The notes under the pieces: generated by a model
Databases searched by the model: none
Told to the model about the DNA's origin: nothing
The model's input: the letters and a program-made list of their open reading frames with translations, nothing else
Shown here: positions 1 through 62,062 of the stretch, piece after piece
Layout of the letters: the number at the start of each line of letters is the position of its first letter
Position numbering within the stretch: position 1 is the stretch's first letter
Source of the DNA: a virus
IMG/VR virus record: IMGVR_UViG_3300010354_000091
Coordinates: 1 to 62,062 of that record
Length of the DNA: 62,062 nt
Reading direction: 5' to 3' (one strand)
Made by a program: the position numbers and the translations under genes

Positions 1-621
1 CTGGTTGAATTCACTACCGCTACCATCTCCGAGTGCTTCTGCCTCGTCGGTACGCATACCCTGACCAACGTTATACGCATTTTGAGTTGCGTTTGTTGAT
101 GGGTTCAGAGCACCTGGGTTGGTTCCTGCTTGTGCAGTAGTACCCATACCAACAACACCAGTTGGATCAGTCCAACCATTGGTATTGTTGAAGTCGTCGT
201 CTTGACCAGAGAATGCGGAATCTACTTCGTTGTAGAAGGTTTCTGGACCGCCTTGAGTTCTGTACTTAGAACGCATTGCGAAAATCAGTCCAGTAGGACC
301 ACTCATTGGTTGAACACCAGCCAGGTCATAAGCAACCAGGTTAGGCATTGAACGACGAATCAGTGAAATCAGAACAGGATCGAAACCTGCGACTGTCTGA
401 CCACCACCACTTTGATAACCAGTAGCACCAACAGCATTGGTTGGAGCTTCTGTAAGGAATGAACCAGACTGCTCAAATGCAGACTGTTCACGGAGGAATT
501 TTTCTTGGTTTTCTAACAGGACTGCGGTTACTGCTCTTCTGTGCGAATCTTTGATTGGATCAAGACCCTCATAGTTGAGGAGAGGTGCCCACTTTTCCTG
601 CAGATGCTCGGAATGGAACAT
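1..621 (-). CDS. 23: Major capsid protein gp23, N-terminal part (cut by window edge)
   Basis: This is the first 207 residues of a T4-type major head protein; the rest lies beyond the left edge. The frame is open from an ATG at 619-621 to base 1. It begins MFHSEHLQEKW, then carries the N-terminal segment typical of gp23 precursors (residues about 15-60, removed by the gp21 protease in T4) and a Gly/Asn-rich stretch near residues 140-207. An AAAGG Shine-Dalgarno lies about 9 bases upstream. It follows gp22 in the conserved order 20-67-21-22-23, which supports the call independently. In T4 gp23 forms the hexameric capsid lattice after cleavage. Confidence 0.93.
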   Translation of the reverse strand, partial: MFHSEHLQEKWAPLLNYEGLDPIKDSHRRAVTAVLLENQEKFLREQSAFEQSGSFLTEAPTNAVGATGYQSGGGQTVAGFDPVLISLIRRSMPNLVAYDLAGVQPMSGPTGLIFAMRSKYRTQGGPETFYNEVDSAFSGQDDDFNNTNGWTDPTGVVGMGTTAQAGTNPGALNPSTNATQNAYNVGQGMRTDEAEALGDGSGSEFNQ

Positions 622-677
622 TTGCGTTTACCTTTTACTAAGTGTTTGTTTTTGGGTTTGAATTATGTTAAATTCAA

Positions 678-1853
678 TTATTTGCTAATAGCAGACATCA
701 TTTTCAGATATGCGCTCATAGTTCCAGAGATTTGCTCTGGTGAACTATCAACTTGCTCGGATAATGATTCTGGTTTAGCTTTTGGAGCAACAGCTCTTGA
801 AGGAAAATATGCTTCCTTCAAAGTCTCCAGTTTTTCACGATATTCTTCGTCACTTTCAAACTCAACACTTTCGGCAAGTGAAGCGAGCTTCTCTTTCTGA
901 GTAGCAGCAAGGCCCTCAGAAACTTGTTCAAAGATTCCGTCAGCAACCGCCTCTGCGAGACGCTTGTTTAAGGAAACATTCTTTTCGATCTGCTCGTTGA
1001 GTTTTGTCTCCATGTCATCAAGTTTTTCTACCATGCTCTCAAGCACATCATATTTATCTTCAGGGATTGAAACATAATGATCTTCAAAAAGTCCTTTCAG
1101 ACCGGTCATAAAGGATTCGGTTAACTCTTCCTTCAGACCTTTCTGAATGGAGAGTTGATTTTCGTTAAACCACTCTTCTGATACATATTCAAGATATGCA
1201 TCAACTCTATCACAAAGTTCAGACTTGATTTCTGAAACTTCTTCAGCAAGTCTTTCTACATACTGCTCTTCAAGTGCTTCCTTAATATCGGAAACTTTTG
1301 AACGAAGAGCAGCTTCAAAAATGGTGCGTGCTCTCTCTTGGAATTCCTCAGAGAGTTCTTCACCAGCAAGAAGAGCATTGACATCTTCTTCGATGTCATA
1401 TTCCTCTTCCATTTTCTTTTTACCTTTTTTACCACCCTCTTCTTCTTCCCCTTCTTCCTCTTCTTCTTCCTCTTCTTCTTCGTGCTCCTTAGCAGCTTCG
1501 GAAACTACTTCCTCTTCTTCTTCGAGTTCTTCATCTTCATCAATGAGATCCTCATCGTCCAGATCCTCTTCTTCCTTCATGGACTTCATTGCATCAGCAG
1601 GATTAGCGTGCTTTGTTACAGCATCCTTAACTTGCTTAAGAGTTGTACCAGGTGTCTTCAGCTTTGCTGAATCATCGTCTGGTCTGTAATTTGAGGGATC
1701 AGGTCCACCAAGATCTTCCCATCCTGCAGTTTGTCCTGGGGGAATATTCCCAGACAATTTTGGCATTGCATCCGCTGTCTTGGCATGAGCATTAACAGCG
1801 GTTTTGGATTGCTTTGTGCCTACTTCCATTTCTTGTAAATCTCCACGAGACAT
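678..1853 (-). CDS. 22: Prohead core scaffolding protein gp22, with long acidic insert
   Basis: 391 residues. The C-terminal two thirds (about 155-391) are highly charged and predicted helical, as expected for the internal scaffold of T4-like proheads, which is degraded by gp21 during maturation. Residues about 93-150 are an almost uninterrupted Glu/Asp tract followed by a short basic GKKGKKK patch. The N-terminal 90 residues are basic to neutral and contain two similar segments ending NAHAKTADAM and KHANPADAM. The gene lies between gp21 and gp23, and a TATAAATA box lies 40 bp upstream. T4 gp22 is 269 residues; the extra length here is mostly the N-terminus plus the acidic tract. Confidence 0.88.
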   Translation of the reverse strand: MSRGDLQEMEVGTKQSKTAVNAHAKTADAMPKLSGNIPPGQTAGWEDLGGPDPSNYRPDDDSAKLKTPGTTLKQVKDAVTKHANPADAMKSMKEEEDLDDEDLIDEDEELEEEEEVVSEAAKEHEEEEEEEEEEGEEEEGGKKGKKKMEEEYDIEEDVNALLAGEELSEEFQERARTIFEAALRSKVSDIKEALEEQYVERLAEEVSEIKSELCDRVDAYLEYVSEEWFNENQLSIQKGLKEELTESFMTGLKGLFEDHYVSIPEDKYDVLESMVEKLDDMETKLNEQIEKNVSLNKRLAEAVADGIFEQVSEGLAATQKEKLASLAESVEFESDEEYREKLETLKEAYFPSRAVAPKAKPESLSEQVDSSPEQISGTMSAYLKMMSAISK

Positions 1854-1892
1854 TTGAACTCTCCGATTAACCTTAGTAATTTAATCTATATT

Positions 1893-1900
1893 TATTTATA
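1893..1900 (-). promoter_or_regulatory. Late promoter box TATAAATA upstream of gp22
   Basis: A perfect match on the minus strand to the T4-type late promoter (NATAAATA in the cyanophage S-PM2), about 40 bp before the gp22 ATG and just after the gp21 stop. A second overlapping AATAAATA is at 1889-1896. Confidence 0.7.
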
Positions 1901-1902
1901 AT

Positions 1903-2556
1903 TTATAAATTTGTAAGAAATTCGTTGAAAAGACTGAGTTTATACTCTTCAAGTACTTTTTGATCTACAAGAGTGTTAATTCTCTTGTAGGTTTTCTCTG
2001 CTTCCTTTTCTCTTAAGATTCCACCATCCCATACCCACTCTTTTCCTTCCATAATTCCCTGAACAAATGCATCAGGTGCAGATGGATCGGCAACAATATC
2101 AGCAGCAGTTGCAAGCATAAAGTCTTCACCAACTTCTGTGTATCCTTCTTTTGTTTGGCACACTGAACCAATACCACGAGAAGAAACGCCGAGTGTTACT
2201 CCTTCTTTGAGAAGTGACTCGGCAATTTTGCCCATAGGAGTTGAAAGAATTTGTGCCTTACCAATAAAATTATTACCTTCTCTTTTGAGAGAAACAATTT
2301 TATGGGAAACTCGGTCCAGATTTACCGTAGGTCCATCTGGGTGTCCAAGTTCACCAAGAGCACGACCCTTATTCACATATTGTTCGGTGTATCTTCTCAC
2401 CTCTCTTTCCATAACAGGTAGACGATACATTCTACCGTTACGATTTACAACCTCAGTTTGAAGGAATGGTCCTTGAATGTAAAGAGTTTTCTTACCGTTT
2501 ACACTTTCGGTAATAACTTCTACTGCTTCAATTTCTTCGGTGATTAGTTTCATCAT
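1903..2556 (-). CDS. 21: Prohead core protease gp21
   Basis: 217 residues, family-typical length. In T4 this serine protease cleaves scaffold and capsid proteins inside the prohead. Visible features are the conserved GELGHPDGP block (His72, candidate catalytic histidine) and the GVSSRGIG block (Ser125/Ser126, candidate nucleophile), in the order and spacing seen in T4-like gp21. The start overlaps the stop of the upstream gene (ATGATGA at 2551-2556), so translation is probably coupled. It sits directly before gp22. Confidence 0.92.
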   Translation of the reverse strand: MMKLITEEIEAVEVITESVNGKKTLYIQGPFLQTEVVNRNGRMYRLPVMEREVRRYTEQYVNKGRALGELGHPDGPTVNLDRVSHKIVSLKREGNNFIGKAQILSTPMGKIAESLLKEGVTLGVSSRGIGSVCQTKEGYTEVGEDFMLATAADIVADPSAPDAFVQGIMEGKEWVWDGGILREKEAEKTYKRINTLVDQKVLEEYKLSLFNEFLTNL

Positions 2557-3107
2557 GCCTGTCCTGAAATTTGTACTTGTTGTAAATGTAAAACAGCACT
2601 TCCTGTATCTGTTCTTGCTGCAACCTTAAGTGAATTTTTTAAACTTGCATCTGTTCCAGAGAAAGCAGTTGCAATACCACTGGTATCTGTTCCAATTGAA
2701 CATCTTGTTTGATAAGCACCACCAACACCAGAAGAGGTGTCAACAGAGACAACTGGTTGATGTGTAATCAAAGCATTATAGTAACTTTGTGCTCCTGATA
2801 GAGTTACATAGTCACCAACTCCGAAAGGACATTGTGTTCCTTCCGGAAAAGTGATGACTGTTGTAGTTCCAGTGGTAATTCCAACGACTCTATTTGATGC
2901 TTTTGTTAAAGCAAGAGTTGCTGCTTGTCCACTTGGAATATAATAATCAGCAGTCGTTGCAGTTGGATTGGTTCCAATTGCAACATGAGCACCAGCACCT
3001 ACAGAGACAAGTCTCAGAACATTTGATTGAACTGAAAATGCAGAGGATTGTGCAGAAGTTGTAGTTATTGCGACTGAGGACCCTGCCCCAACTGGTCTAT
3101 GAGCCAT
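2553..3107 (-). CDS. Virion-associated beta-rich protein between portal and protease genes
   Basis: 184 residues, rich in Ser, Thr, Gly, Ala and Val, with no lysine-rich or enzymatic motif that I can see. The composition and position (among head genes, after the gp67-like gene, before gp21) resemble conserved cyanomyovirus structural proteins of unknown role. The start is ATG at 3105-3107, with an AATAAATA late box 25 bp upstream, so it may begin its own late transcript. It ends inside the gp21 start. A capsid decoration or neck role is possible but not shown by the sequence. Confidence 0.72.
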   Translation of the reverse strand: MAHRPVGAGSSVAITTTSAQSSAFSVQSNVLRLVSVGAGAHVAIGTNPTATTADYYIPSGQAATLALTKASNRVVGITTGTTTVITFPEGTQCPFGVGDYVTLSGAQSYYNALITHQPVVSVDTSSGVGGAYQTRCSIGTDTSGIATAFSGTDASLKNSLKVAARTDTGSAVLHLQQVQISGQA

Positions 3108-3131
3108 TATTTTATTAAATACACTTTTAGT

Positions 3132-3139
3132 TATTTATT
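3132..3139 (-). promoter_or_regulatory. Late promoter box AATAAATA
   Basis: A minus-strand NATAAATA box 25 bp before the ATG of the 184-residue virion gene, the same spacing as at gp20, gp13 and the gp67-like gene. Confidence 0.55.
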
Positions 3140-3141
3140 AA

Positions 3142-4398
3142 TTAATAAATCTCTCTCCATCTCATGGAAACTCCAACGTTTGTTGGATCTGCACCTATAT
3201 TGGTTACCCTTACAGAAAAAACTTCAGAATCTGTTGAATCAAAGTTTTGAGATAAAAAGTTTTTCTTTGAAGTTGGTCCGGATTGTGTTTGTGCTGTGGT
3301 TGCTGATGGTTTAATAATATTTTGACTATCTCCAGCAGCATAACCACCCATAAAATCTTCAAAATAAGCAGTGCTTATTCCAGTAGCAGTTTGATTGTAT
3401 TCCACTACAGATTCATCATTTTCAGAAACCCAAGTGCCAAGTGTTGAAAATCCTGCGGTAGTTCTTAATTTTACGACTTCGTATTTTACATTTGCGCCAC
3501 TACTGAATACTGTAATATCTTCTAATTTTACAGTTGCTCTATTTGGATAACCTTTAAAGGAGTTTTTTAATCTAATAGCCATTATTGGAACTGTAGAACC
3601 AATACCAACTGGTCTGAGTGGAGATGTGTGAGAAAATTCTCTACCTGCTTCTGTATATCCACCTTCACTCATTACACTAGAACAAATCTGAACAAATGAT
3701 CCACCAACTCCAATTTGGGTTCCACTGTTTCTAACCTCACATCTCACTGGGAGATTTGGATTAGACATATAAACCGTAGGAATAGTATTTGAATTATAAA
3801 ATTCGTGTGCTATGATGTTTTTTCCATCCATACTAAATCCACAACGAACCCTACCAACTCCCAACCACTCAAAATCGGTGAAGAAAAGTTGAGTTTTTGT
3901 GATATCTAGATTATATCCAGAAACTCCAGTTCCATCTAGTCTGTCCTTATTCCACTCCGATTGAGGAATTCTTCTTTCGGAATTCCCAACACCAGCAGTT
4001 ACATACGATCTTATTACAAAACTTAAAGTGCCATTTGGTGCTTGTTCAAAATAAATTCCATCTCTATCATCAAAATATCCAGTTCTTTTAGTTACATTTT
4101 GTTGTGCAGAACCAAAATTAAAAGTTGAATAAATCAACTGTGACTTTCCAGGCATATAATGATGATATCTTTTTGTTTGATGTATACAGTATCCATTAGT
4201 GCTAACACCAGATTGGAGAATTGCTGCTGCTTGATTGACATCAAAAATTATCGTAGAACCTGCACCAGATTTTACATCAATAAAATCGGGGTCAATAGAA
4301 TATAGATGTTTATAATCACCGAGAGTGAATGGATCCGATGTTCTTAATCTACCAAAAGCATCTGATTCCGGTTTAAATGGATCATATAAATGTGACAT
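3142..4398 (-). CDS. Conserved cyanophage-type virion structural protein
   Basis: 418 residues from the preferred ATG at 4396-4398. A longer reading begins at 4413, but GGAGGG lies 8 bases before the internal ATG, whose A is shared with the upstream stop (TAATG). The product starts MSHLYDPFKPESDAFGRLRTS and is dominated by beta-type sequence with many aromatic residues. A Phe-Ser-x-His-Thr-Ser-Pro-Leu-Arg-Pro segment lies near the middle. I recognise the type as a conserved cyanomyovirus virion protein of unknown function and see no catalytic motif. It is translationally coupled to the preceding gene. Confidence 0.75.
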   Translation of the reverse strand: MSHLYDPFKPESDAFGRLRTSDPFTLGDYKHLYSIDPDFIDVKSGAGSTIIFDVNQAAAILQSGVSTNGYCIHQTKRYHHYMPGKSQLIYSTFNFGSAQQNVTKRTGYFDDRDGIYFEQAPNGTLSFVIRSYVTAGVGNSERRIPQSEWNKDRLDGTGVSGYNLDITKTQLFFTDFEWLGVGRVRCGFSMDGKNIIAHEFYNSNTIPTVYMSNPNLPVRCEVRNSGTQIGVGGSFVQICSSVMSEGGYTEAGREFSHTSPLRPVGIGSTVPIMAIRLKNSFKGYPNRATVKLEDITVFSSGANVKYEVVKLRTTAGFSTLGTWVSENDESVVEYNQTATGISTAYFEDFMGGYAAGDSQNIIKPSATTAQTQSGPTSKKNFLSQNFDSTDSEVFSVRVTNIGADPTNVGVSMRWREIY

Positions 4399-5192
4399 TA
4401 TACTACCCTCCAACCATTCCTATAAACAAAAGTAAGTGATCCAAAATCATAAGCCAAAATTGCGTAGTCCTCTTCGTCTATTAAATCTGTTCCTGATGGA
4501 TAAATGTATATATGACGATTACTTCCTTTAGAAGCTTCTCCCCTTTCATCTTTTATGATGTAAACTTTTCCATTTTTTCTTGGAGTTGGCAAAGTAATAT
4601 TCACTCTTCCCGCAAAATTTACTCCAATGTAATAATCTTGTGGTGTAACTGTATATGATGATGTTGTTATATACTTGAGTGGCATATCCATATATGCCAA
4701 ATTTGATTCACCACCACCACCTAATGTAGAAAGTTGTTGTTGAATGCGACTTAAGAAAAGATTATAATGTTTTTGTAAATCCTCAAAAGTAGCAAATTTT
4801 TGATCAGTTGGAGTTAGTGGATCATTCTGTTGTTTAGCATTTGAAGGTTCTGCAAGAAGTCCTAATGACTTTTCTATAAGTTCTTCTTTTGGTTCTTCTT
4901 TTAATTCTTCAACAACTATTTCCGTATTTTCTGAAACAATTTCTTCAGTTTTTGGATTTGATATCTTCTTTTTCTTTTTGGGTTTTTCCGTTTTTTCAGA
5001 AAAAAGAAAACTTTCAAATGCTTCTAAAGTTTTTTCTTGTTTTTCTTTTTTTTCTTTGTTTATTTTTTTAAGAGTGCCAACTTCTTCAAAGAGGGAATCT
5101 AATTTCAAATCTCCAACTAAAGAATTAAATTCCTCTTTTTTATGTTTCTTTTCTTCTACTATTAACTGAAAAAAATCTGAAAGGTCTGACAT
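4398..5192 (-). CDS. Virion protein with charged coiled-coil N-terminus and beta C-terminus
   Basis: 264 residues. Residues 1-115 are Lys/Glu-rich with heptad-like spacing (probable coiled coil, including a KPKKKKKIS patch near 70). Residues 125-160 contain another helical stretch. Residues 170-264 are a beta-type domain with an aromatic-rich end (VYRNGWRVV). This architecture suits an oligomeric virion attachment protein: helical stalk plus C-terminal domain. It starts 7 bases after the gp67-like stop and shares TAATG with the next gene. The function is inferred from architecture only. Confidence 0.72.
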   Translation of the reverse strand: MSDLSDFFQLIVEEKKHKKEEFNSLVGDLKLDSLFEEVGTLKKINKEKKEKQEKTLEAFESFLFSEKTEKPKKKKKISNPKTEEIVSENTEIVVEELKEEPKEELIEKSLGLLAEPSNAKQQNDPLTPTDQKFATFEDLQKHYNLFLSRIQQQLSTLGGGGESNLAYMDMPLKYITTSSYTVTPQDYYIGVNFAGRVNITLPTPRKNGKVYIIKDERGEASKGSNRHIYIYPSGTDLIDEEDYAILAYDFGSLTFVYRNGWRVV

Positions 5193-5198
5193 TATTCA

Positions 5199-5372
5199 TT
5201 ATTCTTCAGATTGATCTTCTTCTCCCTCACCATCTCCAAATAATGCATTTGCAACTTCTGGTCTAAAATTGTCAATCTTTTCAGATGACTTTGCAAAAAG
5301 TAGTTCTTTAATTTTGTCACTGATTTGTGATGGAGATTCATCAGTGATAATCATATCTAAAAGATCATCCAT
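5199..5372 (-). CDS. 67: Small acidic prohead core protein, gp67-like
   Basis: 57 residues, beginning MDDLLDMIITDESPSQISDK and ending in an acidic tail (GDGEGEEDQSEE). The size, acidity and position directly after the portal gene match the gp67 (PIP) prohead core protein of T4-like phages. The DESPSxISDKIKELLFAK segment resembles cyanophage versions I know. The ORF is tiny. Its start at 5370-5372 is supported by a perfect TATAAATA late box 26 bp upstream, which overlaps the gp20 stop codon. In T4 gp67 is cleaved to internal peptides that affect head shape. Confidence 0.72.
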   Translation of the reverse strand: MDDLLDMIITDESPSQISDKIKELLFAKSSEKIDNFRPEVANALFGDGEGEEDQSEE

Positions 5373-5397
5373 GTTTTTTAATTAAGTAGTTTCTTTT

Positions 5398-5405
5398 TAT
5401 TTATA
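5398..5405 (-). promoter_or_regulatory. Late promoter box TATAAATA inside the gp20 stop
   Basis: A perfect minus-strand TATAAATA overlapping the last codons of gp20, 26 bp before the gp67-like ATG. Confidence 0.65.
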
Positions 5406-7086
5406 TTATGCCACCTTTGGGCATTTCTGCTGTTTTTCCTGAAACTTCAGTTGCAGCACCTTGAGATTCTAGATCAGGTTCCATTACTGGTTTTCCGAGA
5501 TCCATTGATGCTTGACCTGCTTCCAAAGGCATACCAGTTGTAGGATCAATAGGAGTATTTGGATCTGGGATAATACCATCTTTAATTTCTTTTTCAATCA
5601 ATGCATTTTGTTCTAAGATTTCCATATCTGTTTGTCTTAGAATTCTACGTCTTACATAGTCTTGAGAGAAATATCTCCCAACGTATGGTTCTGCAGATGC
5701 AACCATAGCAAGTCTTTCATTTAAAAGTTCAGCATCTTTAAGTTCTGAGAAGTGATTATCATAAAGGAAGTCAAATTGAATATGCTCACTCATCATTTCC
5801 CAATCTTCTGGGGTAACGATATTTTTCAATATCAATTGAGTTCTAAGCATATCATTAAACATATTTGAAAATCTCTTTCTCAATCTTCCAACAAATTTTG
5901 TGAACTTAAGTTCATCTCTCAAAATTTCTGAAGATCTTCCAAGATTAAATCCACCTTCACCGTCCATTCTGGATGGTGGAACATTTAATGAACGATAGAG
6001 TTTCTTTTTAAAATATTCAATATCAGTAAGTTCTCCTAAATTTTGTCCACCAGGAAGGGTAGAAATCTCAGTTCCTCTACCACCTTCACGTCTTGGAAGC
6101 CAAAAGTCTTCTAGAAGTGACATATACTTTTTATCATCACGAATTTCACCAGTACTAGCATCGTAAACAAGTTTGTTACGATATCTTTGCATCACATCTC
6201 TAAGATATTGTTCTGCCTTTACTTTAGGAAGATTTCCAACATCAATGTAGAAAATTCTTCTTTCTGGAGCACGAGACAAACGATAGATGACCAAAGAATC
6301 TTCAATCATTCTAAGTTGATTGAGAGATTTGATTGCTTTGTGTAGATATGAAAGAGTTGATCCTTTATTTCTATCTACAAGACCTGATGTGCAATATGTA
6401 ATTGAGTCCTTTGTAAATTTGACTCCCTGAGTAGTTCCTGCAGCATTAATTGTTCCTGTTGGGAAAGAACTCTTAGGATTGTAAATAAAATACTCTTCTA
6501 ATTCCGGAAACTTATAATCCATTGGATCAACGTTTTCCGAAAACTGAGGATTTGGATTTCTGTGATTGTCTTGCTTTTTAAGTTGTCTGACATAACGCAT
6601 TTTCATTGCGTCAATATATCTCAAATCCTGAATTCCCAATTCTGGATTTTTTAAATCAATTACTTTATGATAATAAAGTCTTCCATCAACATACCAATTT
6701 CTGTATATTTCATGTGCTTTTTTGTTAAAATCCAATAAACTTAAAATATATTTAAACTCTTGACGAATTTTATTTTTTATTCCATCACTAGCATTCAAGT
6801 TATCCAAATCAATTTGCACTGGACTATCGTTCGTATCAGAAACAATAGCTTCATTAACAATATCTTCAATGGCACTATCAACCTCTGGGTGAAGTGCCAT
6901 TTGACGATATTTTGTAATTAAATCATACTCAGTTCTATAAATACCCTCAATATCTACATATTGACCATAAAAACCACTACTTACAGTAAAATCAGACCCG
7001 TCTTCATCATTAGGAACGACGGGTGATACTGCAGTCTTTGATAACTTATTTTCATCTTCAATAGAAAATCCAAAAAGATTTGCCAT
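5401..7086 (-). CDS. 20: Portal vertex protein gp20
   Basis: 561 residues (T4 gp20 is 524). The dodecameric portal initiates head assembly and is the DNA entry and exit channel. Recognisable cyanophage gp20 segments are the QMALHPEVDSAIEDIVNEAI block near residues 62-82, the IYRLSRAPERRIFYIDVGNLP block near 270-290, PGGQNLGEL near 345-355 and the LNVPPSRM block near 370. The last 60 residues are a Pro/Gly-rich tail. It is flanked by gp19 and the gp67-like gene, with a GATAAATA late box 25 bp upstream. The assignment is very secure. Confidence 0.97.
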   Translation of the reverse strand: MANLFGFSIEDENKLSKTAVSPVVPNDEDGSDFTVSSGFYGQYVDIEGIYRTEYDLITKYRQMALHPEVDSAIEDIVNEAIVSDTNDSPVQIDLDNLNASDGIKNKIRQEFKYILSLLDFNKKAHEIYRNWYVDGRLYYHKVIDLKNPELGIQDLRYIDAMKMRYVRQLKKQDNHRNPNPQFSENVDPMDYKFPELEEYFIYNPKSSFPTGTINAAGTTQGVKFTKDSITYCTSGLVDRNKGSTLSYLHKAIKSLNQLRMIEDSLVIYRLSRAPERRIFYIDVGNLPKVKAEQYLRDVMQRYRNKLVYDASTGEIRDDKKYMSLLEDFWLPRREGGRGTEISTLPGGQNLGELTDIEYFKKKLYRSLNVPPSRMDGEGGFNLGRSSEILRDELKFTKFVGRLRKRFSNMFNDMLRTQLILKNIVTPEDWEMMSEHIQFDFLYDNHFSELKDAELLNERLAMVASAEPYVGRYFSQDYVRRRILRQTDMEILEQNALIEKEIKDGIIPDPNTPIDPTTGMPLEAGQASMDLGKPVMEPDLESQGAATEVSGKTAEMPKGGII

Positions 7087-7110
7087 GTTGTAGTTTTAAA
7101 CTTCTTCCAG

Positions 7111-7118
7111 TATTTATC
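7111..7118 (-). promoter_or_regulatory. Late promoter box GATAAATA upstream of gp20
   Basis: A minus-strand NATAAATA box 25 bp before the gp20 ATG, immediately downstream of the gp19 stop. Confidence 0.6.
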
Positions 7119-7121
7119 AGA

Positions 7122-7712
7122 TCAGGAAACGGTGCCAGGACCATCATTGAGTTCAAAATACTGAACTTGAAGTTCTACATCAAATTCACTGATTGTATCT
7201 GTTGATTCGTATGAAAGATCAAGTGCAGTCACATTAGTTGGGAAAACTCCATAAAGTGTAGCACTTCTTAGAGTGGTGGAATTTCCAGTAGATGCACTTT
7301 TCTTAGTTCCATCAACATCTCTGCCTAGTTGATAAACCTTCATATCTACTTGATAAGAAGCTGGATCAATATATCCAGTGTTGTTATCAAGTTTGCTGAG
7401 TAGGTTCATCCATGCTTCAAATGAATGACGAAGTTTAAAGTCAGTATCATTAATTATTGTAATTGTCCATGGATCAAAGGTTCTGTCTCCAGCAACTTTT
7501 AAAACTCTTCCTCTAAATGGAACATCAATTGATGCAACATTAGAAGCTGGTAGATTTGCTGCTTTACATAGATATCTTCCCTTTACGAGAGTATCATTTT
7601 CAACTCCAACATCTGTAGGGAATGCCATCTCAACCTCAAAAAGGTTAGGTCTTGATCCACCACCAGTTAGTTGACCTTTGAAATCTGTAATTTTTCTAAT
7701 GGGAATTGCCAT
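7122..7712 (-). CDS. 19: Tail tube protein gp19
   Basis: 196 residues (T4 gp19 is 163). It stacks as hexamers to make the inner tail tube through which DNA passes. The conserved start (IRKITDFKGQLTGGGSRPNLFEVEMAFP), the VPFRGRVLKVAGDRTFDPW segment near residues 63-83 and the TWTxxxINDxxFxLRxxFExWMN-like segment match the contractile-phage tube family. An AGG-type SD (GGAGGT region) precedes the ATG. It lies between sheath and portal genes as in T4. Confidence 0.95.
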   Translation of the reverse strand: MAIPIRKITDFKGQLTGGGSRPNLFEVEMAFPTDVGVENDTLVKGRYLCKAANLPASNVASIDVPFRGRVLKVAGDRTFDPWTITIINDTDFKLRHSFEAWMNLLSKLDNNTGYIDPASYQVDMKVYQLGRDVDGTKKSASTGNSTTLRSATLYGVFPTNVTALDLSYESTDTISEFDVELQVQYFELNDGPGTVS

Positions 7713-7749
7713 TGTTTTAACCTCCGTTTTTAATTAATTAATGTTAAAC

Positions 7750-9969
7750 TTAAACTCTACCAGCTACTTCACTAAAGCTCACTCCCGTGCGGGTAGCAAC
7801 GAAGGTTAGGCTAATAAAGTTGATAGATTTCGCAGGTTTGATGTAGATGTCTGCTCTAAACTCATTGTTATCAATAACGTCTGGTGTGTTGTTTGTGCTA
7901 TCACAAATAACGAGGAAATCATAAAGACCTCTCTTTGCTTGAACATCACGAAGGAATGGTTCAACGATATTTACAAAGTTTGCTCTTGTAACTTCATCGT
8001 TAAATTCAAAGAGTTGTGCTTTTGCTGCATTTTCCAGAGATTTTTCAATCGTTAAGAACAGTCTTCTAACGTTAATTCTATCAAAGGCAGATTGATATCC
8101 AAGTGCAGTCTTATCACCAAAGAGTAGAACTCCTACTCCTGGTTGAAGAACCACTGGGTTCACTCTAGCAATGTAAAGAGCATCTCTTTGTGCTTTAGTT
8201 GGATTGTATGCAAGTTTGATGGCATTATTAAATACACCTCTCTGTGATCCTGCGGGTGAGAACCATGGATACTGATTTAGGTCAGTTCTTGCCATGATTC
8301 CTGCAACATCTGCATTGCATGGAACATATCTGAACACATTATTAAATCTATCATACATGTACTTATATCCACTATCAAAAACTGCATACGATGAGGATTG
8401 AATGGAATCAAAAAACTGAATGATATTTGTTGTTTGTGTAGCGCCAGATGTGTTGTTTAAGTTTGATCCAACAACAGCAGCTCTATATGGAGAGATTACT
8501 GCAATTGCATCTTGTCTTTGCTCAGCAATATCAATTAAATAGTTTGCCTTTGCTTGAGAATCTTCTTTAGATTCAAGTCCAGGTCCATTGATTAAAATAT
8601 CAACATCAATTTGCTCTTTGTTTCTGAAAAGATCGTATGATGCAATTAAATCAGATAGTGCTGCCTTAAATCCACCGCCAGCAACTCCCGTTGCGGAATT
8701 ATAATCTTTACCACCAGCTAAAGTATAGGTTTTGTTGCCTAAAGCATTGAATGTAATGCCTTGGGAATTTTGTCCCCAAACACCATCAGATAGTTCAAAT
8801 GACTCATATGTACCATTAACTTCAAATCCAACTGAAACAGGGAAGTGAGACTGAACAGCATCATTCTCATCACCAGCAGATTTTCCTGCAAAAAGATATG
8901 CAGATTCTGTTGCCAGATAATCTTTATAGTATATCTTTTGTGGAGCATTAGCAGATGAAACTGCATCCTTTGCCTTAGACAAATTGGTATGTCTTTCTAG
9001 AATATTTCCTTTTACTCCAGTGATAGCACCAGTGTCATCTACAACTACAATGTGCAGTGAATCACCTTTTCCACTTCTGTCAGAAACGTATTGGTTTGTT
9101 GTTGGCTTATCAGCAATTGATTTCCAGTAGATTGTGCTATTGGTCAGACCAAGTGTTTGTGCGTTGTACCAATCCTCTGCAGAAGATATCGTTTTGTTAG
9201 ATGTGGTAACAATACCAGTATTTTGTTGTACAAAGTTTACTGGATTGGTAGTCTTAAATTCGTAGTTGCTTCCTTCCTTGTAGGAAACACTTACTTCTGT
9301 TCCACCAGCAGAAACTCTTGATACAATTTTAACTGTGAAGGAACTATTTCCGTTTGTGCTATCAGTTGTAACTCCTGTAATGATACCTTTCAGATATCCA
9401 TTGAACAGTGAAGTGGTTCCAGTTCCTGGAAGAACAACATTTGTTAGGTTTGATGTTACACCGTTACCAACAATAACTCCCAAATTTGCTGGATTTGTTG
9501 TGGTAATTCCTATTGTTTGATCAGCAGCATCGTCAATGTAGCAAACTTTTAGTCCATTTCCCCATGTTCCTGGGTCTTTTGCTGCATAGTACCATTTTGA
9601 TGTGCTTTCCCAATTCTGAGAGTAGTCATCAAAATTCTTAACCTTTGCGTCTGTTGTGCTTGCTGCTCCAACACCAGCATTTGCATTATTTAGATCGGCT
9701 CCACTTGTTCTTACAACTTGTAGAATTCCACTATATGAAAGGAATGAAGATGCTGACATCCAGTACTCATACTGGTTATCAGTTGAAATTGGTTTACCGA
9801 AAACTGAGAGCAGATCCTGCTCATTTGTAATCGTTACTGGGAAGTCAACAGGTCCTTTTTGGAATGGTCCAGCAATTGCGCCAGCACTCACTCCTAAATT
9901 ATCTGCTCTACCTACGGTCAGATCAACCTCTCTGACCAATACTCCAGGTGAAACAAGAGCTACTGCCAT
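7750..9969 (-). CDS. 18: Contractile tail sheath protein gp18
   Basis: 739 residues (T4 gp18 is 659). It forms the contractile outer sheath around gp19. The N-terminus (SPGVLVREVDLT) and the C-terminal third carry the sheath hallmarks: MARTDLNQYPWFSPAGSQRG, VLLFGDKTAL and the domain with FDRINVRRLFLTIEKSLE. The variable middle (about residues 130-430) is Ser/Thr/Gly-rich and surface-type. A TATAAATA late box lies 37 bp upstream. The stop is followed within 40 bases by gp19. Confidence 0.96.
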   Translation of the reverse strand: MAVALVSPGVLVREVDLTVGRADNLGVSAGAIAGPFQKGPVDFPVTITNEQDLLSVFGKPISTDNQYEYWMSASSFLSYSGILQVVRTSGADLNNANAGVGAASTTDAKVKNFDDYSQNWESTSKWYYAAKDPGTWGNGLKVCYIDDAADQTIGITTTNPANLGVIVGNGVTSNLTNVVLPGTGTTSLFNGYLKGIITGVTTDSTNGNSSFTVKIVSRVSAGGTEVSVSYKEGSNYEFKTTNPVNFVQQNTGIVTTSNKTISSAEDWYNAQTLGLTNSTIYWKSIADKPTTNQYVSDRSGKGDSLHIVVVDDTGAITGVKGNILERHTNLSKAKDAVSSANAPQKIYYKDYLATESAYLFAGKSAGDENDAVQSHFPVSVGFEVNGTYESFELSDGVWGQNSQGITFNALGNKTYTLAGGKDYNSATGVAGGGFKAALSDLIASYDLFRNKEQIDVDILINGPGLESKEDSQAKANYLIDIAEQRQDAIAVISPYRAAVVGSNLNNTSGATQTTNIIQFFDSIQSSSYAVFDSGYKYMYDRFNNVFRYVPCNADVAGIMARTDLNQYPWFSPAGSQRGVFNNAIKLAYNPTKAQRDALYIARVNPVVLQPGVGVLLFGDKTALGYQSAFDRINVRRLFLTIEKSLENAAKAQLFEFNDEVTRANFVNIVEPFLRDVQAKRGLYDFLVICDSTNNTPDVIDNNEFRADIYIKPAKSINFISLTFVATRTGVSFSEVAGRV

Positions 9970-10005
9970 TTTTTTCTCCGAAGAAGTCTCAAATTCTCTA
10001 AAAAT

Positions 10006-10013
10006 TATTTATA
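10006..10013 (-). promoter_or_regulatory. Late promoter box TATAAATA upstream of gp18
   Basis: A perfect minus-strand late box 37 bp before the sheath ATG, in the short gap after the zinc-ribbon gene. Confidence 0.68.
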
Positions 10014-10053
10014 AAAAGGTTTTCTTTCAATAGCCGAAACAATGCACGAACAT

Positions 10054-10281
10054 TTACCAGTCAGGATATGACCACTCAGAGCTTGTTTTTAATTTTTTTC
10101 TTCCGGCAGATACTCTTTTTATAGTACATTCTTTACACTCATAAGAATATGAAGATTGTTGATATTTATTTTTCCTTGATTGATAGAAACCATCAATCAA
10201 ATCTTTCTTTTGACCACAAATCTTGCATGTTCTTTCTGTCAAATATAAGTGTTCTAATCCAAAGTGGTCATCAACATTCAT
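10054..10281 (-). CDS. Small zinc-ribbon protein (two CxxC pairs) after gp17
   Basis: 75 residues from the ATG at 10279-10281, which shares bases with the gp17 stop (TAATG). A longer reading from 10296 lies inside gp17. There are two CxxC pairs (CKIC near residue 19 and CKEC near residue 50), separated by an aromatic, basic linker, and a C-terminal SEWSYPDW. The layout resembles the zinc-binding part of endonuclease VII/HNH proteins, but the catalytic half is absent. Small proteins of this form recur next to terminase genes in cyanomyoviruses. DNA or RNA binding is inferred. Confidence 0.7.
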   Translation of the reverse strand: MNVDDHFGLEHLYLTERTCKICGQKKDLIDGFYQSRKNKYQQSSYSYECKECTIKRVSAGRKKLKTSSEWSYPDW

Positions 10282-11930
10282 TATACATAATCCCACATAT
10301 AAGCTCTATCACCATATTCATCAGCAAACCATCTATCACCATCCTTATCAACAAACTCCGATTCATCGTCAACACCATTTAATATAAATCCAAAAGGTGC
10401 CATATCTTGTTCTATTTGATTTTTTTGTTCTTCATAAATTCTTTTGCGGACATCATTGTCCGTCATTTCTTTAAAATAATCTTGTGCAACTAACCAAGCA
10501 AAGATAACCAAACACATTGCTAAGTCATCATTACATCCCTCTTCTGCCTCAAAGGATTGGTTTTTTTGAGTAAAAGTTGTTAATTCACTAATAACATCAT
10601 AGTCACAAGTAAGAAGTTTATCGTCTTCAATTAATAGTTTAAGATTAGAACATCCAAGTTTTTTTACAGATTTTGTCATTCTGACACCAAGTTGAGATCT
10701 CTTTCCAGAAAATCCAGATCCAACAATTTGACCAGCACGACCTCTCATAGAGCACATGAGAACATTTTCATATTCTAAATCATAATGCATGATTGATGCT
10801 ACTTGATCTCCAATATCATTAACTTCTACAAGAATATATGCTTTATTGTATGATTTTGCCATTTCCCAAATAATATTTGGAAATAGCATCGGTTTTATTT
10901 CATTATTTCTATAAACTGCTACAACTTTATATGGTATTGTTGTTATATCATAAACAACAAATGCTGAGTAGTCGTTTCCAATTCCACGAGCCACATCAAC
11001 AGTCATCAAATAGTTATTATCTTCTTTTGGTTCTTCATAAATTGCTAAACCTTTATTCTTTTTGATCGGTTCATTATAAACTAAATTTCTGAGTTTTGTA
11101 ACACTAATAAGCGTGTCAACAGATCCAAGGAACTCACATTCAAACTCAACTTTAAATTGTTGTTCTGATGTGTTTGCGATTGTTTGTTCTTTCCATTTGG
11201 CATCTCGTCCAGGAACTTCAGACCAATGAACATCAGTTGTAACAAATTCACTTCTACCTTTTTCGGCATCATGCCACATTCTGTAGAAATGATTCATACC
11301 TTTTGGGGTAGAAACAATAATTACCTTTGTCGATTTACCTGATGAAATTGTTGGATATACTGAACTAAAGAATTCATCTGCAATGTGATTTGGAACGAAC
11401 GCAAATTCGTCCAAAAAGATAATGTTGAATGACATTCCTCGGACAGCAGATGCTGAGGTAGAAGCAGCCAGAATTTTACTTCCATTTTCAAGTTCTAATG
11501 AACCTTTATTCCAGGCAATAATACCTTGTTGCATCCACTTTGGAAGATTTTCATATGCAGTTTGCAATCGGTCTAAGAGTTCTCTTGCAGTTGCTGCTTT
11601 GTTTGCGAGAATACCAATATTTACATTGTCATTAAAAACTGCATAATGTAACAGAAAAGATACAACAGTGGTAGACTTACCAGTCTGTCGTGGCATCTTA
11701 CAGATATTAAATCTGTGATTATGAAAGTTTTTAATCAGTTTTTCTTGGAATGGATATGGATGAAACTGAACCAATCCTTCATCAAGAGAAACGATCTTTA
11801 CATAATTATTAGCAAAATATACGGGATCGTCTTTACACTTAACAAATTCAAGAATTTGATCTTGAGTAAATTCAATCGGGGTATTTGCTTTTTTTAAATT
11901 CGGATTGCCAAGATAAACATTATCAGTCAT
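10281..11930 (-). CDS. 17: Terminase large subunit gp17 (packaging ATPase and nuclease)
   Basis: 549 residues. It drives DNA into the prohead and cuts the concatemer. Visible motifs are an adenine-binding Q-type region near residue 62 (PFQEKLI), Walker A RQTGKST at 81-87, Walker B IIFLDEFAF at 170-178, coupling motif VSTPKG at 206-211, and a RuvC/RNase H-type nuclease start at TVDVARG (Asp312) with a later acidic pair (NDDLA, near residue 470). Length is slightly short of T4 (610). The gene is separated from gp16 by about 13 kb of virion-accessory genes, unlike T4, where 16 and 17 are adjacent. Confidence 0.97.
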   Translation of the reverse strand: MTDNVYLGNPNLKKANTPIEFTQDQILEFVKCKDDPVYFANNYVKIVSLDEGLVQFHPYPFQEKLIKNFHNHRFNICKMPRQTGKSTTVVSFLLHYAVFNDNVNIGILANKAATARELLDRLQTAYENLPKWMQQGIIAWNKGSLELENGSKILAASTSASAVRGMSFNIIFLDEFAFVPNHIADEFFSSVYPTISSGKSTKVIIVSTPKGMNHFYRMWHDAEKGRSEFVTTDVHWSEVPGRDAKWKEQTIANTSEQQFKVEFECEFLGSVDTLISVTKLRNLVYNEPIKKNKGLAIYEEPKEDNNYLMTVDVARGIGNDYSAFVVYDITTIPYKVVAVYRNNEIKPMLFPNIIWEMAKSYNKAYILVEVNDIGDQVASIMHYDLEYENVLMCSMRGRAGQIVGSGFSGKRSQLGVRMTKSVKKLGCSNLKLLIEDDKLLTCDYDVISELTTFTQKNQSFEAEEGCNDDLAMCLVIFAWLVAQDYFKEMTDNDVRKRIYEEQKNQIEQDMAPFGFILNGVDDESEFVDKDGDRWFADEYGDRAYMWDYV

Positions 11931-11939
11931 AAATTAAAG

Positions 11940-14159
11940 TTAGTTACAATTCCAACGACGAAGTGCTTTATTAATGTTGCTATCTGGATCTCTTGCAGTT
12001 TTTGCTGAAGTGAGTTTTGACTTCATACCTTTCATTCTGCGGCAAAATGACTTACGACGTTCTGCTCTTTTTCCAGAGGGATTTTTTTCAGTTACTGCAG
12101 TTTGAAGTTTTGAACCCGGATTTTCTCTACGATAAGCAGCAACAGCAGCACGGCTTAATCCAGCAGTTTTATCTTTACGATTGACTGATTGCCAATCTTC
12201 TTCAATCTCTTCATATTCAACTTGTTCACCATAAGGTTTTACATATTTTTTTGAAGGACCTGGACTTGCAAAACTTCCACCTTGAGGTCCAATTGGTTGA
12301 ACTAATGGTTGTCCAGGTTGAATTTCTGAAACAACATGATGAACTACAGAAGAACCAGGGTAAACTTTTTGTAGTTCATCATTAATATCTTTACGAGTTG
12401 GAAGTTTTACCTGTGGGAAGAACATCTTCATTGCATAATATTTTCCTCTCCATGAAATAGTAACCATTACTACATTTCCAGTTTGTGGTTGGAGACGAGT
12501 TGCTTCTTCAATTTGAGATTTAAATCCTTTGATTGGTTCTGGTTTGATTACGTCAACAACCTCCGCAAAAGTTTTACCATCTGCATCTTGAATAGTTACA
12601 TCTTCTGCTTTAACGCAATTTGGATATCTTTTACCAAACATTGTCTTCATACCTTTCTTTTTATAACCAGGCCAGCATTTCTCATTGATGACTTCATCAA
12701 CAATTTTGTTTACAAGATTTTCAGTAACTTCACTCTCTCCACTCTCAAGATAATCTGCTGCAGTATCAATATAATCTGCTGCCTTAGTAATCTTTGACTG
12801 AACCCAAGCTTCTAGATCACCTTCTCCTTTAGAAACCTTTGCTTGCAATCTTTTTACTGCATTTGAAATGGTTTCAAGTTCTCCACGAGCCATTGAATAC
12901 TCTTCATCTTTTACAGAAACTTTATCCCATGCCTTTTCTCCGTAAGAACACTGAGATCTCGTTTCCCTTTTATCGCACAGAGGACAATATCTTTCTTCTT
13001 CGTTCATAGTTTCCTCCGATTTGGTTCCCCAGTTATCTGCACCAACCTTACGGCATTTAACAAGTGCTCCAGATGCATATGCACTTGGCCAAACCTTATA
13101 TCTGGATTTTACTTTATGATAACAAGCATCTTTAGTGCCACTACCTTTACCTGGTTTATCTTTTGCTTCCTGAACATCCATTTCTTCTTTCATTTTCTTC
13201 TTTGGTTTATCTGTGGAAACATAAGTTGGTTTTGCAGCACCAGTTTTTTGTTGTTGCCTAGGGTCTGCTGCTTTTTTTCTTCTTGCTGCTGAACGTCTTT
13301 CTGCTGGCGTCATACTTGCTCTTTTAGCAGAAGAGACACACTTAGGAACTCCTTCACCAGGTTCATCACTTGCACAAGTTCCACCAGTTACAACATTAAC
13401 CCAACCCGATTTTCCTTCTTTTGATTTTGATTTGCCAAACCAGTCACGGAGTCCTTCCTCACTCATTTCTTTTGTTTTTTCTTTCATTGAGTTGATGAAC
13501 TCTCTATAAATTGCTGCCTCTGATGTTTTTCCAGCTACTCTTGCTCTCTGTTCCATTGCAATAGCTGCTTGGATTTTGTGAGCATGAGATCTGTCAGAAT
13601 TTTTTATTTTTGAAACACTTTTTCTAGCAGTTTCAACATCTTTAAATCCTAACCCATGAATTGTTCCTTTTGGGTCTTCATCGGTATAGAGGTCAGAATG
13701 GTTGTCAGATTTTGCTGGTTGTCCTGGTTTTCTTGGAATACGTGCAGATTCATCTACAGAAGCTCCATTTTCTTTGTGGAGCATTCCCTCTGGATCTACC
13801 ATAAATCCAGCAGGAATTGGTTTGCACTTTTTATCTGTATAACAATAATATTTTCCTGGTTCACATTTACCATTTTTTTTCTCTTCATAAGCCATACCAA
13901 CTTTAGTATGCTTAATTTCACCTTTTTGTTTTGCGATTAATTTTTTAGAATATGTTTGTGCTTTTGAAGCACTAGAAACATTTTCATCTGGTATCCCTTT
14001 TTTAGGATTATCATAAATGTCAACATCTCCATCAGCATCACGGTCAACATATTGCACTGTTGCGTGATGAACTAGTTGTTTCAGATCAAGGTTGGGGTCC
14101 AACTGATGTTGTTTTCCCTTTAGATGTGGTGTTTTGTGAGAAAATTTTGGAGATTTCAT
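11940..14159 (-). CDS. Modular basic protein with several Cys-containing small domains
   Basis: 739 residues. It reads as a string of separate small modules. An acidic Asp-rich VDRDADGDVDIYDNPKKG segment (residues about 37-54, EF-hand-like Asp spacing) comes first, then a GKCEPGKYYCYTDKKCKPIP four-Cys unit (about 97-116) and a helical HSDLYTDEDPKGTIHGLGFKD unit (about 153-240). These are followed by a GWVNVVTGG-TCA-GVPKCV-RRSAARRKKAA unit (about 255-300), a DACYHKVKSRYKVWPSAYAS-KCRK unit (about 340-375), a CPLCDKRETRSQCSYG zinc-like unit (about 390), a CWPGYKKKGMKTMFGKRYPNC unit (about 495-520), and a C-terminal FCRRMKGMKSKL-RRWNCN unit. These recur as separate conserved units in cyanophages. 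The catalytic role is unknown; a virion or nucleic-acid-binding role is inferred. Confidence 0.75.
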   Translation of the reverse strand: MKSPKFSHKTPHLKGKQHQLDPNLDLKQLVHHATVQYVDRDADGDVDIYDNPKKGIPDENVSSASKAQTYSKKLIAKQKGEIKHTKVGMAYEEKKNGKCEPGKYYCYTDKKCKPIPAGFMVDPEGMLHKENGASVDESARIPRKPGQPAKSDNHSDLYTDEDPKGTIHGLGFKDVETARKSVSKIKNSDRSHAHKIQAAIAMEQRARVAGKTSEAAIYREFINSMKEKTKEMSEEGLRDWFGKSKSKEGKSGWVNVVTGGTCASDEPGEGVPKCVSSAKRASMTPAERRSAARRKKAADPRQQQKTGAAKPTYVSTDKPKKKMKEEMDVQEAKDKPGKGSGTKDACYHKVKSRYKVWPSAYASGALVKCRKVGADNWGTKSEETMNEEERYCPLCDKRETRSQCSYGEKAWDKVSVKDEEYSMARGELETISNAVKRLQAKVSKGEGDLEAWVQSKITKAADYIDTAADYLESGESEVTENLVNKIVDEVINEKCWPGYKKKGMKTMFGKRYPNCVKAEDVTIQDADGKTFAEVVDVIKPEPIKGFKSQIEEATRLQPQTGNVVMVTISWRGKYYAMKMFFPQVKLPTRKDINDELQKVYPGSSVVHHVVSEIQPGQPLVQPIGPQGGSFASPGPSKKYVKPYGEQVEYEEIEEDWQSVNRKDKTAGLSRAAVAAYRRENPGSKLQTAVTEKNPSGKRAERRKSFCRRMKGMKSKLTSAKTARDPDSNINKALRRWNCN

Positions 14160-14311
14160 TCCACTGGTTTTGATTTAGTTGCTTCACCTCTTGCTCTTTT
14201 TCTTCTCGCAGCACAATGAGCACGTTGAGAAAATCCTTTTGGATTGGAGCAGTCAATACTCTTTTTATATTTATTCGTCCACTCTTCTTGAAACTGTTTG
14301 AAGGTTTTCAT
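14156..14311 (-). CDS. 51-residue basic protein coupled to the modular Cys protein
   Basis: ATG at 14309-14311, stop TGA at 14156-14158 overlapping the next ATG (ATGA). The product begins MKTFKQFQEEW and contains CSNPKGFSQRAHCAARRKRA, a Cys-x(11)-Cys unit with a very basic end. This resembles the Cys/Arg units inside the 739-residue protein it is coupled to. A KTF-x-x-F N-terminus is common in small cyanophage proteins. No clear SD is visible; an A-rich tract precedes the ATG. It is probably a genuine tiny gene of unknown role. Confidence 0.6.
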   Translation of the reverse strand: MKTFKQFQEEWTNKYKKSIDCSNPKGFSQRAHCAARRKRARGEATKSKPVE

Positions 14312-14413
14312 TTTATTTTTTTTTTTTTTAGATTTTCTATTTTTGCTAGTGACAAGTTTTCCGAGTGATAAAAATGTCGAAAAGTTGGTAGGTATTTTAT
14401 TATATTTTAAAGG

Positions 14414-14421
14414 TATTTATC
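14414..14421 (-). promoter_or_regulatory. Possible late promoter box GATAAATA
   Basis: A minus-strand NATAAATA overlapping the end of the second oxygenase gene, about 100 bp before the 51-residue gene. The gap 14312-14416 otherwise holds only an AT-rich stretch with a long A tract on the minus strand. The distance is longer than at other boxes, so support is weak. Confidence 0.35.
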
Positions 14422-15136
14422 TTGACATATCATTAGCACAGTGTGATCTTTGACCATCAGCAAGAACATAGTGAAAAAAGATTTGGTGATAATAAAGCCC
14501 TTCTTTTTCTACTCTCTTACCATACCAAGTTCTCTTATATTCGGTTGGCATTGGATCTCTCCAATGAGGTCTTTCACACCCTTTATAGATCATTCCATCA
14601 CCAGCAGATAATATCACAGAACGATTTTCACCTTTTTGAGTGATAATTGTTTTATTTTTATCAGCATATGTATCTGGGGTCTTAATCCAGATAGGCCAAG
14701 ATTCTTTTAAATTTGTGCTGATATGAGTTGTTACTGAAATCTCACAAGCATCACGATCTGCATGACGTGTTAGTGCTTGCCCAGGAAAATAAAAACGATC
14801 ATAATAATAAGTATTATAAAGTTTTCTTTTGATTATTTTTTCTAATTTTGAACGAATTTGTGAATGAATTGAACGATATTGTGGATGCCAATAACAAGCA
14901 AGTGATCCTTCTACTTGATTTTCTAATTCATAATATGTAAATTGATCTAACTTTTTCCCCCAATAATTAATTTGCCCTCGTTGTTCTGGAACAGGACGAT
15001 AAAGTTCTTTTGGATCCCATAAGTTTTTTACAACCAGATATCCATCCTTTTCAAATTGTTCATTGCGAGTCCAAGAAGTTCCTGTATTTTGTCGTTCTTG
15101 AAAAAACAACTGCTCTTCTGTCATTTGCTCTGTCAT
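14417..15136 (-). CDS. 2-oxoglutarate/Fe(II)-dependent oxygenase family protein
   Basis: 239 residues from the ATG at 15134-15136, which follows the upstream stop by one base and has AAGGTGG 7-8 bases before it; a longer reading to 15157 lacks an SD. The C-terminal half has the iron-binding pattern: HxD (His125-Ala-Asp127 in TRHADRDACEIS) and a distal His near 191 (ERPHWRDP) after a SAGDGMIYKG strand. The N-terminal 100 residues start with an FEKDGYLVVKNLWDP segment, typical of PhyH/2OG proteins. Substrate unknown. It forms a two-gene unit with the next upstream oxygenase. Confidence 0.82.
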   Translation of the reverse strand: MTEQMTEEQLFFQERQNTGTSWTRNEQFEKDGYLVVKNLWDPKELYRPVPEQRGQINYWGKKLDQFTYYELENQVEGSLACYWHPQYRSIHSQIRSKLEKIIKRKLYNTYYYDRFYFPGQALTRHADRDACEISVTTHISTNLKESWPIWIKTPDTYADKNKTIITQKGENRSVILSAGDGMIYKGCERPHWRDPMPTEYKRTWYGKRVEKEGLYYHQIFFHYVLADGQRSHCANDMSR

Positions 15137-15137
15137 A

Positions 15138-15758
15138 TTATTTCCACCTTGGACCAACTACCCAACCAACCAAACTCTTACGAGTTCCCTTAGTTACTTT
15201 TAAAACACGATGTTGAGTTCGTGAATCAAATACAATTACAGTCCCTCTTTTTCTTGGAGCAAAATAAGACTTACCATTTTCCGCAAGAAGTTGAAGATTT
15301 CCACCTTCGTAATCATCAGGATCGGAAAGTTGAACAACAAATGAAAGTTTTCTTACAAGTTCAAGATTTTCATTTAGATAATCTTGTGCTCTTCCGTCAT
15401 GGTGATTGCCTACAGACACTGGTTTATAGTGACAAGAAATTCCAGCATCGTTGTGCCATCCATAAAATTCACCAACTCCATATTGAGTAAACTGCATATT
15501 TTCGCCATCAATGTTTCTTATATCGTAAAGAAAATTCTCACGATTTGCTCTTTCAATATAATGCCATACAAAACCTGCGGTCCAATGGTGAGTTGGAACC
15601 CAGGCATTTTTAGAATTTCTTTTATCACGATTGAGAGCATCTCCCATAAGTCTGGAGTCTCCCATTTGTTGTTGAAAATTATCTGTTAAATCTTCTTCAA
15701 TTGTTTCTACAATTTTTTCTGGAACATCAGAAAAATACCATATTGATTGAAATGCCAA
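15138..15758 (-). CDS. 2-oxoglutarate/Fe(II) oxygenase, prolyl-4-hydroxylase-like
   Basis: 206 residues. The start codon appears to be TTG at 15756-15758, backed by a strong AAGGAG 8 bases upstream; no in-frame ATG gives the full fold. The Fe(II) triad is visible: GWHNDAG (His102, Asp104) and QHRVLKVTKGTRKSL (His183), with Arg193 as the likely 2-oxoglutarate-binding residue. The EGGNLQLL strand and GTVIVFDSRTQHRV are classic P4H-like elements. Such genes are frequent in cyanomyovirus structural regions; hydroxylation of a virion or host protein is the usual guess. The target is unknown. Confidence 0.87.
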   Translation of the reverse strand: MAFQSIWYFSDVPEKIVETIEEDLTDNFQQQMGDSRLMGDALNRDKRNSKNAWVPTHHWTAGFVWHYIERANRENFLYDIRNIDGENMQFTQYGVGEFYGWHNDAGISCHYKPVSVGNHHDGRAQDYLNENLELVRKLSFVVQLSDPDDYEGGNLQLLAENGKSYFAPRKRGTVIVFDSRTQHRVLKVTKGTRKSLVGWVVGPRWK

Positions 15759-15813
15759 AAGTCAATCTCCTTATAATCTATTCATCACCATTATATATGA
15801 AATTTATAAGACC

Positions 15814-16206
15814 TCAAGTTGAAGTTTTCAATTTCCACTCTTGAGTTTCTTCGTTCCACTCGTAGTAATTTCCAGACTCTTTTTGTTCTTCAGTAAGTTC
15901 TGGTTCTGGTATTGGAGGATCCCATTCATAAGTTTCAGTATTTAAGATCCAAGATGAATAGGGTTGAGGATGTAAAAACACATCGTGTTGATTATCATAA
16001 ACCATTCCAATACCAGCATAACGATGTCTGAAGTTATTATTATAAGAGGTTTGTACCCATCGGGTTGCCTCGCCAAAAATAGACTTTAAAAATTTTATTC
16101 CAATCTCTTCACTTTCATTTCCACGTTCGTCAAGCATATCTTCATTTCTTACGACAGAAACGTGAAGAACTTTATTCTCATAATCAATCTGTGCAAAGTG
16201 TGCCAT
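15814..16206 (-). CDS. Conserved phage protein of unknown function, fibre-region type
   Basis: 130 residues starting MAHFAQIDYENKVLHVSVV, with a central WVQTSYNNNFRHRYAGIGM block and aromatic/proline C-terminus (PQPYSSWILN, WDPPIPEPELT). This pattern recurs in small proteins of marine phages near tail-fibre genes and is usually unassigned. AAGGAGG lies 9 bases before the ATG, and the gene follows the glycine-rich protein by 14 bases, so the two are probably one transcript. A tail-fibre accessory or chaperone role is a guess. Confidence 0.75.
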   Translation of the reverse strand: MAHFAQIDYENKVLHVSVVRNEDMLDERGNESEEIGIKFLKSIFGEATRWVQTSYNNNFRHRYAGIGMVYDNQHDVFLHPQPYSSWILNTETYEWDPPIPEPELTEEQKESGNYYEWNEETQEWKLKTST

Positions 16207-16220
16207 ATGACTTTACCTCC

Positions 16221-18056
16221 TTATTCTGGATATTGAATAATAACGATACCAGGACCACCTGTTCCAGCAGCACTTCCAGCACCTCCACCACCACCACCAG
16301 TATTAGTGGTTCCAGGAGTTCCTGCTGAGGTTCCAGGAGAACTTGGAGGAGCACCACCAGCACCACCGCCGCCGACACCTCCTGTTCCACCTGGTGCTAT
16401 TGCCGATGGAGTTCCAACAACAAAACTTCCACCTGCACCACCACCGCCAGCAAAGTAACGATAACCTGCAACAGGACCAGGAGTTCCATATGCGGATGGT
16501 GATAATACAGAATACCAACCAGCACCTCCAAATCCACCAGGATACGGTGCCACTGGTGGTGTTAATCCAGCACCTCCAACAGCACCAGCACCTCCACCAC
16601 CACCAGAATTTCTAACAACAGGACTCGCTAAAGTTGCATTACTTGAATTACCTTGAATACCTGGTGATGGAGAAGCAGCAACTCCGGGTCTAGCTTGTGG
16701 ATTAGTGGAAGCATTTCCACCAGAAGATCCACCAGCAGTTCCAGCACCAGGCATTTGTGCTCCACCACCACCACCATAAGCAATAATTTGAGTTGCTCCT
16801 GGAGATCCTATTGTAGTATTAGATCCAGAAGTAGATGCATTTCCTCCCGTTCCAATACCAATAGGATAAGTTCCAGCACCAACTGGATATTGTTCTCCAA
16901 CTCTTACCGAATATCCTGGATTCCAAGGATATGCCTCTGGAATACTAGTCGGAGTAGTCGTAGATGTTTCTATAGAGGTTACAAAACCTCCTGCTCCTCC
17001 TCCACCACCGCCACCAGCAAGAGCTGGGTTAATATCTCCACCTCCACCACCGCCACCAACAGCAAGGTAATCAATGAATTGAAGTGATGGATCGGTAACT
17101 GTAAAAGTTCCTGGAGATGTAAAGATATGTCTCCATACCCCAGGATGTTCTGGGTGTGTATTTGGCTCTATTGTTCCACCAGTTGCTCTTGAATATGCTG
17201 CTGTTTTTTTGTATCTTACGCACACTATTCCAGAAAAACCACCACCATATCCACTATTTACTGTACCTATACCTGCAGAATGGGGAGCTCCTTTACAAAA
17301 ACCGTTGGGTCCCAATGCTGAAATCCAATTCGCACTATTTTCTTGTGGAATAGCTTTACCTACTATAGATGCAGGAAATTCTGGAATAATTTTTCCGGGT
17401 CCTGGTAAGTTGGGAAATCCTCCAGGTCCACCAGCGCCGCCGCCACCACCAACAGTAAAAGTAGAACCAGATGAACCACCAGGATATCCTTGTCTTGGTA
17501 TGGTTGCCGGTGTATTTCCTGCCCCTCCACTAGCAGATATACCTGGAGGTCCCGTAAATCCACCTCCTCCAGATCCACCCGCACCACCTGCTGCAGGTCC
17601 AGGAGAAGTAGGTGGTGCTCCTCTTCCTCCACCTGCGGCAGTTATACCAAAAGCACTTGATGGACTACCATTAGTAGCAACCCCGCCACCACCACCAATA
17701 GAAACTGGGTAAGAACCAGGAGCGTTTGATACTCCCATATTACCAACTAGTAATCCTCCCGCACCTCCACCTGCGAGGGGTCCACTACCACCACCACCAC
17801 CAACAATCAAATAATCAACACTATCAATTGCTGCTGGTGGACGATTGACTGTAAAAGTTCCATTACCAGTAAAGATATGATAAATGTATCCATCACCACC
17901 ATCAATAATGGTTCCACCAGTTGCATAATTTCCTATGCCAGGAGCATTTTCAAAAGTATAAAAGTCATGGTTTTTGCCACTTACATTATATCTTGTTGAT
18001 GGAGAACCTGGAGACCAATTTTTTGCACCAAGTGAATTTGCACTTTTTCCTGCCAT
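16221..18056 (-). CDS. Glycine-rich adhesin-like virion protein
   Basis: 611 residues, about a third glycine. It contains two copies of a beta-strand segment (YIYHIFTGNGTFTVN near 53-67; VWRHIFTSPGTFTVT near 310-325), each followed by a (V/I)DYL(I/A)VGGGGG strand and then about 200 residues of GGGG-A/S-P islands. The two-fold layout suggests an internal duplication. Glycine-rich motifs of this kind form the polyglycine-helix tips of T-even fibre adhesins (gp38 type), so a host-recognition role is plausible. The long Pro-rich plus-strand reading frame opposite is only a shadow of this composition. Confidence 0.75.
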   Translation of the reverse strand: MAGKSANSLGAKNWSPGSPSTRYNVSGKNHDFYTFENAPGIGNYATGGTIIDGGDGYIYHIFTGNGTFTVNRPPAAIDSVDYLIVGGGGGSGPLAGGGAGGLLVGNMGVSNAPGSYPVSIGGGGGVATNGSPSSAFGITAAGGGRGAPPTSPGPAAGGAGGSGGGGFTGPPGISASGGAGNTPATIPRQGYPGGSSGSTFTVGGGGGAGGPGGFPNLPGPGKIIPEFPASIVGKAIPQENSANWISALGPNGFCKGAPHSAGIGTVNSGYGGGFSGIVCVRYKKTAAYSRATGGTIEPNTHPEHPGVWRHIFTSPGTFTVTDPSLQFIDYLAVGGGGGGGDINPALAGGGGGGGAGGFVTSIETSTTTPTSIPEAYPWNPGYSVRVGEQYPVGAGTYPIGIGTGGNASTSGSNTTIGSPGATQIIAYGGGGGAQMPGAGTAGGSSGGNASTNPQARPGVAASPSPGIQGNSSNATLASPVVRNSGGGGGAGAVGGAGLTPPVAPYPGGFGGAGWYSVLSPSAYGTPGPVAGYRYFAGGGGAGGSFVVGTPSAIAPGGTGGVGGGGAGGAPPSSPGTSAGTPGTTNTGGGGGGAGSAAGTGGPGIVIIQYPE

Positions 18057-18059
18057 ATA

Positions 18060-18419
18060 TTATGCCTCTTTGTCTCCAAGTATTAAAACATTAACTGCAT
18101 CTGTTGTACTGGAGTTATAAACCTGAATGGTATCGTTAGTATTCGCCAATGTAATTGGATATGCAAGTTCAAAGAAATAAGTATCTACTGGTTGAATTGA
18201 AAGTTGTGCAAGTTGATTGATAGAACTTGCAGTTCCAGTAGATCCACCAGAATTCGGGACAATATGAATTCTTACGGTGCTTGAGTTAATTGTATCAATG
18301 TTATGAACGATTACTGAACGAATATAAGCAGTTTTTGCAGAACCAACAGTATAAACAGTTCCTGTAGATCCAAGTGCAACTCTTGTGACCGTTCCTAATC
18401 CTACCTTTGCTAAAGCCAT
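18060..18419 (-). CDS. Small beta-rich virion accessory protein
   Basis: 119 residues, Ser/Thr/Val/Ile-rich, with alternating beta-strand periodicity and no charged catalytic motif. Its YIRSVIVHNID segment and C-terminal VNVLILGDKEA suggest a compact beta-sandwich. It lies 3 bases after the stop-to-start junction with the glycine-rich gene, and a CATAAATA late box lies 22 bp upstream, so it probably heads a late transcript with the glycine-rich and 130-aa genes. Function unknown; fibre or baseplate accessory by context. Confidence 0.7.
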   Translation of the reverse strand: MALAKVGLGTVTRVALGSTGTVYTVGSAKTAYIRSVIVHNIDTINSSTVRIHIVPNSGGSTGTASSINQLAQLSIQPVDTYFFELAYPITLANTNDTIQVYNSSTTDAVNVLILGDKEA

Positions 18420-18440
18420 TATATCTTTATATTTTTTGAG

Positions 18441-18448
18441 TATTTATG
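18441..18448 (-). promoter_or_regulatory. Late promoter box CATAAATA
   Basis: A minus-strand NATAAATA box 22 bp before the 119-aa gene, overlapping the end of the upstream gene. Confidence 0.5.
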
Positions 18449-19199
18449 CAAATAACATTACTTCTAAAATATCCAATGCTGCAGTGGAACCTCCGCCACC
18501 TCCCCCTGAAGCATTAATTGTAACTTGCCCAGTACCACCAACAGGACTAATTGTAATGTTAGTCCCAGCAACAATAGAAGTTACTATGCCCGTTAAGTTT
18601 GTTCCGGAACCACTAAATGAAGCAGCAGTAACAACCCCAGTAAAGTTTCCATCACCAGAAACTGTTAGTTTTGATGTTGGGTTTATGGTTCCGATTCCTA
18701 CATTAGATAATCTGTAAATATTTGAATTGGAACCTTCATTCCAAAAACTATTGCTTGAATTTCCAAAAGTAATAATAGAAACAATATCACCAGAACTTGC
18801 AGCTTCATTTAAAACTACGGAGGTTTGATTGGTTGCAGTATACTCATCTCCAGATAGTAAAATACCATTTACAAATACATCTATATAACCAACAGTATAG
18901 CTAACATTAAAAGTGGTTTGTCCATTTGTTGCGACGAATTCAGTTAATGTCCTAGAAAATGCTCCAGCAGTTGCACTAATTGTAACTTGACCGGTTGCAT
19001 TAGAAATACTTATATTAGATCCAGCAACAATAGAAGTTACTATGCCCGTTAAGTTTGTTCCGGAACCACTAAATGAAGATGCTGTTACAATTCCGGTAAA
19101 AGTTGCATTACCAGTAGCAACAAGTACATTATTATTTTCAGTATAAGAAGATACTCCTATGTTTAAATTTTTTAATCTACCACTTATAAGTTTAGCCAT
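18444..19199 (-). CDS. Fibre-like protein with duplicated module
   Basis: 251 residues. Two copies of one unit are obvious: residues about 28-75 and 178-225 share the SFSGSGTNLTGIVTSIVAG core followed by a short I-T/S-I beta segment and GQVTI. Between them lies a different beta domain (residues about 80-165, with TFNVSYTVGYIDVFVNGILL). The DNA of the two cores is identical over 58 bp. Such FTGVVTA-SFSGSGTNLTG units are common in cyanophage fibre proteins. It is probably a trimeric fibre segment; function is inferred from composition. Confidence 0.72.
   Translation of the reverse strand: MAKLISGRLKNLNIGVSSYTENNNVLVATGNATFTGIVTASSFSGSGTNLTGIVTSIVAGSNISISNATGQVTISATAGAFSRTLTEFVATNGQTTFNVSYTVGYIDVFVNGILLSGDEYTATNQTSVVLNEAASSGDIVSIITFGNSSNSFWNEGSNSNIYRLSNVGIGTINPTSKLTVSGDGNFTGVVTAASFSGSGTNLTGIVTSIVAGTNITISPVGGTGQVTINASGGGGGGSTAALDILEVMLFA
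18565..18622 (-). repeat. 58-bp direct repeat, copy A
   Basis: Identical base for base to 19021-19078, within the same gene and frame; encodes the SFSGSGTNLTG core. Flanking sequence diverges. Confidence 0.85.
19021..19078 (-). repeat. 58-bp direct repeat, copy B
   Basis: The second copy of the 58-bp identical segment, 456 bp from copy A, in the N-terminal module of the 251-residue fibre-like protein. Confidence 0.85.
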
Positions 19200-19200
19200 A

Positions 19201-19542
19201 TTACTTTAACGTCTCCAAAATACTTCCAATAAATTTTAAATTGGTCGCATTATTAGCGGATAGAACTAAAACATCATTTGACTCCATTATTAATCTTCCG
19301 TCCAAAACACTTACAGAATCATTTGCTGGAACTACATAGTCTTTAACTATTTCTGTCGTTACAGCAGTTCCAGCAACAGATCTTTGGTGAGAAACTGTCA
19401 CCGTATATGATTGTGATCCTATGTTTGCAACTTGAGCCAAAAGAACAACCCCAGCATATCCAACAGGAGCAGTGTAAATTCCAACTGGACTCGTTGAAGC
19501 TACTGAAGTAATTGTTTTATATACATTAAGTGCTAGTGCCAT
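19201..19542 (-). CDS. Small beta-sandwich-like virion accessory protein
   Basis: 113 residues, starting MALALNVYKTITS. Alternating hydrophobic residues and an IYTAPVGYAGVVLLAQVAN segment suggest an Ig-like or jelly-roll fold, similar in size and feel to the 119-aa protein nearby. A clear AGGAGG precedes the ATG by 9 bases. It lies between two fibre-like genes with gaps of 1 and 5 bases, so it is co-transcribed with them. No function can be read from the sequence. Confidence 0.7.
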   Translation of the reverse strand: MALALNVYKTITSVASTSPVGIYTAPVGYAGVVLLAQVANIGSQSYTVTVSHQRSVAGTAVTTEIVKDYVVPANDSVSVLDGRLIMESNDVLVLSANNATNLKFIGSILETLK

Positions 19543-19547
19543 TTATA

Positions 19548-21125
19548 TTAACCTCCTAATGCGAGAATGAATGGTGTGACATTTGCAAATAAACTCTTGG
19601 AATAGAAATTTCCAGAGATTGTTCCTGTTTGTTGATTAATCACAACACCGTCACCAATTCTAAAGTTTCCTGATTGATCGGTGCTTGTATAAACAATCAA
19701 TCCACCATTACGAGCATCAGTTTCATTTTCTTGAATCGGAACTCCACCAGTTTGTGGTAGAGCAGTGGCAATATTTGTTCCAGATCCGATGTATTCAAAA
19801 GAATGTCCTGAAGCAAGAATTCTGCTTTGTCTAAAGATAGGAACTGTTGTCCCTACTCCAACAGCATATGGAAGTTGCTCATTAATTGTTATTGTTGAAA
19901 TTCCAGATGAAGGTGCAGTTGCACTTTCAATGGAATAATATTTTGGTTTTATTGTAACTGCTGCAGTTGCCGTGTTGATACCAACATCTGGAGCAGCAAT
20001 TGTTATAGTTGGTGCCGAAGTATATCCTCTTCCATTAGAAACAATGGTTAGTTCTGTAACAGAACCATTTTCTACCGTTGCAACCACTTGGGCTGGTATA
20101 CCCCAAGAAGTTGGTGGACCACTGACTGTAACTGTTGGTTGGTTTGTATATCCAGTTCCACCTGCACTTACGGTCACAGAATCTATTTCATAATAAAGTT
20201 GATCAAAATAAACTACCTGACCGTCATATGGTCTATTTGTCCCAACACCAGAAATTGTAAAAATTGTTGATCCAGCTTCAGCTGCTGAAGTAATAATTCC
20301 AGTATACTTGACTTGACTTACACCATCAGAAACTAATCCATAATCACCAAAAGAAGAATTGCTGTTGGTTAAATCACATGCTCCTCCAGAACCACAATAA
20401 ACTGCTGTATCGCAACAAATAGTAAATAAAGAAACTAACTGTGCGTATCCTTCATTTGTAATTGAAACTCCAATTCCATTTGGATTGTATTGTGTATAAG
20501 AATCTAAAACCATACTTTTTGTATCACCAGAAGCATGGTTTCCATCTACCTTCATTCCTATACTATCTGGAATAAAATTGGTACAATTTTGGATGTATGG
20601 TGATTGATTAATTACTCCTGCTCCAGATGGATTGAATGCAAATATTGCCCCTCCAGTATTAGCCACTCCAGTAAATGACATTTCTGCTACATAGTTTCCA
20701 TTGCTGACATAAAAAAGATCACCAGGATTTTGGCACTGAACAGAAACTTCTCTTAGACTATTGCCAATAATTGATACTTGTTCTGGTATTGATAATGGAT
20801 TATTTTCTACATAAGTCCCAGCACTAACTTTAATAACAGTTCCTGCTGTTGCTGTTGTGAGTGCTGCTCCGATTGTTCTTTTTGCGTCTCCAAGTTTTTT
20901 TCCTGTATTTGTATCGCTTCCGTCTGGTGTGACATAAAGAACATTAGTAACTGTTGCTCCAGCACCGAGTCTTACAATATCAGTGCCAATACCTGTTCTA
21001 TCTCTACGAGCAAATAACTCTGCATCATATGTATTGAGTCCAAGTTCCCCCAACAATAAGTCATTTAATGTTGGTACTTTTCCAGGAACCGCCGACCGTT
21101 TAATTCTAATATTTGGATCTGCCAT
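19548..21125 (-). CDS. Pectin-lyase-like beta-helix virion protein
   Basis: 525 residues. The N-terminus (IRIKRSAVPGKVPTLNDLLLGELGLNTY) is the short intertwined domain found at the start of many cyanophage fibre proteins. Residues about 63-270 look like a right-handed beta helix: GSDTNTGKKLGDAKRTIGAAL, then VSAGTYVENNPLSIPEQVSI and repeated strands with Asn/Gly turns. Residues 310-400 carry two GGTGYTNQPTVTV-type repeats. The C-terminus is neutral. It is likely a tail or fibre component that may bind or cleave polysaccharide; no catalytic residues were assigned. Confidence 0.75.
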   Translation of the reverse strand: MADPNIRIKRSAVPGKVPTLNDLLLGELGLNTYDAELFARRDRTGIGTDIVRLGAGATVTNVLYVTPDGSDTNTGKKLGDAKRTIGAALTTATAGTVIKVSAGTYVENNPLSIPEQVSIIGNSLREVSVQCQNPGDLFYVSNGNYVAEMSFTGVANTGGAIFAFNPSGAGVINQSPYIQNCTNFIPDSIGMKVDGNHASGDTKSMVLDSYTQYNPNGIGVSITNEGYAQLVSLFTICCDTAVYCGSGGACDLTNSNSSFGDYGLVSDGVSQVKYTGIITSAAEAGSTIFTISGVGTNRPYDGQVVYFDQLYYEIDSVTVSAGGTGYTNQPTVTVSGPPTSWGIPAQVVATVENGSVTELTIVSNGRGYTSAPTITIAAPDVGINTATAAVTIKPKYYSIESATAPSSGISTITINEQLPYAVGVGTTVPIFRQSRILASGHSFEYIGSGTNIATALPQTGGVPIQENETDARNGGLIVYTSTDQSGNFRIGDGVVINQQTGTISGNFYSKSLFANVTPFILALGG

Positions 21126-21158
21126 TCAATCCTCTCATTTTTGGTATATACCATAAGA

Positions 21159-21176
21159 ACCGAATATATATTCGGT
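21159..21176. repeat. Perfect 18-bp palindrome in a promoter region
   Basis: ACCGAATATATATTCGGT is a perfect palindrome between a CATAAATA box (21185-21192) and the ATG of the beta-helix gene. It could form an 18-base cruciform/hairpin in the leader or bind a symmetrical protein. On the plus strand it is followed by GTTTTT. Confidence 0.6.
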
Positions 21177-21184
21177 GTTTTTAT

Positions 21185-21192
21185 TATTTATG
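21185..21192 (-). promoter_or_regulatory. Late promoter box CATAAATA
   Basis: A minus-strand NATAAATA box about 60 bp before the beta-helix gene, overlapping the end of the 62-aa coiled-coil gene. A transcript from here would carry the 18-bp palindrome in its leader. Confidence 0.45.
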
Positions 21193-21376
21193 AAAAGTTT
21201 TCTTCAGTCTTTAAATTTTTCTTTGATCTTTTTAACTTTTCAATTTCTTGGTTTAAAATTTCAACAACACTGTTTAATTTTTCAACTTGAGTCTCCAAAA
21301 CAATATTTTGATTATATAACTCAAATGCTTTTTGTTGATATTTTGAAAGAATAGATTTTAAATCGTCTTCATTCAT
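21188..21376 (-). CDS. 62-residue coiled-coil protein
   Basis: Beginning MNEDDLKSILSKYQQKAFEL, it is a nearly continuous heptad pattern (residues 3-52) with a basic end (KLKRSKKNLK). It is bounded upstream by a strong hairpin terminator and downstream by a late promoter box, so it may be a stand-alone unit. A bundle-forming or chaperone/whisker-like role in tail assembly is possible but not shown. Confidence 0.65.
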   Translation of the reverse strand: MNEDDLKSILSKYQQKAFELYNQNIVLETQVEKLNSVVEILNQEIEKLKRSKKNLKTEENFS

Positions 21377-21402
21377 AAAAAAGGGGGAGATAAACTCCCC
21401 CT
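21376..21402 (-). terminator. Rho-independent terminator after the 873-aa fibre gene
   Basis: Read on the minus strand: stem GGGGGAG / CTCCCCC (7 bp, loop TTTAT) followed directly by six T. It lies between the 873-residue gene and the coiled-coil gene. Confidence 0.85.
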
Positions 21403-21425
21403 ATTTAGATATTAATTTTTTAACC

Positions 21426-24047
21426 TCAAAAAGTTCCACCATCAATGGTTATATTTTCTAATTTTCTTGTAGATCCACTGCAAGAAATAACTTGCGATTG
21501 TCCAGCACAGTCATTTACCCATAGACTTCCAATTTCAATTGGTGCATAATTTGAAACGGTAATTTGTGGACTGTCATTATCAGTTCCACCACCATCAGTT
21601 ACTTGAGAACCAAACTTAAATCTACCATCAGCATGTTCCCAAATGACACCAGACTTTTTCGCACCTGATGAATTGTAATTGAAGAGAACTCCCAAATCCC
21701 AAGTGGTTGCAGATGAAGGAGCAGCACCATCAACTTGTCCAAGTTCAATTGTTCTGTCCTCTACAGTTATAGAGGAAGTATTGACTTGAGTTGTTGAACC
21801 ATTAACATAAAGATTTCCACTAACAGTAAGATTCTGTGCTGCTGTAATATTTCCAGAAGCATCAATTGTAGCTGCATTTGTGCTATTAGAATGCTGAATA
21901 GTAGCAGTTCTAATTGTTGGTACACTCAGTGCAGTTCCAACAATGACTGTATTTGGAAGTCCAACGGTGATTGTTTGACCAGACGCAGAAGTCTCAATTT
22001 CACCAGCAGTACCAGCAACCGTCAGTGTTTGTGAAGTTGAAACAGTACCAGTTCCAGTATCACCAGCAACTCCTATATCAGCAGCATCAATATAAGCCTT
22101 AACTGCTGCTTGAGTTGGTAAGTAATTATTGCTATTTTCGGCAAGGGATGTACTTGATGAAATAGCGGTAATTGCAATTCCAGGTGTTCCGTTAAGTTTT
22201 AGAGTGCCGGTAGTTGTAATTCCAGTAACTCTAACATCTCTTGCAAAGGTCGCATCAAGGTCGTCAAGAGTAATCAGTGTAGTAGCATTATTTGAACTTC
22301 TAATTTGATTTACAACTGCCTTTGCTTGGAACGATACATCACCATTGCTGTAAAGATATAATGCATTAGAACCTCCACCTGCTCTGATAAAAGCATTAAC
22401 TTGGTTTATATCACCAACACTTAAAATACTACTGACGCCAACATTACCATTAGCAGGATTAACCGATAGTCCAATACCAACTCTAAGTGTTTCTCCAGTT
22501 TGACCAGCAATTGTATCAACAAATGGAACGAAGTAATTTTGATTTGTTGATGTTGCTGTAGTATCAACTGTTGTTGCTCTTGTTGCAGTTGATGCAGTTC
22601 CGGTTAGAGTTCCGTTAATTGTTACATTACCAGTAAAAGATGCATTTTGTGTGGTGAATGTATTGGTTCCTGGGTTATAGTAAATACCATCATCAGTGTA
22701 GACTGTTTCGTTAGTTGCGGAACCGTTATTTGCGTCAACAAAGGTTAAATGATAAGTTGCATTAGCATCTGATGCTGTTACTGTCTTAACTTGATCTGAT
22801 GATGATGCATTGCCAATTAAAGATCCGACAAAACTTGTAGCAGTGATGCTATTATCGGTTGCTGTGATACCAGTTCCAACAGCAAAACGAACACCGTTTG
22901 CCATTGTTGTGGTTCCAATGGCCACACCATAGTTAAACGCAAATGCATCTGTGCTAAATCCAAGAGTTCCACTCTTGAACCACATCATTTGTTTGTATGT
23001 ATTTGGAAGTGTATTAATTCCAGATACATTAAAGTTTATTAATGGTGATCCAACTGTAGATGCAATTGCAACACCAGCGTGATTAGCTGTATCATCATTT
23101 GAAATATCTGTATTTGTAACACTTGTAGTATAACCAAGAACAATATCTTTGTTCTTGATGAACACTTCTTCACCTGTTAAAAGTAAAGTTGTACCACCAA
23201 TCGTAACATTGCCGGTAACATTTAGGTTATTTTGAATATTAACTGCATCATCAATAATTGTATTTCCACCCGCAGAATTGAGGGTTAAGTTTCCAGAAAC
23301 AGTATCAATAACATTTGATCCATTAATACCAATTTGAACTCCATCAATTACTGCACCAGTTGAAGCAGTTACAATTCCAGAAAACTGAGCATTTCTCCAT
23401 CCTTTTCCACTAATGCCCAAATCATAAGTATTATCAGCATTTGGCACTAGATTGGAAACAAATTCACCAGCAACATTAATATCATCTGTATTGCCATCAC
23501 CTAAATTAATTGTTCCACCTTTAAATGTAACTACACCAACAAATTCAGAAAATCCTTGAACATTAAGATTACCACCAACAGTTACATTTTTATTAACACC
23601 AAGTCCACCATCAATTTGAACTGCACCAGTATTTGCATCACCAAAAGTATTATCAGTAGTATCTATAAAAGTTACAATACCAGCAAAACTACTTTGACTT
23701 ACTGCTGCCCAAGATAAAGTTCCGTCTGCCCCTGTTTTTAAATAGTAATCAGCAGTAGGAGTTGCTGGAAATGTATATGTTGTAATTCCAGAAAGATTAT
23801 CTGGTGCTTTTAATGTAATATAATCAGAACCAGTACTAGTTCCCTCAACTAAGTTTACACCACTACCTTTCGTTGATGTTTCTTTTGACCAATATCTATG
23901 AGAACCAAAAAATTTATTTGTTGAAGTTTCTGAAGTTAAACCAATATAAAAGTCATAACTATCAGTTGTAAATCCGGGTTCACCAGCCTGAAGACCAGGT
24001 AAATTTGCAAGAAGGCCCCTCTTGAACTGAATTACTGGTGAAGCCAT
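21426..24047 (-). CDS. Tail-fibre-like protein with GNVTIGG beta repeats
   Basis: 873 residues. The N-terminus VIQFKRGLLANLPGLQAGEP resembles the intertwined N-terminal domain of phage receptor-binding proteins such as Bordetella phage Mtd. The body is a long array of short beta units (GGNLNVQG, NNLNVTGNVTIGG, AQNLTVSGNLYVNG), consistent with a triple beta-helix shaft. The end (LENITIDGGTF) matches the DGG(S/T)F ends of the two small genes just upstream. A terminator follows. It is probably the main host-contact fibre of this block; trimerisation and receptor are inferred. Confidence 0.8.
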   Translation of the reverse strand: MASPVIQFKRGLLANLPGLQAGEPGFTTDSYDFYIGLTSETSTNKFFGSHRYWSKETSTKGSGVNLVEGTSTGSDYITLKAPDNLSGITTYTFPATPTADYYLKTGADGTLSWAAVSQSSFAGIVTFIDTTDNTFGDANTGAVQIDGGLGVNKNVTVGGNLNVQGFSEFVGVVTFKGGTINLGDGNTDDINVAGEFVSNLVPNADNTYDLGISGKGWRNAQFSGIVTASTGAVIDGVQIGINGSNVIDTVSGNLTLNSAGGNTIIDDAVNIQNNLNVTGNVTIGGTTLLLTGEEVFIKNKDIVLGYTTSVTNTDISNDDTANHAGVAIASTVGSPLINFNVSGINTLPNTYKQMMWFKSGTLGFSTDAFAFNYGVAIGTTTMANGVRFAVGTGITATDNSITATSFVGSLIGNASSSDQVKTVTASDANATYHLTFVDANNGSATNETVYTDDGIYYNPGTNTFTTQNASFTGNVTINGTLTGTASTATRATTVDTTATSTNQNYFVPFVDTIAGQTGETLRVGIGLSVNPANGNVGVSSILSVGDINQVNAFIRAGGGSNALYLYSNGDVSFQAKAVVNQIRSSNNATTLITLDDLDATFARDVRVTGITTTGTLKLNGTPGIAITAISSSTSLAENSNNYLPTQAAVKAYIDAADIGVAGDTGTGTVSTSQTLTVAGTAGEIETSASGQTITVGLPNTVIVGTALSVPTIRTATIQHSNSTNAATIDASGNITAAQNLTVSGNLYVNGSTTQVNTSSITVEDRTIELGQVDGAAPSSATTWDLGVLFNYNSSGAKKSGVIWEHADGRFKFGSQVTDGGGTDNDSPQITVSNYAPIEIGSLWVNDCAGQSQVISCSGSTRKLENITIDGGTF

Positions 24048-24057
24048 TTTCTTATAC

Positions 24058-24080
24058 TATTAGTAATATTCTTACTAATA
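24058..24080. repeat. Inverted repeat in an intergenic gap
   Basis: TATTAGTAA and TTACTAATA (9 bp arms, 5-base loop) between the 77-aa gene and the 873-aa gene. AT-only pairing and no T-run, so a terminator is unlikely; possibly a weak leader hairpin. Confidence 0.4.
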
Positions 24081-24087
24081 TTTAGTT

Positions 24088-24321
24088 CTAAAAACTTCCA
24101 CCATCAACACTTTTAAGTAAAATATTATTTGGATCTACTTCTTCTGCCACTAGATCAACAAAAGAATTTGGGGTATTTGTCGAAAATCCTAAAAGAACAT
24201 CAATATTAATAGATTCAAATTTGTTTGTTGTTGAATTGTATCTGATTAAATTTTTGTTTTTAGAATTATCTAAAGTTCCCAAATTTACATCTTTTAAATC
24301 CCTTATTCTAGATGCCATCAA
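24088..24321 (-). CDS. 77-residue small protein, paralogue A with DGGSF end
   Basis: The product runs from RIRDLKDVNLGTLDNSK to ILLKSVDGGSF. It aligns by eye with the C-terminal two thirds of the adjacent 106-residue protein: a D-x-N-x-GTL-x-x-S-K-[x]3-L-I-x-Y-[N/D]-S core and the same SVDGGSF end. ATGA overlap (24318-24321) couples the two. Likely a duplicated fibre-associated small protein. Function unknown. A second ATG one codon in is an alternative start. Confidence 0.7.
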   Translation of the reverse strand: MMASRIRDLKDVNLGTLDNSKNKNLIRYNSTTNKFESINIDVLLGFSTNTPNSFVDLVAEEVDPNNILLKSVDGGSF

Positions 24322-24638
24322 AAAGATCCTCCATCTACTGAGTCTAATTGAACTGCTCCTAAATCAAGTTCATTTTCTAAGACATCAATAAAGTCGTTTG
24401 GAAGATCATTATCTTCTGCAGAAACTGATAACAATTGATCTGCAGAGATCAAAACAAATTCATCCGTAGCAGAATCATAAGAGACTATCAATCCATCTTT
24501 TGATGAGTTGAGTGTTCCAAAATTAGTATCACTAAGTTCTGACAAAAGATTTGCTTGACGAAGAGATTGAACTTCTTTCTTAGTTTCTTGCTTTTTTTTA
24601 ATTGTAGTTCTTGATGATGCTTTTCTGACTACAGACAT
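24318..24638 (-). CDS. 106-residue small protein, paralogue B with DGGSF end
   Basis: A basic 35-residue N-terminal extension (RKASSRTTIKKKQETKKEVQ) precedes the domain shared with the 77-residue neighbour (LSDTNFGTLNSSKDGLIVSY, ending VQLDSVDGGSF). The pair therefore looks like a tandem duplication in which one copy gained or lost the basic tail. The gene follows the 111-aa gene by 4 bases. No enzymatic motif is seen. Confidence 0.7.
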   Translation of the reverse strand: MSVVRKASSRTTIKKKQETKKEVQSLRQANLLSELSDTNFGTLNSSKDGLIVSYDSATDEFVLISADQLLSVSAEDNDLPNDFIDVLENELDLGAVQLDSVDGGSF

Positions 24639-24642
24639 TGTT

Positions 24643-24978
24643 TTAAGTGGTAATTCCTGCAGTTACAATTGCCATTCCTTCAACCAATCTTGATACTGCA
24701 CCAGAAGGAGATGTTAATCTAACATCATAATAATATCTACCTGGATTTAATCCAACTGTTACTCCCGATGTCATTGCAATACCAACTTCACCAATTCCAC
24801 TTGTGATCGTCACAGTGAAAGAAGTTGAATTAGTTGCTCCAGGATGTTTTTTTAATTTTGCTAATCCAGTATACCCAGTTAAATTTGAAAGAGATCCATC
24901 AGATTCTGTAGAAACAAAAGTTTCGGAGAAATCGGAACCTTGAGGTATGGTAATGTTTAAAACTGGATTTGCTGCCAT
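24643..24978 (-). CDS. Ig-like beta virion accessory protein
   Basis: 111 residues. The pattern ITIPQGSDFSETFVST, then LTGYTGLAKLKKHPGATNST, then GVTVGLNPGRYYYDVRLTSPSG and VSRLVEGMAIVTAG is that of a two-sheet Ig/BppU-like domain common in phage baseplates and adhesins. It lies just downstream of gp16. An AATAAATA box overlaps the leader region 12 bp upstream (24990-24997), which is closer than usual. The role is inferred. Confidence 0.68.
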   Translation of the reverse strand: MAANPVLNITIPQGSDFSETFVSTESDGSLSNLTGYTGLAKLKKHPGATNSTSFTVTITSGIGEVGIAMTSGVTVGLNPGRYYYDVRLTSPSGAVSRLVEGMAIVTAGITT

Positions 24979-24997
24979 CTTTTTTTAACTATTTATT

Positions 24998-25432
24998 TTA
25001 TGAGGTTTTATGATTTTTAAGTAGTTTTGCCAATTCTGCTGTAGATCCAACAAATAAAGCATTAGTTACATTTGTTGGACCTTTTGATGACTTACTTTCA
25101 TCAATATCTTTTAATTTTTTCTGAAGATCTAATAGTTTATCTGTTGCATCAGCAACATTCTTTATCAATTGACCTGCTACTTCATAAGCTCTTGGTTGAT
25201 CTGTTTCTTGAGCTAACTCTAAAATAGAATTTATAGCCTCTTGTCCCTTTTCTATTAAAGAATATAAATTTCCTCTAGTATATTCATAATCTTTAGATAT
25301 ATCATCAGTAGATTTTTTTATTTCTAAATTAGTTGGCGAAACTTCAGTTATTTCACTAACCTCATTTTCAACATCAGACCTTTCAATATCAAATGTCTCA
25401 TCTAAACTTTTAAATTTATCTTTCATAATCAT
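24998..25432 (-). CDS. 16: Terminase small subunit gp16
   Basis: 144 residues (T4 gp16 is 164). It recognises DNA and stimulates the gp17 ATPase. The segment YTRGNLYSLIEKGQEAINSI followed by LAQETDQPRAYEVAGQLIKN is the conserved helical oligomerisation core of T4-like gp16. The C-terminus TNVTNALFVGSTAELAKLLK is also typical. The start overlaps the gp15 stop (ATGA); an in-frame ATG two codons on is an alternative. Unusually, gp17 is not next but about 13 kb away. Confidence 0.9.
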   Translation of the reverse strand: MIMKDKFKSLDETFDIERSDVENEVSEITEVSPTNLEIKKSTDDISKDYEYTRGNLYSLIEKGQEAINSILELAQETDQPRAYEVAGQLIKNVADATDKLLDLQKKLKDIDESKSSKGPTNVTNALFVGSTAELAKLLKNHKTS

Positions 25433-26454
25433 AAATCAGTATTTTGTGAAGGACTATATTCTTTAAAATCTTGGAAGAATGTATATTCATCATTGAAACC
25501 AAAATCATCACCAAAATCAATCAGAGAATCGTCAGAAGCAGTAACTAAATTGACAGGAGTTCCAGCAACATGACCTTCAATTCCAGTGTTTTCATATCCC
25601 CTTTCAACAACTAATTTATTTCCATCTTTAGATTCTACATACATTAATTCACTATCTAAGTATATTCTAGATCCTGAAGAAATTGTTGTTGCGTCACCCA
25701 CAGTAATGTACTTTGTAGTTTGATCAATATCGTCGGCAAGAGAAGTTGTCCTGTCATTATTATAATCTTTAATTGCTTGTGGAGTGACGGTGTAACGCAT
25801 CTCTCTTTTTCTGGTTTCAACACCAGACATATAATCCAACGTAACTTTTTTGATAATTCCGGAAGAAGATGATGGAACAGGACCAAACAAATATGTTTTT
25901 GCAGTAAATCTAAGGGTATAAATTAAGGATCTTCTTTTTGTATAATCACCCTCATAATCATCAGTAAAAGAAATATTATCCAAAATTATTGGAATATCTT
26001 TTTTTTCATTTATTGGTTCAACCAAATTAACTGTTAAATTATAGTTTGGTTGAAAATATGGTAAAATTTGCTCAACAATTTGTAACGCATCATCATTAAG
26101 TTTTGTAAGTATGTTGAGTTCAAATTGCATGTTGTATGGAACTGGCATATAAACTTTTTTACCAGTATTCGTAACAAAAGTTTGAGTTGTTGAAACTTTT
26201 CTAGAAGCATCATAACTTAACCCAATGAACTCAAATGACATTCTTGGTAAAGTTATTTTTACCGGTTTCAGAGCAGTTGGGTCTTGTTCAATTCTTGCTA
26301 AAAACTTTTGAATTGGACCATAAGCTAAAGGAACTTTAATAATACTGACAGTCTCATCAGAATTATTTGTATGATGTATTTCAATATTATTAAAAATATT
26401 ACCAAATGCTATAATTGTTTTTCTTAAAATTTCGTGATAAAAATAACCAAACAT
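25429..26454 (-). CDS. 15: Tail completion and sheath stabiliser protein gp15
   Basis: 341 residues (T4 gp15 is 272). It caps the tail tube and sheath and binds the neck. The start MFGYFYHEILRKTIIAFGN, the PLAYGPIQKFLARIEQDP segment (residues about 42-60) and the YDASRKVSTTQTF segment are signature gp15. The C-terminal 100 residues (with TKYITVGDATTISSGSRIYL and VERGYENTGIEGH) are a small beta domain not in T4. Order gp13-gp14-gp15-gp16 is as in T4. An AAAGGG SD is present. Confidence 0.93.
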   Translation of the reverse strand: MFGYFYHEILRKTIIAFGNIFNNIEIHHTNNSDETVSIIKVPLAYGPIQKFLARIEQDPTALKPVKITLPRMSFEFIGLSYDASRKVSTTQTFVTNTGKKVYMPVPYNMQFELNILTKLNDDALQIVEQILPYFQPNYNLTVNLVEPINEKKDIPIILDNISFTDDYEGDYTKRRSLIYTLRFTAKTYLFGPVPSSSSGIIKKVTLDYMSGVETRKREMRYTVTPQAIKDYNNDRTTSLADDIDQTTKYITVGDATTISSGSRIYLDSELMYVESKDGNKLVVERGYENTGIEGHVAGTPVNLVTASDDSLIDFGDDFGFNDEYTFFQDFKEYSPSQNTDL

Positions 26455-26486
26455 TTTTGTATAACCCTTTACTTATATTTAACTAA

Positions 26487-27866
26487 TTAAACTTCTCCGA
26501 AAGGATTTCTTTCACTGAAGTCGGTTATTGCATCTCCTTCTGTTTCCAAAATATCATTCTGAGCATATGGATCAATTAAATTATCTGTAGTAATTGATCT
26601 AATAGTATAAACTGCAGAGGAAGCTAGTCCAGTTATAGATTCACCAATTGCAAATGATCCGTCTATTATTGCAACTTCAAGTTTTTTAGTAGATGCTGTC
26701 CAATTTCTGACTTGTGCTGTGGTTGAAGTTGCGGATCCAATAACAGTTTCGTTATATTTATATGCTCCAGATCCAATTAAAGGTGGACTTGAAATTGTTA
26801 TTATTGGAGTATTTGTGTATCCAATTCCGGAATTTGTAATTCTTATTTCAGAAATAGTTCCAGCAGCAGAGACCACAGCAATTCCTGTTGCTGTAACTGC
26901 ATATGAAACATTTGATGGTGTTGAGAACGTAACAGATGGTGACGATGTGTAACTGCTTCCACCATTTGTTATAGTTATTATCCCAACAGAAGCAGCAGAT
27001 GTTGCTATTCCAACAATTGCTTCTGCTCCATTTCCTCCACCACCAATAAAGTAAATCTGAGGTGATTCTGTATACCCATAACCGGGATTCGTTATCAGAA
27101 CTCTATCTATTGAATATGCAGTAGTTAATCCTGATCTTGATGTCATGATTGCAACTGCAGTTGCTGTCACACCAACTCCAGGTGAGGATATGGAGACTCT
27201 TGGTGCTGAAGTGTAACCCTGTCCATCATTTATTAAGGTAATTTTTTGAACTCCACCAGTGACTTGTGAAGTTATTGCAGATGCCGTAGATCCAATTCCA
27301 GATAAAACAAGTGTTGCAATATAACCTTGATCTTTGATAATTTCATCAACTTCTGATATACCAGTGTCAATATCTTCATCCTCATATTCAAATAGTTCAC
27401 ATCTCAATTCATAAACATAATTTTTACCCAATTGGTAGAAAGGTTTTTCCCTTTCCACAAATTTCACTTCAAATAATTTATCACCCAGTGGAAAAAATAT
27501 TAAATCACCCTCATTAGGTCTTAAAGAAGACTTGATATTATTTTGATCCTTTATTAAATCTCTAATGTATAAGTCAAATCTTTCTGCAGATACTATCAAA
27601 GTAAGTTCATCAGAAACTGTAACTCCAAATTTTGTTAGTATATCTGTGTTTTCTGCATATCCTTCATAATTAGCAACATATGCTTCTAAAGGATATGCAT
27701 TATCAAAGTTTGATTGTATAACTTCTTTGATAATTGTTTTTTCTGTAATATATTTTCTTGGCAGGTAATATATTTCAACACCGAACATTCTCAAATGTTC
27801 ATTGATTAAATCTTGTATTAATCCTTGCTCTCCTTGAGAACCTTGTAGAAAAAATGGATTTAGCAT
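26487..27866 (-). CDS. 14: Neck protein gp14 with repeat-containing insertion
   Basis: 459 residues, far longer than T4 gp14 (256). Residues 1-175 are a normal gp14: LNPFFLQGSQGEQGLIQDL, EIYYLPRKYI, FGVTVSDELTLIVSAERFD and KNYVYELRCELFEYEDE. From about 185 to 385 there are four GYT-x-x-P beta repeats (DGQGYTSAPRVSIS, NPGYGYTESPQIYF, NGGSSYTSSPSVTF, NSGIGYTNTPIITI). The last 70 residues resume a gp14-like end (AQNDILETEGDAITDFSERN). The insertion is thus placed inside the protein. Its start shares TAATG with the gp13 stop. Confidence 0.92.
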   Translation of the reverse strand: MLNPFFLQGSQGEQGLIQDLINEHLRMFGVEIYYLPRKYITEKTIIKEVIQSNFDNAYPLEAYVANYEGYAENTDILTKFGVTVSDELTLIVSAERFDLYIRDLIKDQNNIKSSLRPNEGDLIFFPLGDKLFEVKFVEREKPFYQLGKNYVYELRCELFEYEDEDIDTGISEVDEIIKDQGYIATLVLSGIGSTASAITSQVTGGVQKITLINDGQGYTSAPRVSISSPGVGVTATAVAIMTSRSGLTTAYSIDRVLITNPGYGYTESPQIYFIGGGGNGAEAIVGIATSAASVGIITITNGGSSYTSSPSVTFSTPSNVSYAVTATGIAVVSAAGTISEIRITNSGIGYTNTPIITISSPPLIGSGAYKYNETVIGSATSTTAQVRNWTASTKKLEVAIIDGSFAIGESITGLASSAVYTIRSITTDNLIDPYAQNDILETEGDAITDFSERNPFGEV

Positions 27867-28708
27867 TATCCAATCATATCAAGTGGAGGTAGTTCAAATT
27901 CTGTCATCATGCGTTTTTTAATATCTTCTAATTCATTTACAGCATCTTCATATATTTCTCTACCGTTAAGCTCAACTCCTCCCGGCAACTTAACACCTCT
28001 AAATTTGATTAAATTTTGACCCCATTGCTTTTTAATTAATGAAGTTAGGTATGGTTTCAAGAATGAATCATTCCAAACTCTAGGTGCATCTGCAGGATCC
28101 AATACCCTATAACAATCAATAATTAAATATTGTCCAGCATTAATTGAAGACCAATCCATATCAATATAAAGTCTATCCTGTCTCTTATTAAATCTTATCA
28201 TTTTTTCTGGATTTAAAAGCCAACTAATATCTTCAAGATATCTCTTAACCATCGTATATGACAAGAGTTCAATAGTGTTGAAATAATAAACATCATTCAA
28301 CATTAATTGATACTGGATATTAAACATCCCCTGAGAAATAGTATTATTTCCATCAACTTTGAAAATTTTATTTACACCGATAACTGTTGGTGGAATTTGA
28401 ATATAATTTGAATTTTCTTCAAAAGAAAATGTTGTAGCTGCTCCAACAATTGTTGATTGTGCTGATGTTGTTGTAATACCGGACGAAGTTTTTGCTTTTG
28501 CTCTTCCTCTATCAATATCCTCTTGAGTTACTTTGTATTTTAAATACATGTGCATTACACCATCAAAATGCCTTTCTTGAAAGTATTGAACGGCGTCATC
28601 AACTAAATCTTCTATTTGCTCATCTGCAACATTAATTTCTAAAACTGGATATCCCAGTTTTCTTTTGCAATAATCTATCAGTTCTTGCCTGGTTGCTGGT
28701 TGAGCCAT
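27866..28708 (-). CDS. 13: Neck protein gp13
   Basis: 280 residues (T4 gp13 is 309). With gp14 it forms the neck that closes the filled head and receives the tail. The N-terminus TRQELIDYCKRKLGYPVLEI and the DLVDDAVQYFQERHFDGV segment are the hallmark of cyanophage gp13; the middle has SYTMVKRYLEDISWLLNPEK and the end LNGREIYEDAVNELEDIKKR. A TATAAATA late box lies 25 bp upstream, so the neck genes begin a transcript. Confidence 0.93.
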   Translation of the reverse strand: MAQPATRQELIDYCKRKLGYPVLEINVADEQIEDLVDDAVQYFQERHFDGVMHMYLKYKVTQEDIDRGRAKAKTSSGITTTSAQSTIVGAATTFSFEENSNYIQIPPTVIGVNKIFKVDGNNTISQGMFNIQYQLMLNDVYYFNTIELLSYTMVKRYLEDISWLLNPEKMIRFNKRQDRLYIDMDWSSINAGQYLIIDCYRVLDPADAPRVWNDSFLKPYLTSLIKKQWGQNLIKFRGVKLPGGVELNGREIYEDAVNELEDIKKRMMTEFELPPLDMIG

Positions 28709-28732
28709 TATGATACTAAACCCTTATATTCA

Positions 28733-28740
28733 TATTTATA
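28733..28740 (-). promoter_or_regulatory. Late promoter box TATAAATA upstream of gp13
   Basis: A perfect minus-strand late box 25 bp before the gp13 ATG, overlapping the end of the 74-aa coiled-coil gene. Confidence 0.7.
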
Positions 28741-28960
28741 ATTTATTTGATAATCCAATAATAAGATCTTTCAATTCACTGATATCATTTTTTAGAGAAA
28801 TGATATCATTTTCCATAGAAGTCATTTTGTTTTTTTGTTCTTCTTTTTCTTTCAGTGATTGCATATACTGCCGATACCCATTTGTATCTTTGTTTATAAT
28901 CGCATTTGAATTCACATCCCTATAAAGGTTTGCTTTTCCTTCTACTGGTAAAAAAGTCAT
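28736..28960 (-). CDS. 74-residue coiled-coil protein between baseplate and neck genes
   Basis: MTFLPVEGKANLYRDVNSNA followed by a mixed-charge region and a C-terminal coiled coil (SMENDIISLKNDISELKDLI). A small protein with this start and a coiled-coil end is conserved in front of gp13 in cyanomyoviruses. Its position corresponds to fibritin (wac) in T4, but it is far too short to be a full whisker. It follows the 2530-aa gene by one base. Role unknown. Confidence 0.72.
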   Translation of the reverse strand: MTFLPVEGKANLYRDVNSNAIINKDTNGYRQYMQSLKEKEEQKNKMTSMENDIISLKNDISELKDLIIGLSNKL

Positions 28961-28961
28961 A

Positions 28962-31900
28962 TTATGCTAATGCCACTACTCTTAGTTCTTTAATTAGGGG
29001 AACATTTGCTTGATCTGTTCCTGTCATAATAATTTTAATATCAAAGTCAGTAAATTCTGGAAGATTATTTGCACTATATTCATATTCAAAAAATTCATTA
29101 GCACCTGAACTTGGTGGAACAAAAACATCAGAACTTCCAGTATTTGCTGCTGGATTTATTACATTTCCAAGATTATCTAAGTTTTCATATCCAGGGAAAA
29201 GTTCATAAGATGGCAATGCTTCTGCAGAATCCTTTCTATAAATTCTATACAGAACTTTAATGTCAGCAGTGCTTGGTCTATTGGCACCAAACAATACTTT
29301 GATTGAAGTAGCTGGATTTGTTAATGATATTTTCTTAGAAACATAAGTTGCTGCGTGCTCATCATATATTTGTTTCGTTAACGATAACTCTGGTGATGGA
29401 GTTGTCCAGTCAGTAACTATTTGATTTATTCTATTTGAAGTAAGTATGGCACTTACTCTTTCCAAATCAATTACTGGTGAAACATTAGGATCACCTGTAG
29501 CAATATCAATTGCCATAGTAAATGATTTATTTGCTGGCAAATCTGTCATTTTACTATCTTCATTAACTTTAGAAGCAATCATTCTAACTGAAGATAGGTT
29601 ATTTATTTCATTTAGTTCAACTTGCTCAAAACCTAAATCTTGGAATGGTGTTTCTGTTCCATCAACACTTCTTGCACTTGTAGTTCTAATTCTTGCTCCA
29701 TATCCAGTTGCTGGTGGAGTAAAGATATTGACATTTGGAGTTATTGTTGAGAAAATAATATTTTTTGAAGATTCTATTGATTCACCAACTGCATAATCAA
29801 ATGTGTTGGAATCCTTGGTTTCATTGAAGAACAGATTGGGGAAATCTGAGTTTCCACTTCTATCAACTCCATATGTAGTATCATTCATATTTAATTTGAT
29901 ATGATAACTATCAATTTCTATTGGACTTGGAACAGTTGGTGGAGTTGTAGACATATTATGAACTCGGTTAATTCTACGTAGTGAAACGTAATTTAACTCA
30001 TATTTCATAACAGAAGATCCACTGTTGTGTTGTGTTGCGGAGGAGTTGCCTGCTATTCCCACATCAACTCCACGAGTGATGCCAGTTAGTGTATTGTTGT
30101 TGGAATCAACTCCAGTGTACGAAATTAGTTCTTTTCCAATCTTCACATATCCTGGATTTGTAGTGGAAACTCCAACATTTTCAAAAGTTGAGAATATTGA
30201 AATGGAATCTACTGGAATTGGTCCAGTTGAAGTCTGGTCATAAGATACGGATAATTTTGCTGGTTTTACATCACTCTTAATACCTTTAATGGAAACTAAA
30301 TTATTCGTTGAATACATTCCATGATTTACATCAAAAACTCTAAAATGTAATCCATCATTTTGAGCATTTTGGTTCAAATATGAAACTGTTGCAACTCCAA
30401 CATAACTTGTTATTCCTGTAGAAGTTTCATAGGTTAGTCGTTTTCCAATAACCGAAGAACTATCATAAGTTCCTTGAACATTATCTAGAATTACTGTATT
30501 AAATTGTCCAATAGTTACTACAGAAAGGGTAGCTCCACTACCAAAGGCAACTGTACTTGGGATTTTTACAACGTCTCCAGATCTATATCCATATCCACCA
30601 CTGACAACAGTTACTATTCCAGCACCAGAGTCTGTTAAATCTAATTTGTTATTTTGGAAAGTTACGTCAACTTTCAATCCAGTTCCTTCTCCAGTAATCG
30701 TTTCCAACTCAAGACCTTGATATACAGTATTGGTATATCCAGATCCAACGTTTAATGATGTTAAACCATAACCAAGTTTAACAGAACCTGCAACCCCAAC
30801 AAGATTTCCAATCATTGTTGTGTCTGTTATTCCAATGCTAACACCTTGAGAAATTTGTGGAAGTGAAATTGAGGTTGATAATCCAATTAGAACTTTATTT
30901 GATAGAGTTCTAACAGAATCTGGACTCAAATGTGACAATGTTGTATAATCACCACCTTCAATTGGATTGAAGAATAGCACTGTTGCAGGATCAGTAGTAA
31001 ATTGTGCATTATATAAAGTAAACTTCAGATCTTCATAACTACTTGGTTCCCATGTGCTTCCATTTTGAGATTTGAATAGTGATCCCAAGAATGGTTGTTG
31101 AGAAACTATCTTTTTAGCTGACTCTGGAAGATTTTTGGTGGTGATGTCCTCTTCTCCCATTCTAGAAATCCAAACTTGATAATCTGTAGAATCGGAAAGT
31201 AAGACAATTGCATATTCTTTGAATGCCTCTAAGAAAATTGGGGCAGGGAAGGTGACCGTTGTTGCAACTGTTCCATCTTCAGACAAATTAATGTCATCAA
31301 GTTTTAGTTCAACTTCAGAATCTGCAATAACTTTTGTGGATGGGACTCCTTGCTCAACTGGTCTTAACTGAACAATTACAGGATCTTTTGCTCCATTGGT
31401 AGGTTTGTTGTAGAAATATAAATCTAACTTGGTAACAAATATTCCATAATTGTTCTCAACTACAAATGATTGTGCCAAAGGATCTTTATAAACTTTTAGT
31501 GTCTTTGTAGTCTTTTCTACATTAGTTTGTTTGTTAAAGAAAACTTGATCTGTAGATACCGAAGCTTTTTTCTTTTCAGAAAATACTGATTCGGTGGAAG
31601 GTTGAAGATTTTCTTTGTTGACAGATGCATTTTTTATATTTAACTGCGTATCTTGAGCAGTAGTCAATAATCCCTGAGCATAAAAATCATTTTGGGCAAA
31701 AGATGATTGAGTTCCTGGAGTTGGATCAAATGATTCAGTGTTTATTAGTCTGAAATTCTTAACTCCAGTTTCAAATTGAATAGGCTCTTCAGGAACAAAG
31801 AAAGATCCTATTAAAGTTCCAACATCATCACTAACTAATCTAACTGAAGATACTATAGCTCTTGCCCCACTAGTTTGTCCAATAAGTTCAAATCCTTCTC

Positions 31901-34900
31901 TACATACACCAAAGAAGTTTCCTATTGCAGCTTCTTGAAGAGAAGAAGTGTCAACATTCAATATAGTGCTTGTTGATGTGTATATGCTGGGAAGTGTAAC
32001 ATCTGTCTCAGAATATGGATTTATTGCAAATACATCTGTTGGTGAATTATATGGACCATATTTATGATTTGCATTAGCTACTCTAAATGTGCAAGTAGTA
32101 ATATCTGGATTATTAATATCATTGCATTCTACAGTTTCCCCAACTTGGAAAATTCCATTGGTCATTTGAACCTGTAAAAGTTTTGGAAAACAGTTGTTGG
32201 AAACATTTACTGAGTCAAAGAATGGATAGAATAAAGTTTTTGGTTTTAATTTTTTGGCAACAAATTCAATGTTTCTTGATCTCATATATTTGATGAGTTC
32301 ACTTGAAACCAATTTTTGTCCGAGATTGACGGAATCTATTTTTTCAGATACATTAAATTTAACACCCGTTTTTGTCTGCTTTAACTCTGCAGATGATGTT
32401 GTTGCTGTTTGTACCTGAAGTTTATCTTTAGATGTTGTTTTTGTGGTAGTTTCTTGAACTAACTTTGTGCAACCATCACAATCCTTACCGGTTTTATATT
32501 TCTTCTGTTTAATATCAGGATCAGATATGACTTTATCAATATCTAAAGAAACTTTAGTGTGAGCATCAATACCAATCCAATCTGTTTTCCAAGATGACCA
32601 TTCAAAACCATTAAATCCTTGAGATAATGCCTGATATGATCCTTCTACGTTAACTGTATTTGTTTCTATAGTTCCTGCATCCAACCAGGTATCTGAAGAT
32701 GGGTTCAATTCAAGAATTCCAGTATATGAAGTAACTAAAAATGGAGTTACATTTTCAACTCTTGTTGCAAAAACATTTTGTGCATAAACTTGCTCAGAAT
32801 AATCTAAGGTTATAATTTTCTTATTTTTCTTTACATTTTCATCTAAATCATATTCTTCAAAAGAATAGTCTGCATTTGGATCTGGATTTGCACCAAGACC
32901 TATTGTTTTTGATGCTAAAATAAGATCTATTGCAGTGGTATAATTTAATGGTCTTAGATAACCTTGATCTTTGTCTATAGATGCTTTGAATTCTACACTT
33001 GATATATCATGTGAAGTGTGTGATTTGAAATTATCAACAAAGAATCCAGATTTAAACCTATCCAACCCATTTACTTTTACAGACAACGATTCTGCAGAAA
33101 GTTCTAGCAATGATAATTGAGTATAATATTCTACATTCTGAATTCTAGATTCCAATCTAGCAATGTCTTGCATTCTATATCTCTTATGAGATGAATAAGA
33201 GACCGCAGCATCTTTAACTGTTCTTAAATATGGTGGTAAAATAATTGTAGCTACGTTTAAACTACCGTCAATTATCTGTGGTGGTGATGGGTTGTCATCT
33301 GGGACCCCAACAGACAATTGGAAAGTTCCCTCTTTTGATAATGACAATCTATCAATTCTTGGGAGATAATAATCAAATCCTACTAAAAATGTTTCATTCG
33401 GCGCAATGTAATAATTTCCCTCTGATGCAAAATTTCTAGAAGAAAATTCAAATGGAGAATATGTTGATGTAGTATCATATGGCAATACCCTTGGTCTTAT
33501 ATCTACGACATCTGATAAGGGTCTGTCGTTAATAAAATACAAATCTTTATATTTTTCTTCTGGATAACTGTTGACAGTTACAACATCTCCTATATCACCA
33601 GACTCTATAAAATAATTTTGGAAAACTACTTTTATTTTTCTAGTTGGGGTATAATTGCTATCTTTTCTATTAATTTTTGAGAAATCATAATAGTTTATTC
33701 TTTGCCCATTGTCTAAAACATATTTGTCAGTGATATTTTTATCCCCATTATCAATATTGCTTACAATACCGGTTATTCCACTTTCTTTAAAGGAAACTAT
33801 TTCTCCAGGAATGAATGTGGAAAATGTACTAACATATACAAACTCAATTTGACTTATATTTTTGGATATCACTATCGCAACGGAATTGCTATTTGCTCCT
33901 ATTATAGTGTCTCCAACTACAAGATCAGATGAATTGCCATTTGGTCCAGTTAAAGATCCAGCAACGAAAGTCATTGTTGGGAGATCTGGATCTGACAAGT
34001 CATTAGATTCAAAAATTCCAAGAACAGTGTTTACATCTGGAACATTTAGAGAAATTTCAGGATCCTGAACCCTAGTTCCATAAACATTACTATATATCAA
34101 TCCATCATTTAGTGTTGTTGCACCAACACCAGATGCCGCAAATGAGGACCTATTAATTACTATAGAATTTACTTTGTTATTCTTTTTGGTTTTTGATTTT
34201 ACTTTAGATTTTTTAACAGTTACAGTTAAAGTTGCATTTGATCCACTGGCAACACTTAAGTTATTGATTGTTAAATCTTTAAATCCATTTGTGAATGTAA
34301 ATTTATCGGAAGATAAATTTTCAACTTTGCCATTACTATATGTTAAGGTATATCTTTGTTCGGAAAATGGTTGATATATATAATCGGTTTCTAAAGTTGG
34401 ACCTGTAATTGAGTTTGAAGAGAAAGAAGCAATATTATACTGCCTCTTCAGAATAATATCAGTTTCTTCTGTATTTACCCTTGCTATATTTGTTTTTGTT
34501 AATTTTGAAACGTATGAATTATTACTTGCAGTTTCAAATGTTGGGAAAATTGTTGTAAGATTTGATACTGTGATTTCTTGAGCTGATGTATTTCCATCAC
34601 AAACTCCATTTACACTAGTGACAGAAGTAACTCCAAGTGTTGTTCCATCAGAAGATATTGAATTTATTTTATTAAAAGTAATTGTTGAAAATCCAGGTAT
34701 AGAGTAAGAAATAATATTTCCTACCGTAGCAAATCCAATAAAATTGGTTGATGGTGAAGTAATAGTACTTATTCCAGTATCTGAATCTTTACCTGTTATT
34801 TTAAATGATGGTGAAGGTAAAGAAACTCCAGGTATGTTGGATATTGAATTTGGTTGGACTGATTTATTTAAAATTAAATCACCATTAAATCCAGCATCAT

Positions 34901-36554
34901 TAGTTGCACCGGATTTATATGAGTAAATGGATTTTACATCTGAAATTCCATAATCTCTGGTTGATTTGATAGTATGACCAAATGTTCCTATTCCACTTAC
35001 AATAATTCCTTCATCTATTAAAAATTTTCCATTTACATCATAAAGAGTTACGGTAGAAGAATTGGTAACGACATTTTTTACATATCCTTTTGATCCACTA
35101 GAGGTTCCTTGAATCAATACCGATTTTGATAAATCTATATTTTGATTTAACTCTAGAGTGGTATAAGTTTGTAAATCAAAAATTCTTAACTTATATTCTG
35201 TAGTTATTCCAGTAGAATAAACATATTCATAATCATATACTCTTGCAACTCCAATTTCATTTCCTGCTGGAGTCGTTTTGTTTGATCCAATTCTAGAATC
35301 TCTTAAGCTTAAATAAGAAGTTGTTCCCAAACCAACTGTTGGTTGACCAAGGACATTATTTACGAATAAAGAAGGTCCTGCATCAAATGCTATTCCTTCC
35401 GAATTTATAGTTTTTGTTGATCTTGGTTTTGGTGCATCTATTAAAGTAGTGTTTCCTTTTGAAACTTCATAACCTCTAATATAAGCTTTTCCAGGAGAAA
35501 TTTTATAAACAAGAGAATCTTCCGATGGAACATTATTATTAGATGTTAGATCATTTTCGGTATAAAGACCATTATTTCCAAGTCTGTCATTCAAACTTTC
35601 TCTAACAACCATTGAGAAAGGTGTGATATAGTAATCCCCAGACTCATCATAAGTTCTTCTAGCAAACTCTTCTGCAAGAATATTATACTCAGTCTTATCT
35701 ACTAAATTTTCAACAAAACCATTTTTAAATCTTATTAATTCTACAAAATTTTGATCATTAAAATCATCTAGAGATTTTTTAATCAACCTAGTTGAAATTT
35801 TTAATCTATCTGCTCCTGGTGCAGTATAATTTGAAAACCCTTTGGAGTTATCATATAAACTTTCATCTTGATCTGCATTTATTATTTCTTCTTCGATAAA
35901 CAAACCAACTCTATATGAAGGAGTAACTCCAAAGTTATCTAAAACTAAAGTATCACTTTCAACTCTTACAAAATAACCTCTAATAAAATAAACACCTTCA
36001 GATATAAAAACTGCAGACCCTAAGCTAGTTGAATTTGTGTTTATAGTTCTTGCAAATTCTTCATTAGTAGCAATTACATTTGAATTGCCAAAAGTAATAT
36101 CTGATAATGTAATTAAATTTTCACCGTCAATAAAAGTTGAATTTGAAAAATTATTTCCTGTCTTTTCATATGAAATAAAGAGGATGATATTTCCAGTATC
36201 CTCATTCAAAGATACATTCTTAACAGTTGCTGTTACACCACTCGAAGATCCTGAAATTCTCTTATTGAGTAATTGATCTTGATATAATGAGAGTGGTAAA
36301 CCTAAAAATTCAGACTCAACTTGAACACTTGCATATTCTAACGTATAAGTTACTGCCCCAGGAATTACTCTGGCACCTTCTTTAAAGAAGTGTGTTCCAA
36401 ATGACTCAATTTGATTTTGTAATATTGACTGTAGAGTTGTTAATTCTCTAGCTTGTACGGAATATCCAGGTTTAAAAAGAACTTTATGAAAATCCTTATT
36501 TTTATCAAAGTCGTCAAAGTAAGGAGTTCTATTTAAATTAGTTTCCTGTGGCAT
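28962..36554 (-). CDS. Giant baseplate or tail protein, DUF4815-like N-terminus (2530 aa)
   Basis: In T4 gene order it occupies the position of gp9-gp12. Residues 5-65 (NLNRTPYFDDFDKNKDFHKV, LFKPGYSVQARELTTLQSIL) match the DUF4815 domain of cyanophage tail proteins. Residues about 1150-1400 include the NYTTAIDLILASKTIGLG segment, the CDGC knuckle and a Thr/Lys-rich linker. A DPLAQSFVVENNYGIFVTKL beta domain begins near 1690 (the DPLAQ-F motif is seen in other T4-like baseplate proteins). Repeats of GSGYTN and GGYGY type occur near 1950-2010. The C-terminus VPLIKELRVVALA is conserved. It is likely a wedge or fibre-connector component; exact equivalence to gp10 is not shown. Confidence 0.82.
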   Translation of the reverse strand: MPQETNLNRTPYFDDFDKNKDFHKVLFKPGYSVQARELTTLQSILQNQIESFGTHFFKEGARVIPGAVTYTLEYASVQVESEFLGLPLSLYQDQLLNKRISGSSSGVTATVKNVSLNEDTGNIILFISYEKTGNNFSNSTFIDGENLITLSDITFGNSNVIATNEEFARTINTNSTSLGSAVFISEGVYFIRGYFVRVESDTLVLDNFGVTPSYRVGLFIEEEIINADQDESLYDNSKGFSNYTAPGADRLKISTRLIKKSLDDFNDQNFVELIRFKNGFVENLVDKTEYNILAEEFARRTYDESGDYYITPFSMVVRESLNDRLGNNGLYTENDLTSNNNVPSEDSLVYKISPGKAYIRGYEVSKGNTTLIDAPKPRSTKTINSEGIAFDAGPSLFVNNVLGQPTVGLGTTSYLSLRDSRIGSNKTTPAGNEIGVARVYDYEYVYSTGITTEYKLRIFDLQTYTTLELNQNIDLSKSVLIQGTSSGSKGYVKNVVTNSSTVTLYDVNGKFLIDEGIIVSGIGTFGHTIKSTRDYGISDVKSIYSYKSGATNDAGFNGDLILNKSVQPNSISNIPGVSLPSPSFKITGKDSDTGISTITSPSTNFIGFATVGNIISYSIPGFSTITFNKINSISSDGTTLGVTSVTSVNGVCDGNTSAQEITVSNLTTIFPTFETASNNSYVSKLTKTNIARVNTEETDIILKRQYNIASFSSNSITGPTLETDYIYQPFSEQRYTLTYSNGKVENLSSDKFTFTNGFKDLTINNLSVASGSNATLTVTVKKSKVKSKTKKNNKVNSIVINRSSFAASGVGATTLNDGLIYSNVYGTRVQDPEISLNVPDVNTVLGIFESNDLSDPDLPTMTFVAGSLTGPNGNSSDLVVGDTIIGANSNSVAIVISKNISQIEFVYVSTFSTFIPGEIVSFKESGITGIVSNIDNGDKNITDKYVLDNGQRINYYDFSKINRKDSNYTPTRKIKVVFQNYFIESGDIGDVVTVNSYPEEKYKDLYFINDRPLSDVVDIRPRVLPYDTTSTYSPFEFSSRNFASEGNYYIAPNETFLVGFDYYLPRIDRLSLSKEGTFQLSVGVPDDNPSPPQIIDGSLNVATIILPPYLRTVKDAAVSYSSHKRYRMQDIARLESRIQNVEYYTQLSLLELSAESLSVKVNGLDRFKSGFFVDNFKSHTSHDISSVEFKASIDKDQGYLRPLNYTTAIDLILASKTIGLGANPDPNADYSFEEYDLDENVKKNKKIITLDYSEQVYAQNVFATRVENVTPFLVTSYTGILELNPSSDTWLDAGTIETNTVNVEGSYQALSQGFNGFEWSSWKTDWIGIDAHTKVSLDIDKVISDPDIKQKKYKTGKDCDGCTKLVQETTTKTTSKDKLQVQTATTSSAELKQTKTGVKFNVSEKIDSVNLGQKLVSSELIKYMRSRNIEFVAKKLKPKTLFYPFFDSVNVSNNCFPKLLQVQMTNGIFQVGETVECNDINNPDITTCTFRVANANHKYGPYNSPTDVFAINPYSETDVTLPSIYTSTSTILNVDTSSLQEAAIGNFFGVCREGFELIGQTSGARAIVSSVRLVSDDVGTLIGSFFVPEEPIQFETGVKNFRLINTESFDPTPGTQSSFAQNDFYAQGLLTTAQDTQLNIKNASVNKENLQPSTESVFSEKKKASVSTDQVFFNKQTNVEKTTKTLKVYKDPLAQSFVVENNYGIFVTKLDLYFYNKPTNGAKDPVIVQLRPVEQGVPSTKVIADSEVELKLDDINLSEDGTVATTVTFPAPIFLEAFKEYAIVLLSDSTDYQVWISRMGEEDITTKNLPESAKKIVSQQPFLGSLFKSQNGSTWEPSSYEDLKFTLYNAQFTTDPATVLFFNPIEGGDYTTLSHLSPDSVRTLSNKVLIGLSTSISLPQISQGVSIGITDTTMIGNLVGVAGSVKLGYGLTSLNVGSGYTNTVYQGLELETITGEGTGLKVDVTFQNNKLDLTDSGAGIVTVVSGGYGYRSGDVVKIPSTVAFGSGATLSVVTIGQFNTVILDNVQGTYDSSSVIGKRLTYETSTGITSYVGVATVSYLNQNAQNDGLHFRVFDVNHGMYSTNNLVSIKGIKSDVKPAKLSVSYDQTSTGPIPVDSISIFSTFENVGVSTTNPGYVKIGKELISYTGVDSNNNTLTGITRGVDVGIAGNSSATQHNSGSSVMKYELNYVSLRRINRVHNMSTTPPTVPSPIEIDSYHIKLNMNDTTYGVDRSGNSDFPNLFFNETKDSNTFDYAVGESIESSKNIIFSTITPNVNIFTPPATGYGARIRTTSARSVDGTETPFQDLGFEQVELNEINNLSSVRMIASKVNEDSKMTDLPANKSFTMAIDIATGDPNVSPVIDLERVSAILTSNRINQIVTDWTTPSPELSLTKQIYDEHAATYVSKKISLTNPATSIKVLFGANRPSTADIKVLYRIYRKDSAEALPSYELFPGYENLDNLGNVINPAANTGSSDVFVPPSSGANEFFEYEYSANNLPEFTDFDIKIIMTGTDQANVPLIKELRVVALA

Positions 36555-36559
36555 GGTAG

Positions 36560-38137
36560 TTAGAATTGCAATATAATTTTAATATCTTCTTTTTGATTAG
36601 AAGATCTAGTTACTGATGGCCTATTGTCCACATAAAGAATATCCCCAGAATATTTTTGTACTTCTGGAGAAGCTACACCTTGAACAAAGCTCTGTCCCAG
36701 ATAATAGGTAAAGTTATTTATCTCCGTTGATACACCTGGATTAGAAGATGATCCAAAAGTTGTTTGGATTGCTAAATTATTTGATCCACCAAAAATAGTT
36801 AATGATCCACCAGTTTCTGGAGAAGACGTGAACTGATACTGTTTATACCCATATTTTGGTGAAATTGGATTATCATACGCATCTCTTTGAGTTGATATGA
36901 ATAATTTTCTTTCTTGCCAATATTTAACAACTCCAGTGTTATTATTCCAAGATAAAACTTTTCCAACTGCTGTTGATGCTACGCCAACTGTTTGTGTTAT
37001 TTCCGAATCAACTGTAAAAGTGGTAGAAGTTGTTAAACCGGTTAATTTCAAAGCATATGCAGCACTTGCTTTTTGCTTTGTTAAAAGTGATGATGAATTG
37101 TAGAATGTTGGATTTTTTATAATCCCAACTCTAGAGAATTGATTTCCAGTTATAAAATCGGGATCAACATCATCATTTTCTAGTCTAGAATATATTAAAG
37201 TTTTGGTTGCCCCAAGTTCTCTGTATACATCATAACCGTGGCCACCTGGTGGTGGAATTATCACAGTAAATTCAGCATCTTTATCTGACACCGAATTTGT
37301 TACATTTGCAGCCTCCAAGTCTACAGTTCCATAAGTATATCCAGATCCACCATTGGTCACTGTAATTGATGCTATTTTTTGATCTGCACCAACTACTACA
37401 GAGCAAGTTGCTCCTGTTCCATCACCCTTAATTGGAATATTGTTGTATGTATTTTCGGTATAACCCTCTCCTCTGTCTTCTATCAGAATAGTCTTAATTT
37501 GTTGACTTACCTGAGTATGATCCCTAACAGAAGCAACAGAAGTATTAGTTGACCAATTTGAAGGAACGGGAATATAATTTGTCGATTCAAATTTTATGAG
37601 ATCATTTGGTTTTATTGTATATAAGTATTTCCACAGATATCCATCACCACTAAGACCAGCTGCCCTTGGTTCTAAATCAACAAAAGTTGGTTCATCTAAT
37701 GAAGGTTTTCCAGAAGTGAAATCTACACCATCGTATCCATTATTGATACAAACGTATACTCTATAATCACTGTTTACAACATAAAAATTTGCATCATATA
37801 AATGTGTTGCTCCACTATTTGGTGCAGGATTATTCACTGAATAATCATGTCTGTACATATCATAGGTTGTACCAGATGTCCAGACTGATTTTCTGATAAC
37901 TTTTGAGATATCAGACTGATTTATTTTTTTTAAAGCAATGATGCTATCCCAAATTTCATTATATTGGTCAAAATTGTCAATCGGACTTGGTGTGGCAACA
38001 TCCCAATTAGAATCTATTTCATTGGAATTTGGCAAACCAATAAACATATAATAATTGTTTGACTCAGTTGATGCAATTCCGGCAACAAGGTTGCCGGAAT
38101 TCAATATTCTAAATTGATTTGTAATTATAGCAGCCAT
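36560..38137 (-). CDS. 8: Baseplate wedge protein gp8
   Basis: 525 residues (T4 gp8 is 334). It matches gp8 in order and motif: IITNQFR at the start, YYMFIGLPN near 28-37, WTSGTTYDMYRHDYS near 85-100, then GDGYLWKYLYTIKPNDLIKF and YIPVPSNW (T4: GDGYVWEYLFEIPPD, IVVPWP). Extra length is a C-terminal half with GEGYTENTYNN, GGSGYTYGT and related beta repeats. It dimerises and links gp7-type wedge parts in T4. Promoter-like boxes lie 12-16 bp upstream (38149-38160). Confidence 0.88.
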   Translation of the reverse strand: MAAIITNQFRILNSGNLVAGIASTESNNYYMFIGLPNSNEIDSNWDVATPSPIDNFDQYNEIWDSIIALKKINQSDISKVIRKSVWTSGTTYDMYRHDYSVNNPAPNSGATHLYDANFYVVNSDYRVYVCINNGYDGVDFTSGKPSLDEPTFVDLEPRAAGLSGDGYLWKYLYTIKPNDLIKFESTNYIPVPSNWSTNTSVASVRDHTQVSQQIKTILIEDRGEGYTENTYNNIPIKGDGTGATCSVVVGADQKIASITVTNGGSGYTYGTVDLEAANVTNSVSDKDAEFTVIIPPPGGHGYDVYRELGATKTLIYSRLENDDVDPDFITGNQFSRVGIIKNPTFYNSSSLLTKQKASAAYALKLTGLTTSTTFTVDSEITQTVGVASTAVGKVLSWNNNTGVVKYWQERKLFISTQRDAYDNPISPKYGYKQYQFTSSPETGGSLTIFGGSNNLAIQTTFGSSSNPGVSTEINNFTYYLGQSFVQGVASPEVQKYSGDILYVDNRPSVTRSSNQKEDIKIILQF

Positions 38138-38148
38138 TTAGAGTTTTT

Positions 38149-38160
38149 TATTTATTTATG
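38149..38160 (-). promoter_or_regulatory. Two overlapping late boxes upstream of gp8
   Basis: Minus-strand CATAAATA (38153-38160) and AATAAATA (38149-38156) overlap the stop of the 4001-aa gene, only 12-16 bp before the gp8 ATG, closer than at other late genes. Confidence 0.45.
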
Positions 38161-41100
38161 ATGTATACAATGATCTTATTGGTGTTGTTCTAACGATTAG
38201 AGCTGATGTTGTAATTCCACTCAGACCATTTGACAAATCAACCCCATACTCATTATCGGATGAAGCACGATTGAAATTATATATTCTTCCCCAACTAAAC
38301 ATTCCTATAAATTGACTTCCAATTCCAGATATGTTGTTGTAAGAAGTAACACTTGTAGTAACTCTTACTATATCTGTTGTTGATCCATAACCAAGAGCAT
38401 TAGATTGAACATTTTTTACATCAAAAGATTGATAAACATTATCTATAAAAGTTGTCCCTATGCCAAGAATATTTCCATTACTATTCAGTGATGTTAAACC
38501 ATTACCAACTGTTGACTCATAAACTACAAAGTAATATCCAGTCTGTATTCCAGAAATAGATGAAGATGATCCAACTAAAGATGCATTTCTAAATATAGAA
38601 TTTTTTGGGAAATAGAAATCAAAATATATTCCTGTAGACACTCCAGATATGGAAGTAGTTCCAATGCCAGTTATTATTCCATGATCTCCTTCATAGTTTA
38701 CATCTGTTAAAATATCAAACTTAACTGGTTCTTGTTCTATTAAAATTTGAGGGGGATTTGTTGAGGTATATCCAAGTCCACCATTAGATACAATCACAGA
38801 AGAAACTGTTCCAAATCCAATTGAACATGTAGCAACAGCAGTAGTTCCAATAGATGGAGATGAAATTGAAACTATTGGTGCAGTAGAAAATCCTAATCCA
38901 CCATTCAAAATGTTAATTTGACTGATAGATCCTGCAACTGAAACTACTGCAGTCGCAATTGCACCTAACTTTTGTTCTTGAGATATTATTTTCACACTTT
39001 GTTTACCTTGAGGTAAAATTTCTGGATAATAATTAAACAAAGGTCTTACATTTTGAACAAAAATTGAAGTGCTTGCAACACCAACGGGACTTATTATAGT
39101 TGTGTTGGGGAAAATATTAGAATTTAAATCTTTTCTACTCTTTGAAATTAAAATTTCATCCAAATAGAGATCTTCTCTTTGTTTGCACCATTCAACCGTT
39201 CTTACAATTGAAGATTCTGAAGTTATTCCTGGTCCAAAATATGAACTTGTAAACACAGAGTCTACAGAATTAATTTCTGATACGACTCTCGTTTTCTCAG
39301 AATAACGTCCTTTTCTAAATCTATCAGTTATTGTTAACCTATCACCTTCTTTTACAGTTGGTGAGATTTCTACAGATTTTACATCTGCATCTGATCCCTT
39401 GAAGAATAATACTTTTACATTATCACCTTGTTTTGGTGCTTCCAAGAATTCAATCTTTGTTCCACCATTAAAAATATAAGACTCATTTGGTATTTGTAGT
39501 ATGTCATTAATGAATACTAATAGATTTTGTTCCAATTCTAATGGAGATCCCTCTCCTGTCACAAAACTAGAAATAACTCCATTTTCTTTCAAAGTGAATA
39601 ACTTTTTAGATCCATCAAATTCACCGTTGAAATCATCTAGAACAACAAATTGACCTGGATACCAAGAATTAAATTTATCATTAAATACTTCAGAAACTGT
39701 TAATTCAAAAGGTCTGAAAGAAATTGAAGGATCTGTTGGAATGCCTGCATTTCCTCCAATATTAAATGTAATTTTATCACCTACAGAATATCCATATCCA
39801 CTATTTGACAGGTTAAATTCTATAACACTGTTGCCATATCCAACTTGTATATCAATAGTAGCTTCGGTTCCAACTCCAACATTAGATGGTGAATAGATTA
39901 GAGGTATATTTTCATAATTTAAAGGAGAATCTATAATTATGGTGGGTGGATTTGTTGTTGTATAACCAGATCCAACGTTAGTAACTGATATTGAGACAAT
40001 ATGACCATTAACAGCAGAAGCTGTTCCTATTGCAATTTTACCTGTAGAAGTAGCTACCGAAACAGTAATTGACGTTTGAATACCTGGTCTATATCCAGAT
40101 CCACTATTTCCTATTGAAACTGATTGAATTGTTCCCGCAATAGAAACGTTTGCAGTTCCTCCAGCAGCAACAAGTGGTTGGAATCCATATCCCTGTGTTG
40201 ATCCAACAGAAACTATAATTCCACCTCTTGGTATTCCTGCACTATTAATATCATATTTCATTGGTCCAATAATTCCATTAGTTGTTAAACCAACGGGGTT
40301 TCCACTGAAAATAACACTAGAAATGCCAGAATTTTCAACAACTTCATAGGTATAAGTCTGTGCTATTCCTGTTGCGGGATATTTTGGTTTTTGGAATATA
40401 TTATTGATTAAAAGAATTCCTGCTGAAACTGAATTTGTACTAACAATTCCAGTAACATTTTGACCATTTGATTTTAGTGTAAATGTACTATCAGTACCGT
40501 TAAATTGGTTTGAGATGTCATCAAATATTTGATTTTCATAATAAGCAGTATTTGACGATCCTACAGGAGCGGATCTCAAGAAAACTCTACCTTGGAATGA
40601 TGATCTAGATTCGGAATTTAATTCTTCACCGTGAGGTGACTCTACAAAATAAATTGTATCATTTAGAATATTATAGTTTCCTTCATACCTAGTAATAACT
40701 GCTCCAGATAAATGTGGTGTAGATAGTGTTCCAAGCTGCTCTCTCCTACAATAAACTTTATTTGTTCCACCCAATCCAACATCAGTTATAATTAAGAATT
40801 CATCATTTATTTTAATTAAGTCTTTAGCATAAAAACCATCTGTGTTTTCAAATGTCAATAGTGAGAATGAATTTATTGCTTCTATATCCTGTAACAATGA
40901 AGTTGTTCTTGCAGTAGAAACCACAGGATTTTGAATTACATTATCGATAGAGATTATTGCCTTTGAATTTGATTTATAGTTGGAAGAAAATATGTGAGAT
41001 TGTCCGACACCAACTGTTTGAATATCAAAAACAACAGGATTAGATGCTAAGGCTTTTTCTGCAGTCTCTGCAAATTTAACCAAATTATCATCAATTTTTA

Positions 41101-44100
41101 CTGCATATAATGTTGATGGTAGAAGATCAGTTGTTCCTATTCCAGTTACTGATGTTGTTGCTATTCCTATCTTTGTTCCGGTTGTAGAATAATCAATTTT
41201 TTCTCCAGAAACAAAGAAATGATTTGGTATACTTATAGTATCTTTTTCAACATCTATGACATCAGTTGATGAACCATCAATTATTTTTCTAAAAATAGAA
41301 GAATCTTTATGTTTCAAATTAAAATCTTTTTTAGTTGATATCTGAGTTCCCTCAAAAGATAAACGAACTATATCCGATCTAATTCTAGCACTTTGAAGAT
41401 TTACTTCTATTGGATCTACTATTGGGGATATTTGAAGTGTTTTCTGGAATGTTCTAACCTCAACATCAATATTTGCATTTGGAGTAAATGTTAGTTGAGT
41501 TTCTCCAGAAGTACTAGCAGCTCCAATAGAACCAAGTTCACCCGACGATCCAATAATAGAATATTGTGCTACTTGTGGTGTATAATCTGATTGGTTAGAT
41601 AAGATAACTTCAGAAAACTGAATTTCACCATTGGTAGTATCAGTAACTTGTACGTAGTAATGAGCTCCATCTGGTGGATTTATTGAAGAAGTGCTAAATC
41701 CAGATATTTTGGTTTCTGTAGGAGAAGTAGAAGATGCAATTGAAACATAATTTGATGAAATTGTTGACTTATATAAATTATAAGTTGCAACACCAGTAAA
41801 TGAAGTATTTCCCATCAATATTGATAATGCCCTAACATGAACATCAATATTTGGATTTGGCGTAAAGGTCACTAAAACATTTCCAGTTGATGTAGAAACA
41901 CCTATTTGTCCAGCTATGCCAGATTCAAATGATGGACCTCTATCTCCAGAATCTATCTCTCCAAAAATTTCATAAAATACCTCGGAACCATTGTTAGCTA
42001 AACTAATTTCACCAAATTGAGATTGGCTATTAGTAGAATCAAAAACTGATAAGAGAATTTTTCCAGAAGAGTAACGATTCGTAGAAATAGAAATAATTGT
42101 ATTTTCTGTTGGTGATGCTGATGAAGATATTTGAACAGCAGTGCTTGCAAAACTAACAACATCACCAAGAGAAGAAGTTCCTATTCCAGTTATAGAATTG
42201 TTAGCAATTTCTGTAACAACGTTGGAAATATTATAACTATTGTATTCATATTTTCTTGGATAGAAAAGAACTTCACCATTGTTTCCAGATCTTCTAAACG
42301 AAAAACGTCCAAGATCATCGACGGTTTCATTTCTTCCATAGGCAGTTAGATATCCATTAGATCCATCATAAGTTACATTTACAATTATTATTTCTTTTTC
42401 ACCAAAATATCTTGTGTCTTTTATTAGAATGCAGAATTGTGCAGAATTATACTTAGTAACATCAAAAGTTCCTACTACACAGTAATTAAAGATACTGGGA
42501 GTATCATCAAACTCTGGTGAAATGTCATCAATTTCCAAAACTCTATTGGAAATAAACTCAGTATAATCCAATAATTTTACATTTGAAAATATAATTTGAT
42601 CCGATGTTAATTTGCCACCGAAAGATTTTACATTTTCCTTGACAAAATCAAAATCTTCATAACAATCAAAGTCTTTTTCATCTATTAAATCAACTAATAC
42701 ATCTACAGTTTCTTCAAGAGCACTTATTTCTAAATTTGATTGAGATTCAACCTGTAAATCTGAGAACTTTTTAAATCCTGCAGTGTGTGTTAGAGAATCT
42801 ACCTTATCACCCCATTTTTCAATAGGAACTTTTGATTTAATTGAATATGAGAAGTTTTGATAATAATCACCGTCTTGAAGAACTTGTAAAAATGTTCCTA
42901 TTTTTCCGGTTTCTTTAGAATAATCTTTTAATTTGTCGGTGGTAGAAGAAACGTTGAAAGATGACTCTGATTCAACTTTAGAAATTACAATACAACTTGT
43001 ATTAGATGCATCACCTTTCAAAATTGCACCGTCAGGAATATTTTCTAAAACTTCATTGATTTTTAGAATCTTAGATGATGGAATCCACTCAACTACTTTT
43101 GCAATATTTTTATTATTATATTTTACGTTTTCTCCAACACCATAAGTTATCTCTCCTGGGAAAAGAGTTGGTTCAAATTTTGGAAGATAACTTTCTGGGA
43201 CAATTCTTCCAAAAGAATTTGATGAGTTTTGAATTGAATTGTCACGAGAGAATTGTCCAGCAAAATCTGTTTCTGATAAAGTATAATTTAGAATCGGAGT
43301 ATTTCCTCCAATTGCGCTTGTTACTCCAGTTAAAGTGAATAATTTATATCCATAATTTTCAGAGTTAAATCCATCACCAATTGTAGATATTCCAATTCCC
43401 TCAACATATATTTTAGATCCAACAGAGAATGGGAAACTACTTGCTGTACTAAATCCTGTTGCCAAATTAACTGTAACTTGTTTTGTAGTTGGGTTGAATT
43501 GAATATTGGTTACTCCAATTCCATTTGTATTGTTTATAGAAACTATTTTAGGAGTAACTCCGTATAATGAATTTGTATTTTTTAGAATAGAAACCTTAGA
43601 TACTCTATTATTTTCTATTTCAGATTCTAATACAACCTCTGATTTAAGTTCATTTGTTGCTCCATCAAGAACTACAAAATTTGGTGGAGACGAATAATTT
43701 TTTCCTCCATATATGAGACCAATATCTTTTATGGAGAATAATTCTTCAACAAATAATCTTGTTGGAAATTCTGAAATTGGTTTTAACGTTGGATCAGTGT
43801 GATATTCAAATCCACCAATTTCAATTGGAGATTTAAGAATTTTTCCAATTGTTTTACTATTTGGTTGTATTACCGCACCACTTCCAGTGTTTGATCTCAC
43901 TGAAGTAATTCCAGGAATAACAGAATATTTGCCACCAAATATTGTTTTTATCCTAGAAATTGATCCTGTTGCAGATGATGAATTTGTGAAGTATTTCAAT
44001 TGAGACTCTGCTTTAGTATATGAATACTTTTCTGGTTCCTCTTTTAAACTGAAAGAAAATGTTGTGCTTCCAATACCAGAAATTACATGAGATGTGTTAT

Positions 44101-47100
44101 ACTTACTTGGATTTATTATAATTGAATTTGCTTCATAAACATCACTATCAACAATTATTTCTTCTTTCTCTTTTGAAAGATATGGTTTTCCAATGAGTGG
44201 TGTTAATTTATAATATAATTTATTAGGAACATTGTTATTGAGAGTAATTGATACACTAGCATCATTTGTTACTCCTATTACACCAGTCTTTTTAACTTCA
44301 AAATCTTGAGTTTTTAAAGTTGTTAAGAATTTTGTTGCAAAAGTAGAGTCTGTATAAAAATCAAAATCAAATGCTTTAACTAGAGATCCACCATCAATGT
44401 CTGCTAAAGAGGAATCTGACAAATCAAAATTAATTACATTTCCCCTAGTTGCTTTAATTTGAGGATTTACTTTTGAAAACTCATGGAAAACACCTGTGGA
44501 TGCTATACTTACATATGTGGGTTTATCAATTTGAGTTTGATAATATGAATTGGTCAACTTAAACTTATCATCATTTACTTTTACAATATAATAAATTTTT
44601 TCTGGTGTTAGTCCAAAAGCTGGATTGGATGAAGAGTATATAACTTTATCTCCCGTCTTTAATCCATGTGACTCTAAAGTTATTGTACTTGTAACTGTGT
44701 TAATTCCAATAGAAGAAACTCCCACAGGATCAATTACCAATCTTCTATTATATGGGTTATATTTAACAGTAACTGTTGTGCTAATTCCAGGAGAAATTTC
44801 TAACCTTATGGTATCATTTTCTTCTAGATTATGATTTTGGTCACAATTTACAGTGGTAGTTATTTTTTTAACTTGGGCAGTTAATTCTACCTCTTGAGTT
44901 TTAAAACTATGAATAGATCCTGATCCGATGGAAGAGAAATACAATAGATTTGCAGTTTCCCCTATTCCAACAAAACCGCCAGTAGACCCAAGACCAACCT
45001 TTGTTGTTGATATTCCAATTAAATCTTTGGTGAACTTTGCGACATATACTGAAGAACCATTTTCTAAAGTGGTGCTTCCTGCTCCAGTAGAAACTGAAAT
45101 TGATGTTCCTCCTCCATTACTATAAATTAATCTCTGTCCAGTTAAAAGATTATGATTTGGAAGATAAATTGATTGAAGTGGAATATATTGATTAATGAAA
45201 GTTGACCCATAAGAAATAGAAATCGTAGTTCCAAGACCAACAGTAACTACAGCAGGAACTCCTATAGCGACAGACTCTTTAGGGTTAAAATATAATGTTT
45301 TTTGAATATTAGTAAAGGAGTCTGTAGAGAAACCGGAGTTATACGTAAATCTTCTTGGATTTTCTACTACAACTGTTCCTACAGAATATGCATATCCGAC
45401 AGTTCCATCATGTCCTCTCTTAACATTTACTCTACCAAAAATGGGATCTACGCCAGTTACTAAGAGTTTTTCTGTTCCAACTCCAGTTTTTGTGATGCTT
45501 AAAACATCATTTGGTTGAAGTGTAGACGGATCTGTAAATTTGTAGAATTGTAAGAATGTAGAAATTCCAGTGGATCCAATTGTCCCTAATCCAACAGACA
45601 AGACAAAATTATTGCCTTTAACATTAATTTCATTAAATCCACCCAACTTAGAAAACTGTTCTGAAGATATTCCAATTATATTAACAAAGTCAAGGTTCTT
45701 TAATCCATGAGGAACAGTAGAAACACCTTGTATTAATCCAGAAGTTGTTAATATCTCAAGAGAAACATTGTTTAAAAGTGTCTTTTGTGAATCAATACTT
45801 GATATTCTAGATTCAAATATTTCTGATACCTGTGCGCTGGCATCATTTTCATCTGGATTAATAGAACTGAAAATAATAGAATCTCCAATTTTATAATTTA
45901 ATCCAGGAAAATCTATTGAAAAACCATCTACAGATCCTCTTTGTATAGAAGAAATTCTAGAAGATCTGTTTACAGTTTTATTTGGTTGAGTAATTCCCCT
46001 ATAGTCACTGTTTGAGAGATTAAGTTTGTATGGATACGTATTTCTTATATAATTGTCTTGTGTAAAATCAACATCGTTTTGATTTGAAGATGGTAATGAA
46101 TTATAATTAAGTAATTTTGATTTGAACTTATTTCCTATTAAGTATGGGAATTTGGGTCTTCTATAATTTAAATAAGAAGAATCATATCCATTTTCTGAGG
46201 TTTCTATGGAAGCAAAATATGCATAAGTTCCATTTGGAAATTCTGGTGTTTTGCAGAATCTTCCATTATGCTCATCCAAATCACCATTATTTGTAAACTT
46301 ATAATCTTCTACAAAAAATCCAGATTCAAATCCTGGTGGACGATCACTTTCTAAAACTTGCTCATAACCAGATCTCTGTGGTCTTATTGTGCCCCCAACT
46401 TCTCTTTCATATCCATATGGTCCATAAATGGGATTTCCATCATATGCCCATCCAATTATGGGAGAATGGTTTGTTGAAATTTTTTCATTTGTATCATAAA
46501 TCAAATCATAATCATTATAGTTATTTGTTCCATCGGTATTTTTTGATGGCAAATTCAACCTCAAATTTCTTGGTGCAAATAAACAAGTATATTGCAAATT
46601 ACTTGAAATTCCGGAAGTTATAAATCCATCATCATTTTTTGAGAACGTATTCTTATATTTTTCTGCAATATTTACTGTCCACTTTTTAATATTGGACTTG
46701 AATTTTGCATCAGAACCACTGGATTTTACTTCTATTTCACTTTTACCTGTAGTGAACCCAACTCCACCATTTTCAATTTTAAATGACTTAATAACACCAT
46801 TTTCGATAATTGGTGCGGCTTTTAAATAAGATCCATCTCCAACTATTTCTAAGTTTGGTGAAGAGTTATAACCACTTCCACCACTAATCACCAGAATACT
46901 AGAAACGGATGATCCTTTTATGATTGGTTTTACAATAGCGCCACTTCCAGATTTTAGTTCTATATTTGGTTGTCTATCAAATCCAATAATGTCAGTAGAT
47001 CCATAACCACTTCCATTTGACGTTAATTGTATTGAAGTGATTTCACCTCTAAAAACTGGATTTACTATTGCATTATAATTTTGAGATAAAGTAAATCCTA

Positions 47101-50100
47101 CCCCAATATTTCCTACGACAGAGACTGTTATCTGTGGATAGTTGAATATATGGTTTCCAAAACCTTTGGATGTAAAAACAGCATATTGATTGGTTTCATA
47201 GTTTGTTGTTGATGGATATGTTCCTATTCCAGCAGACGCCAATCTAAAATTGTTGTCATCTATTTTAATTACATAATATTTTTCTGATGTGCTTAGTCCA
47301 GAAATAGTTGTTCCATCGCAAGAATAAGTTATTAACTCACCAGAATTATAACCGTGATTTGGAATATTGATATAACTACTTGAAGTAATAATTCCGGAAG
47401 TATTTGCTATTTTCTTTTTATTTTCATATCCACTTCCTTCAGAAATCACATTAATGTGTGATATTATATTTTTCTTCTTGGTAGCTCTAAATCTTTGAGT
47501 TCCACTTCCACCTTCAATCAGATTAATTGGATTTAGTGAGTTTAAAGAATCTTTTTCATTATTGTGAATTTTAATTCTCTTTTGATCAACAACAGATACA
47601 AAATAAGAAGAGTTATCTTGCAAATATGTTTTTGTAGTAGTATCACCAGACGTTGATCCTATACCAATTTTTTGACCGTTGAATGAATCATATACAATTT
47701 CTTCCCCATTATTAAATTTGTGGTCAGTGTTAAAACCAATAATGTTATCAGTAAAGTTGAGGTATAGTCCCCCACCAGTGGATATTCCAGCAGCGTTAAA
47801 ATATAATTCATGATCAACTTCACGAAGTTTTGCAACTGCAGATGCACCTGATCCATTTCCACCACTAATTACTATTTTTGGAACATCAACATATCCAAAT
47901 CCAGAATCTAATATCTCTATTCTTTTTAGAGATCCAGAAACTGAACAATTTCCAGTAGCTCCTATTCCAAAGGAATCTGTTATTTCTAAGACAGGTGGAT
48001 TTATAACATCATAATCAGTTCCACCATTAAGAACATCTATAGAATTGATTGGTCCATAATGGACAACTTCATTTGATTTATAGTTGAGAATTTCAACTCC
48101 ATTTGCCAGAATTCCTATTCTCTTTCCAGGAGGAGTTTCCGTTGAAGTTTCTAAAGTGCTTCTAGAAACTTCTATCTTTCTTACTAGTTTTTGAGAATCT
48201 AAAATCTTACCATAATTTTCTGAAGGAACTAAAGTAAAGGATTGTGAATTGGAATCGGAATTATAAAAACTATAGAATATATCATTAGTAATATTTGATG
48301 CACTCAATGCCAATTTGATTGTATCATTGTCAATTCTTTTAACTACGAAATATTTTTTATTTTCTTTTGAAAATGCTTCGGAGTTTGAAATAAAAACTAC
48401 CTTGTCTCCACTATAAAAGTTATGATTTTGAATTGTTATTTCAGTTATAGCAGTGAGACCAGAAACTGAGACTGATTTGGATCTATTATCCGATTGTATT
48501 TCATATGATGGGATTGATGGAGAAGTAACAACTAGTGACCCATTTAAATCATAAACGTCCTGAACATTTGTCGTATAAGTTCTTTCTGAATTATTAAAGG
48601 TGTTAATAATTCTTCTTATTGCATATTCATTTGAAAATTCACTTAGATTATTTTGATCTATGTTTGCAGAAACTCTTATTTTTTTATCTGTTAATATTTT
48701 TTCTACTTTTCCTAATATTGTTGAATTGTCATTCTTATTGACAAATTCTATCTGATCATTTTTGTTTAGTTGATGATCGTCATAGGTTGAAATTTCAAAA
48801 TAAGGATTTGTATATCTTATGTTTTCAATATTAAATGATGTTGAAGTATTAAAAATCCAACTATTAAACAATGCATCACTTTTTTCTTTTATAAGTCCAA
48901 TACTCTTTACGTTTACTGGATCACCAACACTATAGTAATAATTATTTTCATGTTCTAAATTGAGATTCTCAATAACTCCTGTCACACGAACATTTATTTT
49001 TTGATTATTTTCATCAAATCCATATGTTTCATAATTAGATGCTACAACATCATCACCAATTGATTCGGTAGTGATCCCAATACAATCTAAAAATTGGTTA
49101 TTAGTTTTGCTACCATAGGATATGGTATTCCCATTAATTAATAGAGATCCTTTTTCTTCAAATCCTATTGTAGAATCTACAATGAGTGAATTTTGTAACT
49201 TTGAAACGATTTTAGTTTTTGGATGCGATTTAATATTGCCAAAAATTGTTCCAAAAACTTTAATATCTCTATCATATCCAAAATCTACATCAAGTGAGTA
49301 GTATGGTTCATTTTCATAATAGATAAGTTCTACGTCAGAAATTGATCCATATGAAGTTATAGTTTCAGACTCTGTTTTTATCTCTTGAAAAAGAGTTCCA
49401 CCAGATAATTTTAAAGGATCTCCACTTATTGGTTTTACGATAATTGTTTTTACAGGTCTATAGTCATTATCAGAGGGTTTAAACAAATAATCTTGTGGTT
49501 TTATTGTTTCACTGTTTTCATTGAGTAGACTCTTAAATAAAATCTTATTTGATGTAGGAGTTCCCTTAGAAGAATAAAAATCTTTTGATTGGATTAAGAA
49601 GTTTTGGGAATTTATATTTGAGTATAAATCAAAATCTTCAAATCCTGGAAGATATTGTGCCTTTAGTTTTTTGAAAAACTCTTTTAAGAATAAAGTACTT
49701 AAATTTTCTACCGTTGATCCAGAGGAATGTATATCAATTTCTGAAGATTCGTAACTAACCTGTTTACCAGCAATATTATAAGTTGTAATTCCACTAAACC
49801 CTCTTATGCACCCATTAAAACTTGTACTCCCCAAGGAAGTATAAGTAATAATTTCATCATTTATTTTTAGGAGACCATATCTATCTGGCCATCCATTAGT
49901 ACTATTAACATAAATTGTAGAATCACCATAATCTACATCTTGAGAAACTCTAGTATTGCTTTCTCCAATAATTTCCGATGTATATGTTCCTACTTTCAAT
50001 AATTGATCAATATTTTGAACTATACTCAGTGGTGCTGAGAAATGTTCTTGAGATTCGTAGTATTGTTTTAAAAATGGTCCAAAAAGTGGATACTCTTCTT

Positions 50101-50161
50101 GGAAGTAAAGGGGAACTTGACCTTCTACAAGGTTTTTGGCAGAAATTCTAGTTTCAATCAT
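38156..50161 (-). CDS. Giant baseplate wedge protein in the gp7 position (4001 aa)
   Basis: The largest ORF by far. It lies between gp6 and gp8, exactly the gp7 position in T4 (1032 aa), though no clear gp7 sequence is visible. The N-terminus (MIETRISAKNLVEGQVPLYF, FGPFLKQYYESQEHFSAP) is the conserved start of cyanophage wedge-like giants. Residues about 1228-1342 form a YHYH-type domain: GWAYDGNPIYGPYGY, then LDEHNGRFCKTPEFPNGTYA and FPYLIG. At least ten GGSGY-type beta repeats are scattered along the chain (SGSGYRPGIQ, NVGSGYTTTNPPTI, NGGLGYTSTNPPQI). No stop or frameshift interrupts the 12 kb frame. Confidence 0.82.
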   Translation of the reverse strand: MIETRISAKNLVEGQVPLYFQEEYPLFGPFLKQYYESQEHFSAPLSIVQNIDQLLKVGTYTSEIIGESNTRVSQDVDYGDSTIYVNSTNGWPDRYGLLKINDEIITYTSLGSTSFNGCIRGFSGITTYNIAGKQVSYESSEIDIHSSGSTVENLSTLFLKEFFKKLKAQYLPGFEDFDLYSNINSQNFLIQSKDFYSSKGTPTSNKILFKSLLNENSETIKPQDYLFKPSDNDYRPVKTIIVKPISGDPLKLSGGTLFQEIKTESETITSYGSISDVELIYYENEPYYSLDVDFGYDRDIKVFGTIFGNIKSHPKTKIVSKLQNSLIVDSTIGFEEKGSLLINGNTISYGSKTNNQFLDCIGITTESIGDDVVASNYETYGFDENNQKINVRVTGVIENLNLEHENNYYYSVGDPVNVKSIGLIKEKSDALFNSWIFNTSTSFNIENIRYTNPYFEISTYDDHQLNKNDQIEFVNKNDNSTILGKVEKILTDKKIRVSANIDQNNLSEFSNEYAIRRIINTFNNSERTYTTNVQDVYDLNGSLVVTSPSIPSYEIQSDNRSKSVSVSGLTAITEITIQNHNFYSGDKVVFISNSEAFSKENKKYFVVKRIDNDTIKLALSASNITNDIFYSFYNSDSNSQSFTLVPSENYGKILDSQKLVRKIEVSRSTLETSTETPPGKRIGILANGVEILNYKSNEVVHYGPINSIDVLNGGTDYDVINPPVLEITDSFGIGATGNCSVSGSLKRIEILDSGFGYVDVPKIVISGGNGSGASAVAKLREVDHELYFNAAGISTGGGLYLNFTDNIIGFNTDHKFNNGEEIVYDSFNGQKIGIGSTSGDTTTKTYLQDNSSYFVSVVDQKRIKIHNNEKDSLNSLNPINLIEGGSGTQRFRATKKKNIISHINVISEGSGYENKKKIANTSGIITSSSYINIPNHGYNSGELITYSCDGTTISGLSTSEKYYVIKIDDNNFRLASAGIGTYPSTTNYETNQYAVFTSKGFGNHIFNYPQITVSVVGNIGVGFTLSQNYNAIVNPVFRGEITSIQLTSNGSGYGSTDIIGFDRQPNIELKSGSGAIVKPIIKGSSVSSILVISGGSGYNSSPNLEIVGDGSYLKAAPIIENGVIKSFKIENGGVGFTTGKSEIEVKSSGSDAKFKSNIKKWTVNIAEKYKNTFSKNDDGFITSGISSNLQYTCLFAPRNLRLNLPSKNTDGTNNYNDYDLIYDTNEKISTNHSPIIGWAYDGNPIYGPYGYEREVGGTIRPQRSGYEQVLESDRPPGFESGFFVEDYKFTNNGDLDEHNGRFCKTPEFPNGTYAYFASIETSENGYDSSYLNYRRPKFPYLIGNKFKSKLLNYNSLPSSNQNDVDFTQDNYIRNTYPYKLNLSNSDYRGITQPNKTVNRSSRISSIQRGSVDGFSIDFPGLNYKIGDSIIFSSINPDENDASAQVSEIFESRISSIDSQKTLLNNVSLEILTTSGLIQGVSTVPHGLKNLDFVNIIGISSEQFSKLGGFNEINVKGNNFVLSVGLGTIGSTGISTFLQFYKFTDPSTLQPNDVLSITKTGVGTEKLLVTGVDPIFGRVNVKRGHDGTVGYAYSVGTVVVENPRRFTYNSGFSTDSFTNIQKTLYFNPKESVAIGVPAVVTVGLGTTISISYGSTFINQYIPLQSIYLPNHNLLTGQRLIYSNGGGTSISVSTGAGSTTLENGSSVYVAKFTKDLIGISTTKVGLGSTGGFVGIGETANLLYFSSIGSGSIHSFKTQEVELTAQVKKITTTVNCDQNHNLEENDTIRLEISPGISTTVTVKYNPYNRRLVIDPVGVSSIGINTVTSTITLESHGLKTGDKVIYSSSNPAFGLTPEKIYYIVKVNDDKFKLTNSYYQTQIDKPTYVSIASTGVFHEFSKVNPQIKATRGNVINFDLSDSSLADIDGGSLVKAFDFDFYTDSTFATKFLTTLKTQDFEVKKTGVIGVTNDASVSITLNNNVPNKLYYKLTPLIGKPYLSKEKEEIIVDSDVYEANSIIINPSKYNTSHVISGIGSTTFSFSLKEEPEKYSYTKAESQLKYFTNSSSATGSISRIKTIFGGKYSVIPGITSVRSNTGSGAVIQPNSKTIGKILKSPIEIGGFEYHTDPTLKPISEFPTRLFVEELFSIKDIGLIYGGKNYSSPPNFVVLDGATNELKSEVVLESEIENNRVSKVSILKNTNSLYGVTPKIVSINNTNGIGVTNIQFNPTTKQVTVNLATGFSTASSFPFSVGSKIYVEGIGISTIGDGFNSENYGYKLFTLTGVTSAIGGNTPILNYTLSETDFAGQFSRDNSIQNSSNSFGRIVPESYLPKFEPTLFPGEITYGVGENVKYNNKNIAKVVEWIPSSKILKINEVLENIPDGAILKGDASNTSCIVISKVESESSFNVSSTTDKLKDYSKETGKIGTFLQVLQDGDYYQNFSYSIKSKVPIEKWGDKVDSLTHTAGFKKFSDLQVESQSNLEISALEETVDVLVDLIDEKDFDCYEDFDFVKENVKSFGGKLTSDQIIFSNVKLLDYTEFISNRVLEIDDISPEFDDTPSIFNYCVVGTFDVTKYNSAQFCILIKDTRYFGEKEIIIVNVTYDGSNGYLTAYGRNETVDDLGRFSFRRSGNNGEVLFYPRKYEYNSYNISNVVTEIANNSITGIGTSSLGDVVSFASTAVQISSSASPTENTIISISTNRYSSGKILLSVFDSTNSQSQFGEISLANNGSEVFYEIFGEIDSGDRGPSFESGIAGQIGVSTSTGNVLVTFTPNPNIDVHVRALSILMGNTSFTGVATYNLYKSTISSNYVSIASSTSPTETKISGFSTSSINPPDGAHYYVQVTDTTNGEIQFSEVILSNQSDYTPQVAQYSIIGSSGELGSIGAASTSGETQLTFTPNANIDVEVRTFQKTLQISPIVDPIEVNLQSARIRSDIVRLSFEGTQISTKKDFNLKHKDSSIFRKIIDGSSTDVIDVEKDTISIPNHFFVSGEKIDYSTTGTKIGIATTSVTGIGTTDLLPSTLYAVKIDDNLVKFAETAEKALASNPVVFDIQTVGVGQSHIFSSNYKSNSKAIISIDNVIQNPVVSTARTTSLLQDIEAINSFSLLTFENTDGFYAKDLIKINDEFLIITDVGLGGTNKVYCRREQLGTLSTPHLSGAVITRYEGNYNILNDTIYFVESPHGEELNSESRSSFQGRVFLRSAPVGSSNTAYYENQIFDDISNQFNGTDSTFTLKSNGQNVTGIVSTNSVSAGILLINNIFQKPKYPATGIAQTYTYEVVENSGISSVIFSGNPVGLTTNGIIGPMKYDINSAGIPRGGIIVSVGSTQGYGFQPLVAAGGTANVSIAGTIQSVSIGNSGSGYRPGIQTSITVSVATSTGKIAIGTASAVNGHIVSISVTNVGSGYTTTNPPTIIIDSPLNYENIPLIYSPSNVGVGTEATIDIQVGYGNSVIEFNLSNSGYGYSVGDKITFNIGGNAGIPTDPSISFRPFELTVSEVFNDKFNSWYPGQFVVLDDFNGEFDGSKKLFTLKENGVISSFVTGEGSPLELEQNLLVFINDILQIPNESYIFNGGTKIEFLEAPKQGDNVKVLFFKGSDADVKSVEISPTVKEGDRLTITDRFRKGRYSEKTRVVSEINSVDSVFTSSYFGPGITSESSIVRTVEWCKQREDLYLDEILISKSRKDLNSNIFPNTTIISPVGVASTSIFVQNVRPLFNYYPEILPQGKQSVKIISQEQKLGAIATAVVSVAGSISQINILNGGLGFSTAPIVSISSPSIGTTAVATCSIGFGTVSSVIVSNGGLGYTSTNPPQILIEQEPVKFDILTDVNYEGDHGIITGIGTTSISGVSTGIYFDFYFPKNSIFRNASLVGSSSSISGIQTGYYFVVYESTVGNGLTSLNSNGNILGIGTTFIDNVYQSFDVKNVQSNALGYGSTTDIVRVTTSVTSYNNISGIGSQFIGMFSWGRIYNFNRASSDNEYGVDLSNGLSGITTSALIVRTTPIRSLYTS

Positions 50162-50162
50162 A

Positions 50163-52079
50163 TTATCTACTTATTGAACCGTTTGAAAAACTTGAAGTTT
50201 TTATATAGGAATATCCAGAGGTGTCTGAACCAGATGAAATTGTATCTGGTATCATTTGAACGTTAATATAGTTTTGATCTATTTGTAAAAATAGATCTTG
50301 CAATCCGATCACATCATTTGACTCCGGAATTGCTTCAATTTGTATAATATTTTCTGGAGATTTTATGTCAGTATCTACTATATTTAATACATTTAAAATT
50401 ATCTCTCCTTTCTGATAATCGACTACACCTGCATTATTTTTGACGATTTGATAATCATTGTCTGAGGTCTTTCTGAAAATGAATATTGTTCCTTTATCTC
50501 CAGAAGTTGATGGAAAATCAGAAAGATAAACTGTTCCAGAAATTCCACTCACTTTAAATCCAGAAGACTTAATATTAAATGGTGTTAAATTACCAGTCTT
50601 ATCATACTTTAGATGGAATTGATTTCCAAAACATATTTCATAGTCCGCAAATGCATTAAGAGATGCTCTAAGATCTCTTCTCATTTTAATACTTGTTATA
50701 TTTGATGTAATACCATTATCAACATCATCAATAACCTTTAATAGTTTACTATATCTAAACTTACTTCCAAATCTATTAAGATCCGACGATCTGGATAATG
50801 AGTTTATAGTAGAGATAATTTTTGTTTTTAAATCACTTGGTGACTTCACCGTATTTGGATTATAATAAACTGAACTGTTTATTTCAATGAACAAATATTT
50901 TATATCCACAACTTCTGCAGAGATGCCAGCTACGGAGTATTTCTTTAGATCATTAACTATTTTTCTTTTTGTTATATCGGAAATATAATTATAGTTTCTT
51001 GGTTTTATACTAATAAAGACTTTTCCATATTGTGGTGGATTTAGATCTTCACCACCAAATGCAGTTACTGCTTCTGCTTCAGGAAATACTTGAGGAACTA
51101 TTGCTTCATAATCACCTGAAGTCACTGCTCTGTTTTGTGAAGCAAACAACCTAGGTGCATAGTTGCGAATTGAAGAGGCACTTTCAATATCATCACCACC
51201 CTCTGATATGGATACCGTTGATAAATTGGATATACCTAAAGAAACTGTTACTCCATTATTATCTACAATTTTTCCTGAGAAAGAAAACTGACTAATACCA
51301 TTAGCAACCTTTCCACTTGTAACGATATATGAAACTGTAACTATATTTCCATTTTCTAATTTTTTACCGAAAATTCCATCACCAAACAAAAGTTCATATC
51401 TTTGATCTTCTATTTCTTGTATTAGGAATACTTTACTATCTTTGTCTATATTTGCAATATTATCAATTAAACTATAATTTACTGGATTCTGATCTGAAAT
51501 TCCAGTAGATACTGAAACTCTAATTGTTGAGGTGTCAATATTTGAATTATTCAGAATAAATCTTTGATTATATTGTGATGTATTAACATTAAATGTTTGA
51601 GTGATTAAAGATCCCTCATACATCACAACTCCATCAAAAGATGCAAGATTGTTTGTAACTGGAACAATAACATCTTCTGGAATACAAAAAGAATAACTTT
51701 CTCCACCAAAAGAATTTGATACTGCACATACTCCTCTTTTTAAGGTTAATGTCAAAGGTGGAATACTTTGAGGAGTAGTATCAACAAGGAAAGAAACAGA
51801 TGCTCTAGAAGATCTTATTGACCTGGGAACGTAACCAATATTTCTTGCTAACGAAACAATATTTTCTCTTAGAGTAGCACTATCAATAAAAACTTCATTT
51901 GCAATCATATTTGCATTGAATGAAGTTAGGTATCCATTATAAGCTAGGATATCAATCAGGGTTGATAAGTTAGATCCTTCAAAATCAAAATCAGTAAAAT
52001 TTGAGTTTGCCCTCAAATAATTTTTAATGGTTGCTTTAATCTGATCAAAATCTAGACTAGAAAAATTAATTTGAGGCAT
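50163..52079 (-). CDS. 6: Baseplate wedge protein gp6
   Basis: 638 residues (T4 gp6 is 660). It forms the gp6 ring that holds wedges together and contains a gpJ/W-like fold. Recognisable parts are NFTDFDFEGSNLSTLIDILA and YNGYLTSFNANMIANEVFID (residues 26-68), LARNIGYVPRSIRSSRASVS (76-95), NRAVTSGDYEAIVPQVFPEA (310-330) and GQ/PPQYGKVFISIKP (350-365). The gene shares ATG/stop bases with gp25 upstream and is followed at once by the giant gene. Confidence 0.95.
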   Translation of the reverse strand: MPQINFSSLDFDQIKATIKNYLRANSNFTDFDFEGSNLSTLIDILAYNGYLTSFNANMIANEVFIDSATLRENIVSLARNIGYVPRSIRSSRASVSFLVDTTPQSIPPLTLTLKRGVCAVSNSFGGESYSFCIPEDVIVPVTNNLASFDGVVMYEGSLITQTFNVNTSQYNQRFILNNSNIDTSTIRVSVSTGISDQNPVNYSLIDNIANIDKDSKVFLIQEIEDQRYELLFGDGIFGKKLENGNIVTVSYIVTSGKVANGISQFSFSGKIVDNNGVTVSLGISNLSTVSISEGGDDIESASSIRNYAPRLFASQNRAVTSGDYEAIVPQVFPEAEAVTAFGGEDLNPPQYGKVFISIKPRNYNYISDITKRKIVNDLKKYSVAGISAEVVDIKYLFIEINSSVYYNPNTVKSPSDLKTKIISTINSLSRSSDLNRFGSKFRYSKLLKVIDDVDNGITSNITSIKMRRDLRASLNAFADYEICFGNQFHLKYDKTGNLTPFNIKSSGFKVSGISGTVYLSDFPSTSGDKGTIFIFRKTSDNDYQIVKNNAGVVDYQKGEIILNVLNIVDTDIKSPENIIQIEAIPESNDVIGLQDLFLQIDQNYINVQMIPDTISSGSDTSGYSYIKTSSFSNGSISR

Positions 52080-52480
52080 TATCGTACTGTCTGGAGAATG
52101 AAATTAACTTGCTGAGGTGGAAGATCTGAACCAAGTATCGTATAGTCTATTAGGACATGATATCCATTTTGGTCAAAGTCTGGTGTTACATTAACTGAAG
52201 ATAAAGAGACTCTGGGTTCAAAGTTTGTTATTACATTTCTAATTTGATCTTCAATTTGAGTTGTAAGACGCACATCAAGTGATTCAAATAAGCTTACATT
52301 GACACTTGATCCCAAAAGTGAATTAAATGGTCTTTCTCCATTGATCGTTAGGATTAAATTTCTCAACGAACGGTTTATAGATGTCACTCCCTTTAGAGCA
52401 ATCAAGTCTGATGTTATTGGATGAGCTCTAAATGAGAGGCTAATATCCGTAAAATCATTATTAATAGTCTCTAATGGCAC
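52079..52480 (-). CDS. 25: Baseplate wedge protein gp25
   Basis: 133 residues (T4 gp25 is 132), the first gene of this baseplate unit. It shows the LSFRAHPITSDLIALKG start, the INRSLRNLILTINGERPFNS core (gp25/gpW family, EPR-like element GERPF) and the PRVSLSSVNVTPDFDQNGYHV beta segment. gp25-like proteins initiate the sheath in contractile systems. A TATAAATA late box lies 22 bp upstream, just after a strong terminator, so a transcription unit starts here. Confidence 0.95.
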   Translation of the reverse strand: MPLETINNDFTDISLSFRAHPITSDLIALKGVTSINRSLRNLILTINGERPFNSLLGSSVNVSLFESLDVRLTTQIEDQIRNVITNFEPRVSLSSVNVTPDFDQNGYHVLIDYTILGSDLPPQQVNFILQTVR

Positions 52481-52501
52481 TGATTTACTCTAATACTGAC
52501 T

Positions 52502-52509
52502 TATTTATA
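52502..52509 (-). promoter_or_regulatory. Late promoter box TATAAATA upstream of gp25
   Basis: A perfect minus-strand late box 22 bp before gp25, immediately downstream of a terminator hairpin. Together they insulate the baseplate unit. Confidence 0.72.
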
Positions 52510-52510
52510 C

Positions 52511-52534
52511 TAAAAAGGGGGAATTTGATCCCCC
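52511..52534 (-). terminator. Terminator in front of the baseplate unit
   Basis: Minus strand: stem GGGGGA / TCCCCC with a 6-base loop, followed by TTTTTA; located between the 83-aa gene and the gp25 promoter. Confidence 0.82.
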
Positions 52535-52540
52535 ATTTAA

Positions 52541-52792
52541 CTAGATTTTTGTTTCAAATATTGGTTCAGTGCCATAACTCCAATCATCATAGTCATCATC
52601 ATTACGAATTTTTGCATGAATTTCATTTTGATGGAAAAAATCATGTTTTTTGTGAGTTAATTCATCGTTTGCTATCTCACGAAGCATCTTTTGCTTCTGA
52701 ATTTGACTCTCCCAACCATATTCACTTGACAAATATTGAGTTCCCCACTCATTTTTCATGAAATTTTGGTCTTTATCGACTTTTTTGGTCAT
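52541..52792 (-). CDS. 83-residue acidic/basic conserved small protein
   Basis: MTKKVDKDQNFMKNEWGTQY start; central Gln/Lys-rich helix (QIQKQKMLREIANDELTHKK); acidic DDDYDDW near the end. It overlaps the previous gene by 20 bases and ends before a terminator, so it is the last gene of its unit. No domain recognised. Confidence 0.65.
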   Translation of the reverse strand: MTKKVDKDQNFMKNEWGTQYLSSEYGWESQIQKQKMLREIANDELTHKKHDFFHQNEIHAKIRNDDDYDDWSYGTEPIFETKI

Positions 52793-53468
52793 TTTTTTGC
52801 TCCTGATTTGTTAAATCAGAACTTTTTACGGGGTTGCTATCCCGAATATTAGTGATTTCGTACATAAAATCGTCTGATGTCTCTATTTTACGACGATTTT
52901 CTACGGAATATTCGGTTAAATCTATTTCGTAACCTGGATTTTTGGTAATTCTGTTACGAGTCCATGCATCATCGTACCATAAAATCTTATTGTTTGGGTA
53001 TGCATAGAAATTTCCGTTGTCCATCTTAAAAAAATGAGCACATTTATGTTCTGGAGTCTCACTAAAGTTAGTATTTAAAGTGGATTTTGATTCCCAAGAC
53101 CAATCAAGAGTGAACATATAAGTTCCTTCGTTCTTTTCACCCTTATAGTTAATCAGTTCAGCACGTAAGTTAGCCAATCTCGAACGAACTTGAACATCAA
53201 TATAAGGAGAAAAACAATCCCACCACATACAATCTTCTAGATCTGGTGTTGGTGCATCAGGTTTCCAACAGAATGCATGTATTGGTCTTCGTGTCCAATT
53301 AACACCATTCTCCAGAAATGCCTCAAAGAGGGGTACATGCTTCTCTAAGGACGATACAGAGTGTACATCGCATAAAGTTACCTCACCATGTCCTTTCTTA
53401 TGGTTATAAAGAAACTCATTACGAATGTAACAAGTAATTGTAGGAAGATTGTGATTAAGGTATGCCAT
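52773..53468 (-). CDS. Conserved cyanophage protein of unknown function (231 aa)
   Basis: It starts MAYLNHNLPTITCYIRNEFL and is rich in Trp and Cys, with WWDCFSPYIDVQVRSRL near 93-110, TLDWSWE and HKCAHFFKMDNGNFYAYPNN. The last 35 residues are polar and likely disordered. I recognise the type as a conserved unassigned cyanomyovirus gene next to the baseplate cluster. It follows a terminator hairpin by about 12 bases, so its own promoter or read-through is needed. No enzyme motif is visible. Confidence 0.68.
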   Translation of the reverse strand: MAYLNHNLPTITCYIRNEFLYNHKKGHGEVTLCDVHSVSSLEKHVPLFEAFLENGVNWTRRPIHAFCWKPDAPTPDLEDCMWWDCFSPYIDVQVRSRLANLRAELINYKGEKNEGTYMFTLDWSWESKSTLNTNFSETPEHKCAHFFKMDNGNFYAYPNNKILWYDDAWTRNRITKNPGYEIDLTEYSVENRRKIETSDDFMYEITNIRDSNPVKSSDLTNQEQKNDQKSR

Positions 53469-53479
53469 AAAATTTTAAT

Positions 53480-53503
53480 AAAAAAAGCAGGGTTTCCCCT
53501 GCT
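53480..53503 (-). terminator. Terminator with GAAA tetraloop
   Basis: Minus strand: AGCAGGG - GAAA - CCCTGCT followed by six T. A 7-bp GC-rich stem with a GNRA loop, after the 47-aa gene. Confidence 0.88.
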
Positions 53504-53515
53504 CTATCTATAATA

Positions 53516-53659
53516 TTAACCTCTACCTTGTCCCCTATACCTTTTCTTTCGTCCATTACGAGAAGTTGCCGAAAGTAACGTGCGAGCTGAACGACCTTGA
53601 CGAGTCTTTTTAGGTGCTCCTGGTTCAAAAATAGTTTTGTTACTACCACCCTTAGCCAT
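53516..53659 (-). CDS. 47-residue basic conserved small protein
   Basis: ATG at 53657-53659, stop at 53516-53518. A strong AAGGAGG lies 6 bases before the ATG. The product begins MAKGGSNKTIFEPGAPKKTR and is Arg/Gly-rich to the end (RYRGQGRG). I recognise this start as a small conserved cyanomyovirus protein of unknown role. A longer reading in another frame over 53455-53649 is a shadow: it lacks the SD and runs through the terminator. The basic character suggests nucleic-acid or virion binding. Confidence 0.82.
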   Translation of the reverse strand: MAKGGSNKTIFEPGAPKKTRQGRSARTLLSATSRNGRKKRYRGQGRG

Positions 53660-53673
53660 AAATTACCTCCTTA

Positions 53674-54420
53674 TCAAATAATACGAGTTTTTTCATGACC
53701 CACACGAATCAGTGGATCACACCAGATCTCATAGCCTTTATCCTTAGCATCGAGACAGAACGATACGTCTTCACCACACATATCCTGGACTTCTCCAGAA
53801 TTAAACTTCTGCATCTTTGGAGCAAACCAAGGATACTCAAGATTCTCAAAGACACCTTTCTTAATCAGAACCCAACCGAATCCAGTGTAATCAACTGTAA
53901 AGGGTTTCTTACGTTTCTGAATGGTCTCAAGAGTTTCATGATTCATCACACCACCATTGTTCTTGAAGTCATCTTCTTCAAGCCAGTGTGCAACGGAAGT
54001 GGTATTACCATCTTCTGTGCAATACCATCCAGACATAATATCTTTGTCATGATGAACGAGTCGATAAAACTTTTCAGTGTCAAAGACAATATCTGAGTCA
54101 ATCCAGAGTTGGTAATCGTATTCCAGTTTACCATCCCATGGTTTTTGATTTGGACCACGAAGAACATTTGCTCCTAGACATTTGCAACGAGCAAAGTTCA
54201 CCATGGAAGAATAATCCTGAGAAATTTGAATGCTTGCACCTGCTTGAACAAGATCAAAACAAAGTTGCACAAAATTCTTCAGGAAAATATATGAACATCC
54301 TCTACCAGGTAGGCAAAAGACAATGCTTTTACCTTTTACCATTTCCTTTGCAGCATCGATGTCAAAGACATCAGGATTTTTCGGAGGAGTATTTGCAATA
54401 ACAGTAAATCCTTTAGCCAT
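53674..54420 (-). CDS. GT-A-type glycosyltransferase-like protein
   Basis: 248 residues. The LWIDSDIVFD strand gives the DxD-type metal site (Asp108-Ser-Asp110), preceded by a nucleotide-sugar-like N-terminal half. Later come GFGWVLIKKGVF (about 180-191) and GEDVSFCLDAKDKGYEIWCD (216-235) with the His242 that often closes the metal site. That is the standard order of GT-A family enzymes. No signal or membrane segment. A sigma70-like promoter (54444-54473) precedes it. The acceptor is unknown: phage DNA, host surface or virion protein are all possible. Confidence 0.82.
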   Translation of the reverse strand: MAKGFTVIANTPPKNPDVFDIDAAKEMVKGKSIVFCLPGRGCSYIFLKNFVQLCFDLVQAGASIQISQDYSSMVNFARCKCLGANVLRGPNQKPWDGKLEYDYQLWIDSDIVFDTEKFYRLVHHDKDIMSGWYCTEDGNTTSVAHWLEEDDFKNNGGVMNHETLETIQKRKKPFTVDYTGFGWVLIKKGVFENLEYPWFAPKMQKFNSGEVQDMCGEDVSFCLDAKDKGYEIWCDPLIRVGHEKTRII

Positions 54421-54443
54421 ACAATAAAAAATACTTCAGAACA

Positions 54444-54473
54444 ATTTTAACAGTCTATATAGGCACTTGTCAA
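54444..54473 (-). promoter_or_regulatory. Sigma70-like promoter for the glycosyltransferase gene
   Basis: Minus strand: -35 TTGACA (54468-54473), 18-bp spacer, TG-extended -10 TAAAAT (54444-54449), about 24 bp before the ATG. The perfect -35 lies over the stop of the 55-aa gene. Confidence 0.65.
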
Positions 54474-54637
54474 TACGATGCCTCAGTATATCTTGGTGGT
54501 GATAGTTTAATAATCTCAACCTCCTCCAAGTCTACTTCATCTTTTCTAATTTTGTCACAGAGTTCATCAAATGTTAAACTGTGAGCTACTACATTATCTT
54601 TTTTGTAGATGTGATACATTGTTTCTCTTTCAGACAT
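54470..54637 (-). CDS. 55-residue conserved small protein (YHIYKKDNVVAHSL type)
   Basis: ATG at 54635-54637 with GGAG 8 bases upstream. The product runs MSERETMYHIYKKDNVVAHS, then an acidic helix and ...LSPPRYTEASY. Small proteins with a YHIYxKDxxxxHSL start recur in cyanomyoviruses and remain unassigned. It lies one gene upstream of the glycosyltransferase and just downstream of the AbrB-like gene. Confidence 0.72.
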   Translation of the reverse strand: MSERETMYHIYKKDNVVAHSLTFDELCDKIRKDEVDLEEVEIIKLSPPRYTEASY

Positions 54638-54658
54638 GGAAATATCTCCGGAAAATTT

Positions 54659-54817
54659 TTACAGAGAAATATTTTCGATAATCAATTTGTTATTCTCAAC
54701 TTTATAATCGAGTACCGCACCTTCTTCCCATTCAAGTGTATCTTTCAGTTCGGAAGGAATGTGAATGTAAAACTCTTCTTTTTCGTCGTTGTAAATTAGA
54801 TCTGCTGTGTAATCCAT
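54659..54817 (-). CDS. SpoVT/AbrB-like swapped-hairpin small protein
   Basis: 52 residues, ATG at 54815-54817, stop TAA at 54659-54661. The whole chain fits one AbrB-type repeat: FYIHIPSELKDTLEWEEGAV followed by LDYKVENNKLIIENI, i.e. the beta - IPxEL helix - G - beta - beta pattern of MazE/AbrB DNA-binding dimers. There is no second domain, which is usual for the family. SD is weak (A-rich). It would be a dimeric transcription regulator of phage or host genes; no toxin partner is visible next to it. Function inferred from pattern. Confidence 0.62.
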   Translation of the reverse strand: MDYTADLIYNDEKEEFYIHIPSELKDTLEWEEGAVLDYKVENNKLIIENISL

Positions 54818-54846
54818 ATATGTTTTTCTTTTTTCAATTTATATAT

Positions 54847-54975
54847 TCACCTTGAGAATTTTACAATAATAATTCCAAGTATAACCAAAAAGATATGCCA
54901 AAATGTCTTTGGATATCTGATTAACCACCCAGCAAAAACAACCTTCCAAAAATTCCAATAGGGGGATTTTCTCAT
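54847..54975 (-). CDS. 42-residue predicted membrane protein
   Basis: ATG at 54973-54975. The product starts MRKSPYWNFWKVVFAGWLIR and ends in a hydrophobic stretch WHIFLVILGIIIVKF (about residues 26-40), one strong transmembrane helix with a short basic N-terminus. AGAAAG/GAAG precedes the ATG and overlaps a tiny MAPKRKKK reading. The exact stop base is uncertain by one because of an A-run near 54900; the reading chosen gives the hydrophobic end expected for this small cyanophage type. Function unknown. Confidence 0.5.
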   Translation of the reverse strand: MRKSPYWNFWKVVFAGWLIRYPKTFWHIFLVILGIIIVKFSR

Positions 54976-55204
54976 TTCTTCTTTCTTTTTGGTGCCATTT
55001 TTATTCCGGAAAATTTTTTTTGAGAGAAGGATATTGAGCTCGGGTTTTCAAAGTTTTATAGATTAAAGGGACCCAAAAGATTATATATCGCATCGCCCGC
55101 AGGACGGCATAACAAACCACCGTAAATCACTGCTGATCACGGATACTCAAAAAACGCATAAGACTGCCCCCAGTATAAACCAGGGGCAGCACAGTTAGTT
55201 AGAC
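54976..55204. other. 229-bp gap with no convincing gene
   Basis: Only very short frames occur here (for example an 8-codon MAPKRKKK frame ending at the next start). It contains a minus-strand TATATAAT that could be a -10 for the 42-aa gene, but no good -35, plus the hairpin at 55164-55189. No tRNA-like fold was seen. Confidence 0.5.
55164..55189 (-). terminator. Possible terminator hairpin
   Basis: CTGCCCC / GGGGCAG arms with a 12-base loop. Read on minus it follows the 52-aa gene and precedes TCTTATGCGTTTTTT, so the T-run is displaced. Confidence 0.45.
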
Positions 55205-55363
55205 TCAGAACTCCAATTCATAAGCACTGGGTTCACCTCCACCGAAACTTTGAGCACTGCCATTATCACTTACTGTATCAGCACTAAGTGACTCCAGGAT
55301 GGACAGAATTTCATTGCCAGTGTTACCTTGACGGAGCATGGAGATGAGAACTTGCTTGGACAT
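55205..55363 (-). CDS. 52-residue conserved small protein (MLRQGNTGNEIL type)
   Basis: ATG at 55361-55363. MSKQVLISMLRQGNTGNEIL followed by SILESL and a Ser/Gly-rich tail ending SAYELEF. The LRQGxxGxEIL core is familiar from small cyanophage and cyanobacterial proteins of unknown role. No SD is visible. Confidence 0.65.
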   Translation of the reverse strand: MSKQVLISMLRQGNTGNEILSILESLSADTVSDNGSAQSFGGGEPSAYELEF

Positions 55364-55437
55364 AATAACGAAGAAAAGTGTTGTTAACTGTGTGGTGCCT
55401 AGTTTATACTCATGCGACAGGAGTGAGTGTTACTGAC

Positions 55438-55695
55438 TCAGAGATCTGCGATGACTTCGTTGAGTTCAATACGGTTCAACTTAGAGTCTTTCCACTTAAC
55501 ACCATCGGGAGTAGATTTGCAGTTAAAAGAACATGCTTCCAGTGCATCTACGAAGTCTTGGTAATCATCACACTGCTGAGCAATGCTATAGAAACCGTAG
55601 TCATTTTGAATCCAGAGTGCAACATTCCAGGTCTCATAATTCGTCCAACCGTTATACTCAGTATCGGTCAGATTTGCTTGGTAGGTGACTGTCAT
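55438..55695 (-). CDS. DUF7249-type protein (NGWTNYETWNVALW)
   Basis: 85 residues. Contains the very characteristic NGWTNYETWNVALWIQNDYG block (residues 15-34) found in many cyanophages and some cyanobacteria, followed by a helical CDDYQDFVDAL and an acidic end. Function unknown. The leader (TATAAGGACAACCACCGAAC) follows copy 1 of the repeated intergenic element. Confidence 0.8.
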   Translation of the reverse strand: MTVTYQANLTDTEYNGWTNYETWNVALWIQNDYGFYSIAQQCDDYQDFVDALEACSFNCKSTPDGVKWKDSKLNRIELNEVIADL

Positions 55696-55715
55696 GTTCG
55701 GTGGTTGTCCTTATA

Positions 55716-55746
55716 CAATAGGGACAATTTAAAGGCCCCCCATGTT
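55716..55746 (-). repeat. Repeated intergenic element, copy 1
   Basis: Minus strand: AACATGGGGGGCCTTTAAA then TTGTCCCTATTG. Lies between the 55-aa gene stop and the DUF7249 gene. The GTCCC arm pairs with GGGGC through one G-U. Confidence 0.75.
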
Positions 55747-55748
55747 AG

Positions 55749-55916
55749 TTACTCTACCTGCTGCAACCTATCAACAAACTCATCCAAATATTCAGTAGGA
55801 TCATGACCTAACTGTGCGACCCTTTCTAACTCATTGAAGATCGTTGTTAAGTGTTTATAAAAGGGCACACGCATTCTGTCAGTTTTGCCCAGATATTTGT
55901 AGTTTGGAGGTCTCAT
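55749..55916 (-). CDS. 55-residue small protein downstream of an inverted repeat
   Basis: ATG at 55914-55916, stop at 55749-55751. MRPPNYKYLGKTDRMRVPFY, then a helical acidic C-terminus (DPTEYLDEFVDRLQQVE). No SD: the ATG abuts a perfect 15-bp inverted-repeat arm that contains the end of the putative leader. A late promoter lies 25 bp upstream. Function unknown. Confidence 0.62.
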   Translation of the reverse strand: MRPPNYKYLGKTDRMRVPFYKHLTTIFNELERVAQLGHDPTEYLDEFVDRLQQVE

Positions 55917-55966
55917 AGTTTTGTCCCAAAATACCCCTGATATTTATACCTTTTTGGGACAAAACT
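55917..55966 (-). promoter_or_regulatory. Late promoter box inside a perfect 15-bp inverted repeat
   Basis: Arms AGTTTTGTCCCAAAA (55917-55931) and TTTTGGGACAAAACT (55952-55966) are exact complements with a 20-base spacer. The spacer carries minus-strand TATAAATA (55941-55948), 25 bp before the ATG. A transcript initiating in the spacer would lack the upstream arm. Confidence 0.75.
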
Positions 55967-55980
55967 CAAAACCCTTGGTA

Positions 55981-56196
55981 TCACTCAAAAACGTCACAGT
56001 AGATGTCATAAAGTTCTCGAAGTTTGTCCTCTGAATAGATTACCAACTGTGCGAGTTCTTCAGATGTAATGGTGACAGGATCTTCACCCGCCCACTGAAT
56101 CAAATCACGCAGACAGATTGATTCAGCAACTGTGTCTCCATTAAAGATCTCTTCTAGGAGAAACTGTGATTCTTCAGTAATGCTCTGAGTGACCAT
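55981..56196 (-). CDS. 71-residue acidic small protein
   Basis: It starts MVTQSITEESQFLLEEIFNG; helical, strongly acidic (LRELYDIYCDVFE end), one Trp (LIQWAGEDPVTIT). It is the first minus-strand gene left of the plus-strand GIY-YIG gene and is preceded by a sigma70-like promoter (TTGACA-18-TATACT). Such small acidic proteins are candidates for host-takeover factors, but no family was recognised. Confidence 0.66.
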   Translation of the reverse strand: MVTQSITEESQFLLEEIFNGDTVAESICLRDLIQWAGEDPVTITSEELAQLVIYSEDKLRELYDIYCDVFE

Positions 56197-56220
56197 TGAT
56201 TAACCTTTGAGTGCTTTGTT

Positions 56221-56250
56221 AGTATATATCGGGAGGGTTGTATTTGTCAA
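56221..56250 (-). promoter_or_regulatory. Sigma70-like promoter, minus strand
   Basis: -35 TTGACA (56245-56250), 18-bp spacer, -10 TATACT (56221-56226), about 25 bp before the 71-aa gene. Confidence 0.72.
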
Positions 56251-56298
56251 GGGGTTTATGAGGTCTTCTGTGCGGTCCTGGGAGTGTCTCTGAGGGGG

Positions 56299-56327
56299 TT
56301 GCATTTCTCTGAGGTTTGTGTTATAAT
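56299..56327 (+). promoter_or_regulatory. Sigma70-like extended -10 promoter, plus strand
   Basis: TTGCAT (56299-56304), 17-bp spacer, TGT-TATAAT (-10 at 56322-56327). Drives the plus-strand GIY-YIG gene; divergent from the 56221-56250 promoter. Confidence 0.72.
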
Positions 56328-56406
56328 GCGCGCACTTTAATCACCACCAAACTACACAAAATTAACCTTTTCAAAATAAATATCACAAAGAAGCACTTTC
56401 ATCATT

Positions 56407-57171
56407 TTGGCATACATTTACTCCATAACAAACAATATAAATCAAAAGCAATACATTGGTTTAACACGCCAGGCAAATCCTTATGATAGATGGAAACAAC
56501 ATTTAGAAGATAGTAAGTATAACTCACAAAGTCCTATTCATCGTGCCATTCGTAAATACGGAACGCAGAACTTTAAGTTTAGAGTTCTTGAAGAATGTGC
56601 AGACAATAAGGTAGAAGAAAGAGAGATACATTACATTGCAAAGTGTAATTCATTTTATGAAGGATACAATGCTACTTTAGGTGGAAACATTCGTTATGAT
56701 ACAGATGCAAAACCCATAACACAATATACTAAAAAAGGAGAAAAGATAAGAGACTTTGCATCACTTAGAGATGCAGCAGAGTTTATAGACAAAGAACAAA
56801 GTGCAATCAGTAGATGTGCCAATGGTGAAAGATTTTCTGCTTATGGGTATAGATGGAGTTGGAAAGGTGACAAATTACCTTTACTTCAAAAGAGCAAGTA
56901 TTGTTGTCCTTATTATGGTTACAATAATAAAGGTGAGTATAAGGAATGGGCCTCAAGTGTGGAAGCTGCAAAAGAAATTAAGTGTGACAGAAGAAGTATA
57001 ACATCATCTGCAAATAGTAAGAAAGAAAATAAACTTCAATGTCGTGGGTGGTATGTATTCAAAATGAGTGATGGTAAGATAGATTTTGATGAAATTACTT
57101 TTGCAAAAAAGTATAGACCAACAAGTGAAAAGGCACGAGAAATGGTAAAAATTAGATGCCAAAAAACATAA
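56407..57171 (+). CDS. GIY-YIG homing endonuclease with NUMOD-like tail
   Basis: 254 residues; start appears to be TTG at 56407-56409 (no ATG fits before the catalytic motif). GIY-YIG domain: YIYS (3-6) and YIGLT (16-20), Arg29 in YDRWKQH, Glu73 in EREIHYI, GYNATLGG (86-93). Two NUMOD1-like DNA-binding repeats follow (ITQYTKKGEKIRDFASLRDA near 104; GYNNKGEYKEWASSVEAAKE near 170). The gene runs against its neighbours and has its own sigma70-like promoter, as free-standing (Seg-type) mobile endonucleases often do. Confidence 0.88.
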   Translation: MAYIYSITNNINQKQYIGLTRQANPYDRWKQHLEDSKYNSQSPIHRAIRKYGTQNFKFRVLEECADNKVEEREIHYIAKCNSFYEGYNATLGGNIRYDTDAKPITQYTKKGEKIRDFASLRDAAEFIDKEQSAISRCANGERFSAYGYRWSWKGDKLPLLQKSKYCCPYYGYNNKGEYKEWASSVEAAKEIKCDRRSITSSANSKKENKLQCRGWYVFKMSDGKIDFDEITFAKKYRPTSEKAREMVKIRCQKT

Positions 57172-57176
57172 AAAAA

Positions 57177-57196
57177 AGAGGGACACCACTCCCTCT
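57177..57196 (-). terminator. Terminator at the junction with the plus GIY-YIG gene
   Basis: AGAGGGA / TCCCTCT with a 6-base loop (on minus GTGGTG); on minus it runs into eight or more T. It ends the 57290-57622 unit. On plus it would follow the GIY-YIG gene but lacks a T-run. Confidence 0.8.
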
Positions 57197-57289
57197 CTTA
57201 TACCCAACCACTTTGACTTTTAGAAGAATTATCTACACTTACAAAGTCACTTTCTTTTTGTAGATGAGGCTAACTTCTTCCTCATTAAA

Positions 57290-57418
57290 TTACACTAATT
57301 CAGCAGGACTTCCACAAGAACGATAAAACTCAATCATCCGTTTTGCTTCATCTAATGTAGAGAAACTTTGCGTTCTCCATTGTTGCTGATAAGGTGTAAA
57401 GTATCGGATGGTGAACAT
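57290..57418 (-). CDS. 42-residue conserved small protein (MFTIRYFTPY type)
   Basis: ATG at 57416-57418. MFTIRYFTPYQQQWRTQSFS, then TLDEAKRMIEFYRSCGSPAE. A compact beta-helix pattern with W and R at the turn, familiar from cyanophage small genes of unknown role. Last gene before the terminator. Confidence 0.68.
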   Translation of the reverse strand: MFTIRYFTPYQQQWRTQSFSTLDEAKRMIEFYRSCGSPAELV

Positions 57419-57430
57419 TTTAGTTTTGAT

Positions 57431-57622
57431 TCAATTAGAGTGAAGAATGTCTAGCATTTGTTGGTGATAGTGGTCTGCCTCACGAACTACATTTGCTGCC
57501 TCTGATACATCTTCAATCTCATACTTTGTCATCTCCAGAGAGTGAATCACATTAGAGAGAAGTTCAGTCAGAGCATCAATCTTGTCTGTATCAGTCATCT
57601 TGTGAGTTGTGGTTGTGCTCAT
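57431..57622 (-). CDS. 63-residue acidic helical small protein
   Basis: Starts MSTTTTHKMTDTDKIDALTE; a second ATG at codon 9 is possible. Mostly helical and acidic (LEMTKYEIEDVSEAANVVRE). Copy 2 of the repeated element ends at its ATG. Function unknown. Confidence 0.65.
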   Translation of the reverse strand: MSTTTTHKMTDTDKIDALTELLSNVIHSLEMTKYEIEDVSEAANVVREADHYHQQMLDILHSN

Positions 57623-57649
57623 ACTACAGGGACAATTTGAAGGCCCCCA
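57620..57649 (-). repeat. Repeated intergenic element, copy 2
   Basis: Minus: GGGGGCCTTCAAATTGTCCC then TGTAGTATG. The usual AACATG before the G-run is replaced by AAGGGT, where the HNH gene region begins. Confidence 0.72.
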
Positions 57650-57652
57650 CCC

Positions 57653-57690
57653 TTGTTTGCTTTCTAAAATGTAGTATAATAAATACTACA
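57653..57690 (+). promoter_or_regulatory. Promoter with embedded inverted repeat, HNH gene
   Basis: -35 TTGTTT (57653-57658), 16-bp spacer, -10 TATAAT (57675-57680). The -10 sits inside TGTAGTAT / ATACTACA arms (8 bp each, 57670-57677 and 57683-57690, 5-base centre), an operator-like symmetry. Confidence 0.58.
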
Positions 57691-57704
57691 AAGTTAGGTA
57701 CTTA

Positions 57705-58202
57705 ATGATGAAAGAACATCCAATCTACAATAACATTTTAGTCGATGAAGATGGAAGCATTTATAGTACAGGAAAGAACTACAAATCACCTCGCAAACTG
57801 AAAGAAAGTTTAGATGAAAGAGGTTATGCAAGAGTGAGAGTACAAGTTGGATTGTATAATCAAAAGTTGAGAGCAGTACATAGATTAGTAGCAGAAACTT
57901 ACTTGCCCAATCCAAACAATCTAAGTGATGTTCATCATAAGGATGACAACCCAAGAAATAACAATTTGGATAATTTAGAGTGGGTCAGTCATAAACAAAA
58001 TTGTGAACTTTCAAGAGATAACATAGGAAGGAACAAAGCAGCAGAATGGAAGATCTTGCATATAGAAAGTAAAGAAACCTTTGTGATAAAGAACCTCGCT
58101 AAATGGTGTGAAGAAAATAATCTTAATAGATCAAATCTTCATAAGACATTAACAAAGGTAAATCACCACAAAGGTTATAAGATCTTAGAGAAACTCAATT
58201 AA
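57705..58202 (+). CDS. HNH homing endonuclease (NUMOD4 + HNH_3)
   Basis: 165 residues. N-terminal NUMOD4-like part with DEDGSIYSTGKN, then the AVHRLVAETYLPNP-DVHHKDDNPRNNNLDNLEWV block with catalytic-type His77/His78 and Asn90, then a DNA-binding helix-turn tail (FVIKNLAKWCEENNLNRSNL). Size and order fit phage free-standing HNH endonucleases. It faces the local gene order, has its own promoter, and overlaps the 3' end of the convergent 104-aa gene by 8 bases. Alternative start at the second ATG (57708). Confidence 0.88.
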   Translation: MMKEHPIYNNILVDEDGSIYSTGKNYKSPRKLKESLDERGYARVRVQVGLYNQKLRAVHRLVAETYLPNPNNLSDVHHKDDNPRNNNLDNLEWVSHKQNCELSRDNIGRNKAAEWKILHIESKETFVIKNLAKWCEENNLNRSNLHKTLTKVNHHKGYKILEKLN

Positions 58203-58509
58203 GTCTCATACCACTGAAGAAGGGGATTGTCTGTCCATTATAAACAATGAACCACTCAAAGTTCTTGGAGAAAATCCTTTCACCTTCCATACCAAATGCT
58301 TGAAGAAGTGAGTTAATTCTGCTTTTAGTTGTAGCAGAACGCCAACCACCATCGAACAATTCCATCCAGGTTTCGCCAATGCGAGCAATCAGATTTCCGT
58401 GCAAATAAACATCAGAAACGTTACTGCAAGAGATAACTTCAGAGTTTGCAATCTTCAGATCTTTGTTGTCTTTGATTGCTTCGATGATTTGCTTTTCAAT
58501 CTTACGCAT
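58195..58509 (-). CDS. Conserved cyanophage protein (MRKIEKQIIEAIK type)
   Basis: 104 residues; the familiar MRKIEKQIIEAIKDNKDLKI start, DVYLHGNLIARIG and TTKSRINSLLQAFG in the middle, and FNGQTIPFFSGMRLN-like end (here YNGQTIPFFSGMRLN). Conserved in many cyanomyoviruses, function unknown. Its leader (about 22 bases after copy 3) is A/C-rich with no SD. Confidence 0.78.
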   Translation of the reverse strand: MRKIEKQIIEAIKDNKDLKIANSEVISCSNVSDVYLHGNLIARIGETWMELFDGGWRSATTKSRINSLLQAFGMEGERIFSKNFEWFIVYNGQTIPFFSGMRLN

Positions 58510-58530
58510 TGTGGTTTGGGGTTGTGGTTA

Positions 58531-58563
58531 CACTATAGGGGCAATTTGAAGGCCCCCATGTTT
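58531..58563 (-). repeat. Repeated intergenic element, copy 3
   Basis: Minus: AACATGGGGGCCTTCAAATT then GCCCCTATAGTG. Perfect GGGGC/GCCCC arms. The ATG is about 22 bases further on. Confidence 0.75.
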
Positions 58564-58566
58564 GTG

Positions 58567-58704
58567 TTAGCAATAGATGTCAGGTCCAGTTACATCGCAA
58601 AACTCAAGCAGAAAGTAATCAATACTTACACCAACTTCTTGTGCTTCAGTATAAAACTCTTGGTATTGTTCACCGTTGAGAATAAAGAAATCAGTTTCAA
58701 TCAT
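58567..58704 (-). CDS. 45-residue acidic small protein
   Basis: ATG at 58702-58704. MIETDFFILNGEQYQEFYTE and an end LLEFCDVTGPDIYC. Overlaps the stop of the upstream secreted-type gene by 8 bases. Unassigned. Confidence 0.58.
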   Translation of the reverse strand: MIETDFFILNGEQYQEFYTEAQEVGVSIDYFLLEFCDVTGPDIYC

Positions 58705-58825
58705 GAGGGGCAATGATGTCTGCTATGGTGTGTAATGTTTGGGAAGTAGTGTTACGAACTCCTGGTGAGAGAGTTAATGCAACGACAAAGATTAACAGAA
58801 TTGTTTTCACTTTCTGTCGTCTCAT
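58697..58825 (-). CDS. 42-residue protein with N-terminal hydrophobic signal-like segment
   Basis: ATG at 58823-58825, directly after the upstream TGA. MRRQKVKTILLIFVVALTLS is a basic head plus a hydrophobic core (residues 8-20), then a polar tail. Looks like a small membrane or exported protein. Its start abuts the preceding stop and its end overlaps the next start, so it is translated in tandem. Confidence 0.6.
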   Translation of the reverse strand: MRRQKVKTILLIFVVALTLSPGVRNTTSQTLHTIADIIAPHD

Positions 58826-59056
58826 TCAATCGAATCGAGAGGATACATCAGGACCAGGATTCTCAAGGTGTGCAACACTATCTGCTACACCTTCAGCAGT
58901 TAGTGCAAACTGTACTTTCTGACCGTTGTAGTAAATGTCAAAGACAGATTGAACATAAGGTGTCAGATTGCCTTCAGAATCCCATGCATTTCGTGTATGG
59001 GAAGTCTCAACGATTTCGTAGACTTTAGAGGTGAGAGGTGAAGTGTAGGTCATCAT
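58826..59056 (-). CDS. 76-residue small protein
   Basis: MMTYTSPLTSKVYEIVETSH; then DIYYNGQKVQFALTAEGVAD. Mixed alpha-beta. ATGATG at the start directly follows copy 4 of the repeated element; no SD. Function unknown. Confidence 0.65.
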   Translation of the reverse strand: MMTYTSPLTSKVYEIVETSHTRNAWDSEGNLTPYVQSVFDIYYNGQKVQFALTAEGVADSVAHLENPGPDVSSRFD

Positions 59057-59087
59057 ACTATAGGTGCAATTTCAAGGCCCCCATGTT
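59054..59087 (-). repeat. Repeated intergenic element, copy 4
   Basis: Minus: AACATGGGGGCCTTGAAATT then GCACCTATAGTATG. TATAGT directly abuts the ATG; one mismatch in the second arm. Confidence 0.78.
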
Positions 59088-59095
59088 AGCAACTC

Positions 59096-59275
59096 TTACA
59101 GTCCGTTGAAGTATTCGTGAAGTTCTGAAAAGTATTGCTCTTTAGTCTCAAAATGACGCCCATAAATGTCACAAGGGAACGTGTGCTTTTGAAACATCGT
59201 AGATGCAACTTTTATATCTTGTTCATCATAACCCATCTCAATCAGTGTTTGAACGTAAGGATTAGTGTGTGTCAT
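59096..59275 (-). CDS. 59-residue small protein
   Basis: Preferred ATG at 59273-59275, one base after the upstream stop; a longer reading from 59320 lies inside the neighbour. MTHTNPYVQTLIEMGYDEQD, then a helical end KEQYFSELHEYFNGL. Function unknown. Confidence 0.62.
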   Translation of the reverse strand: MTHTNPYVQTLIEMGYDEQDIKVASTMFQKHTFPCDIYGRHFETKEQYFSELHEYFNGL

Positions 59276-59276
59276 T

Positions 59277-59459
59277 TCAGTTACCGAAGAAAGCATCAAA
59301 CTCATCTGCGATCTGATCAATCAGTTCATCAGTTGCATCAAGGTCAAATACATCACAAACCCAATCTACAGCATCATTTAGGTCTGTGTGATTGTTGCAC
59401 ATAAACTCACGAAGTGCAGGTGCAATTTGATCTTGGAAGTCGATTTGAGTGGTATTCAT
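59277..59459 (-). CDS. 60-residue acidic small protein
   Basis: MNTTQIDFQDQIAPALREFM; very acidic second half (DLDATDELIDQIADEFDAFF). TATAGT of copy 5 abuts the ATG; no SD. Function unknown. Confidence 0.66.
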   Translation of the reverse strand: MNTTQIDFQDQIAPALREFMCNNHTDLNDAVDWVCDVFDLDATDELIDQIADEFDAFFGN

Positions 59460-59490
59460 ACTATAGGGGCAATTTCAAGGCCCCCATGTT
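59457..59490 (-). repeat. Repeated intergenic element, copy 5
   Basis: Minus: AACATGGGGGCCTTGAAATT then GCCCCTATAGTATG. Perfect GGGGC/GCCCC arms. Confidence 0.8.
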
Positions 59491-59756
59491 TAATTCACTG
59501 TGAAATAGGTTCCGTTTGCCTTATTCAGTGTGATAAGTTTCTCTTGAATGTCATTGAGTCCATCTTCATCTTGTTCATCAACTGCTTCACATTCAGTCCA
59601 ATCATCTAACCGAATCGCACCCGATTCACTGATGGGAGTATAATACAGTGTGCCTTCATCATCAATCGAATAGGCACAACCATGACCTTCACAAGTGTAG
59701 ATAATCATTTCGGTGGTTTGAGTCATTTTTGCAGTAGGATTAGGAAGGGAAATCAT
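59490..59756 (-). CDS. Small protein with CEGHGCAYSI motif
   Basis: 88 residues (78 if the ATG at 59726, MTQTTEMIIYTCEGHGCAYS, is used). The Cys-x-Gly-His-x-Cys unit followed by SIDDEGTLYYTPIS looks like a small metal- or redox-type knuckle seen in cyanophage unknowns. Acidic C-terminus. The first ATG lies 3 bases after the upstream stop. Confidence 0.62.
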   Translation of the reverse strand: MISLPNPTAKMTQTTEMIIYTCEGHGCAYSIDDEGTLYYTPISESGAIRLDDWTECEAVDEQDEDGLNDIQEKLITLNKANGTYFTVN

Positions 59757-59759
59757 TTC

Positions 59760-59930
59760 TCAGTCAACAACAGAGTAACAAGCAACAGAGGAAGGAATCC
59801 CACTTAGTGATAACGAACCATTGCGGGCATCGCAATAGTCTTGTGCCTCATCTTCAGAGTAGAAAGGTCCAATATACTCAGGAGAATTGAGTGCATTAGA
59901 ATCGAATCGGACGGTGAAGGTGTTTGTCAT
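59760..59930 (-). CDS. 56-residue small protein
   Basis: ATG at 59928-59930, abutting TATAGT of copy 6. MTNTFTVRFDSNALNSPEYI, then GPFYSEDEAQDYCDARNGSL. Mixed alpha-beta. No SD. Function unknown. Confidence 0.64.
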   Translation of the reverse strand: MTNTFTVRFDSNALNSPEYIGPFYSEDEAQDYCDARNGSLSLSGIPSSVACYSVVD

Positions 59931-59961
59931 ACTATAGGTGCAATTTCAAGGCCCCCATGTT
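59928..59961 (-). repeat. Repeated intergenic element, copy 6
   Basis: Minus: AACATGGGGGCCTTGAAATT then GCACCTATAGTATG. Identical to copy 4 in the shared part. Confidence 0.8.
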
Positions 59962-59965
59962 TCAA

Positions 59966-60130
59966 TCACCCAGGAAGATCAAACTTCATTCTTATCATGT
60001 CTTTCTGACATCTTTCAATCTTTTCATATACATCCACAAACAATTCGCAGAGGTTGTGTAGATCTACATTCTGTCCATCAGGTGCTAGAAACTCACGAAT
60101 GGTATTGTATTTTTCTTGTGATGCTGTCAT
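59966..60130 (-). CDS. 54-residue helical small protein
   Basis: ATG at 60128-60130 shared with the preceding stop (ATGA). MTASQEKYNTIREFLAPDGQ, then a helix ELFVDVYEKIERCQKDMIRM. Function unknown. Confidence 0.6.
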   Translation of the reverse strand: MTASQEKYNTIREFLAPDGQNVDLHNLCELFVDVYEKIERCQKDMIRMKFDLPG

Positions 60131-60417
60131 ACAAAACACTGCTCCAAAATTGTCAGTTTAGGTGGTTCCATTCCACTATAAGGAGTGGTGGTATTCTTCA
60201 CGTCTTGAATCTCTTTCCCCATGTCCTTGTAATTTATAGGACGATAGAACTTACCTGTCTTGGTGTTGAAGAATCCCCAGCAACAACGGACAATTTTTCC
60301 ATTGTTGTAATCGAACTTTCTATCGTAAACAACTACAATTCTAACTATGTTGCGTTTATACTCCTCAACTTCATAATGAGTTTGTGTGGGAGGTTGATGT
60401 GGAAAATTGATTTTCAT
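60127..60417 (-). CDS. Conserved cyanophage protein (GFFNTKTGKFYRPINYKD type)
   Basis: 96 residues from ATG 60415-60417; a TTG reading six codons longer is disfavoured. MKINFPHQPPTQTHYEVEEY, then VVVYDRKFDYNNGKIVRCCW and GFFNTKTGKFYRPINYKDMG, a block I recognise from cyanomyoviruses without known function. Promoter elements sit so close that the mRNA may be leaderless. Confidence 0.72.
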   Translation of the reverse strand: MKINFPHQPPTQTHYEVEEYKRNIVRIVVVYDRKFDYNNGKIVRCCWGFFNTKTGKFYRPINYKDMGKEIQDVKNTTTPYSGMEPPKLTILEQCFV

Positions 60418-60423
60418 AGTCAA

Positions 60424-60452
60424 ATAATAATACAAAAAGTTTAATTTGTCAA
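60424..60452 (-). promoter_or_regulatory. Near-consensus sigma70 promoter abutting an ATG
   Basis: Minus: TTGACA (60447-60452), exactly 17 bp, TATTAT (60424-60429). The ATG (60415-60417) begins 7 bases downstream of the -10, where +1 is expected. No SD. Confidence 0.75.
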
Positions 60453-61048
60453 GATAAGTGGGACACTATTCTTGCTGTCCATCCTTTATGTTGTCTGTAT
60501 TTTCCAGTAATTACACTATGTAAACATCCAGCATTTAATCCATTGTCTCTACAAAATTGTTTAAGGTTATTTGATTGATATTGTCTTCCATCTGGACTTG
60601 TAAAAATATAATTATATTTACACCTCAACTCAATTTGTTCTTTTGTCAATTTAACTCCTAGTCTTGAAGGTGGTTTAATGTTTTTTCTCTTTAATGTATC
60701 TCTAATTTTATTTTTTATCTCTCCAGTAAATGTGTAATTCTTTCTTCCTTCAAATAAAGCATTTTTATGCTCATCACTCAATGGTCTCCCTGATGTTCCC
60801 TCTCCACCATTAGTTTTGTTTCTTAAAATACCTGTCCCCAAGTCTTTTCTACCTAAGATAGAAATCATATAAACTTCATGCTTAAATGCTTCTTCTTCTA
60901 TTAGGTTATTTTTTAGAATTAAAACTCTTTCTTTTTTAGGAACACCTACAGTGTGATTTTTATCATATAAACGATAATTTTTCCCCTTACCAATATAATA
61001 AGGAGTTCCGTCTTCACGCAAATATGCGTAAGTGTAATAATTAGTCAT
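60449..61048 (-). CDS. GIY-YIG endonuclease (SegE-like)
   Basis: 199 residues. GIY-YIG motif: YTYAYL (5-10) and YYIGKGK (17-23), Arg26, and a conserved KTNGGEGTSGRPLSDEHKNA segment (about 83-102). The C-terminal helix-turn part (RQYQSNNLKQFCRDNGLNAG) is a DNA-binding module. Unlike the other two mobile endonucleases it runs with its neighbours. A TATAAATA late box lies 23 bp upstream, so it appears plugged into late transcription. Confidence 0.88.
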   Translation of the reverse strand: MTNYYTYAYLREDGTPYYIGKGKNYRLYDKNHTVGVPKKERVLILKNNLIEEEAFKHEVYMISILGRKDLGTGILRNKTNGGEGTSGRPLSDEHKNALFEGRKNYTFTGEIKNKIRDTLKRKNIKPPSRLGVKLTKEQIELRCKYNYIFTSPDGRQYQSNNLKQFCRDNGLNAGCLHSVITGKYRQHKGWTARIVSHLS

Positions 61049-61070
61049 TGCTTTTAACTAACCGCATTAG

Positions 61071-61078
61071 TATTTATA
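61071..61078 (-). promoter_or_regulatory. Late promoter box TATAAATA before GIY-YIG
   Basis: A minus-strand TATAAATA 23 bp before the ATG, just after a terminator hairpin. Confidence 0.62.
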
Positions 61079-61085
61079 TTACAAA

Positions 61086-61105
61086 GGAGGAGATTTCTCT
61101 CCTCC
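61086..61105 (-). terminator. Terminator with GAAA loop
   Basis: Minus: GGAGGAGA - GAAA - TCTCCTCC then TTTG. Between the 57-aa gene and the GIY-YIG promoter. Confidence 0.78.
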
Positions 61106-61144
61106 AACCTTACAGATTGCGGTCAGTTAAGGCACCATTATTTA

Positions 61145-61318
61145 TCACTCAACGCGAACTCCAATCACATCACAAGATTGCGAATCGTCAAACCATTCAT
61201 GAAACTCACTCATGATTGCTTCTGCTGTATCATATTCTCCCAATTCTAGGAGATAAGTAACTCTTTTGTCAACCTCACTTTTCACTCTTTCAACTAGATC
61301 ATAATAATGCTTTTTCAT
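61145..61318 (-). CDS. 57-residue small protein
   Basis: Preferred ATG 61316-61318 (AAGGA 7 bases upstream); an upstream in-frame start at 61384 adds 22 implausible residues. MKKHYYDLVERVKSEVDKRV, helical, acidic end (FHEWFDDSQSCDVIGVRVE). Function unknown. Confidence 0.62.
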   Translation of the reverse strand: MKKHYYDLVERVKSEVDKRVTYLLELGEYDTAEAIMSEFHEWFDDSQSCDVIGVRVE

Positions 61319-61349
61319 GTGAATCCTTATACTTTGAAAAAAATTGACG

Positions 61350-61392
61350 ATTTTACTGCGAAGAATGACCCATAGCACCCTCACAGTAAAAT
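61350..61392. repeat. 9-bp inverted repeat in the leader of the 57-aa gene
   Basis: ATTTTACTG (61350-61358) and CAGTAAAAT (61384-61392) with a 25-base loop. Confidence 0.4.
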
Positions 61393-61455
61393 TGCAGAAA
61401 AATCGGGTTTTTGGTCTAGTGGTGGATAGTGTTCTCAGTGAGACTTAAATGAGAA

Positions 61456-61650
61456 TCACAGAGTTTGCCAACCTTGTGCTTCTTTGACATCAGAATCATA
61501 ATACTTTTGTATGATACTGTCAATCACAGAATACCATTCAGAGTTACCACTAGGATACCCACATTCTCGTGCTCGATTCAGAAACCATAAGATACAAGTT
61601 TCTTCATCCCTAGTGAAATGTACGCGGTTGAGTGTATAACCAGTGTTCAT
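61456..61650 (-). CDS. 64-residue small protein
   Basis: MNTGYTLNRVHFTRDEETCI, then LWFLNRARECGYPSGNSEWY and a helical end. Three bases separate it from the upstream stop. Function unknown. Confidence 0.6.
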   Translation of the reverse strand: MNTGYTLNRVHFTRDEETCILWFLNRARECGYPSGNSEWYSVIDSIIQKYYDSDVKEAQGWQTL

Positions 61651-61653
61651 AAT

Positions 61654-61815
61654 TCAAACAGTTGGAGTTACATCAATTTCTTTAATGTTTAGACCACAGA
61701 GTTGTTCATAAACTCGGTTGAGAATAATTTTAGCAGCAGTCTTTGCTTTGGATTTCTCATACCAGATGGTGCAAAGACCATCAAATGTTTCAACATAAAT
61801 GCGATAGTTTTTCAT
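61654..61815 (-). CDS. 53-residue small protein
   Basis: ATG at 61813-61815 with GGAG about 8 bases upstream. MKNYRIYVETFDGLCTIWYE, then a basic helix KSKAKTAAKIILNRVYEQLC. Function unknown. Confidence 0.6.
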   Translation of the reverse strand: MKNYRIYVETFDGLCTIWYEKSKAKTAAKIILNRVYEQLCGLNIKEIDVTPTV

Positions 61816-61818
61816 TTC

Positions 61819-62062
61819 TTAAACTCCAAGAAGTTCGCGCTGTTCAGGTGTGAGAGAATTGATGAGTTCTTTACGCTTTTGTGCTTTCTCTTCTTTTTGC
61901 CTTTGCTCTTCTAGTTTCTCATCAAGAATAGTCATCATATTGCTAAACTCATAATCACCTTCTTGCCAAGTAGATTCACTCTCATTTGTGATGAAAAGTT
62001 TATTGGAATACCATTCATTATCATCCCACCAGTTATAACGGATTTCTACAATAAACCCATCA
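61819..62062 (-). CDS. C-terminal part of a small protein (cut by window edge)
   Basis: The frame is open to the right edge and ends with TAA at 61819-61821; about 80 residues are visible. WWDDNEWYSNKLFITNESES, then a charged coiled-coil helix EKLEEQRQKEEKAQKRKELI and SLTPEQRELLGV. Function unknown. Confidence 0.68.
   Translation of the reverse strand, partial: DGFIVEIRYNWWDDNEWYSNKLFITNESESTWQEGDYEFSNMMTILDEKLEEQRQKEEKAQKRKELINSLTPEQRELLGV

Follow-up and report, generated by a model that had tools for sequence, protein, structure and literature searches.

The element that recurs ahead of small genes in the window studied here is, with a probability that we put at roughly 80%, a phage promoter of neither the sigma70 nor the late type, which would act through a modified host RNA polymerase and whose specificity box has been switched repeatedly. 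The window, i.e. the whole stretch of 62,062 nt that was analysed, is a 62-kb virus record that belongs, by its scaffold, sheath, terminase and baseplate proteins, to a T4-like cyanophage with relatives among the Kyanoviridae. Elements of the same class are present in more than 200 viral records, where they are located before early-region genes of T4-like cyanophages. The signal is repeated and consists of two parts, one of which, the upstream box, is specific to the genome; start codons avoid a zone directly behind it, and at orthologous genes of other phages sigma70 promoters are found in its place. From these patterns we infer that RNA is initiated at +1 rather than cleaved there, that this happens early or in the middle of infection, and that a trans-acting factor takes part.

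According to the mechanism that we propose, the promoter would span about 36 bp (-32 to +4) and transcription would begin at the purine of T-RTRA. With an ATG at +1 the mRNA would be leaderless; otherwise at least 14 nt of C/A-rich leader, devoid of a Shine-Dalgarno motif, would precede the start codon. The host RNA polymerase, in a phage-modified state, would recognise the conserved core (-16 to +4), and a putative phage factor the box (about -17 to -28); the specificity of this factor would differ among phage genomes and thereby leave all promoters of one genome with one box.

Six copies in the window and their counterparts in other phages

Between 55.7 and 60.0 kb, the minus strand contains six copies of GGGGGCCTTNAAATTG (exact matches at 55725, 57633, 58542, 59067, 59470 and 59941 of the window), each followed at a fixed spacing by a TATAGT-like block and a purine. 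The longer form of the block was found 0 times in shuffled sequence and the reversed-pattern control gave 0 matches, which bears out the first-pass annotation in its claim of six minus-strand copies of a block beyond chance; the TATAGT and the missing Shine-Dalgarno of these copies are likewise as it described them. Copy 1 (59927-59961, with box AACATGGGGGCCTTG at 59961-59947 and core AAATTGCACCTATAGTATGA at 59946-59927) has its predicted +1 at 59930, the A of the ATG of a presumably leaderless 56-aa gene (MTNTFTVRF..., 59760-59930, minus strand as all genes behind the copies), and this start is identical in the orthologues of G016, G018 and G025. The predicted +1 of copy 2 (box and core at 59456-59490, +1 at 59459) and of copy 3 (box and core at 59053-59087, +1 at 59056) is also the start of a gene, of 60 aa (MNTTQIDF..., 59277-59459) and 76 aa (MMTYTSPL..., 58826-59056), respectively. 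Leaders are predicted behind copy 4 (58528-58562, core end GTGTAA, +1 at 58531), where 22 C/A-rich nt precede the start at 58509 of a 104-aa gene (MRKIEKQ..., 58195-58509), and behind copy 6 (55711-55745, core end ATTGTATAA, +1 at 55714), where 19 nt precede the start at 55695 of an 85-aa gene (MTVTYQAN..., 55438-55695). Copy 5 (57619-57653, box AGGGTGGGGGCCTTC, +1 at 57622) also abuts an ATG, but the probable true start of its gene (MTDTDKIDALTE..., 57431-57598) is the in-frame ATG at 57598 (+24), since this matches the beginning of the S-SRM01 orthologue (MTDAQKLEALT, 78.9% identical); the gene thus probably carries a 24-nt leader. The four abutting ATGs that had been taken as starts therefore probably serve as such at 59930, 59459 and 59056 and not at 57622.

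The DNA upstream of copy 5 is antisense to an HNH_3 homing-endonuclease-like gene (57705-58202, plus strand; Pfam PF13392), an insertion between copies 4 and 5. A GIY-YIG/NUMOD1 gene (56407-57171, plus strand) lies antisense in the early cluster among the copies, and both genes are likely homing endonucleases. Close to copy 1, a 199-aa ORF (60449-61048, minus strand) has a weak GIY-YIG-like match under the Pfam cut-off. Elsewhere in the window, a 4001-aa ORF (38156-50161, minus strand) stands behind a gp6-like baseplate gene, a location that in S-SM2, S-SRM01 and Syn9 is occupied by very long baseplate-initiator or fibre ORFs.

Scanning viral contigs with the window block retrieved numerous matches in other contigs, and a core-only scan gave at least 120 stretches. 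The collected set comprises at least 573 distinct sites from at least 125 records, with P-TIM68 added separately; records holding at least two sites number at least 210. In related contigs the block extends to +4 (RTRA) and occurs in 6-18 copies per contig, always on a single strand, as it does in 64/64 records with at least four sites. In an alignment of 123 copies the block reaches from about -32 to +4, and GGGGCCTT, AAA and TG are invariant in it, followed by a pyrimidine tract, TATAGT and RTRA; the core consensus is AAA[G/T]TG-YYYY-TATAGT-RTRA, terminating at the purine (+1). Short-query blastn with the window's own version of the element gave no matches; the commoner core version retrieved the isolates S-SM2 and SynMITS9220M01, which have the same core as the window's relatives and a different upstream box. 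P-TIM68 has 13 copies with its own box and a variant core. Variant cores, e.g. AAAGTGTAACCCTAGTG and AAAGTGGATCAGTAGTGTGA, also stand behind the usual kinds of box (L443, L459, L463, L467, L452), and in these lineages the core itself drifts. Four complete or near-complete genomes without the element (S-SRM01, S-CREM1, Syn9 and G001) contain no copy of the core. The genes behind the block are not always small, as the first-pass annotation had described them: in other genomes they include a helicase of ~410 aa, a phrog_455 protein of ~300 aa and an ORF of 755 aa.

Start codons and the predicted 5' end

Of the 535 sites followed by an ORF of at least 40 aa, 255 have the first in-frame ATG at +1. 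In another 271 it comes at +15 or later, with a peak of these leadered starts at +15 to +18 and a range up to about +58. Only nine starts fall at +2 to +14, and for 9/9 a later in-frame ATG is available. Position -1 is T in 569/573 sites and position +1 is A or G in all 573. Because starts fall at +1 or at +15 and beyond, never clearly between, we place the mRNA 5' end at +1, and about half of the element's messages seem to begin at the start codon itself. Several of the +1 starts that have no nearby in-frame alternative are fixed by orthologues, including those of the MKNTHLEHPED, MTHNNPYVQ and MNINDLYDS genes. In G018 and G025 the start of the MNINDL gene coincides with +1, and in G020 it lies 26 nt downstream of +1; the MTHxNPYV gene starts at +1 in G025 and in the window has no element directly before it; MKNxHLxHPE is also the orthologue start in S-SRM01, S-CREM1 and P-TIM68, where it is leadered. 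Leaders consist of A and C to 71%, and a Shine-Dalgarno-like motif precedes 15/271 leadered element genes versus 6/21 late genes of the window. The earlier idea of Shine-Dalgarno-independent translation keeps its relevance for messages with leaderless or C/A-rich 5' ends, though not by way of the RNA stem that had been proposed for it.

These starts also bear on the possibility that the element is a sigma70 promoter of the ordinary kind, in which TATAGT would be the -10 hexamer and the box an activator site. TATAGT equals TATAAT at 5/6 positions, and to be such a good -10 hexamer counts against our promoter reading, yet its position clashes with the +1 starts. In a sigma70 promoter (TTGACA/TATAAT, 17 nt apart) +1 lies about 7 nt downstream of the -10 hexamer, whereas at 255 sites the start codon follows TATAGT immediately. 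Transcription from about 6 nt past the +1 of the element would miss the ATG of these 255 genes, and 78 of them have no in-frame ATG, GTG or TTG within the next 19 codons as an alternative start. Besides, there is no -35 at the expected spacing, and the hexamer itself varies widely while TAGT-RTRA and AAA.TG do not. Although the S-SRM01 and Syn9 orthologues use TATAAT-type promoters, we regard an ordinary sigma70 promoter as very improbable for the element. A likeness to sigma54 promoters (GG...TTG) was dropped, as the box is variable at -24 and cyanobacteria are not known to possess rpoN.

Orthologous genes of Syn9, S-SRM01 and S-CREM1 have sigma70-type (TATAAT-type) promoters in the same interval, mostly together with an upstream palindrome. 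In the early genes of these phages the palindrome, TGTGACA...TGTCACA or GACA.TT....AACTGGCACA, precedes a TATAAT-like -10 by tens of nt. It was read in S-SRM01 (L026, 50-100 kb), Syn9 (L027) and S-CREM1 (L028); the Syn9 intergenic gaps were read by eye, as a de novo motif search was overwhelmed by coding repeats. The palindrome is frequent in W01, W02, G001, G003 and G008, near the control level in G000, G016, G020 and G021, and has 2-3 matches in G017-G019. On the whole, the window clade has few copies of it, whereas several relatives that lack the element have many. In place of the element, the window's late genes have ATAAATA, and a capsid-protein-like gene inside the early cluster has ATAAATA/TAAATA.

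A box that belongs to the genome

The upstream box of about 12 nt is near-constant inside one genome and different from genome to genome: GGGGCCTT in the window, GGGGGGTCG in S-SM2, TTACTCACC in SynMITS9220M01 and GTTAGTTACC in P-TIM68. Across the 64 records with at least four sites, box identity is 12.1/14 within a record and 6.75/14 between records; it is 12.13/14 for different genes of one genome and 6.86/14 for orthologous genes of different genomes, and in 557 orthologue pairs at least 70% identical the boxes are alike at no more than 7/14. The box follows the genome rather than the gene, and a genome-wide change of this kind is typical of DNA-binding specificity. By average-linkage clustering the boxes fall into 8 to 11 classes, varying with the cut. 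Lone copies with the box of a foreign genome occur in otherwise uniform genomes (G033 at 49298 and 51021, L244 at 8983, L338 at 7949, L318 at 3976) and look like genes acquired together with the donor's promoter; those of G033, L244 and L338 are as expected of recently acquired genes.

The same comparison weighs on an RNA hairpin of GGGGC and GYYYY that would guide Shine-Dalgarno-independent translation, as suggested by the first-pass annotation. Pairing of the arms (G-C, G-U) is possible at 93/116 distinct sites of the GGGGCC genomes. However, the stem exists at 0% of sites in the TGTTAGTAACCTCT, AACTAGGATCGTCC and TAACTGAGCCACTT classes and at about 10% in others, while the pyrimidine arm is retained; for the TGTTAGTAACCTCT-type boxes, which form four stem pairs at 0% of sites, this arm is 99% conserved. 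The C-rich arm is present as described, but as a pyrimidine tract (YYYY) rather than a fixed complement of the G arm, and the compensatory changes that a stem should leave are missing from the G arm. The distance to the start is not fixed either, with starts at +1 or at any position between +15 and about +58, and there is no match to an Rfam family. Since the core persists with boxes that are unable to pair, the hairpin idea fails, and we give it hardly any credence.

More serious is RNA processing, whereby a host or phage ribonuclease would cut a polycistronic early transcript at the T-RTRA junction and generate the same 5' ends. The start-codon exclusion zone requires a 5' end at +1, not initiation, and it counts against the promoter reading that cleavage at this nucleotide would yield an identical pattern; the elements are also positioned between co-directional genes. 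On the other hand, a 12-nt box that is constant across unrelated genes and different in orthologues points to DNA-binding specificity more than to a nuclease, the element gives way to sigma70 promoters at orthologous genes, and copy 5 is located downstream of the antisense HNH DNA. Some copies even lie directly behind intrinsic terminators, which were found immediately upstream of three related copies, although such terminators are rare overall and not strongly enriched (4/123 sites versus 23/2000 random positions). A processing signal explains less than a promoter and seems to us improbable.

A promoter with a genome-specific box raises the matter of its reader. S-SM2 encodes the usual gp55, gp33 and gp45. 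One candidate, SSM2_065 (S-SM2 49522-50103), belongs to a family of basic proteins of about 190-230 aa, with an N-terminus (MKTFxQFxxEA) resembling the capsid-targeting sequence of T4 internal proteins, and has a T4-late-type promoter despite its location in the early cluster. It matches 10/50,697 phage records, near-full-length in S-SM2, SynMITS9220M01, AG-345-O18, AG-345-E15 and P-TIM68; such a protein is encoded in L225, G016-G019, G024, G026 and G027, and the family was found only in phages of the element class. Loci chosen by SSM2_065 alone contain the core in 73/80 cases and a variant core in most others. As a cognate factor it was rejected: 57.5% of the pairs at least 60% identical have different boxes (rho 0.08). 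Since its sequence does not track the box, the protein is a class marker rather than a demonstrated specificity factor, and its association with the element could be explained by shared ancestry, both being in the same cluster. A second family, fam153, does track the box but occurs also in phages without the element, and among the families compared none both tracks the box and is confined to the element class.

Relation to known promoters and possible consequences for cyanophage regulation

T7-like promoters (T7, T3, SP6, K11) combine a CTATAG-like core near the start with a phage-specific region and are repeated on one strand. The element is similar in its conserved core and a specificity region constant within the genome, but its variable box lies further upstream (-17 to -28). 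Moreover, T7-like phages encode a single-subunit RNA polymerase, whereas PF00940 found none in the complete genomes of S-SM2, SynMITS9220M01 and P-TIM68 (positive control phage T7, E=9.9e-110). T4 middle promoters, with a MotA box at -30 and a sigma70 -10, are used by the host RNA polymerase together with a phage factor. The element resembles them as a two-part signal of T4-like phages before non-late genes, probably also served by host RNA polymerase plus a phage factor. It differs in lacking a MotA box and a TATAAT at -12 to -7 (the invariant blocks in the logo of 123 sites are others), in a box that ends at about -17 and varies among related genomes, and in starts at +1. The T4 late promoter (TATAAATA, gp55) occurs in these genomes alongside the element; in the same logo the element shows no TATAAATA some 10 nt ahead of the start.

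A novel early regulatory element was reportedly described from the transcriptome of cyanophage Syn9 by Doron and colleagues in ISME J in 2016. Ours occurs in the same phage type, in the same early gene cluster and at least partly at the same orthologous genes, but has neither the TGTGACA...TGTCACA palindrome nor the TATAAT-like -10 of the early promoters of Syn9 and S-SRM01. S-SM2 was sequenced by Sullivan et al. (2010; PMC3037559), who searched for sigma70, T4-late, Pho and NtcA promoters; the excerpted text of that article does not mention an element of the present class.

The start positions, the single strand per genome, the sigma70 promoters at orthologues and the genome-wide box support both an unusual promoter and a regulon, which the first-pass annotation had listed among its options. 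The early timing and the host-takeover role that it assigned to the genes would follow from their position and their orthologues. Going further, we lean slightly towards the view that T4-like cyanophages without an RNA polymerase of their own use a fast-switching code, in which a leaderless-start core is read by the host enzyme and the box is rewritten genome-wide when the cognate factor changes. Related phages would thus keep separate early regulons, and acquired genes would be recognisable by a foreign box.

If our promoter reading is true, a large and mostly uncultured group of cyanophages, among them the isolates S-SM2, SynMITS9220M01 and P-TIM68, would start its early (or early/middle) transcription from this element, and the precise +1 would allow the prediction of transcripts. 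This poses the question of what phage protein recognises the box and by what means dozens of promoters come to change in concert. In addition, phage fragments could be binned by their boxes, which differ from genome to genome, and recently transferred genes could be picked out in the same way.
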